Assembly: GCA_020055645.1 (NCBI GenBank)
Contig: CM034546.1
Coordinates: 16,182,001 to 16,246,000 of the forward strand
Direction: 5' to 3'
DNA from: Tomocerus qinae
Lineage: Eukaryota; Arthropoda; Collembola; Entomobryomorpha; Tomoceridae
DNA: 64,000 nucleotides
Shown here: one piece after another, positions 1 to 64,000 of the stretch
Numbering within the stretch: position 1 is the stretch's first letter
Layout of the letters: every line of letters starts with the position of its first letter
The notes under the pieces: generated by a model
Databases searched by the model: none
The model's input: the letters and a program-made list of their open reading frames with translations, nothing else
What the model was told of the DNA's origin: nothing
Translations under genes and position numbers: made by a program

Positions 1-231
1 TCTTGTGCGACCTATCAATCAGCATCTAAATGACTCGAGCAGAACGATTATGATGTAAAATGACACAAATTTTGTACCAGTAATAGGTCAAAGGTCAATT
101 TCTATAAAATAACAAAAATAACATTGTCACAAATTGATCTGTGACCTTTAACTAGTAAAAAAATTATGCCATTTTACATCATAATCGTTCTGCTCGAGTC
201 ATTTAGATGCTGATTGATAGGTCGCACAAGA
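1..231. repeat. Foldback element with 62-bp inverted arms
   Basis: Positions 1-62 are the near-perfect reverse complement of 170-231; both outer ends read TCTTGTGCGACCTATCAATC on their own strand. The spacer is about 107 bp. The left end coincides with the window edge, so the element may extend further and the target duplication cannot be seen. It looks like a non-autonomous foldback/MITE; the superfamily is unknown. Confidence 0.8.
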
Positions 232-647
232 TATATTGGAGCGTTTCAAAAAGTTGACCTTTGACATTTTCAGAGGTCAAATTGATGCAATATGATAACT
301 AGCTGTTTCTATAGCTATTACAGTAAGATTTGCTCTATAAGCGATAAATTTCAAAAAACCGACTTTTTTCAAAAATTTTAAATTTATTTTGAATGATGGA
401 GTTCGAATTTTGAAATGAATCGCAGAACCCCTGGGGCAAATATTATCTCATTCAATTTAAAAAAAATTTCATCCAAATCGGTCCAGTAGTTGCCGAGATT
501 TTTTGTATATGCTGTTCGACCTTCGGGGGGTGTGTCCTGCCGGAAGGGGGCGGTGCATCAAAAATCGGAAAGAAACTGTTTTTCACATTCCCCTTTCTGC
601 ATAGGTTATCATTAGTTGAGATTCAATATCGAATTTCAAATTTTTTT
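232..647. other. Intergenic, no gene seen
   Basis: There is no open frame of note. The stretch at 450-500 (text like 'ccaaatcggtccagtagttg') resembles wording found again near 52.56 kb, so part of it is probably degraded interspersed repeat. Confidence 0.4.
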
Positions 648-2615
648 TCATACACATCTCTTAAATTCATACACCAGTGTTAATAATGCAAATACAAAAC
701 CACAAAGCAAAAAAATGAAAGGTAAAATTATATTGCTGTACAAATTAATTGGTTTGTTTCCAGTTTCTACATCTTTGGGTGATTCCGTATAGTTGATAAA
801 GTAGCTTTGATAATGTTGTCGTAGATCTTCCTGCTTTTCTTGGGATTCGCGTCTTTCCCACAAAGAATAAACACCACTTTCAATAAGTGAACCCATTCTT
901 CTAAAAACTAATGGCGATGCCACAAATACCAATCTCAGAATAGATCGTTCGGAAAACAGTTTTTCTTTTCCTTTTGTCCACTTGTTATTTCTTTTCTGTT
1001 TGTGCGGCTGTGCCCAGACGATGCGACCCAATTTGCTAGATGAATCGAGAAAGATGGACCTATTACAATTTTCCACGGCTTCTTCTGGAATTATATTTTG
1101 TTCATTAATTGAAACGTTGCTGATGAAATTATTGTACGTAAAATTGAAAGTTGGCAATCTGCTTCGTTCCCAAAAGTCACCAGAAATGGATTCTTCAATT
1201 GAATAAGCTAACTCCCATCTTACAGTAAACAAGCGTGGGAATGCAGATTCTCTTACTTCTTCAGTACCATTGAGATAAAAATTAAGATAAAATTCGTCGA
1301 TCGAACCAAAAATACTGAAATTTAGTAATGAGACTTGCTCAAGCGTTTGTAGTTCATATTGCTGAAGTGGAGCAGTTATCTGTGAGGTATTTGATCCTTT
1401 GTATGACGCTGTTATCAACATACAATAAAATAACCAACATGGTATAATAATTTTCAGTGAATACCGACTTCTTTTGGTTTTAAGCAATGGCATAGTGGTT
1501 TCCAATAGATAAGCTATGAAATAAAATGGATTTTGGTTGTAGTTGCCATTTATGTTGCACTTTGACTGTAAGCAATCGAAAATGATGATTAAAATCAAAA
1601 TTATCCCGATTCCAAGCCACATTGAATTATCTAATGGAAGAAATATTGTAGTAACGGATAAAATTTTCTTCCCCTGATAACATGTAATAAAATTATAACT
1701 GTCTGTATCAACTACAAAGTCTTTTCCACGATACATACCCAGGTCTTTCACCGACACTATCACCAGATTTGGTTTGACTCGGTAAGTAGTAACTATATTG
1801 ACATCATTTGTTAAGGTGACGTTTTTGAAACCTGCCATTAATGTTTTCCCCAAGAGCAAAAATTTTGAAAAGTACTTTTGATTGTTAACATTTTCATTTA
1901 AATTTTCTAATGCAATGCCTTCAGTTTCCGGTTTGTTAGTTAGTAAAACATTTCCACCCACATATGCTGGCATGTTATTTCCTGAGAGTTGCTCAAAATA
2001 TTTGTACAATTCCAGTATTCGAGAAATGGTGAGTTGATGTTTGTCTATTTTATAAAATATGATTTGTCCAAAATTACAAGCCCAACAAAGTATTTCAATT
2101 TGGCCAGTTAGAGAGTAAATTAATATATTAGGATAATAAACAGTAACTTTTGTAGATTCCTGTAACAAAAATTTCATGAATTTGAGATTTGTAATTGAAA
2201 TAAGGTTTATATATGAATGAGTTGAATCTTGGGAAGAATTTCCATGTTTCAAATCAAAATCGAGGTTAAAATTTTGGAAAGTCAAATCGTTGTAATCATT
2301 AAAATCATCGAAGTAAAAATAAGCCAAACAAGTTCTATATTTACTTAATAGTAAACGCATCTCAAATGTTGGTTTGTGATTAGTTATGTATTTTGTCGTT
2401 TTAATAACTGTTGGATATTTAGGAGGCACTATTACCAATTTACCCCTCAAAAGTATATAAATGTGACACTTTGAAAACGGTTCGACGTATAAATTGACGT
2501 CAATATCATCAAGTTTTTGCTTTGGATTTACTTCTAATTCACTATTTAATCCAATTGTAAATGAAATATTTATTAACGCAAATGTAAAAACGAAATTTTT
2601 GTAGTAATCACACAT
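648..2615 (-). CDS. Divergent ionotropic-receptor-like protein, copy 1
   Basis: A single intronless ORF of 655 residues. The N-terminus (residues about 8-22) is hydrophobic and could be a signal peptide. A large, presumably extracellular region follows, then a segment like the ion-channel part of ionotropic receptors: TM1 at about 332-352 (MWLGIGIILILIII), a pore-loop-like stretch (NPFYFIAYLLETTMPLL) at about 373-388, TM2 at about 388-406, then SYKGSNTSQIT, which resembles the conserved post-TM2 SYTANLTSFL-type motif. A second extracellular part and TM3 at about 628-650 end the protein with a very short tail. This topology matches arthropod IRs, which are ligand-gated channels in chemosensory neurons. 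Two close relatives lie at 4764-6773 and 36134-38110. ATG context and the homologous starts of the copies support this start. The IR assignment rests on topology and motifs, not on a search; classical glutamate-binding residues are not evident. Confidence 0.75.
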   Translation of the reverse strand: MCDYYKNFVFTFALINISFTIGLNSELEVNPKQKLDDIDVNLYVEPFSKCHIYILLRGKLVIVPPKYPTVIKTTKYITNHKPTFEMRLLLSKYRTCLAYFYFDDFNDYNDLTFQNFNLDFDLKHGNSSQDSTHSYINLISITNLKFMKFLLQESTKVTVYYPNILIYSLTGQIEILCWACNFGQIIFYKIDKHQLTISRILELYKYFEQLSGNNMPAYVGGNVLLTNKPETEGIALENLNENVNNQKYFSKFLLLGKTLMAGFKNVTLTNDVNIVTTYRVKPNLVIVSVKDLGMYRGKDFVVDTDSYNFITCYQGKKILSVTTIFLPLDNSMWLGIGIILILIIIFDCLQSKCNINGNYNQNPFYFIAYLLETTMPLLKTKRSRYSLKIIIPCWLFYCMLITASYKGSNTSQITAPLQQYELQTLEQVSLLNFSIFGSIDEFYLNFYLNGTEEVRESAFPRLFTVRWELAYSIEESISGDFWERSRLPTFNFTYNNFISNVSINEQNIIPEEAVENCNRSIFLDSSSKLGRIVWAQPHKQKRNNKWTKGKEKLFSERSILRLVFVASPLVFRRMGSLIESGVYSLWERRESQEKQEDLRQHYQSYFINYTESPKDVETGNKPINLYSNIILPFIFLLCGFVFALLTLVYEFKRCV

Positions 2616-4311
2616 TTCTGACGAATATTATTTCACATACTAATTTTCTCAAGATTATTGTACATTGTGTTTACCATTATTTCTTTATCTTAAGGTGTGT
2701 ACATAGATTTTCACTATAGACTATGTGTTCTGCTTGTTAAAGACAAAAAAATAATTATTACAACACTGTCAGTTATAATTTGTCCAACGGAGTTCTTGTC
2801 GAATGCTGAATGAATGAAAAGGTTGAATACTTAGGCTTCGTATTTCATTCTACTTTTATTACGAAACTCGGTCGGAAAGTCGGTGAGTGCTGTTAATGGA
2901 CTTCCTCCTCCTTTTATTGCCACACACAATTATATTTATTTATATTATAATTCCTAATTCACCTGGAAAGGTTTTGTAAAATGTTACCTACTCAATAAAA
3001 CCTTGAGTGCGTAGATCAATACATAAACAAGATGATTATTTCTGGTTATAACCGCATTGTTAAAACTTATTACGTATTGAGAACAACTATTTGCCGTCAT
3101 ACATAATGGCAAATGGATTTACTCAACACAGTTAAGTGCAATCCTGTGAAAACTTGACTTGGTGGATTAGAGTGCCTATGTCTGTCTATGATGAGATGAA
3201 TGGCAAATTTTCATATAATTTTCTTTGAATTGTTACTGATGGCAGTTTCTTTTTCTAAAACGATTTTTTCAATTGTTCAGAACCTAATGCTTTATTTTCA
3301 CCATTTATAACTATATACAAGTGCTTTTAGTTTAATTATTAAATGCTTTCTCCTTTAAATTCGTTTAAATAATTTCATAAATATAATTTAATAAACAACA
3401 ATATAAATATGACTGTCGTCTACCTTTTTGGAGAATTCTCTGAAAGAATTTCCGTAAAAATATGACTTTTCATGTTCGTAAAGTACGTCGACATTCTCGT
3501 AAATTGCCAACAACATTTTCGTAAATCATTTAGATTTGATGACATGACTTTTCGAAACTAATCAATGACCACGCGGAACGAGAACATAATAACTGAAACA
3601 AAAGTAAGTGTAACTAATGAAGTCTAACTATAATATCACTTGCACATAATCAATTGCTGTAAAAACTTAATTAATTTTAATTATGGAGGTAAAATATATG
3701 TTGTAAAGTTGTAATACTTAAGTTGTAAAAGTCTAAGGTTTTTTACTATTTTTACAACATGAGTGTGTAACTTTCGTTTTTGAGAATTTTGGTAAGGATA
3801 TAAATAGTATAGTCGCTGGGCATTGACTTTATTGCTCTTACACTTAACGAAATGTACTCTTAGCAGTCAAAAGAAGAACTAGGTATAAAGAGTAACTAAT
3901 TTTTTAATAAAATTTTTTTGTAAATTTTTTTGTCTCTCCAAAGGTAGTTGCTATAAATTCTGATCTATTCCGGGGCAAGAAGTCATTTTTTTCGGCGTTA
4001 ACCAGAGACCCGGCCTGTTCTCTGGCACTCAGCTTACCATTTTGCATTGGCACTTTAAATGTTTTGGTTTTTGAATATCGCGGTATTATCTAGTTTACCG
4101 GACGTTTATTAGAGACCCGAGAATATCGGATGAGCTTTGAAATTACCCGGCGTTTATTAGAGACACGGCTTTCTTTTGAGGTGGGCTTTTATTAGGGGAT
4201 TTACAGTAATTATTTTTTTCGCCTCGCGTTCAGGAGTTATAAGGCTTAGACCTTTTTCATTTAATTATCAATAACCTTTTGGGATATTAGATTAAGATAT
4301 TAGGTGCTGTG
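2616..4311. other. Duplicated 5' flank of IR-like copy 1, otherwise gene-free
   Basis: About 2690-3260 aligns by eye with 6830-7310 upstream of copy 2 (shared wording such as 'ggcttcgtatttcattct' and 'cacacaattatatttatt') and, more weakly, with 39260-39620 upstream of copy 3. The rest shows no supported gene. A TATA-like TATAAATA at 3799-3806 on the plus strand has no ORF after it. Confidence 0.6.
3044..3053. promoter_or_regulatory. Conserved palindrome GGTTATAACC upstream of IR-like copy 1
   Basis: The perfect 10-bp palindrome sits in a longer block (TTATTTCTGGTTATAACCGC) that is kept word for word upstream of all three IR-like genes. It lies 429 bp from the start codon. A regulatory role is inferred only from this conservation; recent duplication is the alternative explanation. 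Confidence 0.35.
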
Positions 4312-4410
4312 CAGGGCCGCAGCCAGAAAAAAAATTTGGGGGGGGGGGCACAAATTATAAGAGAAAAAATATACTATGAAAAATTTTTGGGTTTTCTGGC
4401 TGTGGCACTG
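4312..4410. mobile_element. hAT-type MITE, CAGGGCCGCAGCC family
   Basis: This 99-bp element begins CAGGGCCGCAGCCAG and ends CTGGCTGTGGCACTG. It is flanked by a perfect 8-bp duplication, gtgctgtg, at 4304-4311 and 4411-4418. Related copies lie at 40724-40862 and 42018-42151. No coding capacity. Confidence 0.88.
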
Positions 4411-4763
4411 GTGCTGTGTTATAATGATTAGAATTGTCCATCTGTCTGTCTGTCCTGCCGACGACCGTCTTTAAGCCCGGCTGAAAACTCAGGAACCTAA
4501 TGCCTGTGGGCGTAAAAATGTATGTAGCTTCTGTATGTCATAGTAGAAATGGTTTAATAATGGCTAGAAGAGTTAGTGGGTATAAAACTAACATCCAAAT
4601 AAAATCTACTAAAATTTCCGCTATCTTTTTTCATTTGATCATGGTTTATTAGACAACAATATAATTTACTCCCATTCTTGGAATACATATCCATGGCATA
4701 AGATAACACATTATATGATATTAGTTGCTGTGCAATGAGATTAATAAGATCCACAAATTACAA
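4411..4763. other. Intergenic, nothing supported
   Basis: Contains a short C/T-rich 'ctgtctgtctgtcc' stretch and a 66-codon minus-strand ORF (4554-4754) with no recognisable feature that the other IR-like copies do not share. Confidence 0.4.
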
Positions 4764-6773
4764 CTAACAACATTTATATTTCCTGAAAACCATTTCGAAA
4801 ATTAGAATAAACATTGCAAATACAGACCCACATAGCAAAATAATAAAAGGTAAAATAATGTTACTATATAAATGTATTGGTCTGGTTGGACTTGGATATA
4901 CAAATTCATCATTGTGTGAATTAGACCTGTTGAAGAAATAGCTTTTATAATGTTTTTGTAATTCTTTCATCTTTTCTTGAGATTTCCGTCTTTCCCACAA
5001 ATAATAAACTCCAGTTTCAATAATCCAATCCATTCTTCTAAAAACTAAAGGCGATACCACAAATACCAATCTCAGGTCAGATCGTTCCGAAAACAAGTTT
5101 TCCATTCCTTTCGTCCACTTGTTACTTCTCTTTTGCTTGTGCGGATGTGCCCAAACTATGCGATCTAATTTGCTGGATAAATCGAGAAAAACTGACCGAT
5201 CACAATTTTCCACGGCTTCTTCAGGAATTATATTTTGTTCATTGATTGAAACGTTGCTGATGAAATTATTGTATATAAAATTAAAAATTGATAATCTTTT
5301 TCTTTCCAAAACGTTACCAGAAATGGATTGTTGGATTGAATAGTTTAATTCTGCTTTTATGGAAAACAAACGTTGTAGTGCCAACTTACTACTGTTTTTG
5401 CTGCCGTTGAGGTAAAAATTAAGATAAAATTCGTTGATTGAACTAAAAATACTTAAATTTAGCGACGAGACTTGCTCAAGCGTTTGTAGTTCATATTGTG
5501 GAAGTGGAGCAGTTATCTGAGATGTATTTGATCCTTTGTATGACGCTGTTATCAACATACAATAAAACAACCAACAGGGTATAATAATTTTCACTGAATA
5601 CCGACCTCTTTTGATTTTAAGCAATGGCATAGTGGTTTCCAATAGATAAGCTAAAAAATAAAACGGATTTTGGTTGTAGTTGCCATTTATGTTGCATTTC
5701 GACTGTAAGAAATTGAATATGATTACTAAACCCAAAATTAATCCGATTCCAATCCACAAATAATTATCTAATGGAAGAAATATTGTAGAAACTGATAAAA
5801 ATTTCTTCCCTTGATAACAGGTAATAAAATTATAACTGTGTGTATCAACTACAAAATCTTTTCCAGGATACTGATCGAAGTGTTTCACCGACGCAATGAC
5901 TAGGTTTGGTTTAACTCGGTACGTGCTACCTACGTTGGCGTCATTTGTTAAGGTGACATTTTTGAAATCGGTCATCAATGTTTTCCCCAAGAGCAAAAAT
6001 TTGGTAAAATACTTTTGATTTTTGACATTTTCATTCAGGTTGTCTAATGCAATCCCCTCAATTTCCGGTTCATTTGTTAATAAAACATTTCCACCGACAA
6101 ATGCTGGCATGTTATTTCCAGAAAGTGTTTCAAAAGATTTGTAAAATTCCAATATTCGAGAAATTGTTAATGTCTCCAAAATAGGCACAAATATAATTTT
6201 TCCAAAATTACAAGCCCAGCAAATTATTTCAGTTTTACGAGTTTGACCATTAAGTGAATATATTATCGTTTTGGGATATAAAAGTGAAATTGCGGTAATC
6301 GATTGCAAAGTTAATTTTATGGCATATAGATCTGGCATTGAAATAACGTTTACAAATGAATAAGTAAAATCTTGTGAAGAGTTACCAAGTTTGAAATTAA
6401 AATCTGTTTGAAAAGTAACAAACGCCGAACTTTTATAGTGAACATCATAAAAATCTTCGAAGTAAAAATAAGCCAAACAAATTCGGTGTCTACTCAATAA
6501 TAATTTTTTCTTATACACTGGAAGGTTATGAGTTATGTATTCTGTCGTTGTAATGACCGTTGGATGTAGAGGAGCCACTATTGACAATTTTTCCCACAGA
6601 AGTATGTAAATGTGACACTTTGAAAACGGTTCGATATATAAATTGACGTCAATATCATCACGTTTTTCTTTTGAAGTCACCTCTAATTCACCATTTAAGC
6701 TAATTATAACTGAAATTTTTATTACTACAAATGTGGAAACGAAATATTTGTAATAATCACACATTTCTGACAA
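4764..6773 (-). CDS. Divergent ionotropic-receptor-like protein, copy 2
   Basis: An intronless ORF of 669 residues, clearly paralogous to copies 1 and 3 over its full length. It has the same order: hydrophobic N-terminus, long extracellular part with conserved Cys residues (for example CWACNFG), TM1 around residue 345-365, pore-loop-like NPFYFLAYLLETTMPLL, TM2 with FYCMLITASYKGSNTSQIT, second extracellular part with the IPEEAVENC motif, TM3 near the C-terminus and a short basic and Cys-rich tail (RKYKCC). It lies in tandem with copy 1, same strand, about 2.1 kb apart, and the upstream regions are also duplicated, so the unit of duplication was gene plus flank. Two in-frame Met codons (residues 1 and 4) begin it; the second matches the start of copy 1. 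The ligand is unknown. Confidence 0.75.
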   Translation of the reverse strand: MSEMCDYYKYFVSTFVVIKISVIISLNGELEVTSKEKRDDIDVNLYIEPFSKCHIYILLWEKLSIVAPLHPTVITTTEYITHNLPVYKKKLLLSRHRICLAYFYFEDFYDVHYKSSAFVTFQTDFNFKLGNSSQDFTYSFVNVISMPDLYAIKLTLQSITAISLLYPKTIIYSLNGQTRKTEIICWACNFGKIIFVPILETLTISRILEFYKSFETLSGNNMPAFVGGNVLLTNEPEIEGIALDNLNENVKNQKYFTKFLLLGKTLMTDFKNVTLTNDANVGSTYRVKPNLVIASVKHFDQYPGKDFVVDTHSYNFITCYQGKKFLSVSTIFLPLDNYLWIGIGLILGLVIIFNFLQSKCNINGNYNQNPFYFLAYLLETTMPLLKIKRGRYSVKIIIPCWLFYCMLITASYKGSNTSQITAPLPQYELQTLEQVSSLNLSIFSSINEFYLNFYLNGSKNSSKLALQRLFSIKAELNYSIQQSISGNVLERKRLSIFNFIYNNFISNVSINEQNIIPEEAVENCDRSVFLDLSSKLDRIVWAHPHKQKRSNKWTKGMENLFSERSDLRLVFVVSPLVFRRMDWIIETGVYYLWERRKSQEKMKELQKHYKSYFFNRSNSHNDEFVYPSPTRPIHLYSNIILPFIILLCGSVFAMFILIFEMVFRKYKCC

Positions 6774-8680
6774 TTTTTTTGCACATTAACTATATATTAA
6801 GAGACTGTCGTTTTTATTGTCTTAAGATGCGTACCTAGATTAATATTTTCACTGTTCACTATTTAATTTGTCTAACGGAGTTCTCGTTGAATTCTGAATG
6901 AATGTAAGTGTTGAATACAATAGGCTTCGTATTTCATTCTTTTTCCATTACGATAATGGTTGGTGTGTGCTGATAATGTGTTTTCTCCTCCTTTCACTGC
7001 CGCACACAATTATATTTATTAATATTGTAATTTTTAATTTACATGGAAAGGCTTAGTAAATTGCTACTCAAACAAGGCTTGACCTTTGATCAATAAATAT
7101 AATCAGAAAGATTATTTCTGGTTATAACCGCATTGTTGAAACTTAAACGTATTGAGGACATCCATTTGTCAATATAAAGGCTAATGGAATTACTCAAGGT
7201 GGTTGAGTGCAATCTTATCAAAACTTGACTTGGTGGATTTGCGTAACCTACAAAAATTGTGATGGTTAGGAAATATTCATATAAGTTGAGTTTCATGGCT
7301 TTGAATTGTTATCGATGACAGTTTCTATTTCTAAAATGATTTTCTGAATTGTTAAGCATCTGATACTTTACTTTCACCATTTATAGCTATAAGTGCTATT
7401 AATTCAATTACCTCTCTTATTAAGTGCTCTCCTCTAAAGTCGTTGACAATTAAGTAGAGGTATGACTAGCTTTAAAATATAGATTTTGTCGCTCAGGAAC
7501 GTATCGAGAAATTTGGAAGACATTTTCGCGTGACATAGACATCTTTTTGACTAACATTAAATTAAATACATACAACGAAGTTGAATAGGTTATTTTGGCA
7601 TGATTCCTTACATTCTTAATATGTTTCAAGATATTAGGTTTCCTCTGGCAATTATCCAGCGTTTTTGTAAATATTGAAGAAAGGATGGGTTAATCTCAAT
7701 TGATTTTTAAAACATTATTTAAACAAGCCTCATATCAAGGTTAATGTCCAATGACACTTGAAATTTCATAGTTATTAACCAAGAAGAAACTAAAGCAGAG
7801 TAAATTAATATTAAAGATTTAATTTCTGTATATTTGGGCATTTATTTATACTTCGCTAAGGAAAATGGTTTAACAAATCTTATTAATTTAGAAATCCATT
7901 TTTATTGTATACTCTAGTAGTACCAATGCCAGACTAAAGATATCCAAATCAAAACATAATCTTGCCAATGTTGAAAATATTGTAAAAATTTTCTGAAAAA
8001 CTTAAGATTGCATGAAAAGAAGTTTCAAAAACATTTTGGTGAATGAGAACTCTAACTTTATATTATATTTGAAAATTGGATTGAGGTTTGTATTTTAAGA
8101 GATTGTGAAATCGTGAAATGGCTGATGGATGTTGAATGTGCACTTTCATAAGGTTTTGCTTGTATAGTTTAGGATTAAAAAAACGGAATGATTGAATATT
8201 ACAGGATCAGAATTTTAATATTTTCAATTCATTTAATAAATTCACTGCTTCAAATTCAATTCTCAATCTCGTCTACATCCATCCCCCACAGAATCTTTCC
8301 CAACGTCAAACACCTCTTCAACACGAAGCACGAATCTTCATCTCAGTTCTCTTCATTTTCTGGATTCTATAAGAATACCAATATATTCCTTCATAAGTGT
8401 CTGCTGACATAGTTGCCGGATGGCGACTACTTGGCTACATTCCATTAAGGTTGACCTAGAATCATTTATTCAATTTTGTTATCGAATTATCCAAATGTTT
8501 TTATTATCTCTCAAAAACAATATTTTTTGAAAGGTTTTCGTTATTTGGGTTAGAAGTGAGGATGACTCTTCAATAGGAAATCATTGCAGTACTTCCATAA
8601 TTTATTTAATTTTTCCATTTTAAGTATTTAAATTAAATAATTATTTTAAATTACTTCAATTGATGTAATTAATATACATT
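6774..8680. other. Duplicated flank upstream of IR-like copy 2
   Basis: About 6830-7310 matches the flank of copy 1. The more distal 7850-8670 matches 26780-27490 (shared 'ctcttcaacacgaagc', 'tggcgactacttgg', 'ttccattaaggttgacct'). No gene is supported here; small ORFs at 7090 and 8188 look accidental. Confidence 0.55.
7120..7129. promoter_or_regulatory. Conserved palindrome GGTTATAACC upstream of IR-like copy 2
   Basis: Same block as at 3044 and 39438, here 347 bp from the start codon of copy 2. Function is inferred from conservation only. Confidence 0.35.
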
Positions 8681-11197
8681 CAATTGGAATGAATGTCAAT
8701 CTGTTCTTTAACATTTACTTTAACTTTTTTTCCAGATAAATGAATTATTTCGCCTTAATATTACTGAAATGTGAAATAAATCAAGCAAACAATTGTGGAA
8801 CTTATTTTCATTTTCAAATCTTATATAAAGAAAAGATGACATTCTGTTTGTTAGGAAAAGAGATAAAAACGATAATATTGTTTTATGTCATATTCACTGA
8901 ATCCATTTTTCCAAAATTCTGTGGTGAAATCCAGATTCTATGTATTTTTAATTTCCAACAATGTCTATCATTTCTATCAATATCTAATAAAATGGAAACT
9001 GTCAATGTGGTCACCAGTAATTTCATTTCACTTGTTTCATATTACATGTAAAAATTTAAAAAATGAAATTCCAACAAAATTTTTTTTGCATAATATTTAA
9101 ACACAAAAATGGCAATTTGGGTGCAGATTCTGCAAAATTGACTTTGCTATTGGCTCCCTATGTTGAACAAGCTCATAAGATCCCATATCCAAAATTCAGA
9201 ACTTGGATGAAAAATTTATTTGGGTTATTTGTTATTTTGTATTGCAATGCATTGATTCTGGTGGGCTACATATTATTAATTACAAGCGACACAAAACTAT
9301 GAAAAAATTCCTTTTTCAGTTTTTACGTTGAATAACTGACTGATTGAATAAGTTATTTTCGTATTAAACGGTGGGCTTTCAAGTAACAAAGAAATTGCCA
9401 GTGAAATCAACCTTAAAAGCATACGGTTGTACTCTTTCCCATTCGGAGCTTCATTAATGCTTTAATCTTTGTTCTCATGATTTCTAGATCCTCATTTTAC
9501 ACAGTAATCAGTTGGAACTCTAAAACAATATATTTATAAAAGTTTAACTCAAACTAATTGTTGGCTGACTCACTGATTTTCATTTCCCCAGTCAAACTGA
9601 AGCAGGGGAAACCTTTAGCGAACTTTTAATTATTGAAAAGGTTCTTCCTTTTCGCTTGAGACATAATAAATATTGTCATTTTCTTTATATTTTATAAGAT
9701 ATATATAACACAACTTACAATTTACTCCATTTTAAAATAACCAGAAAGCCACCTTTTTGCCAATTTTGCTGGAAAAAAGTCACTTTTTTGTCTTTTTTAT
9801 GCCCTACTTACAGGTCACTAGTTACTGTATGTGAAATGGAAGAAATGGGAGAATATGCCCCCTATTCGAACTTAATCCGTCATATTACATTAAGTGAAAA
9901 AAATTAGCCCGTATTTTAATAATTTGACAACAAAATTTGAATTCAATTGTTGGGATTTATCAACAGATAACAAACTGAAATTGTACAAATATTCAAATAT
10001 AATCTTTCATGTTATTACCACCGACAGTTTAAAAAATGTTTTAGGGTTGTTTACATTGACAACTCTCTACGAAATATAAATGAAACAATTTTTAACCATT
10101 TTTGCCAATTATAAAATTTACCACTAAATTTTAATGACGATATTAAAGATTCATACCAATTAAAACCAATCCACCAATACAAATGGCGAATAGCATTGGT
10201 CATTACATTTAATTTACCCACAATTGTCTCTTTGTCCCATTCCACACCATTCAACAAATTACACAAACAATCAGAACAGTTTTACTGCTACCTGGCACTT
10301 CCGGTCTTCTACAACCACAATTTTGAATTGTTTTCCATTACAACCCCCAGAATTTTCTCAAGAAATGAAATTTATTTTGGAACTAGTTTTAAAATGCATG
10401 AGGTTGGAATTTCTTTCTATATTTTATTAGTTTAAAGACCAAAAATGCTGCCCAGCAATTTTTAATTTTGATTAAATTGGAAAATATCAAAAATAAAATA
10501 ATACTGAATCTCGTGGTAGGGGTAATCTAAGTGTTTTATGAATAATTGGAATCCTGTTGTGGCTGGAAGGATTATATGGAATATTTTAAAAGTGAAATTG
10601 AAGTGTAAAAATTATTTTAATGCCAAATTGTTTGAAAATTTTTTACCGGAAAATGTTTTTCCGCAATGCTATTTTATTATTTTCATTTGTCTTTGAGCAT
10701 TTTGAACAGGGTTGCATATTATCTGGATGAAATGAAAAATGTCCTGGATGAAACCAGTTTTGTCCACTCTTGTCCTGGACGATTAATTTTATCCAGGAAG
10801 ACATTGATTTTGTCCAGTTTTAACTATCCATCCTATTTCATTAACCATGGACTTGGTGGTTTATGTTTTAATCGCAAAATCGATAAATATATACGACAGT
10901 GATATTTATAATGGGAATTTTACTTCAGTTAACGACGACAATTAAAGAAACTTCTATTACTTCTATTTATTACTTTTTAAGACTATAAATAAAATCTAGT
11001 TAACATGATTGTCACCTTTGAGGGAATAATTTACGTATCTTAGGTATCTTCTCAAACTAAATGTGAGTAGGTATCTAGTTCTATTTGTATTTGTTACAAA
11101 ATTTAGTCTCATTTACACAAGTAGGTACCCTTTCCTTTGATTACCTAAAATCAACTGTGCAAACTTTTACTGCAATCATAACATTTTCTTTCCTTAC
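8681..11197. other. Gene-poor region 3' of the truncated FReP gene
   Basis: Short ORFs at 8740-9051 and 9063-9302 (plus) and 10051-10266 (minus) are not recognisable; the 79-codon one ends in a hydrophobic stretch. About 10360-10640 aligns with 29945-30750, the intron downstream of the first fibrinogen exon of the second FReP gene. The missing 3' exons of the FReP gene at 11.2-14.1 kb would therefore be expected below 10.3 kb. I find none there. Confidence 0.45.
10680..10830. repeat. Interspersed repeat, 'acagggtt...ctggacgaaat' family
   Basis: Wording such as 'gtcctggatgaaaccagttttgtcca' recurs at 55282-55400, and a diverged relative is at 17460-17640. Ends and class are not resolved. Confidence 0.55.
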
Positions 11198-14096
11198 TCA
11201 GCCAATAGTCGTTATTCGGGTCACCAAATCCGTTTTTGTATCCATCCCAAGTTTTCTTGAACAAGTCTGAACGCTCATCCTCCGTCAAGTCCCCGGGTAT
11301 TCCCCGTCTTTGAAACACCGTCCAGCCTCCACCAGCAGTCTTCATATCGCAGTAGGCGTTAACAGATTTTCCTATGAATGTTCCATTTTGGAAAGGAAAA
11401 GTTTCAAAGACTCCATCATTTGAAATATTCAATACTCGGTTTCCTTCGTAGCATGACTCGATTTTCTTGGACGAACCTGAAAATAACAACGCCATTATGA
11501 TATTAAATACAAGGAAGTATCCAGTAGAGTCCGGAGGGACGTAGCCAGTGTTCGGTGACCAGCCGGCTGATTGGTTAAAATGGCTGGCTAAATTGGCCGG
11601 CCGGTTGGTTGAAATGTTTTGTTAGCCAGTGGCTAAAAAAGCCAAAATGGCTGAATTGGCCAAAAATAGTCAACTGAACTGAGAAATTCACTCACAATCA
11701 TTTTAGCCGGGTTAAAATGGAACACTGGCAAATCCTAAGTGAAGATATTTCCGATTTCCCAAACGGGTCAAAATTTGCACGAATTACGCGAATATGTTTC
11801 ATTTTTGATATCATTTTTGGTTGCGTTCCCTATAATGACTAAATTTTGGATACGTGCCTGCATAATCGGTTGTCATTAATATGGTATTAATTAATAATAG
11901 TAGGTAATAGCTGCAGTAATACAGAAGATGCAATTATCAAATATTTACCAACAGTTACTAGTAAATATTCAAAGTAATGTAGTAAATAGTAAGCATCAAA
12001 TATGTAGTAAATATTTGATATTTAACTATTGATGGACATTAAACAAAAATGTTTTTATATTGATTGGTTTACTTTCATAACTATTAGTTACTATTGCGTA
12101 TTTGGTAAAAGGAAGCACTAAAACGAAGAGCACAATAGAAATATCAGGGCATGAAAAAGGCAAAAAGCTACCTTTTTGCCTTTTTGCTTTGCCATTTTGC
12201 AAACCAAGGATGTGAACAATAAATACGATTTTATAAAACAGCAATCCTTATTCTTAAGAATCTTCAATAAAGTCAATAATTCGGTCATTCGTTGGACAAC
12301 AAGACAAACGAAAACAGCAAAATAACATTGTAAACAAGTTTAAAAAATGTTTATTAAGATTATTTTCGACGAAAAAAGGTAATAGAAAAACGGGAAGGCA
12401 AGAACCTAAGGCTGTGCTAACCAATAACAGTCAAAAACGGATATTATGGTTGAGTTGATATAATATCATATCATATCATATAATATTGTACACAATACGA
12501 AGATGTTCGACCTGGCTCATTTGTTACTATACGGTTTGTCACAAATAGATTATAGTTAATTTTAAATTTTGTAGTATTAGTAATAAATAGCATAATAATC
12601 AAAACAAAAACTAATTAGTATCTGCAATTTATCTGAATATTTGAATGTGTAGGATGGGACAGTCTACAAAAGTTAGCTTCAATGAAGTTTCACAGGTGGC
12701 AGCGGCTACTCCAAAAAGGCAAAAAGGTGGCTTTTTGCCTTTTTGCTAGCAAAAAGGCAACCTTTTTCATGCCTTGAGAAATATTAACATCAATATCAAA
12801 AATATTTCCGAATATTAGTAAATATTATACTACATTTAGAAAATTATACAATTGTCGCTTAAATTCATAGCAAGACACAAGTTCGCCGACGCAAACTTAG
12901 AACAAAATATTAGTTATGATTATGACAATTGAAATCTACTCCACAAAAGACTTGGACAATAGTGCGACAACGGCTAACAAATGGTTTTAATATTTCGGTC
13001 ATGCTAGTAATTAATTAGTTTCAATATTGAAATTCTAACCGGGAAATGTCGGCAGTGTCGCTGGGCGAACTGTTGTTGGGCTAATTGTTGTTGGGCGAAC
13101 TGTTGCTGGGCTAATTGTTGTTGGGCGAACTGTTGCTGGGCGAACTGTTGCTGGGCTAATTGTTGTTGGGAGAACTGTTGCTGGGCTAACTGTTGTTGGG
13201 AGAACTGTTGTTGGGCGAGCCTCCTATTAGTAAAACAATAAACCAGGTTGAATTTGGCCCTTTAATTTGTAAGTGAATATCACTTAAGGATCTGTTTCAA
13301 ATAAATTACTCCTTAACTAGGTGTAAAGGTGGTCATGTTAGTAAAGACACTTTTTGTATGCATTATAGTCTCGAAGCATTAAATATAACCTAATATTATA
13401 CATTTGGTACATAACAGGTTACATTTCTAAATAAATTAGCTCACTATTGTTGTGGTGAGTGGCATTTCGGTAGTAACCGTTACTGTGATGTTTGGAGTTA
13501 CGATAAAGGCAACGGTGGCATTGCTTTTGGCATTATTTTCAGTGCATAATTCCAGTTTGTTTCGCATTTCCTCAATGTTTGATTCAATGTTTTTAATGGC
13601 CCCTGAATTGTTGTCAATTGTTGCTTTCATGCTATTCAACTTATCAAATATATTTTCCATTTGATTTCGCAACTCATACAGGACAGCAAAGATTTGGTTA
13701 TTAGTTGGACATAACCTACTAACAGTAAAAGAAATATAACAATCTGCATAAGAAAATAATTGAGAAATTTAACAAGAATAAGCCTGATTCTGATTGTTTA
13801 GAATTTCTACAGCACAGCAAATAATTAATGTTGTTAATTATTTCAAAGTTAAATTAGTGCTAGTTGGGACTAATTATTAAATTCTTTGATATTATCTGCT
13901 TGTGTAGTTAGTATATCATAAATTATTGTTTTTTGATATTTTTGCAGAAATGCATATTTGTATTACAACAAATGATTTAATTTGTTTCCCACTTTGATGG
14001 CAAATAATTGTCTTGATTGGTTACATCACATGACGTCTGCTTTATGTACCAGCCTAAGCAGAACACGTGCAGGACGATTTTGAATTTTATTTTCAT
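11198..14096 (-). CDS. Fibrinogen-related protein (FReP/ficolin-like), 5' part, four exons
   Basis: Four phase-compatible exons can be read. Exon 1 (14096-13993) starts [16 protein letters not shown], a signal peptide. Exon 2 (13718-13445) is a heptad-rich coiled coil ([12 protein letters not shown] and on) ending in a Thr-rich stretch. Exon 3 (13223-13040) encodes about eleven five-residue Pro/Thr units (PTTVx, PATVx), a mucin-like linker. Exon 4 (11476-11198) is the N-terminal half of a fibrinogen domain, with [22 protein letters not shown] and [11 protein letters not shown]; it ends at donor A|GTAAGG in phase 1, the same place as in the second FReP gene. FRePs are secreted lectins of innate immunity. 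The remaining exons with the ligand and calcium site are not found downstream, so the gene is probably truncated. The exon 1 donor (GTGGGA) is less certain than the others. Confidence 0.72.
11546..11727. mobile_element. Degenerate hAT-like MITE, GCCGGCTAAAATGG family
   Basis: Ends CAGTGTTC / GAACACTG and internal GCCGGC-rich subrepeats match the intact copy at 18664-18855. No matching 8-bp duplication remains. It lies just 5' of exon 4 of the FReP gene, in the intron. Confidence 0.65.
12145..12776. mobile_element. hAT-type MITE, CAGGGCATGAAAAAGGC ends
   Basis: A 632-bp element with ends CAGGGCATGAAAAAGGC and GCCTTTTTCATGCCTTG, flanked by a perfect 8-bp duplication agaaatat (12137-12144, 12777-12784). 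Subterminal repeats are CTTTTTGCC-type rather than the GGGTTTTT type of 21405 and 45149, though the termini are the same. It lies in the intron between FReP exons 3 and 4. The 72-codon ORF inside is not a gene. Confidence 0.88.
13046..13218 (-). repeat. 15-bp coding minisatellite in FReP exon 3
   Basis: About eleven copies of a 15-bp unit ('ctgttgttgggcgaa' on the plus strand). In the frame set by the splice phases it encodes PTTV/PATV-type pentapeptides. A second minus-strand frame is also open and would encode [10 protein letters not shown] units. Repeat number is likely to vary between individuals. Confidence 0.85.
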
Positions 14097-15860
14097 TCTA
14101 TATTCAAAGAATAAAGGAAAGCGAATAAATAAATGAATAAAGGAAAAGGAAATATCAAATATCAACCTATTATGACCCTACCGTTTCAAACTTTTGTTTA
14201 CTAATTATCTAGGTGTCGCATTTTTACATTAAAAGTGTCGATTTCAGGTTGATCTTCCTCAAGAAAATCTCTCGTCGAAGCGTCACCTTCCCAATTGCCC
14301 CCGAAGGCAGGAGTATGGACTCCGGTGACCTAGGGGAAGATGCTTAGGTAGACTCCTCTTTACACACTCCTCCACTCCACCGTTGCCACGTTACCGGATG
14401 TTACAATGTATTAACTGATGTTGATACTCTTGATACTAGTGTTTGCTGACCAGAGATAAAATTGTGGCTGTATAAAATGACTTTGCAACTTTTTTGTTGA
14501 AATTCTTATTAACTATTGTCTAAAATGGCCGGTCGGTTAAATTTCTTTGTCAACAAGTGGCTAAAATGAACGAACGAAAGTGAACTATAATCACTATCAC
14601 TCTGCCGTAGCGTCATCTAGGATCTGACTTTTAGTTGAAATCGCCCGTCCAATTTTTCACTTTCGCATGTCACAAATATAGTCATACCAGTGGATTAGTC
14701 AAGTCCAAGTGATATGAAATTCCCAAATATAAAAATTTTCAAACGTCATAAACCACCCCTTTAAATGGGGTTCAAAATTGGTCAAAAGTACTAATTTTAT
14801 GGACTCCTTACAACGGTCACATGTAATTACAGCTCATAGACCAAAGGGGCACACTCTGCCAAAATTTTAGTAAGCACTAAGGGCTATGAATGGACCATAT
14901 AAAAATTATAAGTTTGCAAATTTTCCAAAATTTAAATTTATAAAATTCAAATATCGTATTTTTTTTATGAAATCAGAATGAAATTGGCGGTGAATGGTGA
15001 CATTTTCAAACAGAACTTCACGAAAATTCTACAACTTCTGTCATTTGAACTTTTCGACGCCCATAATCTCTTGTTAACAGTTTTTTGGCAAAGGATGGAT
15101 AATACTGGATAATTCTGCAGTTTGTTATTTTGTATATTATTCATCAGAAAGACAATTGAACTATCTATAGAAACTTCAAATATGTTTAAGTGCTCGCAAA
15201 GGACATATTCCATTTTTACAGGACTTTATGGGATTTTCGATATCTCTACTTTAAATACTTTAAAAAAAGTTATATTCCGAAAAAGTGAGTCAATTTTCAT
15301 TTCTGTAAAACTTGGTCATGTGAACATTGGTGCTTTTAATAAACCTCGCGTTGACGCTACTGTTATGGTAGTCTTTTAACTCAAGGTTTGGAGTAATTTC
15401 AAACCCGGAGTCAAAAATATAAACTTCACCTATCACATGACTTTATACAATGTACAGACCAAAATTACCCACTTTCCAAACGGCGCTGTCGATTTGTATA
15501 TTGACCTTGTCTTTTAAAATCCGAAAACAGAATTTAAATGTTTTACTTTGGTAAAAATTATTGAGAGAGGAACTCATAAATGGAAACTTAGGTACACAGA
15601 AAGACATACCTACACAAAATCAAGAATTCTCCAATCCCTGATTTTATAATCATTTAGGGGGGGTAATAGGGTGTTTAAGCACCCCTTAATTTTCCAAAAA
15701 AAGCACTAGATATTTATCAAAATTTAATAAAAACTAATTTCATACATAACAAAAATCTGCTGACATATTTAAGCGCGCCCTAAATTTGATTTCCGGATAC
15801 TCCCTTGTTTATCATATACATATTATTATACAACTTAAGGTGGGGGTATTCCTAGTTACA
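14097..15860. other. Gene-free stretch with repeat fragments
   Basis: Includes a piece of the GCCGG/AAAATGG MITE family near 14521-14570. ORFs at 14965-15213 and 15122-15379 overlap on opposite strands and show no family feature. Nothing else is supported. Confidence 0.4.
15645..15810. repeat. Interspersed repeat, 'tttagggggtgctta' family
   Basis: Shares order and wording with 26547-26712 ('aaaattaataaaaa...catacataa...gatactcc') and partially with 48740-48790, where the ends read as a hairpin (TTTAGGGGGTGCTTAAGCACC). Non-coding; class unknown. Confidence 0.5.
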
Positions 15861-16276
15861 GCTAGTTACACTGACTATCAAATTGGCCCTTAACTTTTTT
15901 TTAGCAAAGTCCCTAAGGATCTGAGACGACTGGTCATACACACATATAGTAAATTTGAAAAAGATACATCGAAACTTTCTTCATCGTTTCCTTATTGAAA
16001 ATTTGACAGTTTCGACTTCTTTTTCTAAGATACTGCAGTTTGAAAATTGAAACTTGGTTTTTTGGTCAAAATGTTAAGTTAAAAACTGCAATATCTTAGA
16101 CAACAAAGTTGAAAGTGTGAAATTTTCAATAAGGAAACGATGAAGAAAGTATCGATGCATCTTTTTCAAATTTACTATATGTGTCTAGGACCAGTCGTCT
16201 CAGATCCTTAGGGACTTTGCAAAAAAAATTCGAAATTTTTGTATTGCCCATGACCAACTTGGTAGTCAAGTAGCTT
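15861..16276. repeat. Long foldback element, arms about 185 bp
   Basis: The left arm 15861-16045 is the imperfect reverse complement of about 16085-16276; shared wording includes 'gcaaagtccctaaggatctg', 'tcatcgtttccttattgaaa' and 'atatagtaaatttgaaaaag'. The loop is about 40 bp. There is no coding capacity and no clear target duplication. Confidence 0.82.
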
Positions 16277-17938
16277 AGTAAATTGTCTGATCTGTCAACT
16301 AATTATATATCCTTGGCTGGATAGGCGCTAAAATATAAATCTTTCAAAACATTTTTGTGTGTTTGTGTTTTGGTATTTTGGTATTTCATTGAATAATATT
16401 GTATCACATAACGTAATAGGACAACTATTTTCACTATTTTAAGGAAAATTCATTCAAAACTAGAAACAAATAGATAAATTACCTAAATTGGCTCTACAAC
16501 TTCTCCAGCCGCTACTCACAGGCAATTTAATTTACTTATTTAAGGAAATCAGAACTATCTCTTCTATAGAAGTCATATCATTGATCATCTATATTATTCT
16601 AATTGCATTTATTTTGTACCTTTTTAGGTGACAAAGAGTGTGATGAATTTAATTTCATAGTATTTGTGATTTGGTGACTAATGTGATATTGAGTTTTAGT
16701 TTATTGACAATTGAACTAACAGTTTTAGAACTTTGTTCTCTCCCATCACAGTCATTCTAACATTCTAATATTAATAAAAAGTTTATATTATGATATGACT
16801 ATGACTATATGACTGAATGCTAACAAGCAATAATTGAAAATAGTCAATCAAATCGGAAGACGGAACAGAACGGTGGTCTATATAGCCGAAGATGTTACGA
16901 ATAGTCATAGTGTCACAGTCAAAATCGCAATTCTTATATTCCCACAGAAAAGTTCAATATATTATGCATAGGACGGGCTTTGGATTCTGGTTTTTTGAAT
17001 AGTATTCATAATTTTAAATAATATCCATAGAGATTTTATTATTTACTAAAACATGAAATTTGATACTATTTTCCCTGACCGCCCACGTTAACTTACAACG
17101 TTGAAGGTTTGGATGAAGATGCCTTATTTATCGAAGACGGTTTTAAGTAATGTAATAGTAATAAACACTCTTACCCTACGGTATTGAAGTCACTCGATCT
17201 TGATCTCGATCTCGACTGATTAAACACTGACACAAGAATTTAAAATTACTAAATGGCTTTAAAGATCTATGCTTGTGTAGGAACTTAAACGTAGATAATA
17301 TGACTTTACTATCAATAATTAAATATTGTCTGTAGTCTGCATGGTCAATTTACAACTGCCAAAAGTTGAAATAAGATCATGCTTTAAATAGGTTTCGCGT
17401 GTATTTATATTCTGGGCCGATTGGAATAATTATGTGCAATATATTCAAAACATTTCAGTCCCAGGGTTGTGTTTTATCCGGACGAAACTATTACTGACCA
17501 GTATGGAATATCCTATATCCTTAAGCGCTGATCTGTATAAATTGGAAGATAAAAGTAAGACAAAATAATTTATGTCTTGACAAGGTGAAAGTTCCTGGAA
17601 AAATTTCATTTTAACCTGGAAATTAATAATTCACTCTAAAGAAATATGCATTTGATTTTGTTGCAATAAATAACCCTTTTTGATTTCCCAAATTAAATCC
17701 TGCTATTAACTACGGAGTAAGAAGGCAAACAACTTTTTACATCTGATTAAGTTACAACCAGAGATTACCAGAAAATTTTCCATGCCCATTTACGAAATAC
17801 AAGATAATATTTATTAAACACAAACGCTGCACGTGCAACATTTTTACGTCCTGCTTAATAAAAGTGAAGCAGTTTTACTGAATAATCTATACATGTTTTT
17901 ACACTATTGAATAAGATGTTTGCGACAGTTCAATTATT
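16277..17938. other. Gene-free stretch
   Basis: No ORF above 60 codons with any recognisable feature on either strand. A repeat fragment near 17460-17640 is distantly related to 10680 and 55282. Confidence 0.4.
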
Positions 17939-18105
17939 TTAATTCAAATGAATAAAGAAAATGAATATTACATCACATTTGATAACTTGATGCATTATGA
18001 CTCTTGATCTTCCGCGTCGTGCATTGCTTTCGATTTTTGGCTTTATATTAACGAACTGTGTTTCTAATTTTCCAATCTTATCATCCATAATGTCGTTAAT
18101 ATACA

Positions 18106-19450
18106 GGGATAGTACTAAGTTCCAATACATGTTTGTCGGCTAATAACTCAAAAACTAGAGCAGATAGAGAAATGGGAGTACTACCATTGGAAAGAGGCTG
18201 AACTAACTTAAAGATTGGTATATGACAAGTAATTATTTGAAAGTAAATAGTAGTCAAAAAATAATGATGAACTAAAATTTAATTTATACATGCGGGAAAC
18301 CATAGGGAACAGATACTTGACATTTATTAACTTTTGTAAGTCGTAAAGAATATTTCATGTGTAAAAACTACCGGGAAGTGATTCGTCGTGTCAAAAAGCG
18401 ATTTCTGACCATATTACTTCCACATCCAGCTATTATTAAAAGTGTTGTTAAAAAGTTTATGCCCTAACTCTTGAGACATTTCTCCACTGTAAAATGGTGG
18501 TTTCGATTGGTCCAATACACTTGATTTCTTCGATTAAAAATTTCATTGAGATTAAAATTTCACTCATCACTCCACACTATGTCTTCCAATAATTCGGATT
18601 TTCAGCAAGAAGTGATAAGCAATCGTTACAGAATTCACTCGGTTGATTTGATGAGGTCTCATTCAGTGTTCCATTTTAGCCGGCTTAAAAGCTTTTTGAC
18701 CAGCCGGCTAGCCATATTAGCCAGCCAGCCGGCCGGCTAAAATGGACGGTCTCCGAACCCTATAGTTCGATTTTAGCTGGCTAACAAGCTTTTTGGCCAG
18801 CCGGCTACCCATTTTAGCCGGCCGGCTGGTTAAAATGGCCAGTCACTGAACACTGGTCTCATTTGTCTGGGATTACTTCCTTGAATTTGGTAGGCCAGTA
18901 ACAACGATACAGACTTTTCTTTAATGCTTTTTGGACATTATAAGCCCACGTATTCATGAATTTTTAGAAATGTCTCGACTGGACTGACTTGGATTACAGA
19001 GTACCGACTTTTCAATTCTTACTTTATTTTATTCTGTGAGGACGACAATTGGGGGGACAGCTAGCGATCGGTCATCTACTGCATTTCCAGTTTCTTCAAA
19101 CTTTTTAACTACACTTTTAATAATAGTGTGATGTGGGGGTAATATGGTCGAAAATCGCTTCTTGACTCGACGAATCACCTCCCGGTAGTTTTCACACATT
19201 AAATATTCTTTACAACTTACAAAAGTTAATAAATATCGGGTATGTTTTCCCTATGGTTTCCTATGTATAAATTAAATTTTAGTTCATCATTATTTTTTGA
19301 CTACTATTTACTTTCAAATAATATTACTTGTCATAAACCAATCTTTATTTTAGTTCAGCCTCTTTCCAATGGTAGTACTCCCATTTCTTTATCTGCTCTA
19401 GTTTTTGAGTTATTAGCCGACAAACATGTATTGGAACTTAGTACTATCCC
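18106..19450 (-). mobile_element. Degenerate Tc1/mariner-like transposon with 340-bp terminal inverted repeats
   Basis: The ends 18106-18453 and 19098-19450 are near-perfect inverted copies, starting GGGATAGTACTAAG on each strand. Inside, on the minus strand, the text reads like the N-terminal part of an IS630/Tc1-mariner transposase (VIRRVKKRFSTI, KSVVKKFEETGN, RIEKSV, QSSRDISK), interrupted by stops. The same transposase start is present in both arms, so the arms extend into coding sequence. A clean TA duplication is not evident. It split a FReP-like coiled-coil exon and itself received the hAT element at 18664-18855. Confidence 0.72.
18664..18855. mobile_element. hAT-type MITE, GCCGGCTAAAATGG family, nested
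   Basis: 192 bp, ends CAGTGTTCCATTTTAGCC and CACTGAACACTG, perfect 8-bp duplication gtctcatt (18656-18663, 18856-18863). It is inserted inside the Tc1/mariner-like element. Confidence 0.88.
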
Positions 19451-19699
19451 ATGTCTTCAAATTATCAATATTCAATTTCAGCATTTCTTCCCAATTGGTA
19501 AGGATTAGTTCTATTTTCTTCAACTTTTCTTCGGTGCCAATCGTTTTTGTATCAGTTTCTACTGCTTTGGTCATCAGACTTTCGAACTTAGCATCAGTGC
19601 TTAACATTTTTACTTCAATGTTATTTATTTTTTCGGCCACTTCGTAAAGTTTGTGATTAAGCTGAACAATTCTACTACTGATGTGGTTTGCACTATTAA

Positions 19700-20297
19700 A
19701 ATAGTTTAAAACAGTATTATCGTAATGGATATGACGCAGTATTCATAACATCGCTGCATTCGTATTTGGAACTTATTTTCAGTTCATTTCTGTAGATTTG
19801 ACCTCATTAAACAACTCCACTTAAAACCCTTGAATTAGGGTCAATAGGGTTTAATTGCAGGTCGTTGATACATATGGCAACTTTTTCATTAGATTGGAGG
19901 GATTTTAAATTGTTTGTATCTTAATACTTTGAATTTGGCTTTGACCCATTTTTGAGATTAGTACCGAAGTATCGAAAATCACTGGTTTTTTAGGGTTTAA
20001 GGTTTTTTATATAAAATTTACGAAAACTACAACTGACAATATCATTCCGTGAAATTATGTAACTACTATTATTTACTCCTATAAAAATATTTACTCCTAT
20101 ATGTATACGGTCAAAGAAACGGAATATTATATGTAATCACAATTTAAAAATGACACCTGATTGCCTTGAAGTGAACAAATGTCTGCGTTAATTTATTATC
20201 AATTCCTTAATTAGTGTTTGTGTGGTCCATTAAAGTGCCAAGATTTAAATTAGTTCATGCTTTGCTGTAGATTTGTCATCTGAGCAAAGGTTTTGTT
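19700..20297. other. Gene-free stretch upstream of the broken FReP exon
   Basis: No signal-peptide exon or other gene is recognisable on either strand. Confidence 0.4.
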
Positions 20298-20923
20298 CAG
20301 TGTACAAAATTTACCACTTTTTAGCCTTTTTTACCATCGCAGTGGTAAAAATGCATTTAATGGTAAAAATGGTAAATTTTAGCGATTGATTATACAGCTG
20401 AGTAAAGATACACTAGACTTCCTAAAATATAAGTTTTAAAACTTTATTTTCTATGAAATATTTTCAATTAGCCCCTTTGTCAATTAAATTAATCATAATT
20501 ATTTGATTGTACCCCAAAAGTTATAAAAAATGAAGAAAGAAAGATTGTATTTGGCAATGTGATTCGAACGTTATAGGTTCGAATCACATTGGTATTTGGT
20601 ATCGCCCATTTAAAATTGATACTAATTTAATTGCAACTAATTTCGCAATCGGGAAGGGTTGTTAGCGCCCCCATTGGTTGAATCCTACTCTGATTGATGA
20701 ACACTTATCAATTTGTGACAACAATGATCATCTGTTAAGCTATTTCATACTTTGGCACCGAATTTTATTCAAAATTCAAACACGAAATTTAAATGAAACT
20801 ATTTTTTACCATTTTTACCATTTATACCCCTTACCACTACTTTTTTAGGTAGTGGTATTTAACGTTAAATACCATTAAAAACCGCTTACCACTGGTAAGT
20901 GGTAAATGGTATTTTGTACACTG
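20298..20923. mobile_element. hAT-type non-autonomous element, CAGTGTACAAAAT ends, copy 1
   Basis: 626 bp with inverted ends CAGTGTACAAAATTTACCAC / GTGGTAAATGGTATTTTGTACACTG, rich in GGTAAA-type subterminal repeats. The 8-bp duplication gttttgtt is perfect (20290-20297, 20924-20931). An internal palindrome 'aatgtgattcgaac...gttcgaatcacatt' lies near 20556-20591. Copy 2 at 31873-32411 is inverted. Confidence 0.9.
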
Positions 20924-21404
20924 GTTTTGTTGAATTAGATGTAGATGGTGGTTAAATATAAGTTTAATTGGAGTATCAAATATTCTTAATACTTAATTAC
21001 TTTGCAGTCCATCTAGTCATTTCTTCCTTTCTAACGTATGTTTATCTGCCGTATGTGCTGCTTTGTGTCTTAATAGGTTTCTCCCACAATAGTTGGCAAT
21101 ATACACAAAGCAAAATGTAGAATATAAACCATCACCGCATAAATGCTTAAACATTTTAGCGATTATCTAATTATGGGGTCATTTTTAATAATGTGAACAC
21201 TAATTCTTTTGTCAATATATTGTAATTGATCTATTCAATTTTAGTACTAAGCGGAAAGTTTAGGAAATGGTGGCAAAAATATTGGATTTATTTAAAATGT
21301 TTTTAAGTTTATTTGCAGATTTTGATTCTGCAGATTTTAGAAACCTATTATCAAAGTAATGACATCATTATGTAGCTAAAATCACTATTATAGTGTGTCT
21401 AAAT
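20924..21404. other. Gene-free stretch
   Basis: No ORF or recognisable element. Confidence 0.4.
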
Positions 21405-22064
21405 CAGGGCATGAAAAACCCAAAAACCCGGGTTTTTGGGTAATTGGGTTTTTGGTTGGGTTTTTGGGTAGCAAAATTAGCAAAAACCCGGGTTTTTGGG
21501 TTTTTGGGTTTTTGCTATGAAATGGGGCAATGTGAAACCCCAAGGATTAGAGCAGAATACAAGAACTTTGGTTTAAATTATCCGTTATTTTAATCCCTGA
21601 ATCAGCGAATCAACGTAATAGGCAAATGATACAAGTATTTATTTGTCAATGTTAATAAGTAAATGTTAAAAGTGGAATATTTTCAATATTATAGTTTTCA
21701 AGTTGGACTATATCAAGTCGCCTCCATACCTAATAACAGTAATAACTATACTTAATAACTTGCCAGCCAATTATTTGATTAATATACTTTTCAGTTTACC
21801 GTTAAATTCCTACTAATCGAATCGACAAATTCACTTCCATTATAATAAAAGTCTTCTTCCAGATCACCCAAATAAAGAATCAAAATAAATATTATTTTAA
21901 GTTTGAATGTGGAACAATAATAGTAGAAGTCCAGTGAACCACAGTAGATGGCGGATGCTACTGCAAAAACCCAAAAACCCCAAAAACCCAAAAACCCAGC
22001 AAAAACCCAAAAAGGCGGGTTTTTGGGTTTTTCCTAGGAAAAACCCTGCCTTTTTCATGCCCTG
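21405..22064 (+). mobile_element. hAT-type non-autonomous element with GGGTTTTT subterminal repeats, copy A
   Basis: 660 bp, ends CAGGGCATGAAAAACCC / CTGCCTTTTTCATGCCCTG, perfect 8-bp duplication gtctaaat (21397-21404, 22065-22072). Both ends carry runs of GGGTTTTT / AAAAACCC. The element at 45149-45808 is the same length, opposite in orientation and identical wherever compared, so at least one of the two moved very recently. The 66-codon ORF it contains is not a gene. Confidence 0.93.
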
Positions 22065-23080
22065 GTCTAAATAATTGCTATTTGACTTACGTGTTCAAAA
22101 TTTTTTGTTTGGCGAAATATTCATTTATTTGTTCCGACATTTAATTAGGTTGTTCGAAAATTCATTCATTTCCTCAAAGGACAGGGATTCTGGGCGTTCA
22201 AAAAGCCAGGTTTTAGAATTGGCTTTTGGGTTGGGGTTTGGGGTATCAAACAAAAAATTCTAGGTAGTTCATTCTGTGTAAGGAAAATAAATATCTTACT
22301 AATTAAAATGATTTTAACTAACTACTTATTTAGAGTTTTCATTTTCAAAATAATGTGCCCGGTGGCAAAGTGGCAATTTCCTAAATGTAGATTAAATTTG
22401 AGGAGTGCCTTGATTTATTTTTATTTGTTTTATAAAACTGATAACCCGATTTCCCTCGGCTGCCGATATATTAATTAGATGCACCAGTAATAGATATCTA
22501 CTTAATCACGGAATCAATTAATTAAGGTATAAAGGTGAAAGGCAAATCAATACTCAGGAAACAACTTCTTGCTATGAGAAGGCATTCATCTCTTAGGCTC
22601 TCAGGGCTGAAATGGTTGGCATTTATACTAGAGTCTCAGAGATCAGTAAATGGCTCAACATTTCCAATATTCAATACAACATTCAGAATGTTCTAAACAT
22701 CTAAAAAATGACCGTCGCTGTGGTGATTGCAACAGTTAATAATATGTTGCATGATTTGTATTGATAAATGGAGAATAATAAACAGTAAAATACAAAATTA
22801 CTATCAAATAGCAAGACTAAGAAAATAATTTTACATTTCACACATGTAAAACAGAATAAATTTGTTTGAAAGACTTCTACGACAGGAACACTGTTAAATT
22901 GAGAACAACGGTGTCTTTGTTTGACCTCGTATGGCATTAAACTTTTATAAATGTGTGATAAATAAATTGCTATATGACTATATACATCGTTGCTGTATAT
23001 ATGCTTATATATTATCATTCATTCTTTCATGTGTTCTATCTTCGGACATCAATCAAAAGTCTCTGAACGATTATACAATA
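22065..23080. other. Gene-free stretch
   Basis: The 105-codon ORF at 22701-23018 (minus) and smaller ones show no known motif and no support. Confidence 0.4.
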
Positions 23081-24835
23081 ACTAGCCGGTCACAGGGCCC
23101 AGGCCCTGTTATAAATAAAACTAGTGTGTATTCCGGGGCAATATTGTAAGATGGATAGAATGTATTTCAGAAACTTATTTCCGTCACCCACCTGGTGCGT
23201 GAGGGGAAGCAGTTTATTTGCTTGGTCGGATAAAACAGAATAACATTGGCAGCATAGACGTAAGTTGTAGGTAAACATCCCATCCAATGCAAAAGATGGA
23301 ACATCCAACCCCATCCATCCCATCATCACCAAACACCCAAGAAAAGATCAACATCTTATCCAGCCCACCACCAATTCAAATAAAGTAATCCATCTAATAT
23401 AGCCCATCCCCAGTTTTCAAATAAAGTACCATTACAGCCATCACCAACACATCCCTTTCAGCCAATTCATACACCTGGATGGGGATGTTGGGCATAATGG
23501 AAGGGATGCTTACATCTAAGCTTGGCAGTATGCATAATGATGAGTCAGAGTAACGTAGACGTAACATTATACCCCAAGTCAAAATCGTGACCACAATGGG
23601 TGACCAGAGTAAGTACCGATAGTCACAATAAAATTCCAACACAAAAGTATTGGCCCTTGGTCGTAATAAGCTGAAGTTTTAGAAAATTTTGTTTTTTTGA
23701 TTCGGAATAACTAATTACAGTTTAATATTAATTACTACCGTTGTATAGTGTCAATGCAAGGAAAATGTCAACTTCCATGACATTCATGTCTATGACCAAC
23801 GAAAATGGAATCACATTAAGAGCCCAGTACCTTTAAATTTGGAAATGTCTGATGACTACCAAAATACATGTAAAAATTGTTTTACAACTCTTGGAATTCT
23901 GTCTAAAGTTCTTACCCGATTTTCTTGTGTGGCACATTTTTGGAATCCTGAATATATTGTCAACCACCCCATTGTTCAAAATATACGATATGTTTACTCA
24001 AAAATATATCTTATTGTGATTATAATTTTGTAAACGACAAAATCTGCTAGAAAATTTAAATATCGTATATTTTGTACAATGGGGTGGTTGACAATATATT
24101 CAGGATTCCAAAAATGTACCACACAAGAAAATCGGGTAAGAACTTTAGACAGAATTCCAAGAGTTGTAAAACAATTTTTACATGTATTTTGATAGTCATC
24201 AGAGATTTCCAAATTTAAAGGTACTGGGCCCTTAAAAAAATATTCTATATTTATAAATATTCACCAACCTTTTTAAGGGCTACTTATACTCTTCATAATC
24301 CTATCATCATCACCATTTGTGACGTCATATTAGAAGTCATAATTTTATGATAATAAATTTCTTTAACACAAGCGGCAGATTCAAAACGTACACATTTGAA
24401 ATAAAAAATAGTTTACCACTTCATCCTGCTCTGAACTCTTTCTATTTAAGACGTAAAACATTTTTAACCTCCTATTAGCTTAAAACCATTTGCGAATTTA
24501 AAAAAATAGTTTTATTATGAATAGCCAATTTTTAAACTTTCCTGCGTATAAAATAAGGTCACGGCACGGTGTATTAAATTGAAAGAAAGAGTTTCAACTA
24601 CCACGTCTCACAACAGTGACTTTCATAATTTTATCACCGCGCAAGCGTGTATGCATAAAACCAAGTTCTATCTGGATGGAATTTAGCATCTTCAGCAAAT
24701 AAACCAAATTGTGTTGTTAATACATTTTGAAATAACGGTACGGTGGCCGAGAAACAACATTCATAATTTCATAACATCCGTACACACAAACATACAACAT
24801 ACAAAAATTACAATGACGTTTATATTATAGAGTGA
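23081..24835 (+). repeat. 1.3-kb repeat unit, copy 1 (paralogue of 41658-43174)
   Basis: Both copies begin ACTAGCCGGTCACAGGGCCC and end TATATTATAGAGTGA and are nearly identical between. This copy carries an extra 412-bp insertion at 23820-24231; the other carries a 134-bp hAT insertion instead. Each copy therefore shows the other's empty site. A minus-strand frame of about 80 codons (23394-23642 here) is conserved between the copies, but I recognise nothing in it. Class unknown: no inverted ends, long terminal repeats or poly-A tail were seen. Confidence 0.85.
23820..24231. mobile_element. piggyBac-like 412-bp foldback element in TTAA
   Basis: Two arms of about 170 bp are near-perfect inverted copies (outer ends GAGCCCAGTACC / GGTACTGGGCCC). 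TTAA flanks both ends (23816-23819 and 24232-24235). The paralogous site near 42527 has a single TTAA and no insertion. TTAA duplication is the hallmark of piggyBac elements. No transposase; the two short mirror-image ORFs are the arms read in either direction. Confidence 0.85.
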
Positions 24836-25964
24836 TGTCAGGGATTGAATTTACATGCACACGTGATTTCCGATAGGGTTCAAATAGGTTTCATGATGCC
24901 CAAGTATTTACTTCAACGTTCTGGTCGATGAATTACTAGGATTGGCAAAATTGGATATGTTTTTCCCATTTCGTTCGCACAATTCAAAACCATGATTTTC
25001 ATGCAACTTACATCATATATGTATGTATGATAAACGGGATATTTTTAGAGTTTCATTTATGGACCTATACACCATCGTATCCCAACTGCATGTTTTGATA
25101 TGATTACCAACTAGATTGTAAAATTTATAATTTATACATACGTTAACATCATATATACATAATATATACATATATTATAACCTGATGAATTCATCTACAG
25201 AAATATTTATATCTACAACTGTGAATTGTTTGTTAGTAATTGTTTATTTTTACACGATTTATTCGTACTAGTTTTTTAAAACATTGGGGATACTGGCATT
25301 CTAATAGTTTTCTTGAGGCGAGTACGTAGATTAAAATTTTCACTGTGTGGAGTAAGGGTAGGGGACATTTCTGTTTATGAATGACTAAAATAAAATAGTT
25401 ACCATTTTGCTCTAAACTAAGATTTTGTCCAACGGATATAAATACTTGTAATTACAAACACGCAATAATAATATTACATTTGTACATGTGGCCCAAAACG
25501 AGTATTTTGTATAAAAATGTAGACACGAAGAGTAAGAGAACAATAAATTACGGAATGCATTTTACTTGAACTTTTACTTGAGGATGTTGAACACCCTGAT
25601 AAAGGGGATTTAAATTTTTTTACAAACATTTTTGGCGTGTCGAACTACCTAACTATGTGCTTGTATTTTCTTTAAAACCATTGTATACTAGAGTGCATAT
25701 TATTTTAGTAACACCAAAGTGCGGATAGGGAATACAGACAAACCCCGACTTCCAGCATATTACGTTATTTTGGTCTTTGTAATCAGGTTTGTCCTTTTGG
25801 TGTTCCATTACTATTAAAGTTTGTTGAAAAAGTATAACTTTTTGCATAATGACATTCATGTATTTTGAAATATACTAGCATAGATCATCAACAACCATGA
25901 CATGACTAATTACTGACTGACGGACGGACTAATCATTTACAGACAAGAAATAAAAAATCGCTGG
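24836..25964. other. Gene-free stretch with a short IR-flank-like piece
   Basis: About 25315-25435 resembles text just 5' of IR-like copies 1 and 2 ('gtacgtagattaaaattttcactg', 'ttgtccaacgga'). No receptor coding sequence follows on the minus strand. The 68-codon ORF at 25653 is not recognisable. Confidence 0.4.
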
Positions 25965-27500
25965 CAACCACACTTTCTTTCAATTTACTTGTTACACGGA
26001 TATTATTTTTTGAAAACTTTTCTTCCAACATTTTAAAATGTTATTTTTAGGATGTGTTTACGTTGAAATCTTAATCATGGATAAAATTTTTAAAAATTTC
26101 TCGTAAATGAAAAGCAATTTGGGTGTGTTGAATAATAAATAAATAAATAAATAAAGTTACAAAAAAGCCAGTTGATGGAATTACCTTAACTGTAAAATAA
26201 AAAATGAAAACACAGCATGTCTTCCTAACATTTCTAAAAAATTTTAATAACGGTTATCTGTACTGACTATCTAAATGCGATTGAAAATATTGGTTCAGTA
26301 TCATGTATACCCAGTCAAAGAAAATCGTGGTAAATATGGATATTTTTTAGCTAAAAAAGTATTTATGTAATTTAATTTAAATATATGCCATGCCATTGGA
26401 GTACCTAGAAAATTGATGAAGGTGGGAAAGTAAATATAGTTGTTTAAATAATTGAAATTATTTAATTTTTAATAAATTATTAACATCAAGATCTAGGTTA
26501 AAGTTCAATAATTTAGCAATTGAAATTCATAGTTATCAATGAGGACAAAGACGTATTTAGAGGGTGCTAGTGTGCTGAGGCACTCCCTAAATATTCTTGA
26601 AACACACCAGATATTTTCTTAAAATTAATAAAAAAAGTATTTTTATACATAAGAAAATGCTTGTCACATGTTCAAGCATCATTTTCATTTGAGTTCAGGA
26701 TACTCCTTTGAACGGGGAAAAAACCAAAATATCATTACTTTAATATTAAAAGTTTAATTTTATTTATATTTGGACGCTTTGTATTTTTATACTTCTCTAA
26801 GGGCAATAATTCAGGTGTAAATTTTATTTGTATACTCAGGTACAAATGCATTGTTTTTACATTTATATTCCTAAACAAAGATCTTCAAATCAAAATGTCG
26901 AAATTTTTCTAATTTTATAAAGATTATAAAAAGTTCTCCAGCTAACTTAAAATTAATTAGTAATAAGAAAGAAACCGATTTTTGTGAAGCATGATTGTAT
27001 TCTTTTAAGGACTATAAATTATAATTTGAACATTTGATTAGTTTGAATATTGTCCATAACATATAATATATCATGGCCATGTGAATGTCCATGTTTATAA
27101 TCCATGTCCCCAAGTAGGCAAATCCTTTCGAACTCCACGGCTCTCTTCAACACGAAGCGCGAATCTTCATCTCAGTTCTCTTAAATTTTTGGACTTCTAT
27201 AGAAAACCAAACTATTCCCGCCCAATTGTCTGCTGACATTGTTTCTGGATGGCGACTACTTGGGTATATTCCATTAAGGTTGACCTACAAATGATTTATT
27301 CAATTTTGTTATCAAATTATTCAAATTATTTTATAATCTCTGAAAAATGACATTCTTTGAACATTTTTTTGTATTTGGATTATCATGGAGGCCGACATGT
27401 AATAGGAAATCATAGCATGGCTTCCATATTTCAATAATTTTTCAGTTTTAAATATTTAATTAACTGAAATATTTAAAATAATTCAATCTATATGAAACGC
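25965..27500. repeat. Orphan copy of the IR-like gene upstream flank
   Basis: 25965-26260 matches the sequence immediately 5' of IR-like copy 3 (38120-38400). 26383-26520 matches 38974-39080, and 26780-27490 matches 7850-8670 upstream of copy 2. In the expected place for the gene (below 25.96 kb, minus strand) there is no receptor ORF, so a fourth gene has been lost or replaced. An interspersed repeat related to 15645-15810 lies at 26547-26712. Confidence 0.65.
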
Positions 27501-28477
27501 ATCTCTATATTATAATCTTCTTAGACTTGGAAAAGCAATAAATTTACTTGTCTATATATATTTATTTATTATATAATATGTATGTACGTGTGGTAGGAGA
27601 TCATAGGAAACGTGCATATATAACGTATATAACACAAAACTCCCCCATATGTGTAACGCAAGTGCTGACTGCAACACTTTTGAGTACCTCCTCCTCCCAT
27701 TAACTGCACACGTAATATATGCAGGCTCCTTAAAAACAAAATGCGCAAGCCCAATTCCTCTAAACCATCGAAATGAGTCGTTTCATATTATCATTATTTT
27801 AACATCAAAATAATAGAAATTTACATCATCAACAAGTTGAATGGTGAGTGGTGATTGAATGGAAACGATTAGCGAAAGGGAACATTTCGTAATGATCGTA
27901 ATGTGCATATTAAATAGCATTTCAAAACTTCTAATTCAAATTGGTTATGCCATATTGACTAACTTATTCGACATTTTTTAGTAGAGCTGGGTTTACTTTT
28001 TACTACCCTCTTGATTCCTTTGTTCCATTTGGAACATCTTTTTGTAGAAGTAAATAACAGTAATGGGAGCCACTATTTATTCTTTAAAAATATTTATTCG
28101 TAAGTTTCCTCATGGAGTTTGCACGTTTTTCAAAAATCCCACGGGGAATCTTATTTTTTTGATTTTAAAAGGGAGTTTTTTGGGTGACTTTGTGGGAGTT
28201 TTTTCGAAAATGAAGTCTTTCATTGTTCCCTGTATTTGATGCTACGATCTACAGCTATTGTTTTGGTGTACGAAATTCCTTTTTATCAGGAAGTTGGGGT
28301 TTACAGCTAATTTTACCAACCACCAATAAAAGTATATTATTTTAAATATACTTTGGATTTACAAAGGTAACATAATAACATAATGGGATGTTTTCGAAAT
28401 TGTTTTTATTACTGTGATGGGTGGCCTGCTGAGTTTCCCTTGGGTGCTAGATTTGCCCCTTAGCTGGGTTCACTAGT
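27500..28477 (+). repeat. About 1-kb repeat, copy A (inverted partner at 47324-48499)
   Basis: The whole stretch is the reverse complement of 47324-48499 at moderate divergence. It ends CTGGGTTCACTAGT, and the partner begins ACTAGTGAACCCAG. No clear ORF. It lacks the 191-bp hAT insertion found in copy B. Confidence 0.8.
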
Positions 28478-28507
28478 GATACATAAGATTCTAAGAATCA
28501 ACTAAAT

Positions 28508-28866
28508 AATGATATCTCAGAAAACGGTGTATTTGACACACTCAATAAGTTTCTACCTCTTAAAAGTAAAAATGCACAAACTACTATTGAAATAGATCCT
28601 ACTATTATTAATGATTATTTGTATCAATATGTAAATCCCCAGAAAATGTAAATAGTAACCTAGATCGGCCTTCAGAGTTACCTACCGTTGATGATAGTTT
28701 TAAAATTAATAATTTGTGTGTGTTAGTGGGAGAGTATGATCAAAGACAAAGACACACTACCGCTCAATCTTACTTGCAGTTGCTCCCTGAAGAGCTTTAC
28801 TGTTCGGAGAAACCACTTATTCGTCCTGCAGACATACAAAATGAAAGGAGAGACGACAAGGGCTAA
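28508..28866 (+). pseudogene. Unidentified coding remnant with one frameshift
   Basis: Two overlapping frames read as one protein-like text: first NDISENGVFDTLNKFLPL and on to a stop at 28649, then, shifted by one, PENVNSNLDRPSELP and QRQRHTTAQSYLQLLPEELY to a stop at 28864-28866. Composition is protein-like and unlike the surrounding AT-rich DNA. The family is not recognised; it could be a mobile-element ORF or a host exon. Confidence 0.35.
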
Positions 28867-29184
28867 AAATTAATAATAATTATGCATTTGTTTACATTTT
28901 CGAATAGAAATATGACATAGTATGTTTTGCTTATATAGATGGAGCCAAAACCCAATAAACCCCGGGTTTTTTAAGTAAAGCGGGGTGGGACTTTTGCCAA
29001 CCCCAACCCATAAAAAACCGGACCCACAACCCTGCTGTCAATTACCATATAATAATAATAATAACCAGTCAAACTCTCCTATTAATACACTATAATATAG
29101 TCTTTAATCCTGTCTAACTGGTATAACACTTTCCTTTTTCTGCGCCTAATTTCAATTTTTGACTCCATATATAAGACAGTCAAT
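28867..29184. other. Gene-free stretch 3' of the FReP gene
   Basis: No ORF or element recognised; a short CCCGGGTTTTTT-like run near 28963 is reminiscent of the hAT family at 21405. Confidence 0.3.
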
Positions 29185-32100
29185 TTATATTGATATTTTC
29201 AAACCGGAACCATCTACTATTCCCTCATTCGTTAAGTTCTCCCACCTCCCTGTGGAACAATACTTATCATCTGACCTGAAGAACCCGACATTATCTTACA
29301 ATGCAATGGGCAACCTATGACATCCTCTCCCATAAATCCATTTCTGAAATTGAAACTATTTAAGCATTATCTCTTACAAGAAAGCAATCTTTGAACCAAA
29401 ATCCATTGGCCTTGTGATACATTGAACAACTTCCTGCACGTTCATCATTGTCTCTATCGATTGTAGAAAAACTTGATCCGTTGTGCCAATCAAACCAATT
29501 TACAAACGCTGAAATGAATTCATAGATTAATTAAAGTGGATGTAGTTGTTAAAGTGTATTGATTAGTGAATGTAGATATGATTAAGGGACTGACTGGAGT
29601 TGCCTCCGACGTAGCCACCGACAGTCAACTTGAATTTATCTGCCTCTGAAGCCACTCTGAAGGTGGAATAGTGGGCTTGATAGAGCGTTCCATTCAGATG
29701 TGTGGCTGTAATCAGCAGTTCGTGATTGCACTCTTTCGTCAGTTCGTGAATTGTATCCAGACCTAAAATTAATTTAGAAACACAATTCGTTTAAAAATGC
29801 ATATAATAAAAAAGATATACAAAGTCCTTCATGTGATTATCATGAGGGAAAATAACTTAACTGTATCAAATCTATTTTAACTTAAAATTCAATTCTAAAA
29901 TTTCCTTTTTTTCTTTACAATTCCTAGAATTTAGATGTATCCAGAAATGAAGCTTAAAATATATTTTTGAACTGGTTTTAAATTGCATCAGTATGGAATT
30001 TATATTATTTGTTAGTACCAATCAATTTAATTTGCATTTCAAAAATAAATAATGTTGAAGTTTAACCACCCGGCGCTTTTAAGAGACCCTGTGTTTATTG
30101 TTACAGAGTTATTGTCACTTTTATTTGTTGTACGGTACAATAATTTATACTTAGCAGGCCGAATTTATAAAATAAGATTTCAATACTGTAAAAAATATAC
30201 AAAAATGTTATCTGCATTTTTTTAATTCGAATTTTTTGAAGCAGTCATTCTATTTTTAATAAATATAATAAATTGGATCATTCCAGATGAGATTTCATTA
30301 TTGTTTTCCTAGTTAATGGTTGGTAGTTGTTACGTATGTTTAATAATGTGAAACATTAAAGTGAGTGAGGCGCCTATTGACATTTCCGGTTATAGAAATT
30401 TGAGCCCGTAAGGTATAAATTGTCATATCGTGCAACATTTTAGTATTAACTTTATTTCGTTAATTTAATTAATTTGTTTTATCTCAAATATTTCATTAAT
30501 TTCAAGTTCTTAATTGGTTTGAAATATTTCATATTTTATTCGATCAAGGTTAATTAGGCCGTGGAAAAAAATTGATTGAAATAATGATGCATAGCAGCTC
30601 CCTAAATACGTCCTTGTTAATAGGCGAGCGAGTGATTTTGATAAACAACAATCATGTTGTGGCTGCCAGGATTAAATGGGATGTTTTAATCAGTATACCA
30701 AATTATAGTGTAGGAATTATTTTTGTTGCCAATTATTTGAAAAAGTGATATCTTAAAATTCGAATATTGCAATTGTCGGTAACATTACGTTGTTTATTGG
30801 ATCGAAGGTGTAAGCTGGCTGGTATACCCAAATATCGAGTTTTTGTGAATCCCATTTTCTTAGGTTTGGGACGGGAAAACAGTTTAAAATTACTCTATGG
30901 CCATCTCTACTTATGACTATGATTACGTACACCTAAAGCAAATAGTACTTTCTTAATGCATAATATACTATAATCATAACATTTTCTTTCCTTACCCAGC
31001 CAACAGTCGTTATTTGGGTCACCGAATCCGTTTTTGTATCCGTCCCACGTTTTATTGAACAAGTCTGATCGCTCATCCTCGGTCAAGTTCCCGGGTATTC
31101 CCCGTCTTTGGAATACCGTCCAGCCTCCACCAGCAGTCTCCATATCGCAGTAGGCATTAACAGACATTCTATTAGTAATATTTTCTTTATCGAAGTAGGG
31201 ATATAGTTTATAGACTCCACTTGGTGATTTGTTAATCTTTCGCTTGATGTTAAGACATGACCCCATTTCTTTGGATTGTGTGCCAACTGGAAGCAATAAA
31301 TTGGTTTATTATTTTTCCCAATAGATAACTATCCTTGTTTGATCATACTGTATGTAATATGTTATAGTTAGCATTATAATATACCTAATTACAAAATGAC
31401 CATGCGACATTTGTGAACTGCTAGCTTGATACTGTCAGTGTGTTTTAACAGTGTGTCCATGGGCAGCTTTCATGCATACGTATTCAGGCAACCTCATGGT
31501 ATCAGGAATTACTTAGACGAGGGGGCTATATACTAGGAAATTATTCTGTAACCGCCCTTTAAGATTTAAAATTGTAATGTAATCCCTACTCCTTTAATTT
31601 TCCTATAAACTGTGGTTTAGGGCTGTGGCTATACTGCTTGCGGAGTATTCTGGTGTACTTAATGCAAAGAAAATGTAATTTTTGGTGGGTTGTCGCTTCG
31701 CTTACTCTAAGAATGCTATAAACATATTAATGTTTTCGATAATGTACCCCAACGCATATCTTCATGTGCTAAATTTAGTACATGGAGGTATGCGTTGGGG
31801 TACATTATTGAAAACATTAATTATCCTCATGGTGCAGTTTATATACCCACGTGTTAATTACTCACTACCAATCAGTGTACAAAATACCATTTACCACTTA
31901 CCAGTGGTAAGTGGTTTTTAATGGTAAAAATTGTTTTGTTTAAATTTCGTATTTATTGAATAAAATTCGATGCCAAAGTATGAAATAGCTTAGTAGCTGA
32001 TCATTGTTGTTACAAATAGATAAGTTTTCATCAATCAGAATTGGATTCAAACGATGTGGGCAATAATAGCAGTTATTTGCCGAATCAGAAATTAATTGCT

Positions 32101-35100
32101 ATTTTGCTATGAATTGCATTTTCAATTTTAATTTAGCGATACAAAATGCAATCTTCGTTTTAGTAACATTTTTGTATAACTTTTGGTGAACAATCAAGAA
32201 AATAGTATTAATTTTGATTAATTAAGGGGATAATTAGAAATGTTTCATAGAAAATAAAGTTTTAAAATTTTTATTTTAATAATTCTTGTGTATCTGTCTA
32301 ATAAATCACTAAAATTTACTATTTTTATTATTAAATACATTTCTACTATTAAGTGCATTTTTACCACTGTGATGGTAAAAAAACCTAAAAAGTGGTAAAT
32401 TTTGTACACTGCTACCAATAGGCAAGGGTAACGGTAATTCTAAATAAAGTTTGGTAAATTGGCAGTTGCAATGTATCTCCATAGCAATAGCACTCTTATA
32501 GTACAGATGTCATAGTCTTTGTACATAATGTAAATGACATATTGATGGATTTTTTCATTGGCTAAAGCGTCCCAAAAATTATTTATTTCCCTCTCTAATA
32601 TATAAATCAAGAAAAAGTGGATATTTGAAATTTTAGCCACCCTCGAAACTTGAACTGATTTTTGTTTACGTGCTTGCTCAGTGATACAAACTACCACGTG
32701 ATGGTCTGTAGAAAATCCTGGAGCGATATTCTCATCGTCATCGCAGCGGGAAAATCGCTCAAAAGATTTGAGTTGCAAAATTATTTGCAATGTCATTATT
32801 TTCATCTGTGTTATTAGTTTAACTTTTCTATCTTTGCTAAAGAAATAAATTAGGCTTTTATTCACGTTAAGAGATTATGAGATTTGAATAGATTAACACT
32901 CGCCCGAAGTACATGGCCTTAGACAACTGTAATTTCCACAACAATTACAATTAATGGTATTAAAGCAGTAGGTCAAATCGCAACTCGCAACCAATGGTGA
33001 ACACGTTCTCAACCCTTTTCCATATCTTTGAACATCTATACCGATAAGTGCCGCAACATTGAGCCACAAATGAAAAACTGCTGTGATGGCATAGGACACT
33101 TATTAGAACGCTGCTAACGGACATGAAAATATGGGCTTTTAAAAAAATCGTATGTAGAATGTAGACCGACTCTTCCCATATCCGTTGCTATAAAGATGGG
33201 AATATCGCTAAAGATTTTACATTTTGAAGATTTTTTGCAAAGACCATGCAAGAAATATCTGGTGAGCCAAGAAATTTCATTTACCAAATAAGCCATAGAT
33301 TTAATTCGTCTGTCGCACAGCCTTTTTTGAATTCAATAGCAATTCTTTGAAACGACTCAATTTTTCGTTAAAAAGATTTTATTTCTTCAATTTAAAAAAC
33401 TGAAGGAATAGGATCCCTAGAAAAAAGTCGAAGAATATCTATTTTCTAATTTGGATATTATTGTCTAGAGGATTTTCTTAAACCTAGTATGATCCCATAT
33501 TCCAGCATATTAAAGACAACTTACAGTTCTCACCGTCAGCTATTTTGAATTTTTTAAATTTTTTTTCAATGGAGGTGGGTATGGATTTCATTGCATCAAG
33601 CTGTAAACAAAATTAAACCATATATTTTGTAAAATACTTAGTTGGTATGTTCAAAATGTATGTTTCTACCGTAGTTTTAATTTCTGTCAGTGACGTTCTC
33701 GTGTTTCTCTCAATGTTTTTAATCTTTTCTCCAAAACTTTTAATATTTTCTGCAAGGGTTGTATGAATTTTGTCAATCTTATGAATTACAGCGTCTATTT
33801 GGTCTCGACGATGAAAAAATACCATAACAGTTTTTTCATCAATGCCTTTATTTCTTGCATCAATACTCTGGACACTAAGAAATAATACAAAAGAAAATAA
33901 ATAATTGCAAAATGGAAATATAACACAGAGCAGTTTATTTAGGCCCTCCTAACTCCTAACCAAAGTCAGCTGATTTTAGAAGCTGGCAACAACTTGGCAG
34001 CTGTCAAACAAGCTATTAAACCACCTGGTGCCCTGAATAGAAACCACTTTAAGTCGATCTTCAGTTATTTTTAATTTTTCATCCACTTTTCCAATCAGAG
34101 AATGACTAATATGTTCAGTAACGTTACGAAACAAGTGAGGTGTCAAGTAAGCAATGTGACATATATTATCAAAAAGTATATTATCAAATTTTCAACCAAT
34201 TTCCCTATTAGGGGATCACTATAAGCTGTGCAATAGTGTTAAAAATCATGTCAGCTATCAAAAAGCCTTTTACAACAATTTGTAGAATAAATAGAACCGA
34301 AGTTGCAACTAATTTTAATTACTTTTATATTTTAAACCTCTCCCCTTGTCAGAGTGTTTTACCCGTTTTCAAGCACGTATCCAGAGGGGGGGCCGGGGGG
34401 GCACCGGCCCCCCTAACGTCCCAAAAAAAGACGATTTTTTGTCAAAAAAGGTTAAAAATCCAAAAAATTTTCGCGCTCCGTGCGAATATGCCATAAATTT
34501 ACTATTATATTTTGGTGTGCCCCCCCTAGGTCAAATTCCTGGATACGTGCTTGCCCGTTTTGATCATTTACTTACCTGTTGATTGTACCCCAAAAATTCG
34601 AAAAGTCACGGGAATTGGCAGACAGACGGACGGACAGCCATTAACAGTGTTCGTATACAAATCAGTTAAAGTGTGTTATGAATTAGGAAAACCTTTCAAT
34701 GTAATGTATATGATTCATGACACTCGGGGATACCTCACAAATTTGTGTCATCTATCTACATATATCTTGTTAATACTAATTATTAATTGTGGTAATGCGG
34801 GCACAAGGATTGTAGCTTCATAAAAAGACGCATAATATACAACAAGACAAACGTGACAGAAGATGTTAGTTGTGCCGCACAACTTGTGCGGACATTCAGA
34901 TACGTGATATTTTACTGTTTTTATCCAGTATTATTACTTTCTACTAGAAATAAAACAATAAATAAATAACTTTTCTACTATTAGGTGACTAGATCCTTAA
35001 AATATCTACCAGAAATAAAACTTATAATTATCAAGCTTTGAATATTGAAATGAAAACGATAATAACTTAAGCTGATTTCAAGAAAAAGCTAAAATTGCTT

Positions 35101-35438
35101 ATATTTACTAAACCTGCAATGTCAAGCACGTATTCAGGGGCCCACCCCCCCTAAATTTCCAAAAAACGGCGATTTTTTATCAAAAAGGGTAAAAACTCCA
35201 AAAAAATTTCGCGCTTCGCGCGAATATGTCTTCGTTTTACCAATACATTTTGTTGGGCCCCCCCTTGGTCAAATTCCTGGATACGTGCTTGAGTCCTTAT
35301 GTACATATGGAAACTGGCAATAAAATACAATACAATCCAGACGTACCTGTCTTCGCAGCTTTCTTCTTCATTTGTTCCTGAAGTGCAGTGTACATAGAAA
35401 ATAATGCAAAATAGAGAAAAAGCGAACCTTAACTTCAT
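29185..35438 (-). CDS. Fibrinogen-related protein (FReP/ficolin-like), nearly complete
   Basis: Exons read on the minus strand with matching phases: 35438-35347 (signal peptide MKLRFAFSLFCIIFYVHC), 33874-33670 and 33600-33525 (coiled coil), 31286-30996 (fibrinogen N-half: [49 protein letters not shown]), 29762-29595 (GLDTIHELT, YSTFRVASEADKFKL, VGGY), 29508-29378 (WHNGSSFSTIDRDNDERAGS, the calcium-site region; KANGFW; DC). A last segment in another frame ending at 29185 (RWENLTNEG, LKISI) looks like the domain's C-terminus, but I could not place its acceptor. A further coiled-coil stretch (about 34170-34025) may be an optional exon; its acceptor is not evident. Introns hold several transposable elements. 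Role by family: secreted multimeric lectin of innate recognition. Confidence 0.78.
31727..31820. repeat. Strong hairpin, 40-bp arms
   Basis: TTAATGTTTTCGATAATGTA and its near-perfect reverse complement close a 94-bp palindrome with a loop of about 12 bp. It lies in a FReP intron. It could be a miniature element or a structured RNA; nothing decides. Confidence 0.8.
31873..32411. mobile_element. hAT-type non-autonomous element, CAGTGTACAAAAT ends, copy 2
   Basis: 539 bp, perfect 8-bp duplication ctaccaat (31865-31872, 32412-32419). Ends and GGTAAA subterminal repeats match 20298-20923 in inverted orientation. It sits in an intron of the FReP gene. Confidence 0.9.
32893..33099 (-). CDS. Possible small cysteine-rich secreted peptide
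   Basis: A 68-codon ATG ORF inside a FReP intron, same strand. The first about 20 residues are hydrophobic. The C-terminal half has nine Cys, including an adjacent pair (pattern C-x6-C-x4-C-x5-C-x-C-C-x4-C-x3-C-x5-C). This is the kind of spacing seen in small disulphide-rich secreted peptides, but no family is recognised. It could equally be chance, or an unused exon. Support is weak: no splice or promoter evidence. Confidence 0.22.
   Translation of the reverse strand: MSYAITAVFHLWLNVAALIGIDVQRYGKGLRTCSPLVASCDLTYCFNTINCNCCGNYSCLRPCTSGEC
34370..34553. mobile_element. hAT-like MITE, CAAGCACGTATCCAG ends
   Basis: 184 bp, ends CAAGCACGTATCCAG / CTGGATACGTGCTTG, perfect 8-bp duplication cccgtttt (34362-34369, 34554-34561). 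Relatives lie at 35123, 44263 and 48790, and as a tail at 11776-11862. The ORFs running through it are accidental. Confidence 0.9.
35123..35291. mobile_element. hAT-like MITE, CAAGCACGTATCCAG family, older copy
   Basis: Inverted ends CAAGCACGTATTCAG / CTGGATACGTGCTTG and an internal 'cgcgcttcgcgcgaatatg' match the copy at 34370; no 8-bp duplication remains. It lies in intron 1 of the FReP gene, 56 bp from exon 1. Confidence 0.75.
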
Positions 35439-36133
35439 TTTGGTCTTAATTTGCAAATATTGTAAAATAATGTGCAAAGTAATGTGACCAAACTAAATTG
35501 GTCTAACTAAAATTATGCACTTCAACTATTAAGAGTAATTTTGTAAAAAGAAAATTAAATAAGCATTCTTGAACAAATACGGAACGATTTTTGAATGGTG
35601 GTCGTTCTCGGAAGTTGATGTAGAAACAGCAAGTTAAAATGCAATTGTGTCTTACTTAGAACAACGTGCATTAACTTTCATGTAATAAATATATAATGCT
35701 TGCCAACCACATCGCGATTACTCGGTATAAAGGACAAGTAGTAGATATAAACTGAAGTAATCGTTCAAAACAAACCTTGCATTATTTAATTTAATTCCAT
35801 CTAAAGTGTATACAGCATTTAAAATTATGACTATATATTCGGTAAACAAATAGAGTACGTACTTGGTAAATTATTACTATGCGGTACATGAGGTAATCTG
35901 CTTATATCAGACATTTGTTTTATTATAGAGACATGGGCTTATAACGGTAAGGGAAAATGTTTATTAATATTATTGTTTTATATTATTTTAGGTACTGTTC
36001 GATTTACTGCATAATATATCCAAGATTGCTATTTTGTGCCCTGTCTACCCAGTTACTTTTAAAAAAATCAACTTTTGAAAATTCAACAAGAATGAAAAAA
36101 TATGAATTTTATGTCTTAACATTTTATGTTTTT
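35439..36133. other. Intergenic between FReP and IR-like copy 3
   Basis: Should contain the FReP promoter, on the minus strand; no convincing core element was identified. A 60-codon ORF at 35957 is not supported. Confidence 0.35.
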
Positions 36134-38110
36134 CTATAACTTGGAACATATTTTGAAAACAATTTCAAAAATTAGAGTAAACAATGCAAATACAGACCCA
36201 CATAGCAAAAAAATAAAAGGTAAAATTATATTACTGTATAAATTTATTGGCTTGCTGAGATTTGAAGACACAAAATCATCATTGTGTGAATAAGATCTAT
36301 TGATGAAGTAAGTTTTGTAACTTTTTCGTAATTCGTCCATCTTTTCTTTAGATTTCCGTTTTTCCCACAAATAATAAACTCCACTTTCAATAATTGAATC
36401 CATTCTTCTAAAAACTAATGGCGATGCTACAAATACCAATCTCAAAACAGAGCGCTCCGAAAATAAGTTTTCCATTCCTTTCGTCCACTTGTTGTTTCTT
36501 TTCTGCTTGTGTGGTTGTGCCCAGACAATGCGATCTAATTTGCTGGATAAATCCAGAAAAACTGACCTATCACAATTTTCCACTGCTTCTTCAGGAATTA
36601 TATTTTGTTCATTGATTGAAACGTTACTGACGAAGTTATTGAACGTGAAATTAAAAGTTGATAATCTTCTCCTTTCCCAAAAGTCACCAGAAATGGGTTG
36701 TTGAATAGAATAATTTAATTCCGTTTTTATGGAAAACAAGCGTGGGAATGCCAGTTCGCTACTGTTTTTGCTGCCATTGAGATAAAAATTAAGATAAAAT
36801 TCGTTGATGGAACTGAAAATACTTAAATTTAGCGACGAGACTTGCTCAAGCGTTTGTAGTTCATATTGCTGAAGAGGAGCAGTTATCTGTGAGGTATTTG
36901 ATCCTTTGTATGACGCTGTTATCAACATACAATAAAACAACCAGCATGGTATGACGATTTTGATTGAAAAACGACTTCTTGTGGTTTCAAGCAATGGCAT
37001 AGTGTTTTCTAAAAAATAAGCAATGAAATAAAAGGGATTTTGGTTATAGTTGCCATTTATGTTGCATTTCGACTGTAAGAAATGGAATATGATTATTAAA
37101 ACCAAAATTAATCCGATTCCAAACCACATATAATTATCTAAAGGAAGAAATATTGCAGTAACTAATATAAATCTCTTCCCCTGATGACAGGTAATAAAAT
37201 TATAACTGTGTGTATCAACTACAAAGTCTTTTCCAGAATGCTGACCAAATTCTTTCACCGACGCTATCATCAGATTTGGTTTAACACCGTACGTCCTACC
37301 TACATTGGCATCATTTGTTAAGGAGACATTCTTGAAATCTGCCATTAATGTTTTCCCCAAAAGTAAAAATGTTGTAAAATACTTTTGATTGTTAACATTT
37401 TCTTTCAAATTTTCTAATTCAATGCCTTCAATTTCCGGTTTGTTGGTCAATAAAACATTTCCACCGACAAATGCTGGCATGTTATTTCCAGAAAGTTTTT
37501 CAAAAGATTTGTAAAAATCCAATATTCGAGAAATAGTCAATGTTTCCATAATAGGCACAAATACGATTTTTCCAAAGTCACAAGCCCAGCAAATTATTTC
37601 AACTTGACCAGTAAGTGAATACATTAATAATTTTGGATAGTACATGGAAATTGTGGTAGATTTCTGTAGCATTGATTTCATATAACTGAAATTTGTAAAT
37701 GAAATAAGGTTTATATATGAATGACTAAAATCTGGTGTAAAATTTCCATGTTTGAAACTAACATCTACATAAAAATTGCTAAAACCTAAATAGATACTTC
37801 GATCATCAAAATCTTCAAAGTAAAAGTAAGCCAAACAAATTCGGTGTTTGCTCAATATTAAACTTTTCTTAAACGTAGGAGGGTTATCAGTCATGTATTC
37901 TGTCGTTGTAATAACCGTTGGATGTAGAGGAGGCACAATTGACAATTTTTCACACAGATGTATGTAAATATGACACTTTGAAAACGGTTCGATATATAAA
38001 TTGACGTCAATATCATCAGGATAATGCTGTTTGTTTGCATTTGTAATATTTGTAACCCAAATAATTGTCAATGTCCACATGTAATCGAAACATCGGTAGT
38101 AACCGCACAT
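36134..38110 (-). CDS. Divergent ionotropic-receptor-like protein, copy 3
   Basis: An intronless ORF of 658 residues, paralogous end to end to the copies at 648 and 4764, about 29 kb away. Same layout: hydrophobic N-terminus, Cys-containing extracellular part (CWACDFGK), TM1 (about residue 335-355), pore-like NPFYFIAYFLENTMPLL, TM2 with FYCMLITASYKGSNTSQIT, second lobe with IPEEAVENC, TM3 close to the end and a short KICSKL tail. Divergence among the three is concentrated in the N-terminal third and the tail, while TM2 and the post-TM2 motif are identical. This fits maintained function with changing ligand specificity (inference). The immediate 5' flank is of a different type from copies 1 and 2; the palindrome block lies 1.3 kb upstream. 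Confidence 0.75.
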   Translation of the reverse strand: MCGYYRCFDYMWTLTIIWVTNITNANKQHYPDDIDVNLYIEPFSKCHIYIHLCEKLSIVPPLHPTVITTTEYMTDNPPTFKKSLILSKHRICLAYFYFEDFDDRSIYLGFSNFYVDVSFKHGNFTPDFSHSYINLISFTNFSYMKSMLQKSTTISMYYPKLLMYSLTGQVEIICWACDFGKIVFVPIMETLTISRILDFYKSFEKLSGNNMPAFVGGNVLLTNKPEIEGIELENLKENVNNQKYFTTFLLLGKTLMADFKNVSLTNDANVGRTYGVKPNLMIASVKEFGQHSGKDFVVDTHSYNFITCHQGKRFILVTAIFLPLDNYMWFGIGLILVLIIIFHFLQSKCNINGNYNQNPFYFIAYFLENTMPLLETTRSRFSIKIVIPCWLFYCMLITASYKGSNTSQITAPLQQYELQTLEQVSSLNLSIFSSINEFYLNFYLNGSKNSSELAFPRLFSIKTELNYSIQQPISGDFWERRRLSTFNFTFNNFVSNVSINEQNIIPEEAVENCDRSVFLDLSSKLDRIVWAQPHKQKRNNKWTKGMENLFSERSVLRLVFVASPLVFRRMDSIIESGVYYLWEKRKSKEKMDELRKSYKTYFINRSYSHNDDFVSSNLSKPINLYSNIILPFIFLLCGSVFALFTLIFEIVFKICSKL

Positions 38111-39660
38111 TTCTGTCGAATTATATGTTACACGGCTATTATTTGTTGAAAACTTTGTCTTCTAACATTACATAAGGTTATCTTAGATGTACTTATATTG
38201 AAATCTTATTCGTGGACAAAATTTTCAAAACTTTAACAATAGTCCTGCTGAGTAATAATTAAATTTAAATAAGTATACTGTCGCTTGTATATTTTTTGTA
38301 TCTAGTTACAATAAAACCAGTTAGTTGGTTACATCCACGAAAAAATAAATACTGAAAATGCAGCAGTTTTCATAATACGTCCTTCTACATTTGACAATAT
38401 TCTGCGCTATGTCGGCTCAGTGTGCATTTAAGTGCTGCTATAAAATGAATTCTCTTTTCATTGCTTTGTAGCACTTAAAACGTTTACACATGTACACGGG
38501 GACCATTAATAAAATCACTCAACTAATGCTTGACTTTTTATAAAAGGATTAAAAAGATAAGCATTTATGACAATTGGATAAGTGCAGTTTTGTCAAAGTT
38601 AGAGCTGTCACTTAATTGTGCATAAAGATTCTGATCTAACATAAATGGCAATGAATGAGAAATTATTATCGTAAGTAGCTTTACTTAAGTTTTTAATAAT
38701 TAATGATGAAATTTTTCTGTTTGGAAAGATACTTCAATTATCTCCATTTTTCAATGTTTTGCTTTCATCATTCTTATAATAAGGTTTTAATTTAGTAAAC
38801 TATTAGAAGCTTTGAGTTTTGAATAAATATATATGCATACATTATAGATATTAATTTATAGAAATACTTCAGATAATTTTGGTTTTGAACGCAATACCCG
38901 GTTATTGGTGCACATGAATATTTTATAATTAAAACCAGGTGCATATAATTATTTTACGTAATTTATTTTAATTCTATGGCATGTAGCTACAAGCTAGAAA
39001 ATTATTGAAGGTGGAGAAATGTAAATAATGTCATTTAAAAAATTAAAATAAAATTTTGAAAAGTTCAATAATTATAATGTCTATAGAAATCTTATAATTG
39101 TGCCAAGAATACTAATGGTTCCTAGTGGATGTGTAATTAACACAATCATTAATAACACAGGGAATCCGATAAAAAATGCTAGAGAATATAAATATTTGTT
39201 TGGTGAAATGGAATCAATTATTATAAGGAATAAGGTACATATTGTATTAGATCAATTTTTTTATTACATACTGGTTGATGTGTTGTGTGTGCTTTTAATT
39301 ATTTTCTTTCTCCTTTTACTACAATTACAACACAATTATATTTACACATAATATATTTTTAATCTACGTGGAAAGGTTTTGTAAAATGTTGCTCAATAAA
39401 GTTTTGATAAATAAACATAATCAGAGGAGTTATTTCTGGTTATAACCGCATTATTATAACTTAATCGCAATAAGTACATCCAATCTTCAATTTAATGGAT
39501 TAATTCAAGGCGGTTAAGTGCCATATTGTCAAAATTTATATTTCCGCCACTTGTTAGATTTGTATCTATCAATAATATTGGAGGGAAAATTATCATATAA
39601 TATGATAACAGTTTCTATATTTGCAGAATTCTTTCAATAGTTCAGTAGTATTAATTCACA
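38111..39660. other. Upstream flank of IR-like copy 3
   Basis: 38120-38400 and 38974-39080 match the orphan flank at 25965-26520. 39260-39620 matches the flanks of copies 1 and 2. No gene; the 83-codon ORF at 39100 is not recognisable. Confidence 0.55.
39438..39447. promoter_or_regulatory. Conserved palindrome GGTTATAACC upstream of IR-like copy 3
   Basis: Same block as at 3044 and 7120; here 1328 bp from the start codon. Function is inferred only. Confidence 0.3.
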
Positions 39661-39670
39661 CCTTATTAGT

Positions 39671-40640
39671 GTGAGCTTCGTTCCTCAATCCATTAAACGA
39701 GTTATAACTATGAATAACCATTACTGGAATGAAAATATGGGTTTTGTAGTATGTACCTATTTATTTATAACTGCATATACTAAAGGTTTAAATCTACCTA
39801 AGAAGCAGGGTTACCAGATTTTCTTCAACGAATTTAAGTATCCTGGCCAACAAAAGCCATTTACCAACCCACGCCCTTCGGGCGCGTCTTGGTAAATGCT
39901 TATATATGTCATACAGCCGTATTTGGCGCAATCAAATGAGTGCAGCTAACAAATTTACGGTTTTTTGTTGAAAAAGAAGCAAAAATAAGTAAATTACGTA
40001 TCTTGAAATAAATATCCTTGAATTTTACTTCATACTTATATGAAGGAGGAAATCAAGAGAAAATACCATTTCGCGCGAAGCGCGAGAAATTTTTGAAATT
40101 CAACTTCAAAACTGATCAATAAAGACTTAAAGAATTTTGAGTAATTTAGCTTTAATGGTTTAGTGACATAGTTGAGGAAGAGAGGTTTGTTATTTATACC
40201 CTACTGATAAGTTATTAATAAATTTCCTTCGAAATCGGAAGACAATTTGGACTATTAAGTTCGCGCGAAGCGCTTATTAGTAAACGTATCTGCAAGATAA
40301 CAAAGTGTGTTCTTCCCGATTTTAGCTGATTTAAGTATATTTAAGTATAATTTAAGTATTTTAAAATACTTGCAAGTATTTTAAGTATAGGGCCCAATTT
40401 AAGTATAATACTTGCCATTTAAGTATACCTGGTAACCCTGCTAAGAAGATTCCAATAATAAAAATTAACAACTATTGGAAATTGGAATCATACCACTATT
40501 GTTGGTAATGAAACCATCAAAATTAGTAAAATCCTAGAAGACTTTACTTCGGACGAAGTTGACAAAACTTTGAGTCACTTTGAACAAACCCAGTCGTCAT
40601 TTACAAAATGCTTGGGTTATCTACAAGTACTTTAGTGGTG
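39671..40640 (+). pseudogene. Possible IR-like fragment interrupted by an hAT element
   Basis: On the plus strand the frame reads VVCTYLFITAYTKGLNLPKK, which resembles TM2 plus the SYKGSNT motif of the IR-like genes. It is then cut by the hAT element at 39806-40440. After the element the frame continues IPIIKINNYW, and with a frameshift GNETIKISKILEDF and SHFEQTQSSF to a stop near 40634. The similarity is short and could be coincidental. Confidence 0.3.
39806..40440. mobile_element. hAT-type non-autonomous element, CAGGGTTACCAG ends
   Basis: 635 bp, ends CAGGGTTACCAG / CTGGTAACCCTG, perfect 8-bp duplication ctaagaag (39798-39805, 40441-40448). It contains 'tttaagtat' repeats near the right end and GCGCGAAGCGC palindromes. 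No coding capacity. Confidence 0.92.
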
Positions 40641-40723
40641 TTAGCATATTTGAAAAATTAAGACTATTGTAGTGAAAGTTTTCAATTGAAAGCAAGAGGA
40701 TATTAAGAGCCTTCCTAAACGCG

Positions 40724-40862
40724 CAGGGCCGCAGCCAGAAAAATATTTCGAGGGGGAGGCCACAAATTATGAAGAATTTTTTGGTTTTAAAGCAAAACTT
40801 CATTTCTTTTCTTCGATTTCCGGGTAAGATGGCCAGGCTCCTCCACCCTGGCTGCTGCCCTG
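40724..40862. mobile_element. hAT-type MITE, CAGGGCCGCAGCC family
   Basis: 139 bp; ends CAGGGCCGCAGCCAG / GGCTGCTGCCCTG. The flanking 8-mers are taaacgcg (40716-40723) and taaacacg (40863-40870), matching at 7 of 8. Confidence 0.85.
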
Positions 40863-41657
40863 TAAACACGTTGACACATAGAGTATTACCAACTCGAACG
40901 AGGAATTTGGAAGGGAGCCAAGTTTTGCAAATTGGCAAAGTTATTACCAAAAATATTTCAACCTGTTCTAGAATATAGTAAATTTTCTTTCTAATTTATT
41001 CATTCCTTACGTCAGTTTTAAAGTCATGTTGTGAATAATTTAGTAGATATGGGTGTGAAATAAATTTTATATAACGTCTCAGTCACACTCGTAAATTTGC
41101 ATATTTTATTTTAGCCTATAAATCACGGCAATTTTTGTTAGTTTAGGTTTATACACGAAAATTCTAATAGTTAGTTGATCACAGAGATTGAAGCAGTCTT
41201 GTGTTTCGGTAGCAGGGTTAGTGCAAAGACGCCATTCCATATGTCCCAAATGAGCAGCTGTAAGTTCAACCTCTACTTCAATGGCCTGCGTAATAATTTG
41301 GCAATATTTAACTATCCAATAAAGAGTAATACGTTCTATCCAAAACTATAATTAAAAGAATTCTTTTGATAACAAACCTGGCCTGCATTGCTAGGTAGCT
41401 ACAATGATGCCTCGGTCATATCTTCCTCCAATTTCGTTATCACGGGGTGTAGGACTAGATAGAGGGTCACCACATACTCCTGAGAAATAGTAGTCAAATA
41501 ATTATATTTCAAAATTAAATCATGCAAACAAATATAACTTACCGCATTCGGTTCCTGGATCTTCCATTTGATGTCTAGCCCCACAATAAAGCTATAAAAA
41601 TAAATAGATGCAATATTAAAAATATTATGTGGGAATTTCTTAAGATTTTTATAAAAG

Positions 41658-43174
41658 ACTAGCCGGTCACAGGGCCCAGGCCCTGTTATAAATAAAGCTA
41701 GTGTGTATTCCAGGGCAATATTGCAAAATGGATAGAATGTATTTCAGAAACTTATTTCCGTCACCCACCTGGTGCGTGAGAGGAAGCAGTTTATTTGCTT
41801 GGTCGGATAAAACAGATTAACACTTGGCAGCATAGACGTAAGTTGTAGGTAAACATCCCATCCAATGCAAAAGATGGAACATCCAACCCCATCCATCCCA
41901 TCATCACCAAACACCCAAGAAAAGATCAACATCTTATCCAGCCCACCACCAATATTCAAATAAAGTAATCCATCTAATATAGCCCATCCCTAGTTTCCAA
42001 ATAAAGTACCATTACAGCAGGGCCGCAGCCAGAAAAAAATTTCGGGAGGGGCCCGACAAATAATAATTAAAAATGAAATTTTAGGTTTTAAGGCATAAAT
42101 TCTTTTCTTCGATTTCGGGGGGGGGGCTGCCCCACCCTCGCTGCGGCCCTGCATTACAGCCATCACCAACACATCCCTTTCAGCCAATTCATACACCTGG
42201 ATGGGGATGTTGGGTATAATGGATGGGATGCTTACATCTAAGCTTGGCAGTATGCATAATGATGAGTCAGAGTAACGTAGGCGTAACATTATACCCCAAG
42301 TCAAAAATGTGACCATAATGGGTGACCAGAGTAAGTACCGATAGTCACAATAAAATTCCAACACAAAAATATCCCTTGGTCGTAATAAGCTGAAGTTTTA
42401 GAAAATTTTGTTGTTTGGTTTGGAATAACTAATTACATATACTACCGTTGTATAGGGTCAATGCAAGGAAAATGTAAACTTCCATGATATTCATGACTAT
42501 GACCAACGAAAATGGAATCACATTAAAGAAATATTCTACATTCATAAATATTCACCCACCTAAACTTTTTAAGGGCTACTTATACTCTTCCTAATCCTAT
42601 CTTCATCACGATTTGTGACGTCATATTAGAAGTCATAATTTTATGATAATAAATCTCTTTAACACATAAGTGGCAGATTCAAAACGTACACATTTGAAAT
42701 AAAAAATAGTTTACCACTTCATCCCGCTCTGAATATTTTCTATTTAAGAATGGACTTAGTTTTTCTATTTAAGACGTAAAACATTTTTAACCTCCTATTA
42801 GCTTAAAACCATTTACGAATTGAAAAAAATAGTTTTATTATGAATAGCCAATTTTTAAACTTTCCTGCGTATAAAATAAGGTCACGGCACGGTGTATTAA
42901 ATTGAAAGAAAGAGTATCAACTACCACGTCTCACAACAGTGACTTTCATAATTTTATCACCGCGCAAGCGTGTATGCATAAAACCAAGTTCTGTCTGGAT
43001 AGAATTTAGCATCTTCAGCAAATAAACCAAATTGTGTTGTTAATACATTTTGAAATAACGGTACGGTGGCCGAGAAATAACATTCATAATTTCATAACAT
43101 CCGTACACACAAACATCCGCACACACAAACATACAACATACAAACATTACAATGACGTTTATATTATAGAGTGA
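41658..43174 (+). repeat. 1.3-kb repeat unit, copy 2, inside the AA15 intron
   Basis: Paralogue of 23081-24835 in the same orientation. It starts 67 bp from exon 2 and ends 9 bp from exon 1 of the AA15 gene, so it is essentially the whole intron. It carries a 134-bp hAT insertion (42018-42151) absent from copy 1 and lacks copy 1's TTAA foldback. Confidence 0.85.
42018..42151. mobile_element. hAT-type MITE, CAGGGCCGCAGCC family, with empty site
   Basis: 134 bp, ends CAGGGCCGCAGCC / CGCTGCGGCCCTG, perfect 8-bp duplication cattacag (42010-42017, 42152-42159). The paralogous repeat near 23428 reads straight through with one cattacag, giving the pre-insertion site. Confidence 0.93.
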
Positions 43175-43330
43175 TTATCTACCTGGTGATCGTCATAATT
43201 GGGAGGGGGATTCAGATGGGCAAATTCAGGAACACGCCAAATGGTTGACCTGTTCGGTGGTTTCCAGAAACGACCATGACCGTCAATGCTAACGGTAATA
43301 GCAGCTACCAGAAGCAAAAAGTTTAAACAT

Positions 43331-44262
43331 TGTCGCAATCAAACCGTTTAGTAATTGAACACGGTAGAAGAGCAAGACCAACCATTTTAATTTTTTTCTG
43401 CTTTATTTTATACAGCAATTCTTATCGCACACTCCCACGGCCGAACCACTAGACCAAAATCACAATCAAAAATTAATTACTGTTATTTACGAATAAAAAC
43501 ATACTTGAGATTTTTAGTAGCCCGTGCGAGAATCTGCCTCTTGCACGTATTGTCTGAGCAATTTAATCCGACCAATTTTCCTAATCAGTTTTTGTTCTGT
43601 AAGACTCCTAATTGGCTTTAAATAATCGCCCAATACTATGACAATGTTGATATGGCACTGCATTAACCGTTTCTTGATATTACCAATAGTCTTTCCTCAG
43701 AACTTTAAATCGAATAAAATTTTAGTGTGGAGATGGTGAAACTTGAAAAATGTTTTATACGAATAATTCTCCACCCATAATGCGAACAGGTGTCGTCTAA
43801 TTTTCTATTGTACTACTTAAAGAATCCGTGGACGTATTTTTCTTTCTCTGTGCTAAATAAACATTAACTATTTACTTCCTTCAATGTTTAATCCCTACTT
43901 TCTCATCTCTAGCGCTAATGCATGGACATATAAAGTCGTCGACTAAATTCTCTTTGGAGTATTTATTTGTATCTTATATAGCAATTGTGATGTCGGTTTA
44001 ACCCATCCGTTACGGAATTATTTTTTTTGAGGGTCGGGTTTGATATTTCAGTATCACACTACTTTGGGGTAGAGAAACATTTTTTACATTGATCATATTA
44101 TTGAAATCACCAAAGCTCCCGAGATAATGCCCGTTACCATATGGCAACGCTAGGAACATGTTACATGTTACAAAAATAAATGTTACGCAAAATGTGTAAT
44201 AAATGTAATTCATGGCAAATGTGTCCAGAAATCTGCTAAAATATGACATTTATAAAAATCAG
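43331..44262. other. Gene-free stretch upstream of the AA15 gene
   Basis: No supported ORF; a 79-codon minus-strand ORF at 44010-44249 is unrecognised. No clear promoter element seen. Confidence 0.4.
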
Positions 44263-44438
44263 CAAGCATGAATCCATGAGGGGCGGGGCGCAGTGCTCCA
44301 CCCCTAAATCTAAGGAAAAGAAGATTGTTCCAAGGAAGAAGCCAAAAATAGCAAAAAATTTTCGTACATTGTGCGAATATGTCTCATTTTTGACATTATT
44401 TTTGTTTGCGCCCATTTAAATTTCTGGATACATGCTTG
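44263..44438. mobile_element. Degenerate CAAGCACGTATCCAG-family MITE
   Basis: Ends CAAGCATGAATCCATG / TTTCTGGATACATGCTTG and an internal 'gtgcgaatatgtctcatttt' match the family at 34370. The flanking 8-mers do not match. Confidence 0.6.
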
Positions 44439-44649
44439 GAAAAAGCATTTTTCGCGCAAACCAACGTCACACTTTTTGCACATGTCAGGATTTTTGTTCA
44501 CATCGTCATCTATTATTGTCAACCGTCTGTGCAACGTAATATATATTCATTTGAACATTTGTAAGCTTGGTAAAACTGATAGCGTATCCAGAGTCTGCCT
44601 AGTCCCGTAAAACTTAACTCATCCCAACCCTTTCGACTCCCTTCCAAAG

Positions 44650-45052
44650 GATACTTCAAAAGAAGGGGGACTGGATTTAGACAGCAGGATCTCGTTACCC
44701 CAATTGTCCCCGTTGCGTCTGTTTCCGACGTTGCACCCGTGGCCCCAAGTTTGGCCACTTAACCTATTACCTTAATTTATTTCCCTCGTTGTCCCTAGTG
44801 TTTCTAATGTGCCTTCTAATCTATTGAATTAATTGTCCCCGTTGCCCCAATATAGTGCACATGCATTACTATTTACTACGCTTTGGGCGACGGCGGCAAC
44901 GAATTCAATAGATTAGATAGGCACATTAGCTTAATATAGAAGCACTTGGAATAACGGGGAAAAATTAAGGTATTAAGGTAAGTTGCCAAACTTGGAGCAA
45001 AGGGGAGGGGGCAATTGGGCAACGTGATCGAAGCCTAAATCCAGCCTAAAAG
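44650..45052. repeat. Foldback element, arms about 190 bp
   Basis: The left arm ('ctggatttagaca...', 'ccccaattgtcccc', 'ccaagtttggccacttaacc', 'taatctattgaatt') recurs as its reverse complement on the right, with the centre near 44870. Arms are diverged by indels. Locally GC-richer than its surroundings. No clear target duplication. Confidence 0.7.
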
Positions 45053-45148
45053 TGGTTCAAGGGGGTGAAAATGGGTTTGGATTTGTTCAATGGATCGATA
45101 TTTATCCAAATTCGGTGGAATCTCATTTTACCCCAACCTCCCACCCAC

Positions 45149-45808
45149 CAGGGCATGAAAAAGGCAGGGTTTTTCCTAGGAAAAACCCAAAAACCCGCCT
45201 TTTTGGGTTTTTGCTGGGTTTTTGGGTTTTTGGGGTTTTTGGGTTTTTGCAGTAGCATCCGCCATCTACTGTGGTTCACTGGACTTCTACTATTATTGTT
45301 CCACATTCAAACTTAAAATAATATTTATTTTGATTCTTTATTTGGGTGATCTGGAAGAAGACTTTTATTATAATGGAAGTGAATTTGTCGATTCGATTAG
45401 TAGGAATTTAACGGTAAACTGAAAAGTATATTAATCAAATAATTGGCTGGCAAGTTATTAAGTATAGTTATTACTGTTATTAGGTATGGAGGCGACTTGA
45501 TATAGTCCAACTTGAAAACTATAATATTGAAAATATTCCACTTTTAACATTTACTTATTAACATTGACAAATAAATACTTGTATCATTTGCCTATTACGT
45601 TGATTCGCTGATTCAGGGATTAAAATAACGGATAATTTAAACCAAAGTTCTTGTATTCTGCTCTAATCCTTGGGGTTTCACATTGCCCCATTTCATAGCA
45701 AAAACCCAAAAACCCAAAAACCCGGGTTTTTGCTAATTTTGCTACCCAAAAACCCAACCAAAAACCCAATTACCCAAAAACCCGGGTTTTTGGGTTTTTC
45801 ATGCCCTG
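45149..45808 (-). mobile_element. hAT-type non-autonomous element with GGGTTTTT subterminal repeats, copy B
   Basis: 660 bp, perfect 8-bp duplication ccacccac (45141-45148, 45809-45816). Inverted relative to copy A at 21405-22064 and identical wherever compared. Confidence 0.93.
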
Positions 45809-45929
45809 CCACCCACTATCTATGGGGTGGGGGGATTAGGAGCGAGACCTCCAGGTCATTTCGATAAAGAATCGACCAAACATTTGGGGTCATTACTAAA
45901 TATAGTGAGATATAGAGGTGGTTTGGTAC

Positions 45930-46046
45930 CAGGGAACTAAAAAGGTACTCCTTTTTTACCTTATTTACGTGGAAAGTGAAGTAAATGGGACACAGTAAAC
46001 AAGGCAAAAAAGGTAAAAGGCAAAAAAGGTCCTTTTTTGTTCCCTG
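45930..46046. mobile_element. hAT-type MITE, CAGGGAACTAAAAAGG ends
   Basis: 117 bp, ends CAGGGAACTAAAAAGG / CCTTTTTTGTTCCCTG, perfect 8-bp duplication tttggtac (45922-45929, 46047-46054). A degraded relative is at 51622-51709. Confidence 0.9.
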
Positions 46047-47323
46047 TTTGGTACTAACTGTCACGCACAGCTTGCTGCACTCATATCATCCTGGAGTATC
46101 CAAATGGTAACACTGACGCTTGCAGCGACACAGCGCTCAAAGCGTTTTATGAATTTTGTAATTTAGTCTATTTCCGATAATTATGGATACTGAAAACTCA
46201 TTTTAAATACTAACAAGGATAAAATTATTTCCCATGTCGTGTCTATTAATTTTTTGAAAAAAAATCCTTAATTTTGCAGATAAGATTCGGATGCATAAAT
46301 TCGAAATTTCATAAAAAACGAACAAAATGTGATACTTTTTTGTAAAATGTGGAAGGACATGCATTAAGAATGATTCATAAGTGGCGGCATGAATTTATTA
46401 AATCTTGTCTACAAAATAAAATATTTGAATTAGATGTCCTTGACTGTTACCATATCGTTACAGTAGTAAGGAACGGGTTAAGACGACTTTGTTTTCCATT
46501 TCCATAGAATGGATTTTGTGCTGCAGTAACTAAGGAAAATACGGGCGAGTTCTGAGGAACGAATTGCGGACTGCGGTTGGTTTCTGTGCATAATATGCTA
46601 TACACAAATGTTTTTAAAAACTTTCTGTGACAAACATTATTGTCCCTTCTCTGACCATCATCAATAGCTTTGATTGATTTTAATTATAACTGCTGTCATT
46701 TGAGTTAATGAAAATTATAAATTCAAATTAAACAGTTATCTAAAGTAGGTACTCCCGATAGAAACGTGTAATATTATGTGATAATAATTGTGGTCATTGT
46801 CAATCAAGTTCAATTTTATATCCGCCACGTGTTATCGTTAATACATACTTATGTATTGTATTATTAAAAAATTATTTGCATTGTAAGGTTAAGTTAAGTA
46901 AACTTCGGGAAAAATAATTAATCTACCTAGCAGTCAAATTAAAAAGAACACGCGAAAGCATCCTTTCCCTCATCCCTTGCGAAGGTAGGATTCAATCCTT
47001 TGTTTTCGACGAAATCGACAACGGAAATCGCTCCTTTCCTTCCACAAGCATTGCTTTAGAGAGATCTCTCTCCAATCTCTCCACCCGCGAATGAACTGAA
47101 CCAATCATCATCCAGTTGGGAGGTGAGAGTGAGGTGGGGTACTATAATCGGGGCAAGTCCCATCTCAGTCTTGTGCTGTAACCAAGGTGATCTAGTATGC
47201 GCACAGTAAGTTATGAGACATGAGGCCAAATTGAGACGTGTATAAGGTATGAAAGCATGGATCAAAGGAAGGTCAGCCGGACTCTTACTTACTTACGGTT
47301 TTACTCTTCCATGTTTATGTAAG
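46047..47323. other. Gene-free stretch
   Basis: A locally GC-richer part at about 46940-47280 has a 69-codon minus-strand ORF, but no recognisable motif or splice pattern. Confidence 0.4.
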
Positions 47324-48499
47324 ACTAGTGAACCCAGCTAAGGGGCAAATCTAGCACTCAAGAGAAATTCAGCAGGCCACCCATCACAGTAATAAAAACA
47401 ATTTCGAAAACATCCCATTAGGTTATTATGTTAACTTTGTAACTACAAAGTGTATTTAAATTAATATACTTTTATTTTCTACAGTGGCAAGGCTGTATTG
47501 AGGGGGGCATAGGGAGCAGCCCCCAAAATCCAAGAAAAGGGAAAATTTTTTCTCAAAATACCAAAATATTTCGCTTTAGGCTACTTTTGACTCACTTTAG
47601 ACAAAATAAGCCAAAATATTTCGCATAAGTGTATGACGTCATTGCCCCCTCCGAAATCGACTTCTAAATACGGTGCTGTACAGTGGTTGGAAAAATTAGG
47701 AAAAATTAGCTGCAGCCTCAACTTCCTGATAAAAAGGAATTTCATACACCAAATTAATAACTGTAGTTCAAATACAGGGAACAATGAAAAACTCTATTAT
47801 TTTCGAAAAAACTCCCACAAAGTTACCAAAACGCTTCCCATTTAAAATCAAAAAAATAAGATTCCCCGTGGGATTTTGGAAAACCGTACAAATCCCATGA
47901 GTACAAACTTACGAATAAATATTTTTATAGAATAAAGGGCTCTGGCTCCCATGTACTGTTATTTCATTCTACAAAAAGATGTCCCAACTGACCCAATGGA
48001 ATCAAGAGGGTAGTAAAGTATACCCAGCTCTTCTAAAAAAATTGAATAAGTTTGTCGATATAGCAGAACCAATTTGGATTAGAAGTTTTGAAATGCTATT
48101 TAATAAGGCACATTACGATTATTACGAAATGTCCCCTTTCGCTAATCATTCCCATTCCATCACCACTCACCATTCAACCTTTCTTATGTAAATATTATTT
48201 TGAAGTTATCATAATAATATGAAACGACTCATTTCGATGATTTAGAGGAATTGGACTTGCGCATTTTGCTTTTAAGGAGCCTGCATATATTACGTGTGCA
48301 GTTTATGGGAGGAGGAGGTATTCAAAAGTGTTGCAGTCAGCGCTTGCGTTACACATGGGGGAGTGGGTTTTGCGCAACGTAATATATGCAACTTTCCTTG
48401 GTTCTCCCTACCACACGTACAGACATATATATATATACATACATAGACAGGTAAATTTATTGCTTTATCAAGTCTGCGATTATATACAGAGATTAGTAA
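47324..48499 (-). repeat. About 1-kb repeat, copy B (inverted partner of 27500-28477)
   Basis: Reverse complement of copy A at moderate divergence, with its own 191-bp hAT insertion at 47488-47678. The short ORFs it contains differ between copies and are not genes. Confidence 0.8.
47488..47678. mobile_element. hAT-like MITE, CAAGGCTGTATTGAG end
   Basis: 191 bp, ends CAAGGCTGTATTGAG / CTAAATACGGTGCTG, perfect 8-bp duplication tacagtgg (47480-47487, 47679-47686). Copy A of the surrounding repeat (around 28300-28350) lacks it. Confidence 0.85.
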
Positions 48500-48950
48500 C
48501 CCCCAGAATGTTCAATTCGGGAGTGGCACCGAGAAAAAATATGCTTACTTTAGCGATTTCAGACAAAAATTTCTTTATTTTTCTCGATTTCGGGATGGGG
48601 GGACACGTGGCCCGGTGCCCCCCTCGCTGCGGTTTTGATTGTGTCATATGCAGATAAAAATGTTTCTTCCAATTTGGAATTAAATAATTAAATATTAAAT
48701 AAATGGTGAAAACGCGATAATATCTAGCGTGTTTTCAAAATATTTAGGGGGTGCTTAAGCACCCTAGCACCCTAAATACGTCCTTGGCCGGGGGGACCCG
48801 GGCCTAACCTAAGTTCCCAGTAAAAGACGATTTTATGTCAAAAAAGGTTAAAAAGCCAAAACATTTCCGCGCTTTGCGCGAATATACCATAATTTTACTA
48901 ATATTTTGATGTGCCCCCACTAAGCCAAATTCCTGGATACGTGCTTGTAG
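48500..48950. repeat. Cluster of degraded MITE fragments
   Basis: 48520-48640 resembles the interior of the CAGGGCCGCAGCC family ('ctcgatttcggg...ccctcgctgcgg'). 48740-48786 is a piece of the TTTAGGGGGTGC family. 48787-48950 is a CAAGCACGTATCCAG-family element truncated at its left end. Confidence 0.55.
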
Positions 48951-49424
48951 CAGCAATATTATGCTTTCATACCATCATATTTTAAATCTATAATAATTTG
49001 TCTCCAGTAATTGTATTAACAATTTCAGAAAAAAGGCAATTAAAAAGAAACACATTTAAAATCCTGAGATTAAAAATACCGACAAATGAATATCTGTAAA
49101 CAACAAACCTTTTAACTAGTCAGTAATGATAAGAAATGAAATTCAACTTTCCCTAATTTACAATTTTTTAGCCATTTACAATTCCAACACTCCTCTTCTC
49201 ATATGCATGTATATATCTGCACCATAATATATAATATAGGAAGTGTATCTAGTTGAAATATTATTTCAAAAAATAACTCAAAATTTAGAATTATAAAAAT
49301 AACAAAATTATTATTATTGAGACTTATATTTGAGTAAATTGCTTGTTTGCTTAGGCGAGAGTAAATAATTAGTAAATCAATACAATTATTGCAATATTAT
49401 TGCAATTAAGCAAGTAAATTTTAT
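48951..49424. other. Gene-free stretch
   Basis: AT-rich, with no ORF or recognisable element. Confidence 0.4.
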
Positions 49425-49880
49425 AGCCGACTATAAGCCGACGGAATATAAATTAATTTTTATTCTTTTACTACTGACCGACAAAATGGAAAATTATTTG
49501 CTATTGTCGACTGTAAGCCGACAATATTCAAACTAAATTTTATCATTGACTATAAGACGACAGAATTCAATTTAATTTATACCATCGACTATAAGTCGCC
49601 GGAATGCAGATTAAATTGTTATCATCGGCTATTAGCCGAAATAAAACAAATTAATCTGTAAGCATCGACTATAAGCTGTGGGAATTAATTTTAAATTGTA
49701 ATTATCGACTATAAGCCGACGGAATGCATACCAAATTGTAATCATCGACTATAAACTGACAGAATGCATATTAAATTGTAATCATCGATTATAACCCGTC
49801 AGAATGCAACGTAATTTGTTATTGTCGACAGTCGACTATAAGCCGACGGAAACCTAAATTAATTGTTATCGACGACTATA
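49425..49880. repeat. 40-bp tandem array, about 11 diverged units
   Basis: The unit is about 40 bp with a core ATCGACTATAAGCCGACGGA followed by an AT-rich spacer. Units diverge strongly, so the array is old. It directly adjoins the 34-bp array. Confidence 0.85.
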
Positions 49881-49899
49881 CGCTGAACATTAGAATGTA

Positions 49900-50335
49900 T
49901 CTCGGTGTGGTACAATTGTACCACATTGGATATTGCCATGTTAGCAAGAGTAGGGCTTTAACCATTGGTTTGGGGACAAGTATAAAAACACGAGACCTTG
50001 TGAGGTACAATAGTACCACACTTGGATACTGCTGCGTGGTACAATTGTACCACACTTGGATACTGCTGCGTGGTACAATTGTACCACTTTTGGATACTGC
50101 TGCGTGGTACAATTGTACCACACTTGGATACTGCTGCGTGGTACAATTGTACCACACTTGGTTACTGCTGCGTGGTACAATTGTACCACATTTGGATACT
50201 GCTGCGTGGTACAATTGTACCACACTTGAATACTGCTGCGTGGTACAATTGTACCACACTTGGATACTGCTGCGTGGTACAATTGTACCACACTTGAATA
50301 CTGGTGTGTGGTACAATTATAATACACTTGGTAGT
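49900..50335. repeat. 34-bp tandem array built on palindrome GGTACAATTGTACC
   Basis: An isolated unit at about 49908, then about ten uniform units from 50002 at an exact 34-bp period. Each unit carries the 16-bp palindrome TGGTACAATTGTACCA and the spacer cacttggatactgctgcg. The palindrome is preserved even where spacers vary. Long ORFs exist in several frames on both strands only because the unit lacks stop codons; they are not genes. Confidence 0.92.
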
Positions 50336-51826
50336 CCGCGGAAGTATTTAGGCTTGCATGTGGAAGTGTTAAGGATTTACAATTTTAAGCGGAACGAAAA
50401 TAATCTCTGTAAATCTAGGCTTTCAGAAATGCTGAGCAACTCAGCAACTATCAAATTGTGGGGTGTTTGCTACAAAAAATTTCCCAGTGCTGTGCTGACA
50501 CTTATTGTATTTTATTTTTCGCGAGAACTCCAGAATTTTGTTTTCTTTCAATTGCCAACTTATCCAAGGGCTCATTGATTAGGTCACAGAGTATATGTGT
50601 TTGATTTCAGCAGCTGAGTTGTCAACTAAAAAAAGACAAAAAGTAAGGCTAATTTTATTAGTATTTTAACAAACACAAGTGAAAATAATTTTTATATTGT
50701 GCAATTTAATGTCTCACCAATATGAGAATTTTGGCGCTTAAAACTTGTTACTATGTTACAAACAATGAGTGAAAATATGTAAATAATATCCGTCCGGATA
50801 ATTCATGAGTTTACTTCCGTATTTTGTGTGTGCTATATATACAACAGTCCACATTTATTTACACATTTAATCTGAAAGGCTTGTTGCATAAATAAACATG
50901 TTTGCATCTATTAATTTCCGTGTAATATTAGTAAATACTGTTTACCGCGATAAGAAAAATGTAGTTTACATTAATGGTAGATGCGTTTCCTTATTTATTA
51001 AGGTAGCAACTGTAAATGTATTATAAGCTGCCATATTCAGGCGAGCTAACAGTTATACCGTGTTCTCTGTCGGTCTATTGCTCCATGCGATAACTTGAAA
51101 ATCGACTGAAATTGATATTTATATACTATATGCATCAATATTGATTATACCTTACTTGCAGATATATGTATGATAACAGGCTATTGAACCACATTTGTCA
51201 ATGACTGCAGATATAAATAAAGGTAAATCTTAAACCGTGTGCATTACTTTGCATTCTCTTCCTTGGTGAATATGTCATTTCTAAAAGTGCAATTTTAATT
51301 ACAGTGACAACTAATTTCAACTGTGATAGAAAAGCAATATTGTACTAGAAGGATGTAAAAAGTCGAAAATTTGATCCTCAAGTTACAAACGAAACGTAAG
51401 ATTTTTTAAATTGCTTTTTAGATTAGAACAATCAACATTCTAATATTGATTTTATAGCTGGAGTTTTGGGAGTTTGCAGCTTAAAATGGAGTCTTAGTTT
51501 AGTTGTAATAAACGTTTTCATTATCCATTTTACATGTTCAGATTATCTTTTTCTATGTGCTTAGGTACTTTAATAACAATTCTTTGATTTAGTGATAATC
51601 AAGATTGAGTGTAGATGTAATCTAGGGAACAAAATAGAATCTTTTTGCCTTTCTTGTCTTTTTTATAAAAAATGTTTATCAAAGGAAGCAGTACTTTTTT
51701 AGTTCCCTGAATAATCAAAAATCAAATGCTGACAGAAATTATTTGACGTAGGAAAATAAAAAACCGCAGGTGTTCAAAACACATTGCTAAGTACTTTTTT
51801 ATGTCCGCTTTAGAAAAGTGAACCAA
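50336..51826. other. Gene-free stretch
   Basis: Contains a degraded CAGGGAAC-family MITE at about 51622-51709 (AGGGAACAAAATAG / AGTTCCCTG, no duplication). A weak resemblance to the IR upstream flank near 50820-50900 is not decisive. Confidence 0.4.
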
Positions 51827-52450
51827 CAGGGGCATGAAAAACCCAAAAACCCGGGTTTTTGGGTAGCAAAATTAGCAAAACCCCGGGTTTTTGGGTTTTT
51901 GCTATGAAATGGGGCAATTTGAAAACCTAAGGTTTAGAGCTGAATACAAGAACTCCAGTTTAAAATATCCGTTATTCCAATCCCTTAATCAACGAATCAA
52001 CGTAATAGGCAACTGATACAAAGTATTTATTTGTCAATCCAAAATATTGTGATAAACAAATTATGTTTATCTCAATATTTTGGAAATAAATCGTTAATAA
52101 ATAAATGTTAAAAAGTTAGTCTATATTAAGTCGCCTCCATACCTAACAACTACTTAATAACTTGCCAACCGATTATTTGATCAATGTACTTTTGAGTTTA
52201 CCGTCAAAAAACTACTAATCGAATCGACAAATTCACTTACATTATAATAAAAGTCTTCTTCCAGGTCGCCCAAATAAAGAATCAAAATAAATGTTATTTT
52301 TAGTTTGAATATGGAACAATAATGGTAATGGTAAAAGCCAGAAGTGAACCAGATGACGGATGGTACTGCGAAAACCCAAAAACAGCAAAAAACCCAAAAA
52401 AAGGTGGGTTTTTGGGTTTTTCCTAGGAAACCCCCTACCTTTTTCATGCC
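51827..52450 (+). mobile_element. hAT-type element with GGGTTTTT repeats, degraded copy C
   Basis: Left end CAGGGGCATGAAAAACCC (one extra G), same internal order as copies A and B, right end stopping at CTTTTTCATGCC without the final CTG. No target duplication. Clearly older than A and B. Confidence 0.85.
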
Positions 52451-52999
52451 AAAATTAATTTTTTGACGAAAGAGTGCAAGTTTGAGTCAAAACAATTAAT
52501 TTTTTTGTACTTCAGGAAGGCTATGTACAAGAATACCTCCAAAATCGTAACATAAAATAGCTCCGAAACTACTGAACCGATTTGTAAGAAACTTGGACCA
52601 AGATATCATTTACCATATATCGGGGACAATTTTTGAATTTGTAAAAAAAATTCGCATTTCTTTCCTTTCAAAATTACGAAATAAATTTTGGAAATAGGCG
52701 GTTTTTCATCCAAGGAATTTTTTTTCAAAATTCTAAATGGATTAAAAATTAAAAGTCCTTTACAAATTGTAGTTAATGAGCGGAAATTGATTTTCAAAAT
52801 TATTGACCTCTACGAGATGTCAGAGGTTAATCTTCGTCGAAAAATGCCCACGTAAAAAGGTGTCGTTTGCAAGCTAAAGTTATGGTAAAGGCCAAATAAT
52901 TACATATTTTTGGCAAACCGAGTACTTCATAAAAAGGTCAAAGGTCAATGTTTGTCAAAAATTGGAATCTCTGATGTACATGCTATGCCACAGTAAAAC
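52451..52999. other. Gene-free, repeat-like
   Basis: Wording such as 'ctccgaaactactgaaccga' and 'ggtcaaaggtcaat' suggests degraded interspersed repeat, with echoes in the first 600 bp of the window. Confidence 0.4.
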
Positions 53000-53490
53000 T
53001 GTTAATAAAAAAGTATAACTTTTAAAATAACTTTTAAAGAAAAATGTATATTTTTTAATATAACTTTTAAAGAAAAAGTATAACTTTTAAAATAACTTTT
53101 AAAGAAAAAGTATAACTTTTAAAATAACTTTTAAAAGAAAAAGTATATAACTTTTAAAATAACTTTTAAAAGAAAAAGTATAACTTTTAAAGAAAAAGTA
53201 TAACTTTTAAAATAACTATTAAAGAAAAAGTATAACTTTTTTAAAATAACTTTTAAAGAAAAAGTATAACTTTTTAAAAATAACTTTTAAAAGAAAAAGT
53301 ATAACTTTTAAAGAAAAAGTATAACTTTTAAAATAACTATTAAAGAAAAAGTATAACTTTTAAAAATAACTTTTAAAGAAAAAGTATAACTTTAAAAATA
53401 ACTTTTAAACAAAAAGTATAACTTTTAAAATATTTTTTAAAGAAAAAAGTATAACTTTTAAAATAACTTTTAAAGAAAAAGTATAACTTT
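53000..53490. repeat. AT-rich minisatellite, unit about 35 bp with variants
   Basis: Repeated AGAAAAAGTATAACTTTTAA and AATAACTTTTAA in about 13 units with length variants. AAAAGT/ACTTTT parts make short palindromes. Confidence 0.88.
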
Positions 53491-54117
53491 TGAAAAAAAT
53501 AAATAATTCTTCATTTGCCTGACAGACAGTTGAAAGGGAAGAATTATTACTAAAATTATTGAAAATAAATGAATTAACAATTACTGGAACAAGATGAGAA
53601 TGAGTAATTGAGTATCGGCTACTAGTTAGCAACAGTTATCAATTCTATTCTAATGCTCTTAAGAAAAGAAGGAAAGCCCGGTCGTCTTCTTGTCCCGGTA
53701 GTATATATTAGTATATATATGTAGTTGAGATTAAGCATTTTTGTGTATTTTAAGTAATCACAATATGCACATTATGTTTTAAAATTATTGAGGTGATTAA
53801 ATAGGCATTTTATTTGGTCAACTCCATTTACCTACGTTATGCAAGATTAGTTAGCCATAGATGTCAGCGTATGTATACCTTACAATTTTCTACTTATCAT
53901 GACGTTGTAACTGATTTATTAATGAAACGTCATTCTATGATACAGATTAAACCACTTTGAGATGCAATAGTAGTGAGAATTAACATTAACAGAAAACATT
54001 TGTAGGAAGTTATTAATAAGGACGCTTGAATAGTTGTATTGCAAAAATGTCTATGTGTGTACTCAAAATTAATGAATACTTTAAACCAAAATAAAAACTA
54101 AAACTGAAGTGTACTAT
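53491..54117. other. Gene-free stretch
   Basis: The 75-codon minus-strand ORF at 53405-53632 runs partly through the minisatellite and is not supported. Confidence 0.4.
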
Positions 54118-54431
54118 TTATGGATTTACATCTATTAGTTCAGTGGTTACTTGATATATGTCATCTTCAATGCTCATCGCCGTCCAGTAAAAGTCTCTCA
54201 TTGACATCGATACAATGTAACCAGGATTGGTAGGCGAATACAATTTAACAGTGTCGATTGGGGTATGGGAACATTGCTTCCGGTGAGGAAATTTCAACCT
54301 AAAAACCCGGCTTTTTCATGCCCTGTATGGGAAGAAGACGCTTTAGTAGGAGTTGTTTCGTTTTTCTTGCTGTCGATAGTTGTGGATTTTCTCATTATCT
54401 CATGCAGGTCAATTTTGGCTTTACGAATTTG
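54118..54431 (-). pseudogene. Unidentified coding exon split by a 54-bp hAT remnant
   Basis: On the minus strand a frame opens near 54431 (IRKAKIDLHEIMRKS, KNETTPTKASS), is cut by the 54-bp element, and resumes (PIDTVKLYSPTNPGYIV, MRDFYWTAMSIEDDIY) to a stop at 54120-54118. Leaving out the element and one 8-bp duplication puts both halves in the same frame, 83 codons before the stop. That is strong evidence it was coding when hit. The protein family is not recognised and neighbouring exons were not found. Confidence 0.5.
54272..54325. mobile_element. 54-bp hAT remnant of the CAGGGCATGAAAAA family
   Basis: The right end GGCTTTTTCATGCCCTG matches the elements at 21405 and 45149; the left part is reduced to a short unrelated-looking sequence. 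The perfect 8-bp duplication tatgggaa (54264-54271, 54326-54333) shows the whole 54 bp was inserted or remains of an insertion. Confidence 0.85.
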
Positions 54432-55700
54432 TTATTTTAATTTTGGTTAACGATTTTGCAAGTTTGGGACCTTGGCCTGTAACCACGATAGTTGTCCTTG
54501 TCATATACCCTGAAGATTCGAGAAAAGTGAGCATCAGTCACCGGAGTAGCTTTAGTAGATTCTTATTGCAGTTAATTCTTTATCTGATTCTAATCTCTTA
54601 TCTAATTCTAAGTTTTCTTTATCTGCTTAGATTTTACTAATTATTTAGAACTTGGCTTATATTGCTTATCTGATTTATTACCCCATACTTATTTGACCAC
54701 TTATTTTACATGAAATAAAGAGATAAAGGTGATGTCAACAAAAAAAGATACTGCTGTTGACAAAAAAGAAAGCGGTAAGTTGACAAAAAAGACATTTTGC
54801 TCTTTTGGCCTCGGTTAACATTGTTGTGTTGACTAACACGGATTGAATCGGCAATGATTCGGCTGTGTTCAAATGCAATGGCAGGCCTTAGAAATAAAAT
54901 TATCATGGCGTTCACTTAAGTATTAATTATAGTAAATTTAATTATTCGTCTAATTACGAAACAAATGAGTATTCCTCAAGCAATAAAAGTAATGAACCGG
55001 TACTGAGGATATCGCCATTTGAGCTGAGCTGGATTTCAGCACAGCCTGAACCTTTATACTTACTGTGTAGCAATAAAAATCCGAGTTTCAAACACAGAGA
55101 CATGACCTTAAAAAATAAGTTCGGATAGGAAATACAAAGGACATTTTACAGAAAAGCACCGTAACCAAATATTTAGTCAAAGAAGTGTAATTGAAACAAG
55201 ACAGATATACAGTGGATTATTATTCCCAAAGGGTGGTAGTAAAAAGTTCTCTACAATTGTGTACGGTGATATAGTTCAAGTCATGGACAGGGTTATATAT
55301 CGTCTGGACGAAATGAAAATTGTCCTGGATGAAACCAGTTTTGTCCATTGGACGAAATTGCTAATTTTGAACACTTTTGTCCTGAACGAAAGTAATAAAA
55401 AATCCTGCTTTAGTTTTTCATTGGCATTGAAACATTTTTAAAAGAAAAATTTTTGAGTGTCACATACAAATTAAATTAAATGTACTAAAAAGGTTTAAAA
55501 ATTTGGCTAGCATAATATACATGTTAATACTGGAAAAATGAGTTAACAATGATTTAAGAAAATTTTATTCCACACTATTATAGATGCCACCTTAACTGAT
55601 GACAGGAATTTCGTTGGATGAAGGTCCAACAGCATGCTATAGTGCTTCTTGTAAGTTTATTTTCAGTTTTTTAAAGGCATAGAAAACAAAAGCCGCAAAA
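54432..55700. other. Gene-free stretch upstream of the lipase-NACHT gene
   Basis: Holds a repeat at 55282-55400 matching 10680-10830. A GTAAGT at about 55650 and a TTTTCAG at about 55670 lie too close to be one intron. No convincing promoter element was identified. Confidence 0.4.
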
Positions 55701-58700
55701 ATGTCCTTCTCGAAATGGACCGACATGTTTCGTTTAAAGAGACACCCCCGTGACCGAGAGCCTCAGCAGAGCTCAAATTCAGAGGAAGTAGAAGTGGAAG
55801 AAACAATTTTACCACCTTTAGCAGATAAACTAAAAGAGGATAACGATCTTAAACTAAGCTGTGAAACATTTAGCCAAGCTGTTAAAAAAATATTAGAAGA
55901 ACACAAAGAAAAATACCAATCGAATTGGGATAGTCCTACCATTCCTAACACATATATATTTCCCACCCCGAGGGATTTTGCAAACTTTTCTTATCTGGTT
56001 TATAATGATTATAAACGGAATGAATCAGAAGAAGAATATGAACGACGATTAAAATTGCCCAATGGGTGGAAACTGTTAACAACTGCTGTTAATTCGACAA
56101 ATATTAACAGTTATTTTGGAGTAGCATATTGGCACCCTGAATGAACGGCTACAAGTAGTGATTTCTCATCGGGGAACACAGCCAACAACTCTAGGTGTTG
56201 ACTGGTTTCAGTGGAAGGGTGTCATCTATAACAATTTCATTCCCCATATGAATTCTGCCAGCACTTTTGCGGATAAAGTTATCGAAGCACTAGCTGATTT
56301 GGAAGAAAAATTTGGGGTCTATTTTGAATTATTTTTTACTGGCTACTCAATGGGAGGATGGTTGGCTCAAATTACTACATTTACAACGAGTTATTTAAAA
56401 ATACTGGATCACAATTTCATCAAGCACACCAGTAACAAAAAACAGTATCATGCACACACAGTCGTTTTTGATTCTCCAGGCTGCAAAGAAATGCTCCTGA
56501 AGATAGAAGATAAATTCGATGTTCGTCTTGAAGGCCACTCTATAGTCATAAGCAGTTTAGATATCACAAGTTACCTTATGGCCCCTAACAGGATAAATAC
56601 CCATAATACGCATTTAGGTACAGTATATCGATTATTTATTCCTAACCTACCGGAGCCCGTAGAAAAATATAAGGAGAAGGTGATAATGAAAAAGATTTTG
56701 GAAACGTTCGACCCCGGCCAATCTGGTAGTGAAGATTATGGACAATTAAAACTTCAAACTGTTGTGGATTGGCCTCGCAGCGATGGGCTGCTTATTGGCA
56801 AAGAATTCAAAGCATTTTTTGAATGGGCAGAGCATTTTAAAAATTGTTTTCCTGAAACAACAGATGCTTTATTTAAACAGGAAGCCCACCAAGGTTATTA
56901 TCCCATCCGATATCAAACAAAAATATTTGAGCCAAATAAGATCAGCTTGAATGTTTTTACAACAACGGAGAAGCAATTCTTGGAAAACTACCAATGGCTG
57001 CGGCAGTTAAACTTGTCAGATTTCTATGACATTTTTGGTGTTAAACGGACAATTGATGAAGTTAAAATTCAAACAAGCGAAAACCTAGCTAATTTTATTG
57101 TTGAAAACGATACAATTCAGAGTTCTTCTGCAAAAGCGTTACAGAAGATAATTCCTTACATAAAACATTTAGTAAAGTTTTGCTCTGTTGGAAGACAGGA
57201 AAAGAAATCTATAACTGAAGTAGCTGCATCAAAAAAACTTTACTACAAAAATAACTACTCAATATATAGCAGACTTGGAAAAGGAGGTTTTAGATTTTAA
57301 TGGTAACTTGGCGTATTTTGAAGAGTTTTTCGTAAGCAGTAATCAAATTTGGCACTTGAGACTCCAATCTGGAGATGCATGGATTGGAATGAAACTGGTA
57401 TACAAGACATTTCAAAAATGCAGGAAAACTTTGCACGATGCTAAAAAATATACTGCTCTGCCTTTAAAGCGTTTGTTGGAAATGGAGGAACTTCTTCGTT
57501 TCAAATTGATTTTGTCGACCAATGATGACCCACATTTGTTGATGATAGAATGCAACAAAGAATCTTTCCTTGAGTCAAAGGCAACAGAAAATTTCTTCAT
57601 GTCATTGTTTCCAGCATTGCAAAGAAACCTGCGTCTGAAAATAATAATAGTGACACAACAAATCAAGCAACTCTCTGATTTTTTGCACCAAAATGCGACT
57701 AAAATTCTAGGACATAACAAATATATTACTACTGATATCAATAGCCTGTCTTGGAATGATTTAACATCGCCGTCACAAATAAATTTACTAAAGACACCTG
57801 TAGTATTTCAAGGAGAGCATGTGTTTCTAAATGAAATTATTCCTGATGATCACCACGATTTTCTTGAAAAGATTCCCCCATTAACATTGATTCAGAATAA
57901 CCCTTTGGTTATTGCAAATGAAATATCAACATCTACTGGGTATGAAGTATTTTTGTACATAAATAGATACTTTGATCTTCGGGTAACTCTAAAATCAGAC
58001 ATAAAAATGGATAAAGAACATGGAATTTTCCAGGACCATTTAGCATATACAGACAAAGAGTTTAATGACTTATGCGAAAAAAATCCTAGAGAAAACGTAC
58101 ATTATTTGTCGTCATCAAACGACCTGATTTGGAAAAAGTCTCGTGGCAGTTTATCGGCCCTGCGTCCCTATCTTGATATAAAACAAAATCAACAGAAAAC
58201 AGAAATTGACTTAATTGAAAATATAAATGATCGAATAATTATCATTTCCGGACCACCTGGCATAGGAAAGACTACATTATTAGACAATATGTCTAAACAG
58301 ATAAAAGAAAAATGGAAAAATAATTGGGTTGTCAGATTGAATCTGAATGATTACACTGCCCAATTTAAAGAAAAAAGTTTATCTTTTTTTAACAGTGGAT
58401 CCATGGATTCCCTAACCTCATTTATTTCAAAAGATTTATTACGGCTGAACAGTGCGTTGGAGAAAGACATTTTTTATCTTCTACTCCAAAAAACGGGAAA
58501 ACTTTGTATTTTATTTGACGGATTCGACGAAATTAGCCCCGATCACACTGAAAAGGTTATTGCACTTGTCAAAAACCTCAAGAAATCTGCAGTATCTAAT
58601 ATGTGGATTACAACCCGTTCCCATATGCGAGAGATTTTAGAAAAAGAGCTTCAGCAATTTTCTTATACATTAAGACCTTTTTCTGAAGGTAATCAAACCC

Positions 58701-61700
58701 TGTTGTTGACCAGAATTTGGATTAAGGAGTTAAAGTTGTCACTCCATTCCCATACAAAAATCGATAAATTGGTCACCTATTCTGAATCTGTAATACAAGA
58801 AGTACTGTTATCGATTAACGATGACGAAAAAACCTTGACTGGTAATCCGCTTCAAATTAGAATGTTAGCGGATATTTTTCGACCTCAAGCACAAAAATTA
58901 TTGGATGATAAAGATTTCGTCCCTGCACTGCCCCAAAAATTTTCCCTACAACAATTGTACAATAAATTCGTAGGAATTAAAATTGAAATTTTTGCCAGAC
59001 AGAAAGTAATTCTTCCAGTTGGAAACCCGGGAGCAGAAAGAATTCTTGACCGCGAAATTGTAAGACTTAATCAGGAACACAAAATATTTTCATTGAAAGT
59101 ACTTTTTAATGAGGAACAGTTAAGGGTTCTACAACCACCATCCGACTCAGAATTAATCGACACAGAAGAGTTAGCTAGAATTGGGATAGTGCAAAAGATG
59201 TCTAATAAAATTGAATTTATACATCGCACTTTTGCGGAATATTTTGCAGCTGATATACTTATGACGTTACTATTCCACATTAGTAAGCCTTTGAAAGAAA
59301 AATCGGCGTTTTTATGGAAAGTGATACTTGTTGAACAAGATTACGAAACCCTAAGGATATTCCTTAATTCCCGTTTAGAACATTTTCCAGTGGAAACTAA
59401 TGCAAAAACTTTGTACGGTGAGCTTATATCGGAATTATGGTCAGAAAAGGAATTATATTCACAAAGAAGTGATACTTCGTTACATATAGCCTACCGAAGT
59501 GATTTGATGCACATAAGAGCTTTCATCTTTTCCAGCTTAGAAAATTCACTGAAACCACTTAAAGATTTATTGTTTTTCAAAAACAAGACTGGGCAAATTC
59601 CTTTGCACTGTGTTACCAATTATAATAATCCAAATATTATAATTGAATTGCTTAATTATGTTAAAAAAGTGTTTGATGTTGAAATGTTACAAAAGATAAT
59701 TTTAGAAAAAAATGCAGAAGGAAGAAATATTCTACACTTGACTATGCAGCGTTATACTTTTGAGTCCATCCAAACATTGTGGGACCACATCAACTCAATT
59801 GTTGATATCAAAATTGCGAAGAAAATCATTTTTGAAAAAGATAAGAAAGGCAATTCCCCACTAACATCTGCGCTGTGGTCATATCATTGTGAACCAAAAT
59901 TATGGAGTTATTTTAAATGTTTATTTGATGCGGAAACTGTTAGAGAATTAGTTTTTGAAAAAGATGCTCAAGGAAGAAATGCCATTCATTGGGCAGCCGG
60001 GGAACAAATAGATGACAACGGAAAGCTTTTAAAAGCAATAATGGACTATATCAAAGACACATTTGACATTGAAACGGCATTGTACATCGTTTCTGCATTA
60101 GATAATAAAGTAAATAACCCACTTGACACAGCAATGAGCGCTTATAAAAAATCAGCGACAGCAATTGCGATATTGGATTACATGAAACCACAATTTGGCA
60201 TCGAGGCCGTTAAAAGAATGATTTTTGAAAAAGATGTAGAAGGTAGGACGCCATTGCACTTAGCACTTTTGAAAAAGAACCAAGCATCCGGCTTACTGTG
60301 GACGTATATAAAAGATAACTTAAATGTGGAATCTTTAAAAGAGGTAATTTCTGAAAAAGATTTTAAGGGAAATACTGTTCTTAATCTAGCTGTGGCCATT
60401 AATAATTCATTAATTGTAAAGGAGATAATACAATTGTTCAAAAGCATATCGGATGTCGAATTCTTGTGGCAAATTGCCATTGAAAGGAATGAGGAAGGAA
60501 ATAGTTTTTTTCACTTGGGGTTAAGAAATGACAATTCTGATATTATAATACTTGTAATGGAACTGTTGGAATTCATGAAAGTACGTTTGGATATCACAAA
60601 AATGCACACGATACTTTATCAAAAAAACAACGAAGGAAACACCATTTTGCATCTATCAATGAAATGCCACAATGAAGTACCTGTAGTTTTACAGTTTAAA
60701 TGCAATCTAACTGATGAATTTGACATTAAAATGCAACAGAAGATAATATTTGCAAAAACGAAAGAAGGACAAAATGCCCTACATCTCGCAGTAGAAAATA
60801 AAAAGTTCACCTCAGCAATACAGTTACTGGATTTTGTTAAAAAACAATTTGGAATACCATTTGTAAAACAAATGATCACAGAGAAGAATGACAACGGAAC
60901 AAACTCGTTTCACTCTATACTTAATTGTAAAGAGCCTGAAATATTATTGAGCTACATGAAAAATAACTTTGATGTAGAAACTTTGAATGAGATTACCTAT
61001 CAGAAAGATAAGGACGGGGTTAACCTATTGCAAATGGCTATGTCAAACCAACTAATATGGAAACATATTAAAAATAGCGCTGATGCGTTAATTGTAAAGA
61101 GAATGGCATTTGAAAAGGATAAATATGGAAGAAATGCTCTTCATTTTGCAATGGAAAATGATAATTTTGCTTTGGCCAGGAAAGTATTGGAGTATATTAA
61201 AGAAAAGTTTGATGTCGAAACCGTTTGGAAAATCATCACTGAAAAGAACAATGATGAGGGTATATCGCTTTACAATATCCATTCTGTCCTAACAAAGCAA
61301 CAAAATCCAACTCTGGGTCTCTTGGTGTATATATCAACAACAACTTTTCTAAAGAGTATTTGGAAGAAATGGTTGCTAAGAATGAAATTTTTATAGCTTT
61401 TTGACTTGGAAAAAATCAGAGTCTTCAATGGCGATTTGGGCATTCATTAAAAACAACATTGAGGTTGAAACAATCAGAAATATGCTTTTGATGCCTGACG
61501 ATGTATACGGAAATCCTGTACGATGTGCCTTGGCTAAAAAAAATTTGAAGCTAGCTATGGATATCATAGATTACAGTATCGAAAAATTTGGTAAAAATTT
61601 TGCGAAGAAATTTATTTTGGAAAAAACTAATCAGGGGTCAACAATTTTGCAAACAGCATTGGATACCTATTACACCAAAGAAGATAGTAATTCCATAATG

Positions 61701-64000
61701 GAATTTTGGAACTATCTCAACGCTAGATTTGATTCCGAAGTAATTAGTGGACTTATACTTGAGAAAGACGAACAAGAAAGCAATATATTGCTTTGCTTGA
61801 TGATGCAAAAATTTAGAGAGGCATTTGTTAATGAATTATTGATTTATATTAAAAAAAACTTTGATGTAATGACGTTGAGGGATCTGTGTTTTGAGAAAAA
61901 TGAAAATGAAATCAATGTTATAACATTGGCAATTGAGCAAAACAATACAGCATTTGTAACTGATATATTAGACTACGCTAATGAGACGAAAACAGTAAAG
62001 GCTTTATTTTTTGAAGAAGGTAATGGCGAAAGAAATCTTTTCCATTTATATGTGAAGAATGGCACCCTTTCATCTGTATTGAAACTGCTGAAGTATATCA
62101 AGGATGATCTTAAAATCGAAATTAAAGAAACTTATCTGGGAGTTGATCAAAATGGAAAAAATTTACTCCATTTGGCCGTACAAAGAGAATTCATTTTTGT
62201 TGAAGGAATACTTGATTTAATTAAATGTGACTTTGAAGACAAGATCATTTTTGAAATGATGTTTCAAAAAGACTATAAAGGGAATTATCCAATACACATG
62301 ACCAGAAGTTCAAACCATGCGATTGAGTTATTGCAATATATTGGCACCAATTTTGGTTTTGAATTTACAAGACAATTGGTTACTGAGAAAAGTTCCACTG
62401 GCAATTTTCTTTTCCAATTTTTAGTTCTAAAAGATGGTCTGCATTCTGTTAAAGAGATATTTGAATTCATAAAGTCTAATATCGGAATAGAGACTCTTAT
62501 AGAAATGATCGCTGATAAAACCAGTGACGGGAGTAACATGCTGCACCTGGCAGTAAGACTAGGAGGTCCTAACACAGGTAGGAACAATATTAGCTGGAAG
62601 GCAACAAAAGGGTTTTTCAACTTTGCTAAACATAATTTTGGCGTTAAACACTTGAGCAATCTAATCATTGAGAAAACTAATAGCGGCAGTAATGTTCTTC
62701 ATATAGCTGCACAAAACAAATGGAAATTGGAGGGACTATTTCAATTTATTTTACTGAATTTTGGTAAAACCACATTAGAAATGATACTTTTCCAGAAAGA
62801 CAACAAAGGTTGCACTCCTTTTCATTTAGCAGTTAACTCTAAGCCAGGATTTGGATTGATAACTCTAATTTCAAAACATTTTGACACGGAAGCGATAAAG
62901 AAAATGTTTCAAACAACAGACAGCGATGGAAGAAATCTTGTACTAAGAATGATGCATAAGCACATCAAGTCAGTGAAATGGTTATGGACTTTCATTACTG
63001 ATAATTTTGATGCTGAACTTAGAAAAGATATTTTCTTTCCAGAAAATGGAGGCTGTCAAACTCCTCGTCATCGTCCAGTTAAGAATAGTACTGGATTAGA
63101 AGAACTCTTGAAAGACTTTTTTGGTTATGTACCAGACATAGAGGAAAAAGACATAGAAGCCAATGTGTTACACATTGCAATACAAGGACGAAATTGGATG
63201 TCTGCTAATATTATATTGGATAAGGTAAAAGAGAGCTTTGGAATTGAATACGTAAAAATAATGATATTTCAAAAAACATTCGATGGGAAAAATGCTTTGC
63301 ATTGGGCAATGATGGCCAGAGAGAATACTTCAGCCACAAAATTTTTAGACTATATTAACACCCATTTTGGAATTGAAATTTCAGCACAAATTATTTGTGA
63401 CAAAGATAAAAATGGCCAAAACTCATTACATTATGGGTTGCGCTATATGACGTCAGCTTCCGAGTTTTTAGAATACATCAAAATTGCTTTTGGTATTGAA
63501 TTTTTGGAGCAAATCCTTTGCGACAAGGACATTGATGGAAGTAGCATTCTACAATATGCTTTGCCATATCGGAAGTTGGTTGAAGATATTTTTGAATTCA
63601 TTAAATTGCATTTAGGAACCAAATTTTTAGAAAAAATTATTTTCGAGAAGGACAATAACGAACGTAATATTCTACATAGTTCGTTGCTTCTGAATATTGC
63701 AACTGCTAATTTATTACTGGATTATATTAAAATCCGTTTTGGTAGCAAGATTTTAGAAAAACTTGTTTGTGAAAAAACCACGAATGGAAGTAACTCTCTA
63801 CACTTTGCACTGGAAAATTTAAAAATAGATTCCATTATAAAATATTTAGATTGTATTAAAATACTCCTTGACTACGATTGTTTTAAACATATGGTTAATG
63901 ACCAGGACAGTAATGGAAGAAATTTCGTTCACATTGCATCAATGACGGATCAATTGGAAGCCGTTTTGAACGTACTGAACCATATGAAAAACAATTTTGA
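55701..64000 (+). CDS. NLR-like protein: class-3 lipase, NACHT ATPase, ankyrin repeats; frameshifted, 3' end off window
   Basis: The start is ATG 55701 (context gcaaaaATG). Lipase part: VVISHRGTQ at about 56157 and GYSMGG at 56341-56358 with the nucleophile Ser of the GxSxG motif, then VVFDSPGC, a likely catalytic Asp. NACHT part: Walker A GPPGIGKTT at 58250-58276, Walker B LFDGFDE at about 58511-58531, WITTRSH sensor-like motif, and FIHRTFAEYFAAD, the helical end typical of NACHT proteins. From about 59580 to the window end come ankyrin-type repeats. By family, this is a STAND ATPase in which ankyrins sense, NACHT oligomerises and the lipase would act on membrane lipid; that role is inference. 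Four shifts break the frame: near 56135 (CCC), 57231-57237 (A7), 61332 (TATATA) and 61396-61401 (T run). All are at simple runs between long intact frames, so fresh pseudogenisation or assembly error are both possible. Confidence 0.8.
59580..64000 (+). repeat. Array of at least 33 ankyrin-type repeats, about 40 residues each
   Basis: The unit is longer than the usual 33 residues. Its consensus runs: helix YIKxxFDVET, then VKKIIFEKD, xxGRNALHLA and a second helix ending in LLD. The GxNxLHxA core is the ankyrin signature; the FDVETVKKIIxEKD part is a conserved extension. About 14 units lie before the frameshift at 61332 and about 19 after it, still continuing at the window end. DNA copies are well diverged, so this is an old protein repeat rather than a young satellite. 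Confidence 0.85.

Follow-up and report, generated by a model that had tools for sequence, protein, structure and literature searches.

A frame-broken lipase-NACHT-ankyrin gene in the genome of Tomocerus qinae and relatives of its head in intracellular bacteria

Layout of the locus

The window analyzed here is a stretch of 64,000 nucleotides (G000:C1:16182001-16246000) on the 140-Mb contig C1; the genome comprises 334 Mb in 115 contigs. From position 55701 to about 1.6 kb past the end of the window, the plus strand carries, in this order, a lipase fold, a NACHT ATPase, and about 40 ankyrin-type repeats (Table 1). An earlier sequence-only reading had described the lipase motifs GYSMGG and HRGT followed by the Walker A and Walker B motifs, and all of them were found in that order on the plus strand. 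It had also counted more than 30 ankyrin-type repeats, which was borne out by 32 units within the window and about 40 in the whole array.

Table 1. Features of the lipase-NACHT-ankyrin locus (window positions)
Feature	Position	Strand	Remarks
Open-frame piece 1: start codon, leader, N-terminal lipase head	55701..56141	+	aligns with the head of the paralogue L017
Open-frame piece 2: lipase core and C-terminal part of the head	56134..57297	+	
HRGT motif	56167-56178	+	lipase core, piece 2
GYSMGG motif with nucleophile Ser	56341-56358	+	lipase core, piece 2
Codon of the acidic residue in FDSPG	56470-56472	+	lipase core, piece 2
Linker and pre-NACHT region	57269..58231	+	similar in L017; partly in other NACHT proteins of the genome
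NACHT ATPase domain	58232..58714	+	Walker A 58250-58276, Walker B 58511-58531
Post-NACHT region with HRTFAEYFAAD stretch	58715..59575	+	L017 similarity over query residues 3-761 of 764
32 ankyrin-type repeats	59576..63998	+	array continues past the window to about 65.2 kb
Frame break 1	56130..56150	+	short tandem duplication; comparison with L017
Frame break 2	57240..57280	+	near an A-run; comparison with L017
Frame breaks 3 and 4	61320..61405	+	repeat unit passes through all three frames

Among the Pfam families to which the sequence-only reading had pointed, NACHT (PF05729) exceeded its cut-off (49.8 bits against 26.7), with Walker A and Walker B present, and Ank was matched as well, but Lipase_3 (PF01764) stayed under its cut-off (16.1 against 22 bits). 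NB-ARC was below cut-off in the window (18.7 against 23.5 bits). The ankyrin-type units are mostly 40-47 amino acids apart rather than 33; in the structure model of a stretch of the array each unit has three helices and the repeats form an ankyrin solenoid, and their ankyrin identity is thus supported both by profile and by modelled fold. No TPR was found among the Pfam matches listed for the window, and no LRR among those listed (best 25 of 35 for piece 3), where ankyrins stand instead. A death-fold head (CARD, Pyrin, or Death) was likewise not found by Pfam at E up to 1, with no family matched by piece 1 and Lipase_3, the only family matched by the head, in piece 2. PADLOC and NCBIfam gave only matches at the P-loop level or clearly below cut-off for the window, and a sequence search of the PDB turned up nothing useful as a relative, the best E values being 1.5 and 0.071.

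About four breaks interrupt the reading frame of the window copy, none of them with a gap of intron size. Neighbouring open frames overlap at three junctions; the protein changes frame at each, and two breaks fall at the third. Because the pieces overlap at all three junctions, ordinary introns between them are ruled out.

An intact paralogue and the gene family

A search of the genome with the lipase piece of the window found six further places with E no greater than 0.01. The strongest match (E 3e-108, 50% identity) lies inside a 1,799-codon open frame, L017, at C1:14.05-14.06 Mb, which is 2.2 Mb from the window on the same contig. The NACHT part of the window matches the same frame with 39% identity. 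This single frame contains Lipase_3 (20.4 bits, also just under cut-off), NACHT (47.8 bits), and Ank_2 (84.4 bits), and 152 and 164 stops interrupt the two remaining frames of the stretch. No LRR was present among the 12 Pfam families of L017 (E up to 0.1), nor did Pfam find a death-fold head in it. Since one frame encloses them all, lipase, NACHT, and ankyrins are predicted to be parts of one protein, which for L017 holds at the frame level. The lipase-NACHT-ankyrin protein proposed by the sequence-only reading is therefore real as to the order of its parts and exists as one frame in L017, but the window copy itself is frame-broken and lacks the conserved His described below.

Two circumstances might have undone this reading, namely that the lipase and NACHT parts are two separate transcripts or that the locus is contaminant DNA. 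A frame break does separate the lipase from the NACHT part in the window; L017, however, has both in one uninterrupted frame of 1,799 codons. As for foreign DNA, the lipase head itself also occurs in intracellular bacteria, but the contig that carries the window spans 140 Mb in a genome of 334 Mb, and a contaminant origin is for that reason rejected at the contig level. We consider it very improbable that either circumstance applies.

Seven lipase-head loci were found in the genome by two queries, which may miss more distant heads: the window, L017, L010, L012, L013, a decayed locus, and L011. L010, L012, and L013 are intact long frames of 2,181, 2,216, and 2,217 codons; several fragments of the decayed locus, near C1:128.64 Mb, contain stops; and L011 is a 501-codon lipase frame on C5. 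NB-ARC was matched in L013 (34.3 bits) and L012 (29.9 bits; the cut-off figure for the window is 23.5), and Pfam found no ATPase family in the 771 codons of L010 that were scanned. L013 continues as L035, which has a second P-loop region with a GTPase-like match below cut-off. At the codon level, L012 and L013 are under purifying selection, with a dN/dS of 0.20-0.24 over 754 codons and 0.15-0.22 in the lipase part.

NACHT was found at 30 or more places in the genome and NB-ARC at 126 or more, the latter count covering 126 of 253 first-look candidates. According to the two queries, a lipase head occurs at two of the 30 NACHT places; 17 of these 30 were read as fetched stretches and four were scanned with Pfam, the window being included in both counts. 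One of the four, L019, has an ankyrin-OTU head (OTU 30.7 bits against 23.3). The head of L022 and L019 may resemble Cap4-type nucleases, a likeness that PADLOC and Pfam did not show. The search of this genome placed the NACHT part of the window in a host family, and the phage collection gave no match to it. The L013 protein had no match in the plasmid collection. Two weak lipase matches (E 4e-6 and 8e-6) were seen on viral contigs.

The lipase head and the decay of the window copy

Lipase_3 exceeded its cut-off in L010 (24.8 bits), L012 (24.9 bits), L013 (25.5 bits), and L011 (33.9 bits). The head of the window models as a class-3 lipase fold, at a low overall model confidence (mean pLDDT 56.8). 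All 20 heads of an alignment have the nucleophile Ser and an acidic residue after strand 6, and 14 have a His further downstream. This His is absent from the aligned stretch of the window and present in L017 and the other readable heads of the genome; among the 19 heads other than the window, five have no His in the column (four with another residue, one with a gap in a short row). Judged from the alignment, the putative Ser-acid-His triad is thus complete in L017, and the window retains Ser and acid without His. Because five of the 19 other heads also lack the His, catalysis appears to be dispensable in some family members. The class-3 lipase head of the sequence-only reading accordingly stood as to its modelled fold, but neither the Pfam cut-off nor a complete triad was reached in the window. 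The residue in an LDI motif was dropped as a candidate for the catalytic acid, as it is Asp in just 13 of the 20 heads.

Given frame breaks without intron-sized gaps together with the missing His, the window copy is probably a recent pseudogene and probably no longer a working receptor. Between the window and L017, dN/dS by NG86 was 0.16 for the lipase and 0.20 for the NACHT part, at a saturated dS of 2.6 for which YN00 returned no estimate; these values fit either long purifying selection followed by recent breakage or an assembly error. The terminal branch of the window in the tree of heads (0.83, against 0.19 for L017) fits relaxed constraint. We think it unlikely that assembly errors caused the breaks and that the animal has an intact copy. 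By our own reading, short runs or a dinucleotide repeat coincide with three of the four breaks, which together with the low dN/dS would suit such errors. Break 1, however, is a tandem duplication rather than a homopolymer; the same assembly has frames of 1,514-2,172 codons at 12 of the 30 NACHT places and of 2,181-2,217 codons at three lipase loci; and such errors cannot account for the missing His or the long end branch.

Bacterial relatives of the head

Six heads of this genome were aligned (A1), and a search of a collection of bacterial and archaeal genomes with this alignment gave 23 loci with E no greater than 1e-3 among candidate stretches. The best matches came from Rickettsia endosymbionts of arthropods, a gammaproteobacterial MAG, a Rickettsiales MAG, Ca. 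Amoebophilus, Rickettsia tamurae, and a Legionella MAG. Four of the loci (L036, L038, L041, and L042; E 2e-24 to 1e-28 among candidate stretches) combine a lipase-like head, NB-ARC or a related P-loop domain, and TPR in one frame. Of these, all but L041 (21.9 against 23.5 bits) score above the NB-ARC cut-off (27.8, 34.7, and 29.0 bits). Lipase_3 passes in L036, L038, and L041 (24.6, 24.4, and 25.8 bits), and in L042 its place among the best 25 of 28 matches is taken by the related Mbeg1-like family (22.1 against 21.1 bits). L040 joins a head under cut-off (21.4 bits) to a weak ankyrin match (24.7 against 27.3 bits), and in L039 Lipase_3 stands alone at 24.0 bits, the other matches being below cut-off.

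The distribution of the head in bacteria is patchy, since matches with E no greater than 1e-6 occur in 39 of 174 genomes drawn from the order of G001, the Rickettsia endosymbiont of Omalisus; some of these 39 are sources of alignment rows, and several are broken by stops. Seven genomes behind the bacterial loci match by construction, among them that of Amoebophilus with eight places in frames of 1,526-2,511 codons.

A tree was built from 20 heads, comprising the 14 best of the 23 bacterial and archaeal loci and six of this genome, with nine weaker loci (L050-L058) left out. The window and L017 pair with a support of 100/100. L010, L012, and L013 come together (100/99) within a group of 12 that includes Rickettsiales and Amoebophilus heads (89/90, not starred), and L011 on C5 groups with Legionella and gammaproteobacterial heads (99/95). 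The long branches of L047 and L048 meet in the tree, as flagged by the tree program. In tests run after the tree had been seen, a single clade for all six readable heads of the genome was rejected (AU p 0.0005), and one for the five heads without L011 was not rejected (AU p 0.054). Rejection of the six-head clade supports at least one exchange of heads between bacteria and this lineage. More than one exchange seems likely but is not secure, and this reading rests mainly on L011, because the five-head clade was not rejected. The tree gives no direction of transfer. As the head family also occurs in intracellular bacteria, at least part of it appears to have moved between them and this lineage; the head and the NACHT-ankyrin body may have different histories, since the NACHT part belongs to a host family and has no phage match.

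One alternative is that the genes came from intracellular bacteria, where they served in conflict or host manipulation, and that after capture they were kept for a use other than host immunity. It draws on the best outside relatives, which lie in Rickettsia, Amoebophilus, Legionella, and gammaproteobacterial records, on the grouping of L011 at 99/95, and on the patchy occurrence in the order of the Rickettsia endosymbiont (39 of 174 genomes, alignment-row sources among them). Such a capture is nevertheless improbable: the NACHT-ankyrin body lies in a host family without a match in the phage collection, the loci are on large contigs, two copies are under purifying selection, and the tree is without direction.

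Comparison with known systems

The common view is that arthropods either have no NLRs or possess NLRs that bear no effector head, according to the parts of the literature consulted (PMC4986451, PMC7308585, PMC11508797). The usual description of insects as lacking them, cited by the sequence-only reading, is too simple, because NACHT homologues are reported throughout arthropods and crustaceans in the portion consulted of a study that also proposes exchange with Wolbachia phage WO (PMC5062602). The WO proteins share with our locus NACHT followed by ankyrin and the proposed symbiont exchange, but the same portion describes no lipase head, and the text contains no term that starts with "lipase" (PMC5062602). 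An N-NACHT/HEAT architecture of fungi also occurs in Rickettsiales, for which transfer was suggested (PMC12258605). Alpha/beta-hydrolases acting on membrane lipids are named, in the part consulted, among the domains fused to bacterial death-like domains (PMC8195603). As far as the consulted text goes, fungal NLR-like proteins likewise place a lipase-type enzyme head, proposed as direct effector, before the nucleotide-binding domain, with ankyrin among the C-terminal repeats of the class; unlike the present proteins they are fungal, with sesB-like/alpha-beta-hydrolase or patatin heads, and are likened by architecture (PMC4986451).

The Rickettsia and Ca. Amoebophilus proteins have a homologous lipase head, a STAND ATPase, and C-terminal repeats, but are bacterial and carry NB-ARC and TPR where the window has NACHT and ankyrin. 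Bona fide animal NLRs share the NACHT core, variable head, and repeat tail, whereas neither the window, among the matches listed, nor L017 has an LRR or a death-fold head. EDS1, PAD4, and SAG101 are plant immune proteins with a class-3 lipase-like fold, and their likeness to the present head is at the fold level; they are not known to carry a fused STAND module. No report of a springtail or arthropod lipase-NACHT protein was found in the open-licence literature searched.

Proposed mechanism

The family is best read as NLR-like STAND receptors with a lipase effector, in which we infer an immune role and catalysis. The ankyrin array would bind a ligand or keep the protein shut, and ATP-driven self-assembly of NACHT would cluster the lipase heads, which might then cleave membrane lipids to give damage or a signal from an infected cell. 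We think it somewhat probable that the window copy is a frame-broken gene of a host family of such lipase-NACHT-ankyrin receptors, whose intact protein cuts membrane lipids with its assembled lipase heads. Against this reading stand the broken window copy, the absence of His in five of the 19 other heads, the weak lipase model (mean pLDDT 56.8), the occurrence of the head at just two of 30 NACHT places by two queries, and L010, one of three long frames, which showed no ATPase family in the 771 codons scanned. A rather unlikely alternative is that the head resembles a lipase but has no catalytic activity and serves in signalling or binding, as in EDS1/PAD4/SAG101, the receptor then signalling by assembly instead of lipid cleavage.

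STAND genes are numerous in this genome, and two of their classes, NACHT-ankyrin and NB-ARC, share one enzyme-like head that also occurs in intracellular bacteria. We tentatively entertain, as a possibility short of an even chance, that ready-made lipase effector heads passed repeatedly between intracellular bacteria and this lineage, which placed one on its own NACHT-ankyrin receptors and another on NB-ARC proteins; this would constitute a bacterial-style STAND immune arm in an animal. If the lipase-effector receptors encoded by the intact genes do act in defence, they would be an animal immune effector traded with symbionts, a proposal that is directly testable.

Genomic neighbourhood

The neighbours of the locus are ionotropic-receptor-like (Lig_chan 19.2-20.9 against 30.8 bits, below cut-off) and fibrinogen-like (Fibrinogen_C 49.1 and 53.6 against 22 bits). 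(TTAGG)n arrays in the genome gave 184 forward and 216 reverse matches, which overlap, and none in the control. These arrays and neighbours fit an arthropod, not specifically a springtail.

Other enzyme-headed NACHT proteins and lipase-headed paralogues

Features of the Tomocerus qinae genome (C1, its 140-Mb contig)
Feature	Position	Strand	Description
L019 frame	L019:679-7194 (C1:4.61 Mb)		2,172 codons; ankyrins, OTU cysteine protease domain and NACHT (Pfam)
L022 frame	L022:3749-8290 (C1:9.20 Mb)		1,514 codons; NACHT
L010 frame	C1:49.56 Mb		2,181 codons; lipase-headed
Nearest NB-ARC frame	L016:5659-8529		957 codons; 42.5 bits
Ionotropic-receptor-like ORF	window 648-2627	-	
Ionotropic-receptor-like ORF	window 4764-6785	-	
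Ionotropic-receptor-like ORF	window 36134-38161	-	
Tandem repeat array	window 49428-50331		
Tandem repeat array	window 52997-53506		

By its predicted domains, the L019 product is another enzyme-headed NACHT protein, with 30.7 bits for OTU (cut-off 23.3) and 27.5 for NACHT (cut-off 26.7). Its head and that of L022, another NACHT locus, share the stretch YQLKLL.LFL...ATE.D.AEKFDD, which has a nuclease-like look, for which neither Pfam nor PADLOC gave support.

Among the lipase-headed paralogues, L013 and its continuation L035 (C1:72.42 Mb) encode a lipase-NB-ARC protein with a second P-loop region (HVFVIGPTGSGKSTVINFLVGN), whose GTPase matches were below the cut-off. The tail of this protein is long and charged and resembles a coiled coil. 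No ATPase was recognisable within the 771 codons scanned of L010; this frame may be a variant from which the P-loop has been lost. The locus L014 (C1:128.64 Mb) is a decayed copy of the class of L013 and L012, a further intact lipase-headed frame, and its fragments contain stops. Eight lipase-head places, with frames of 1,526-2,511 codons, were found in one small symbiont genome, the Ca. Amoebophilus record G004, which is the source of the locus L042.

NB-ARC repertoire and other features of the window

The NB-ARC repertoire of T. qinae is very large, with at least 126 places (126 scored of 253 first-look candidates), and the nearest frame lies approximately 4 kb past the end of the lipase-NACHT gene. 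The three ionotropic-receptor-like ORFs are uninterrupted, 659-675 aa long and mutually similar by eye, and their Lig_chan match was sub-cut-off. The tandem arrays have units of 40/80 bp and 34 bp (9.6 copies, 93% matches), and there is also an array of the AACTTTTAAAG type with units of 32/65 bp. Genome-wide, (TTAGG)n gave 400 overlapping matches, with many interstitial stretches within contigs (for example, C1:6315544-6315648).
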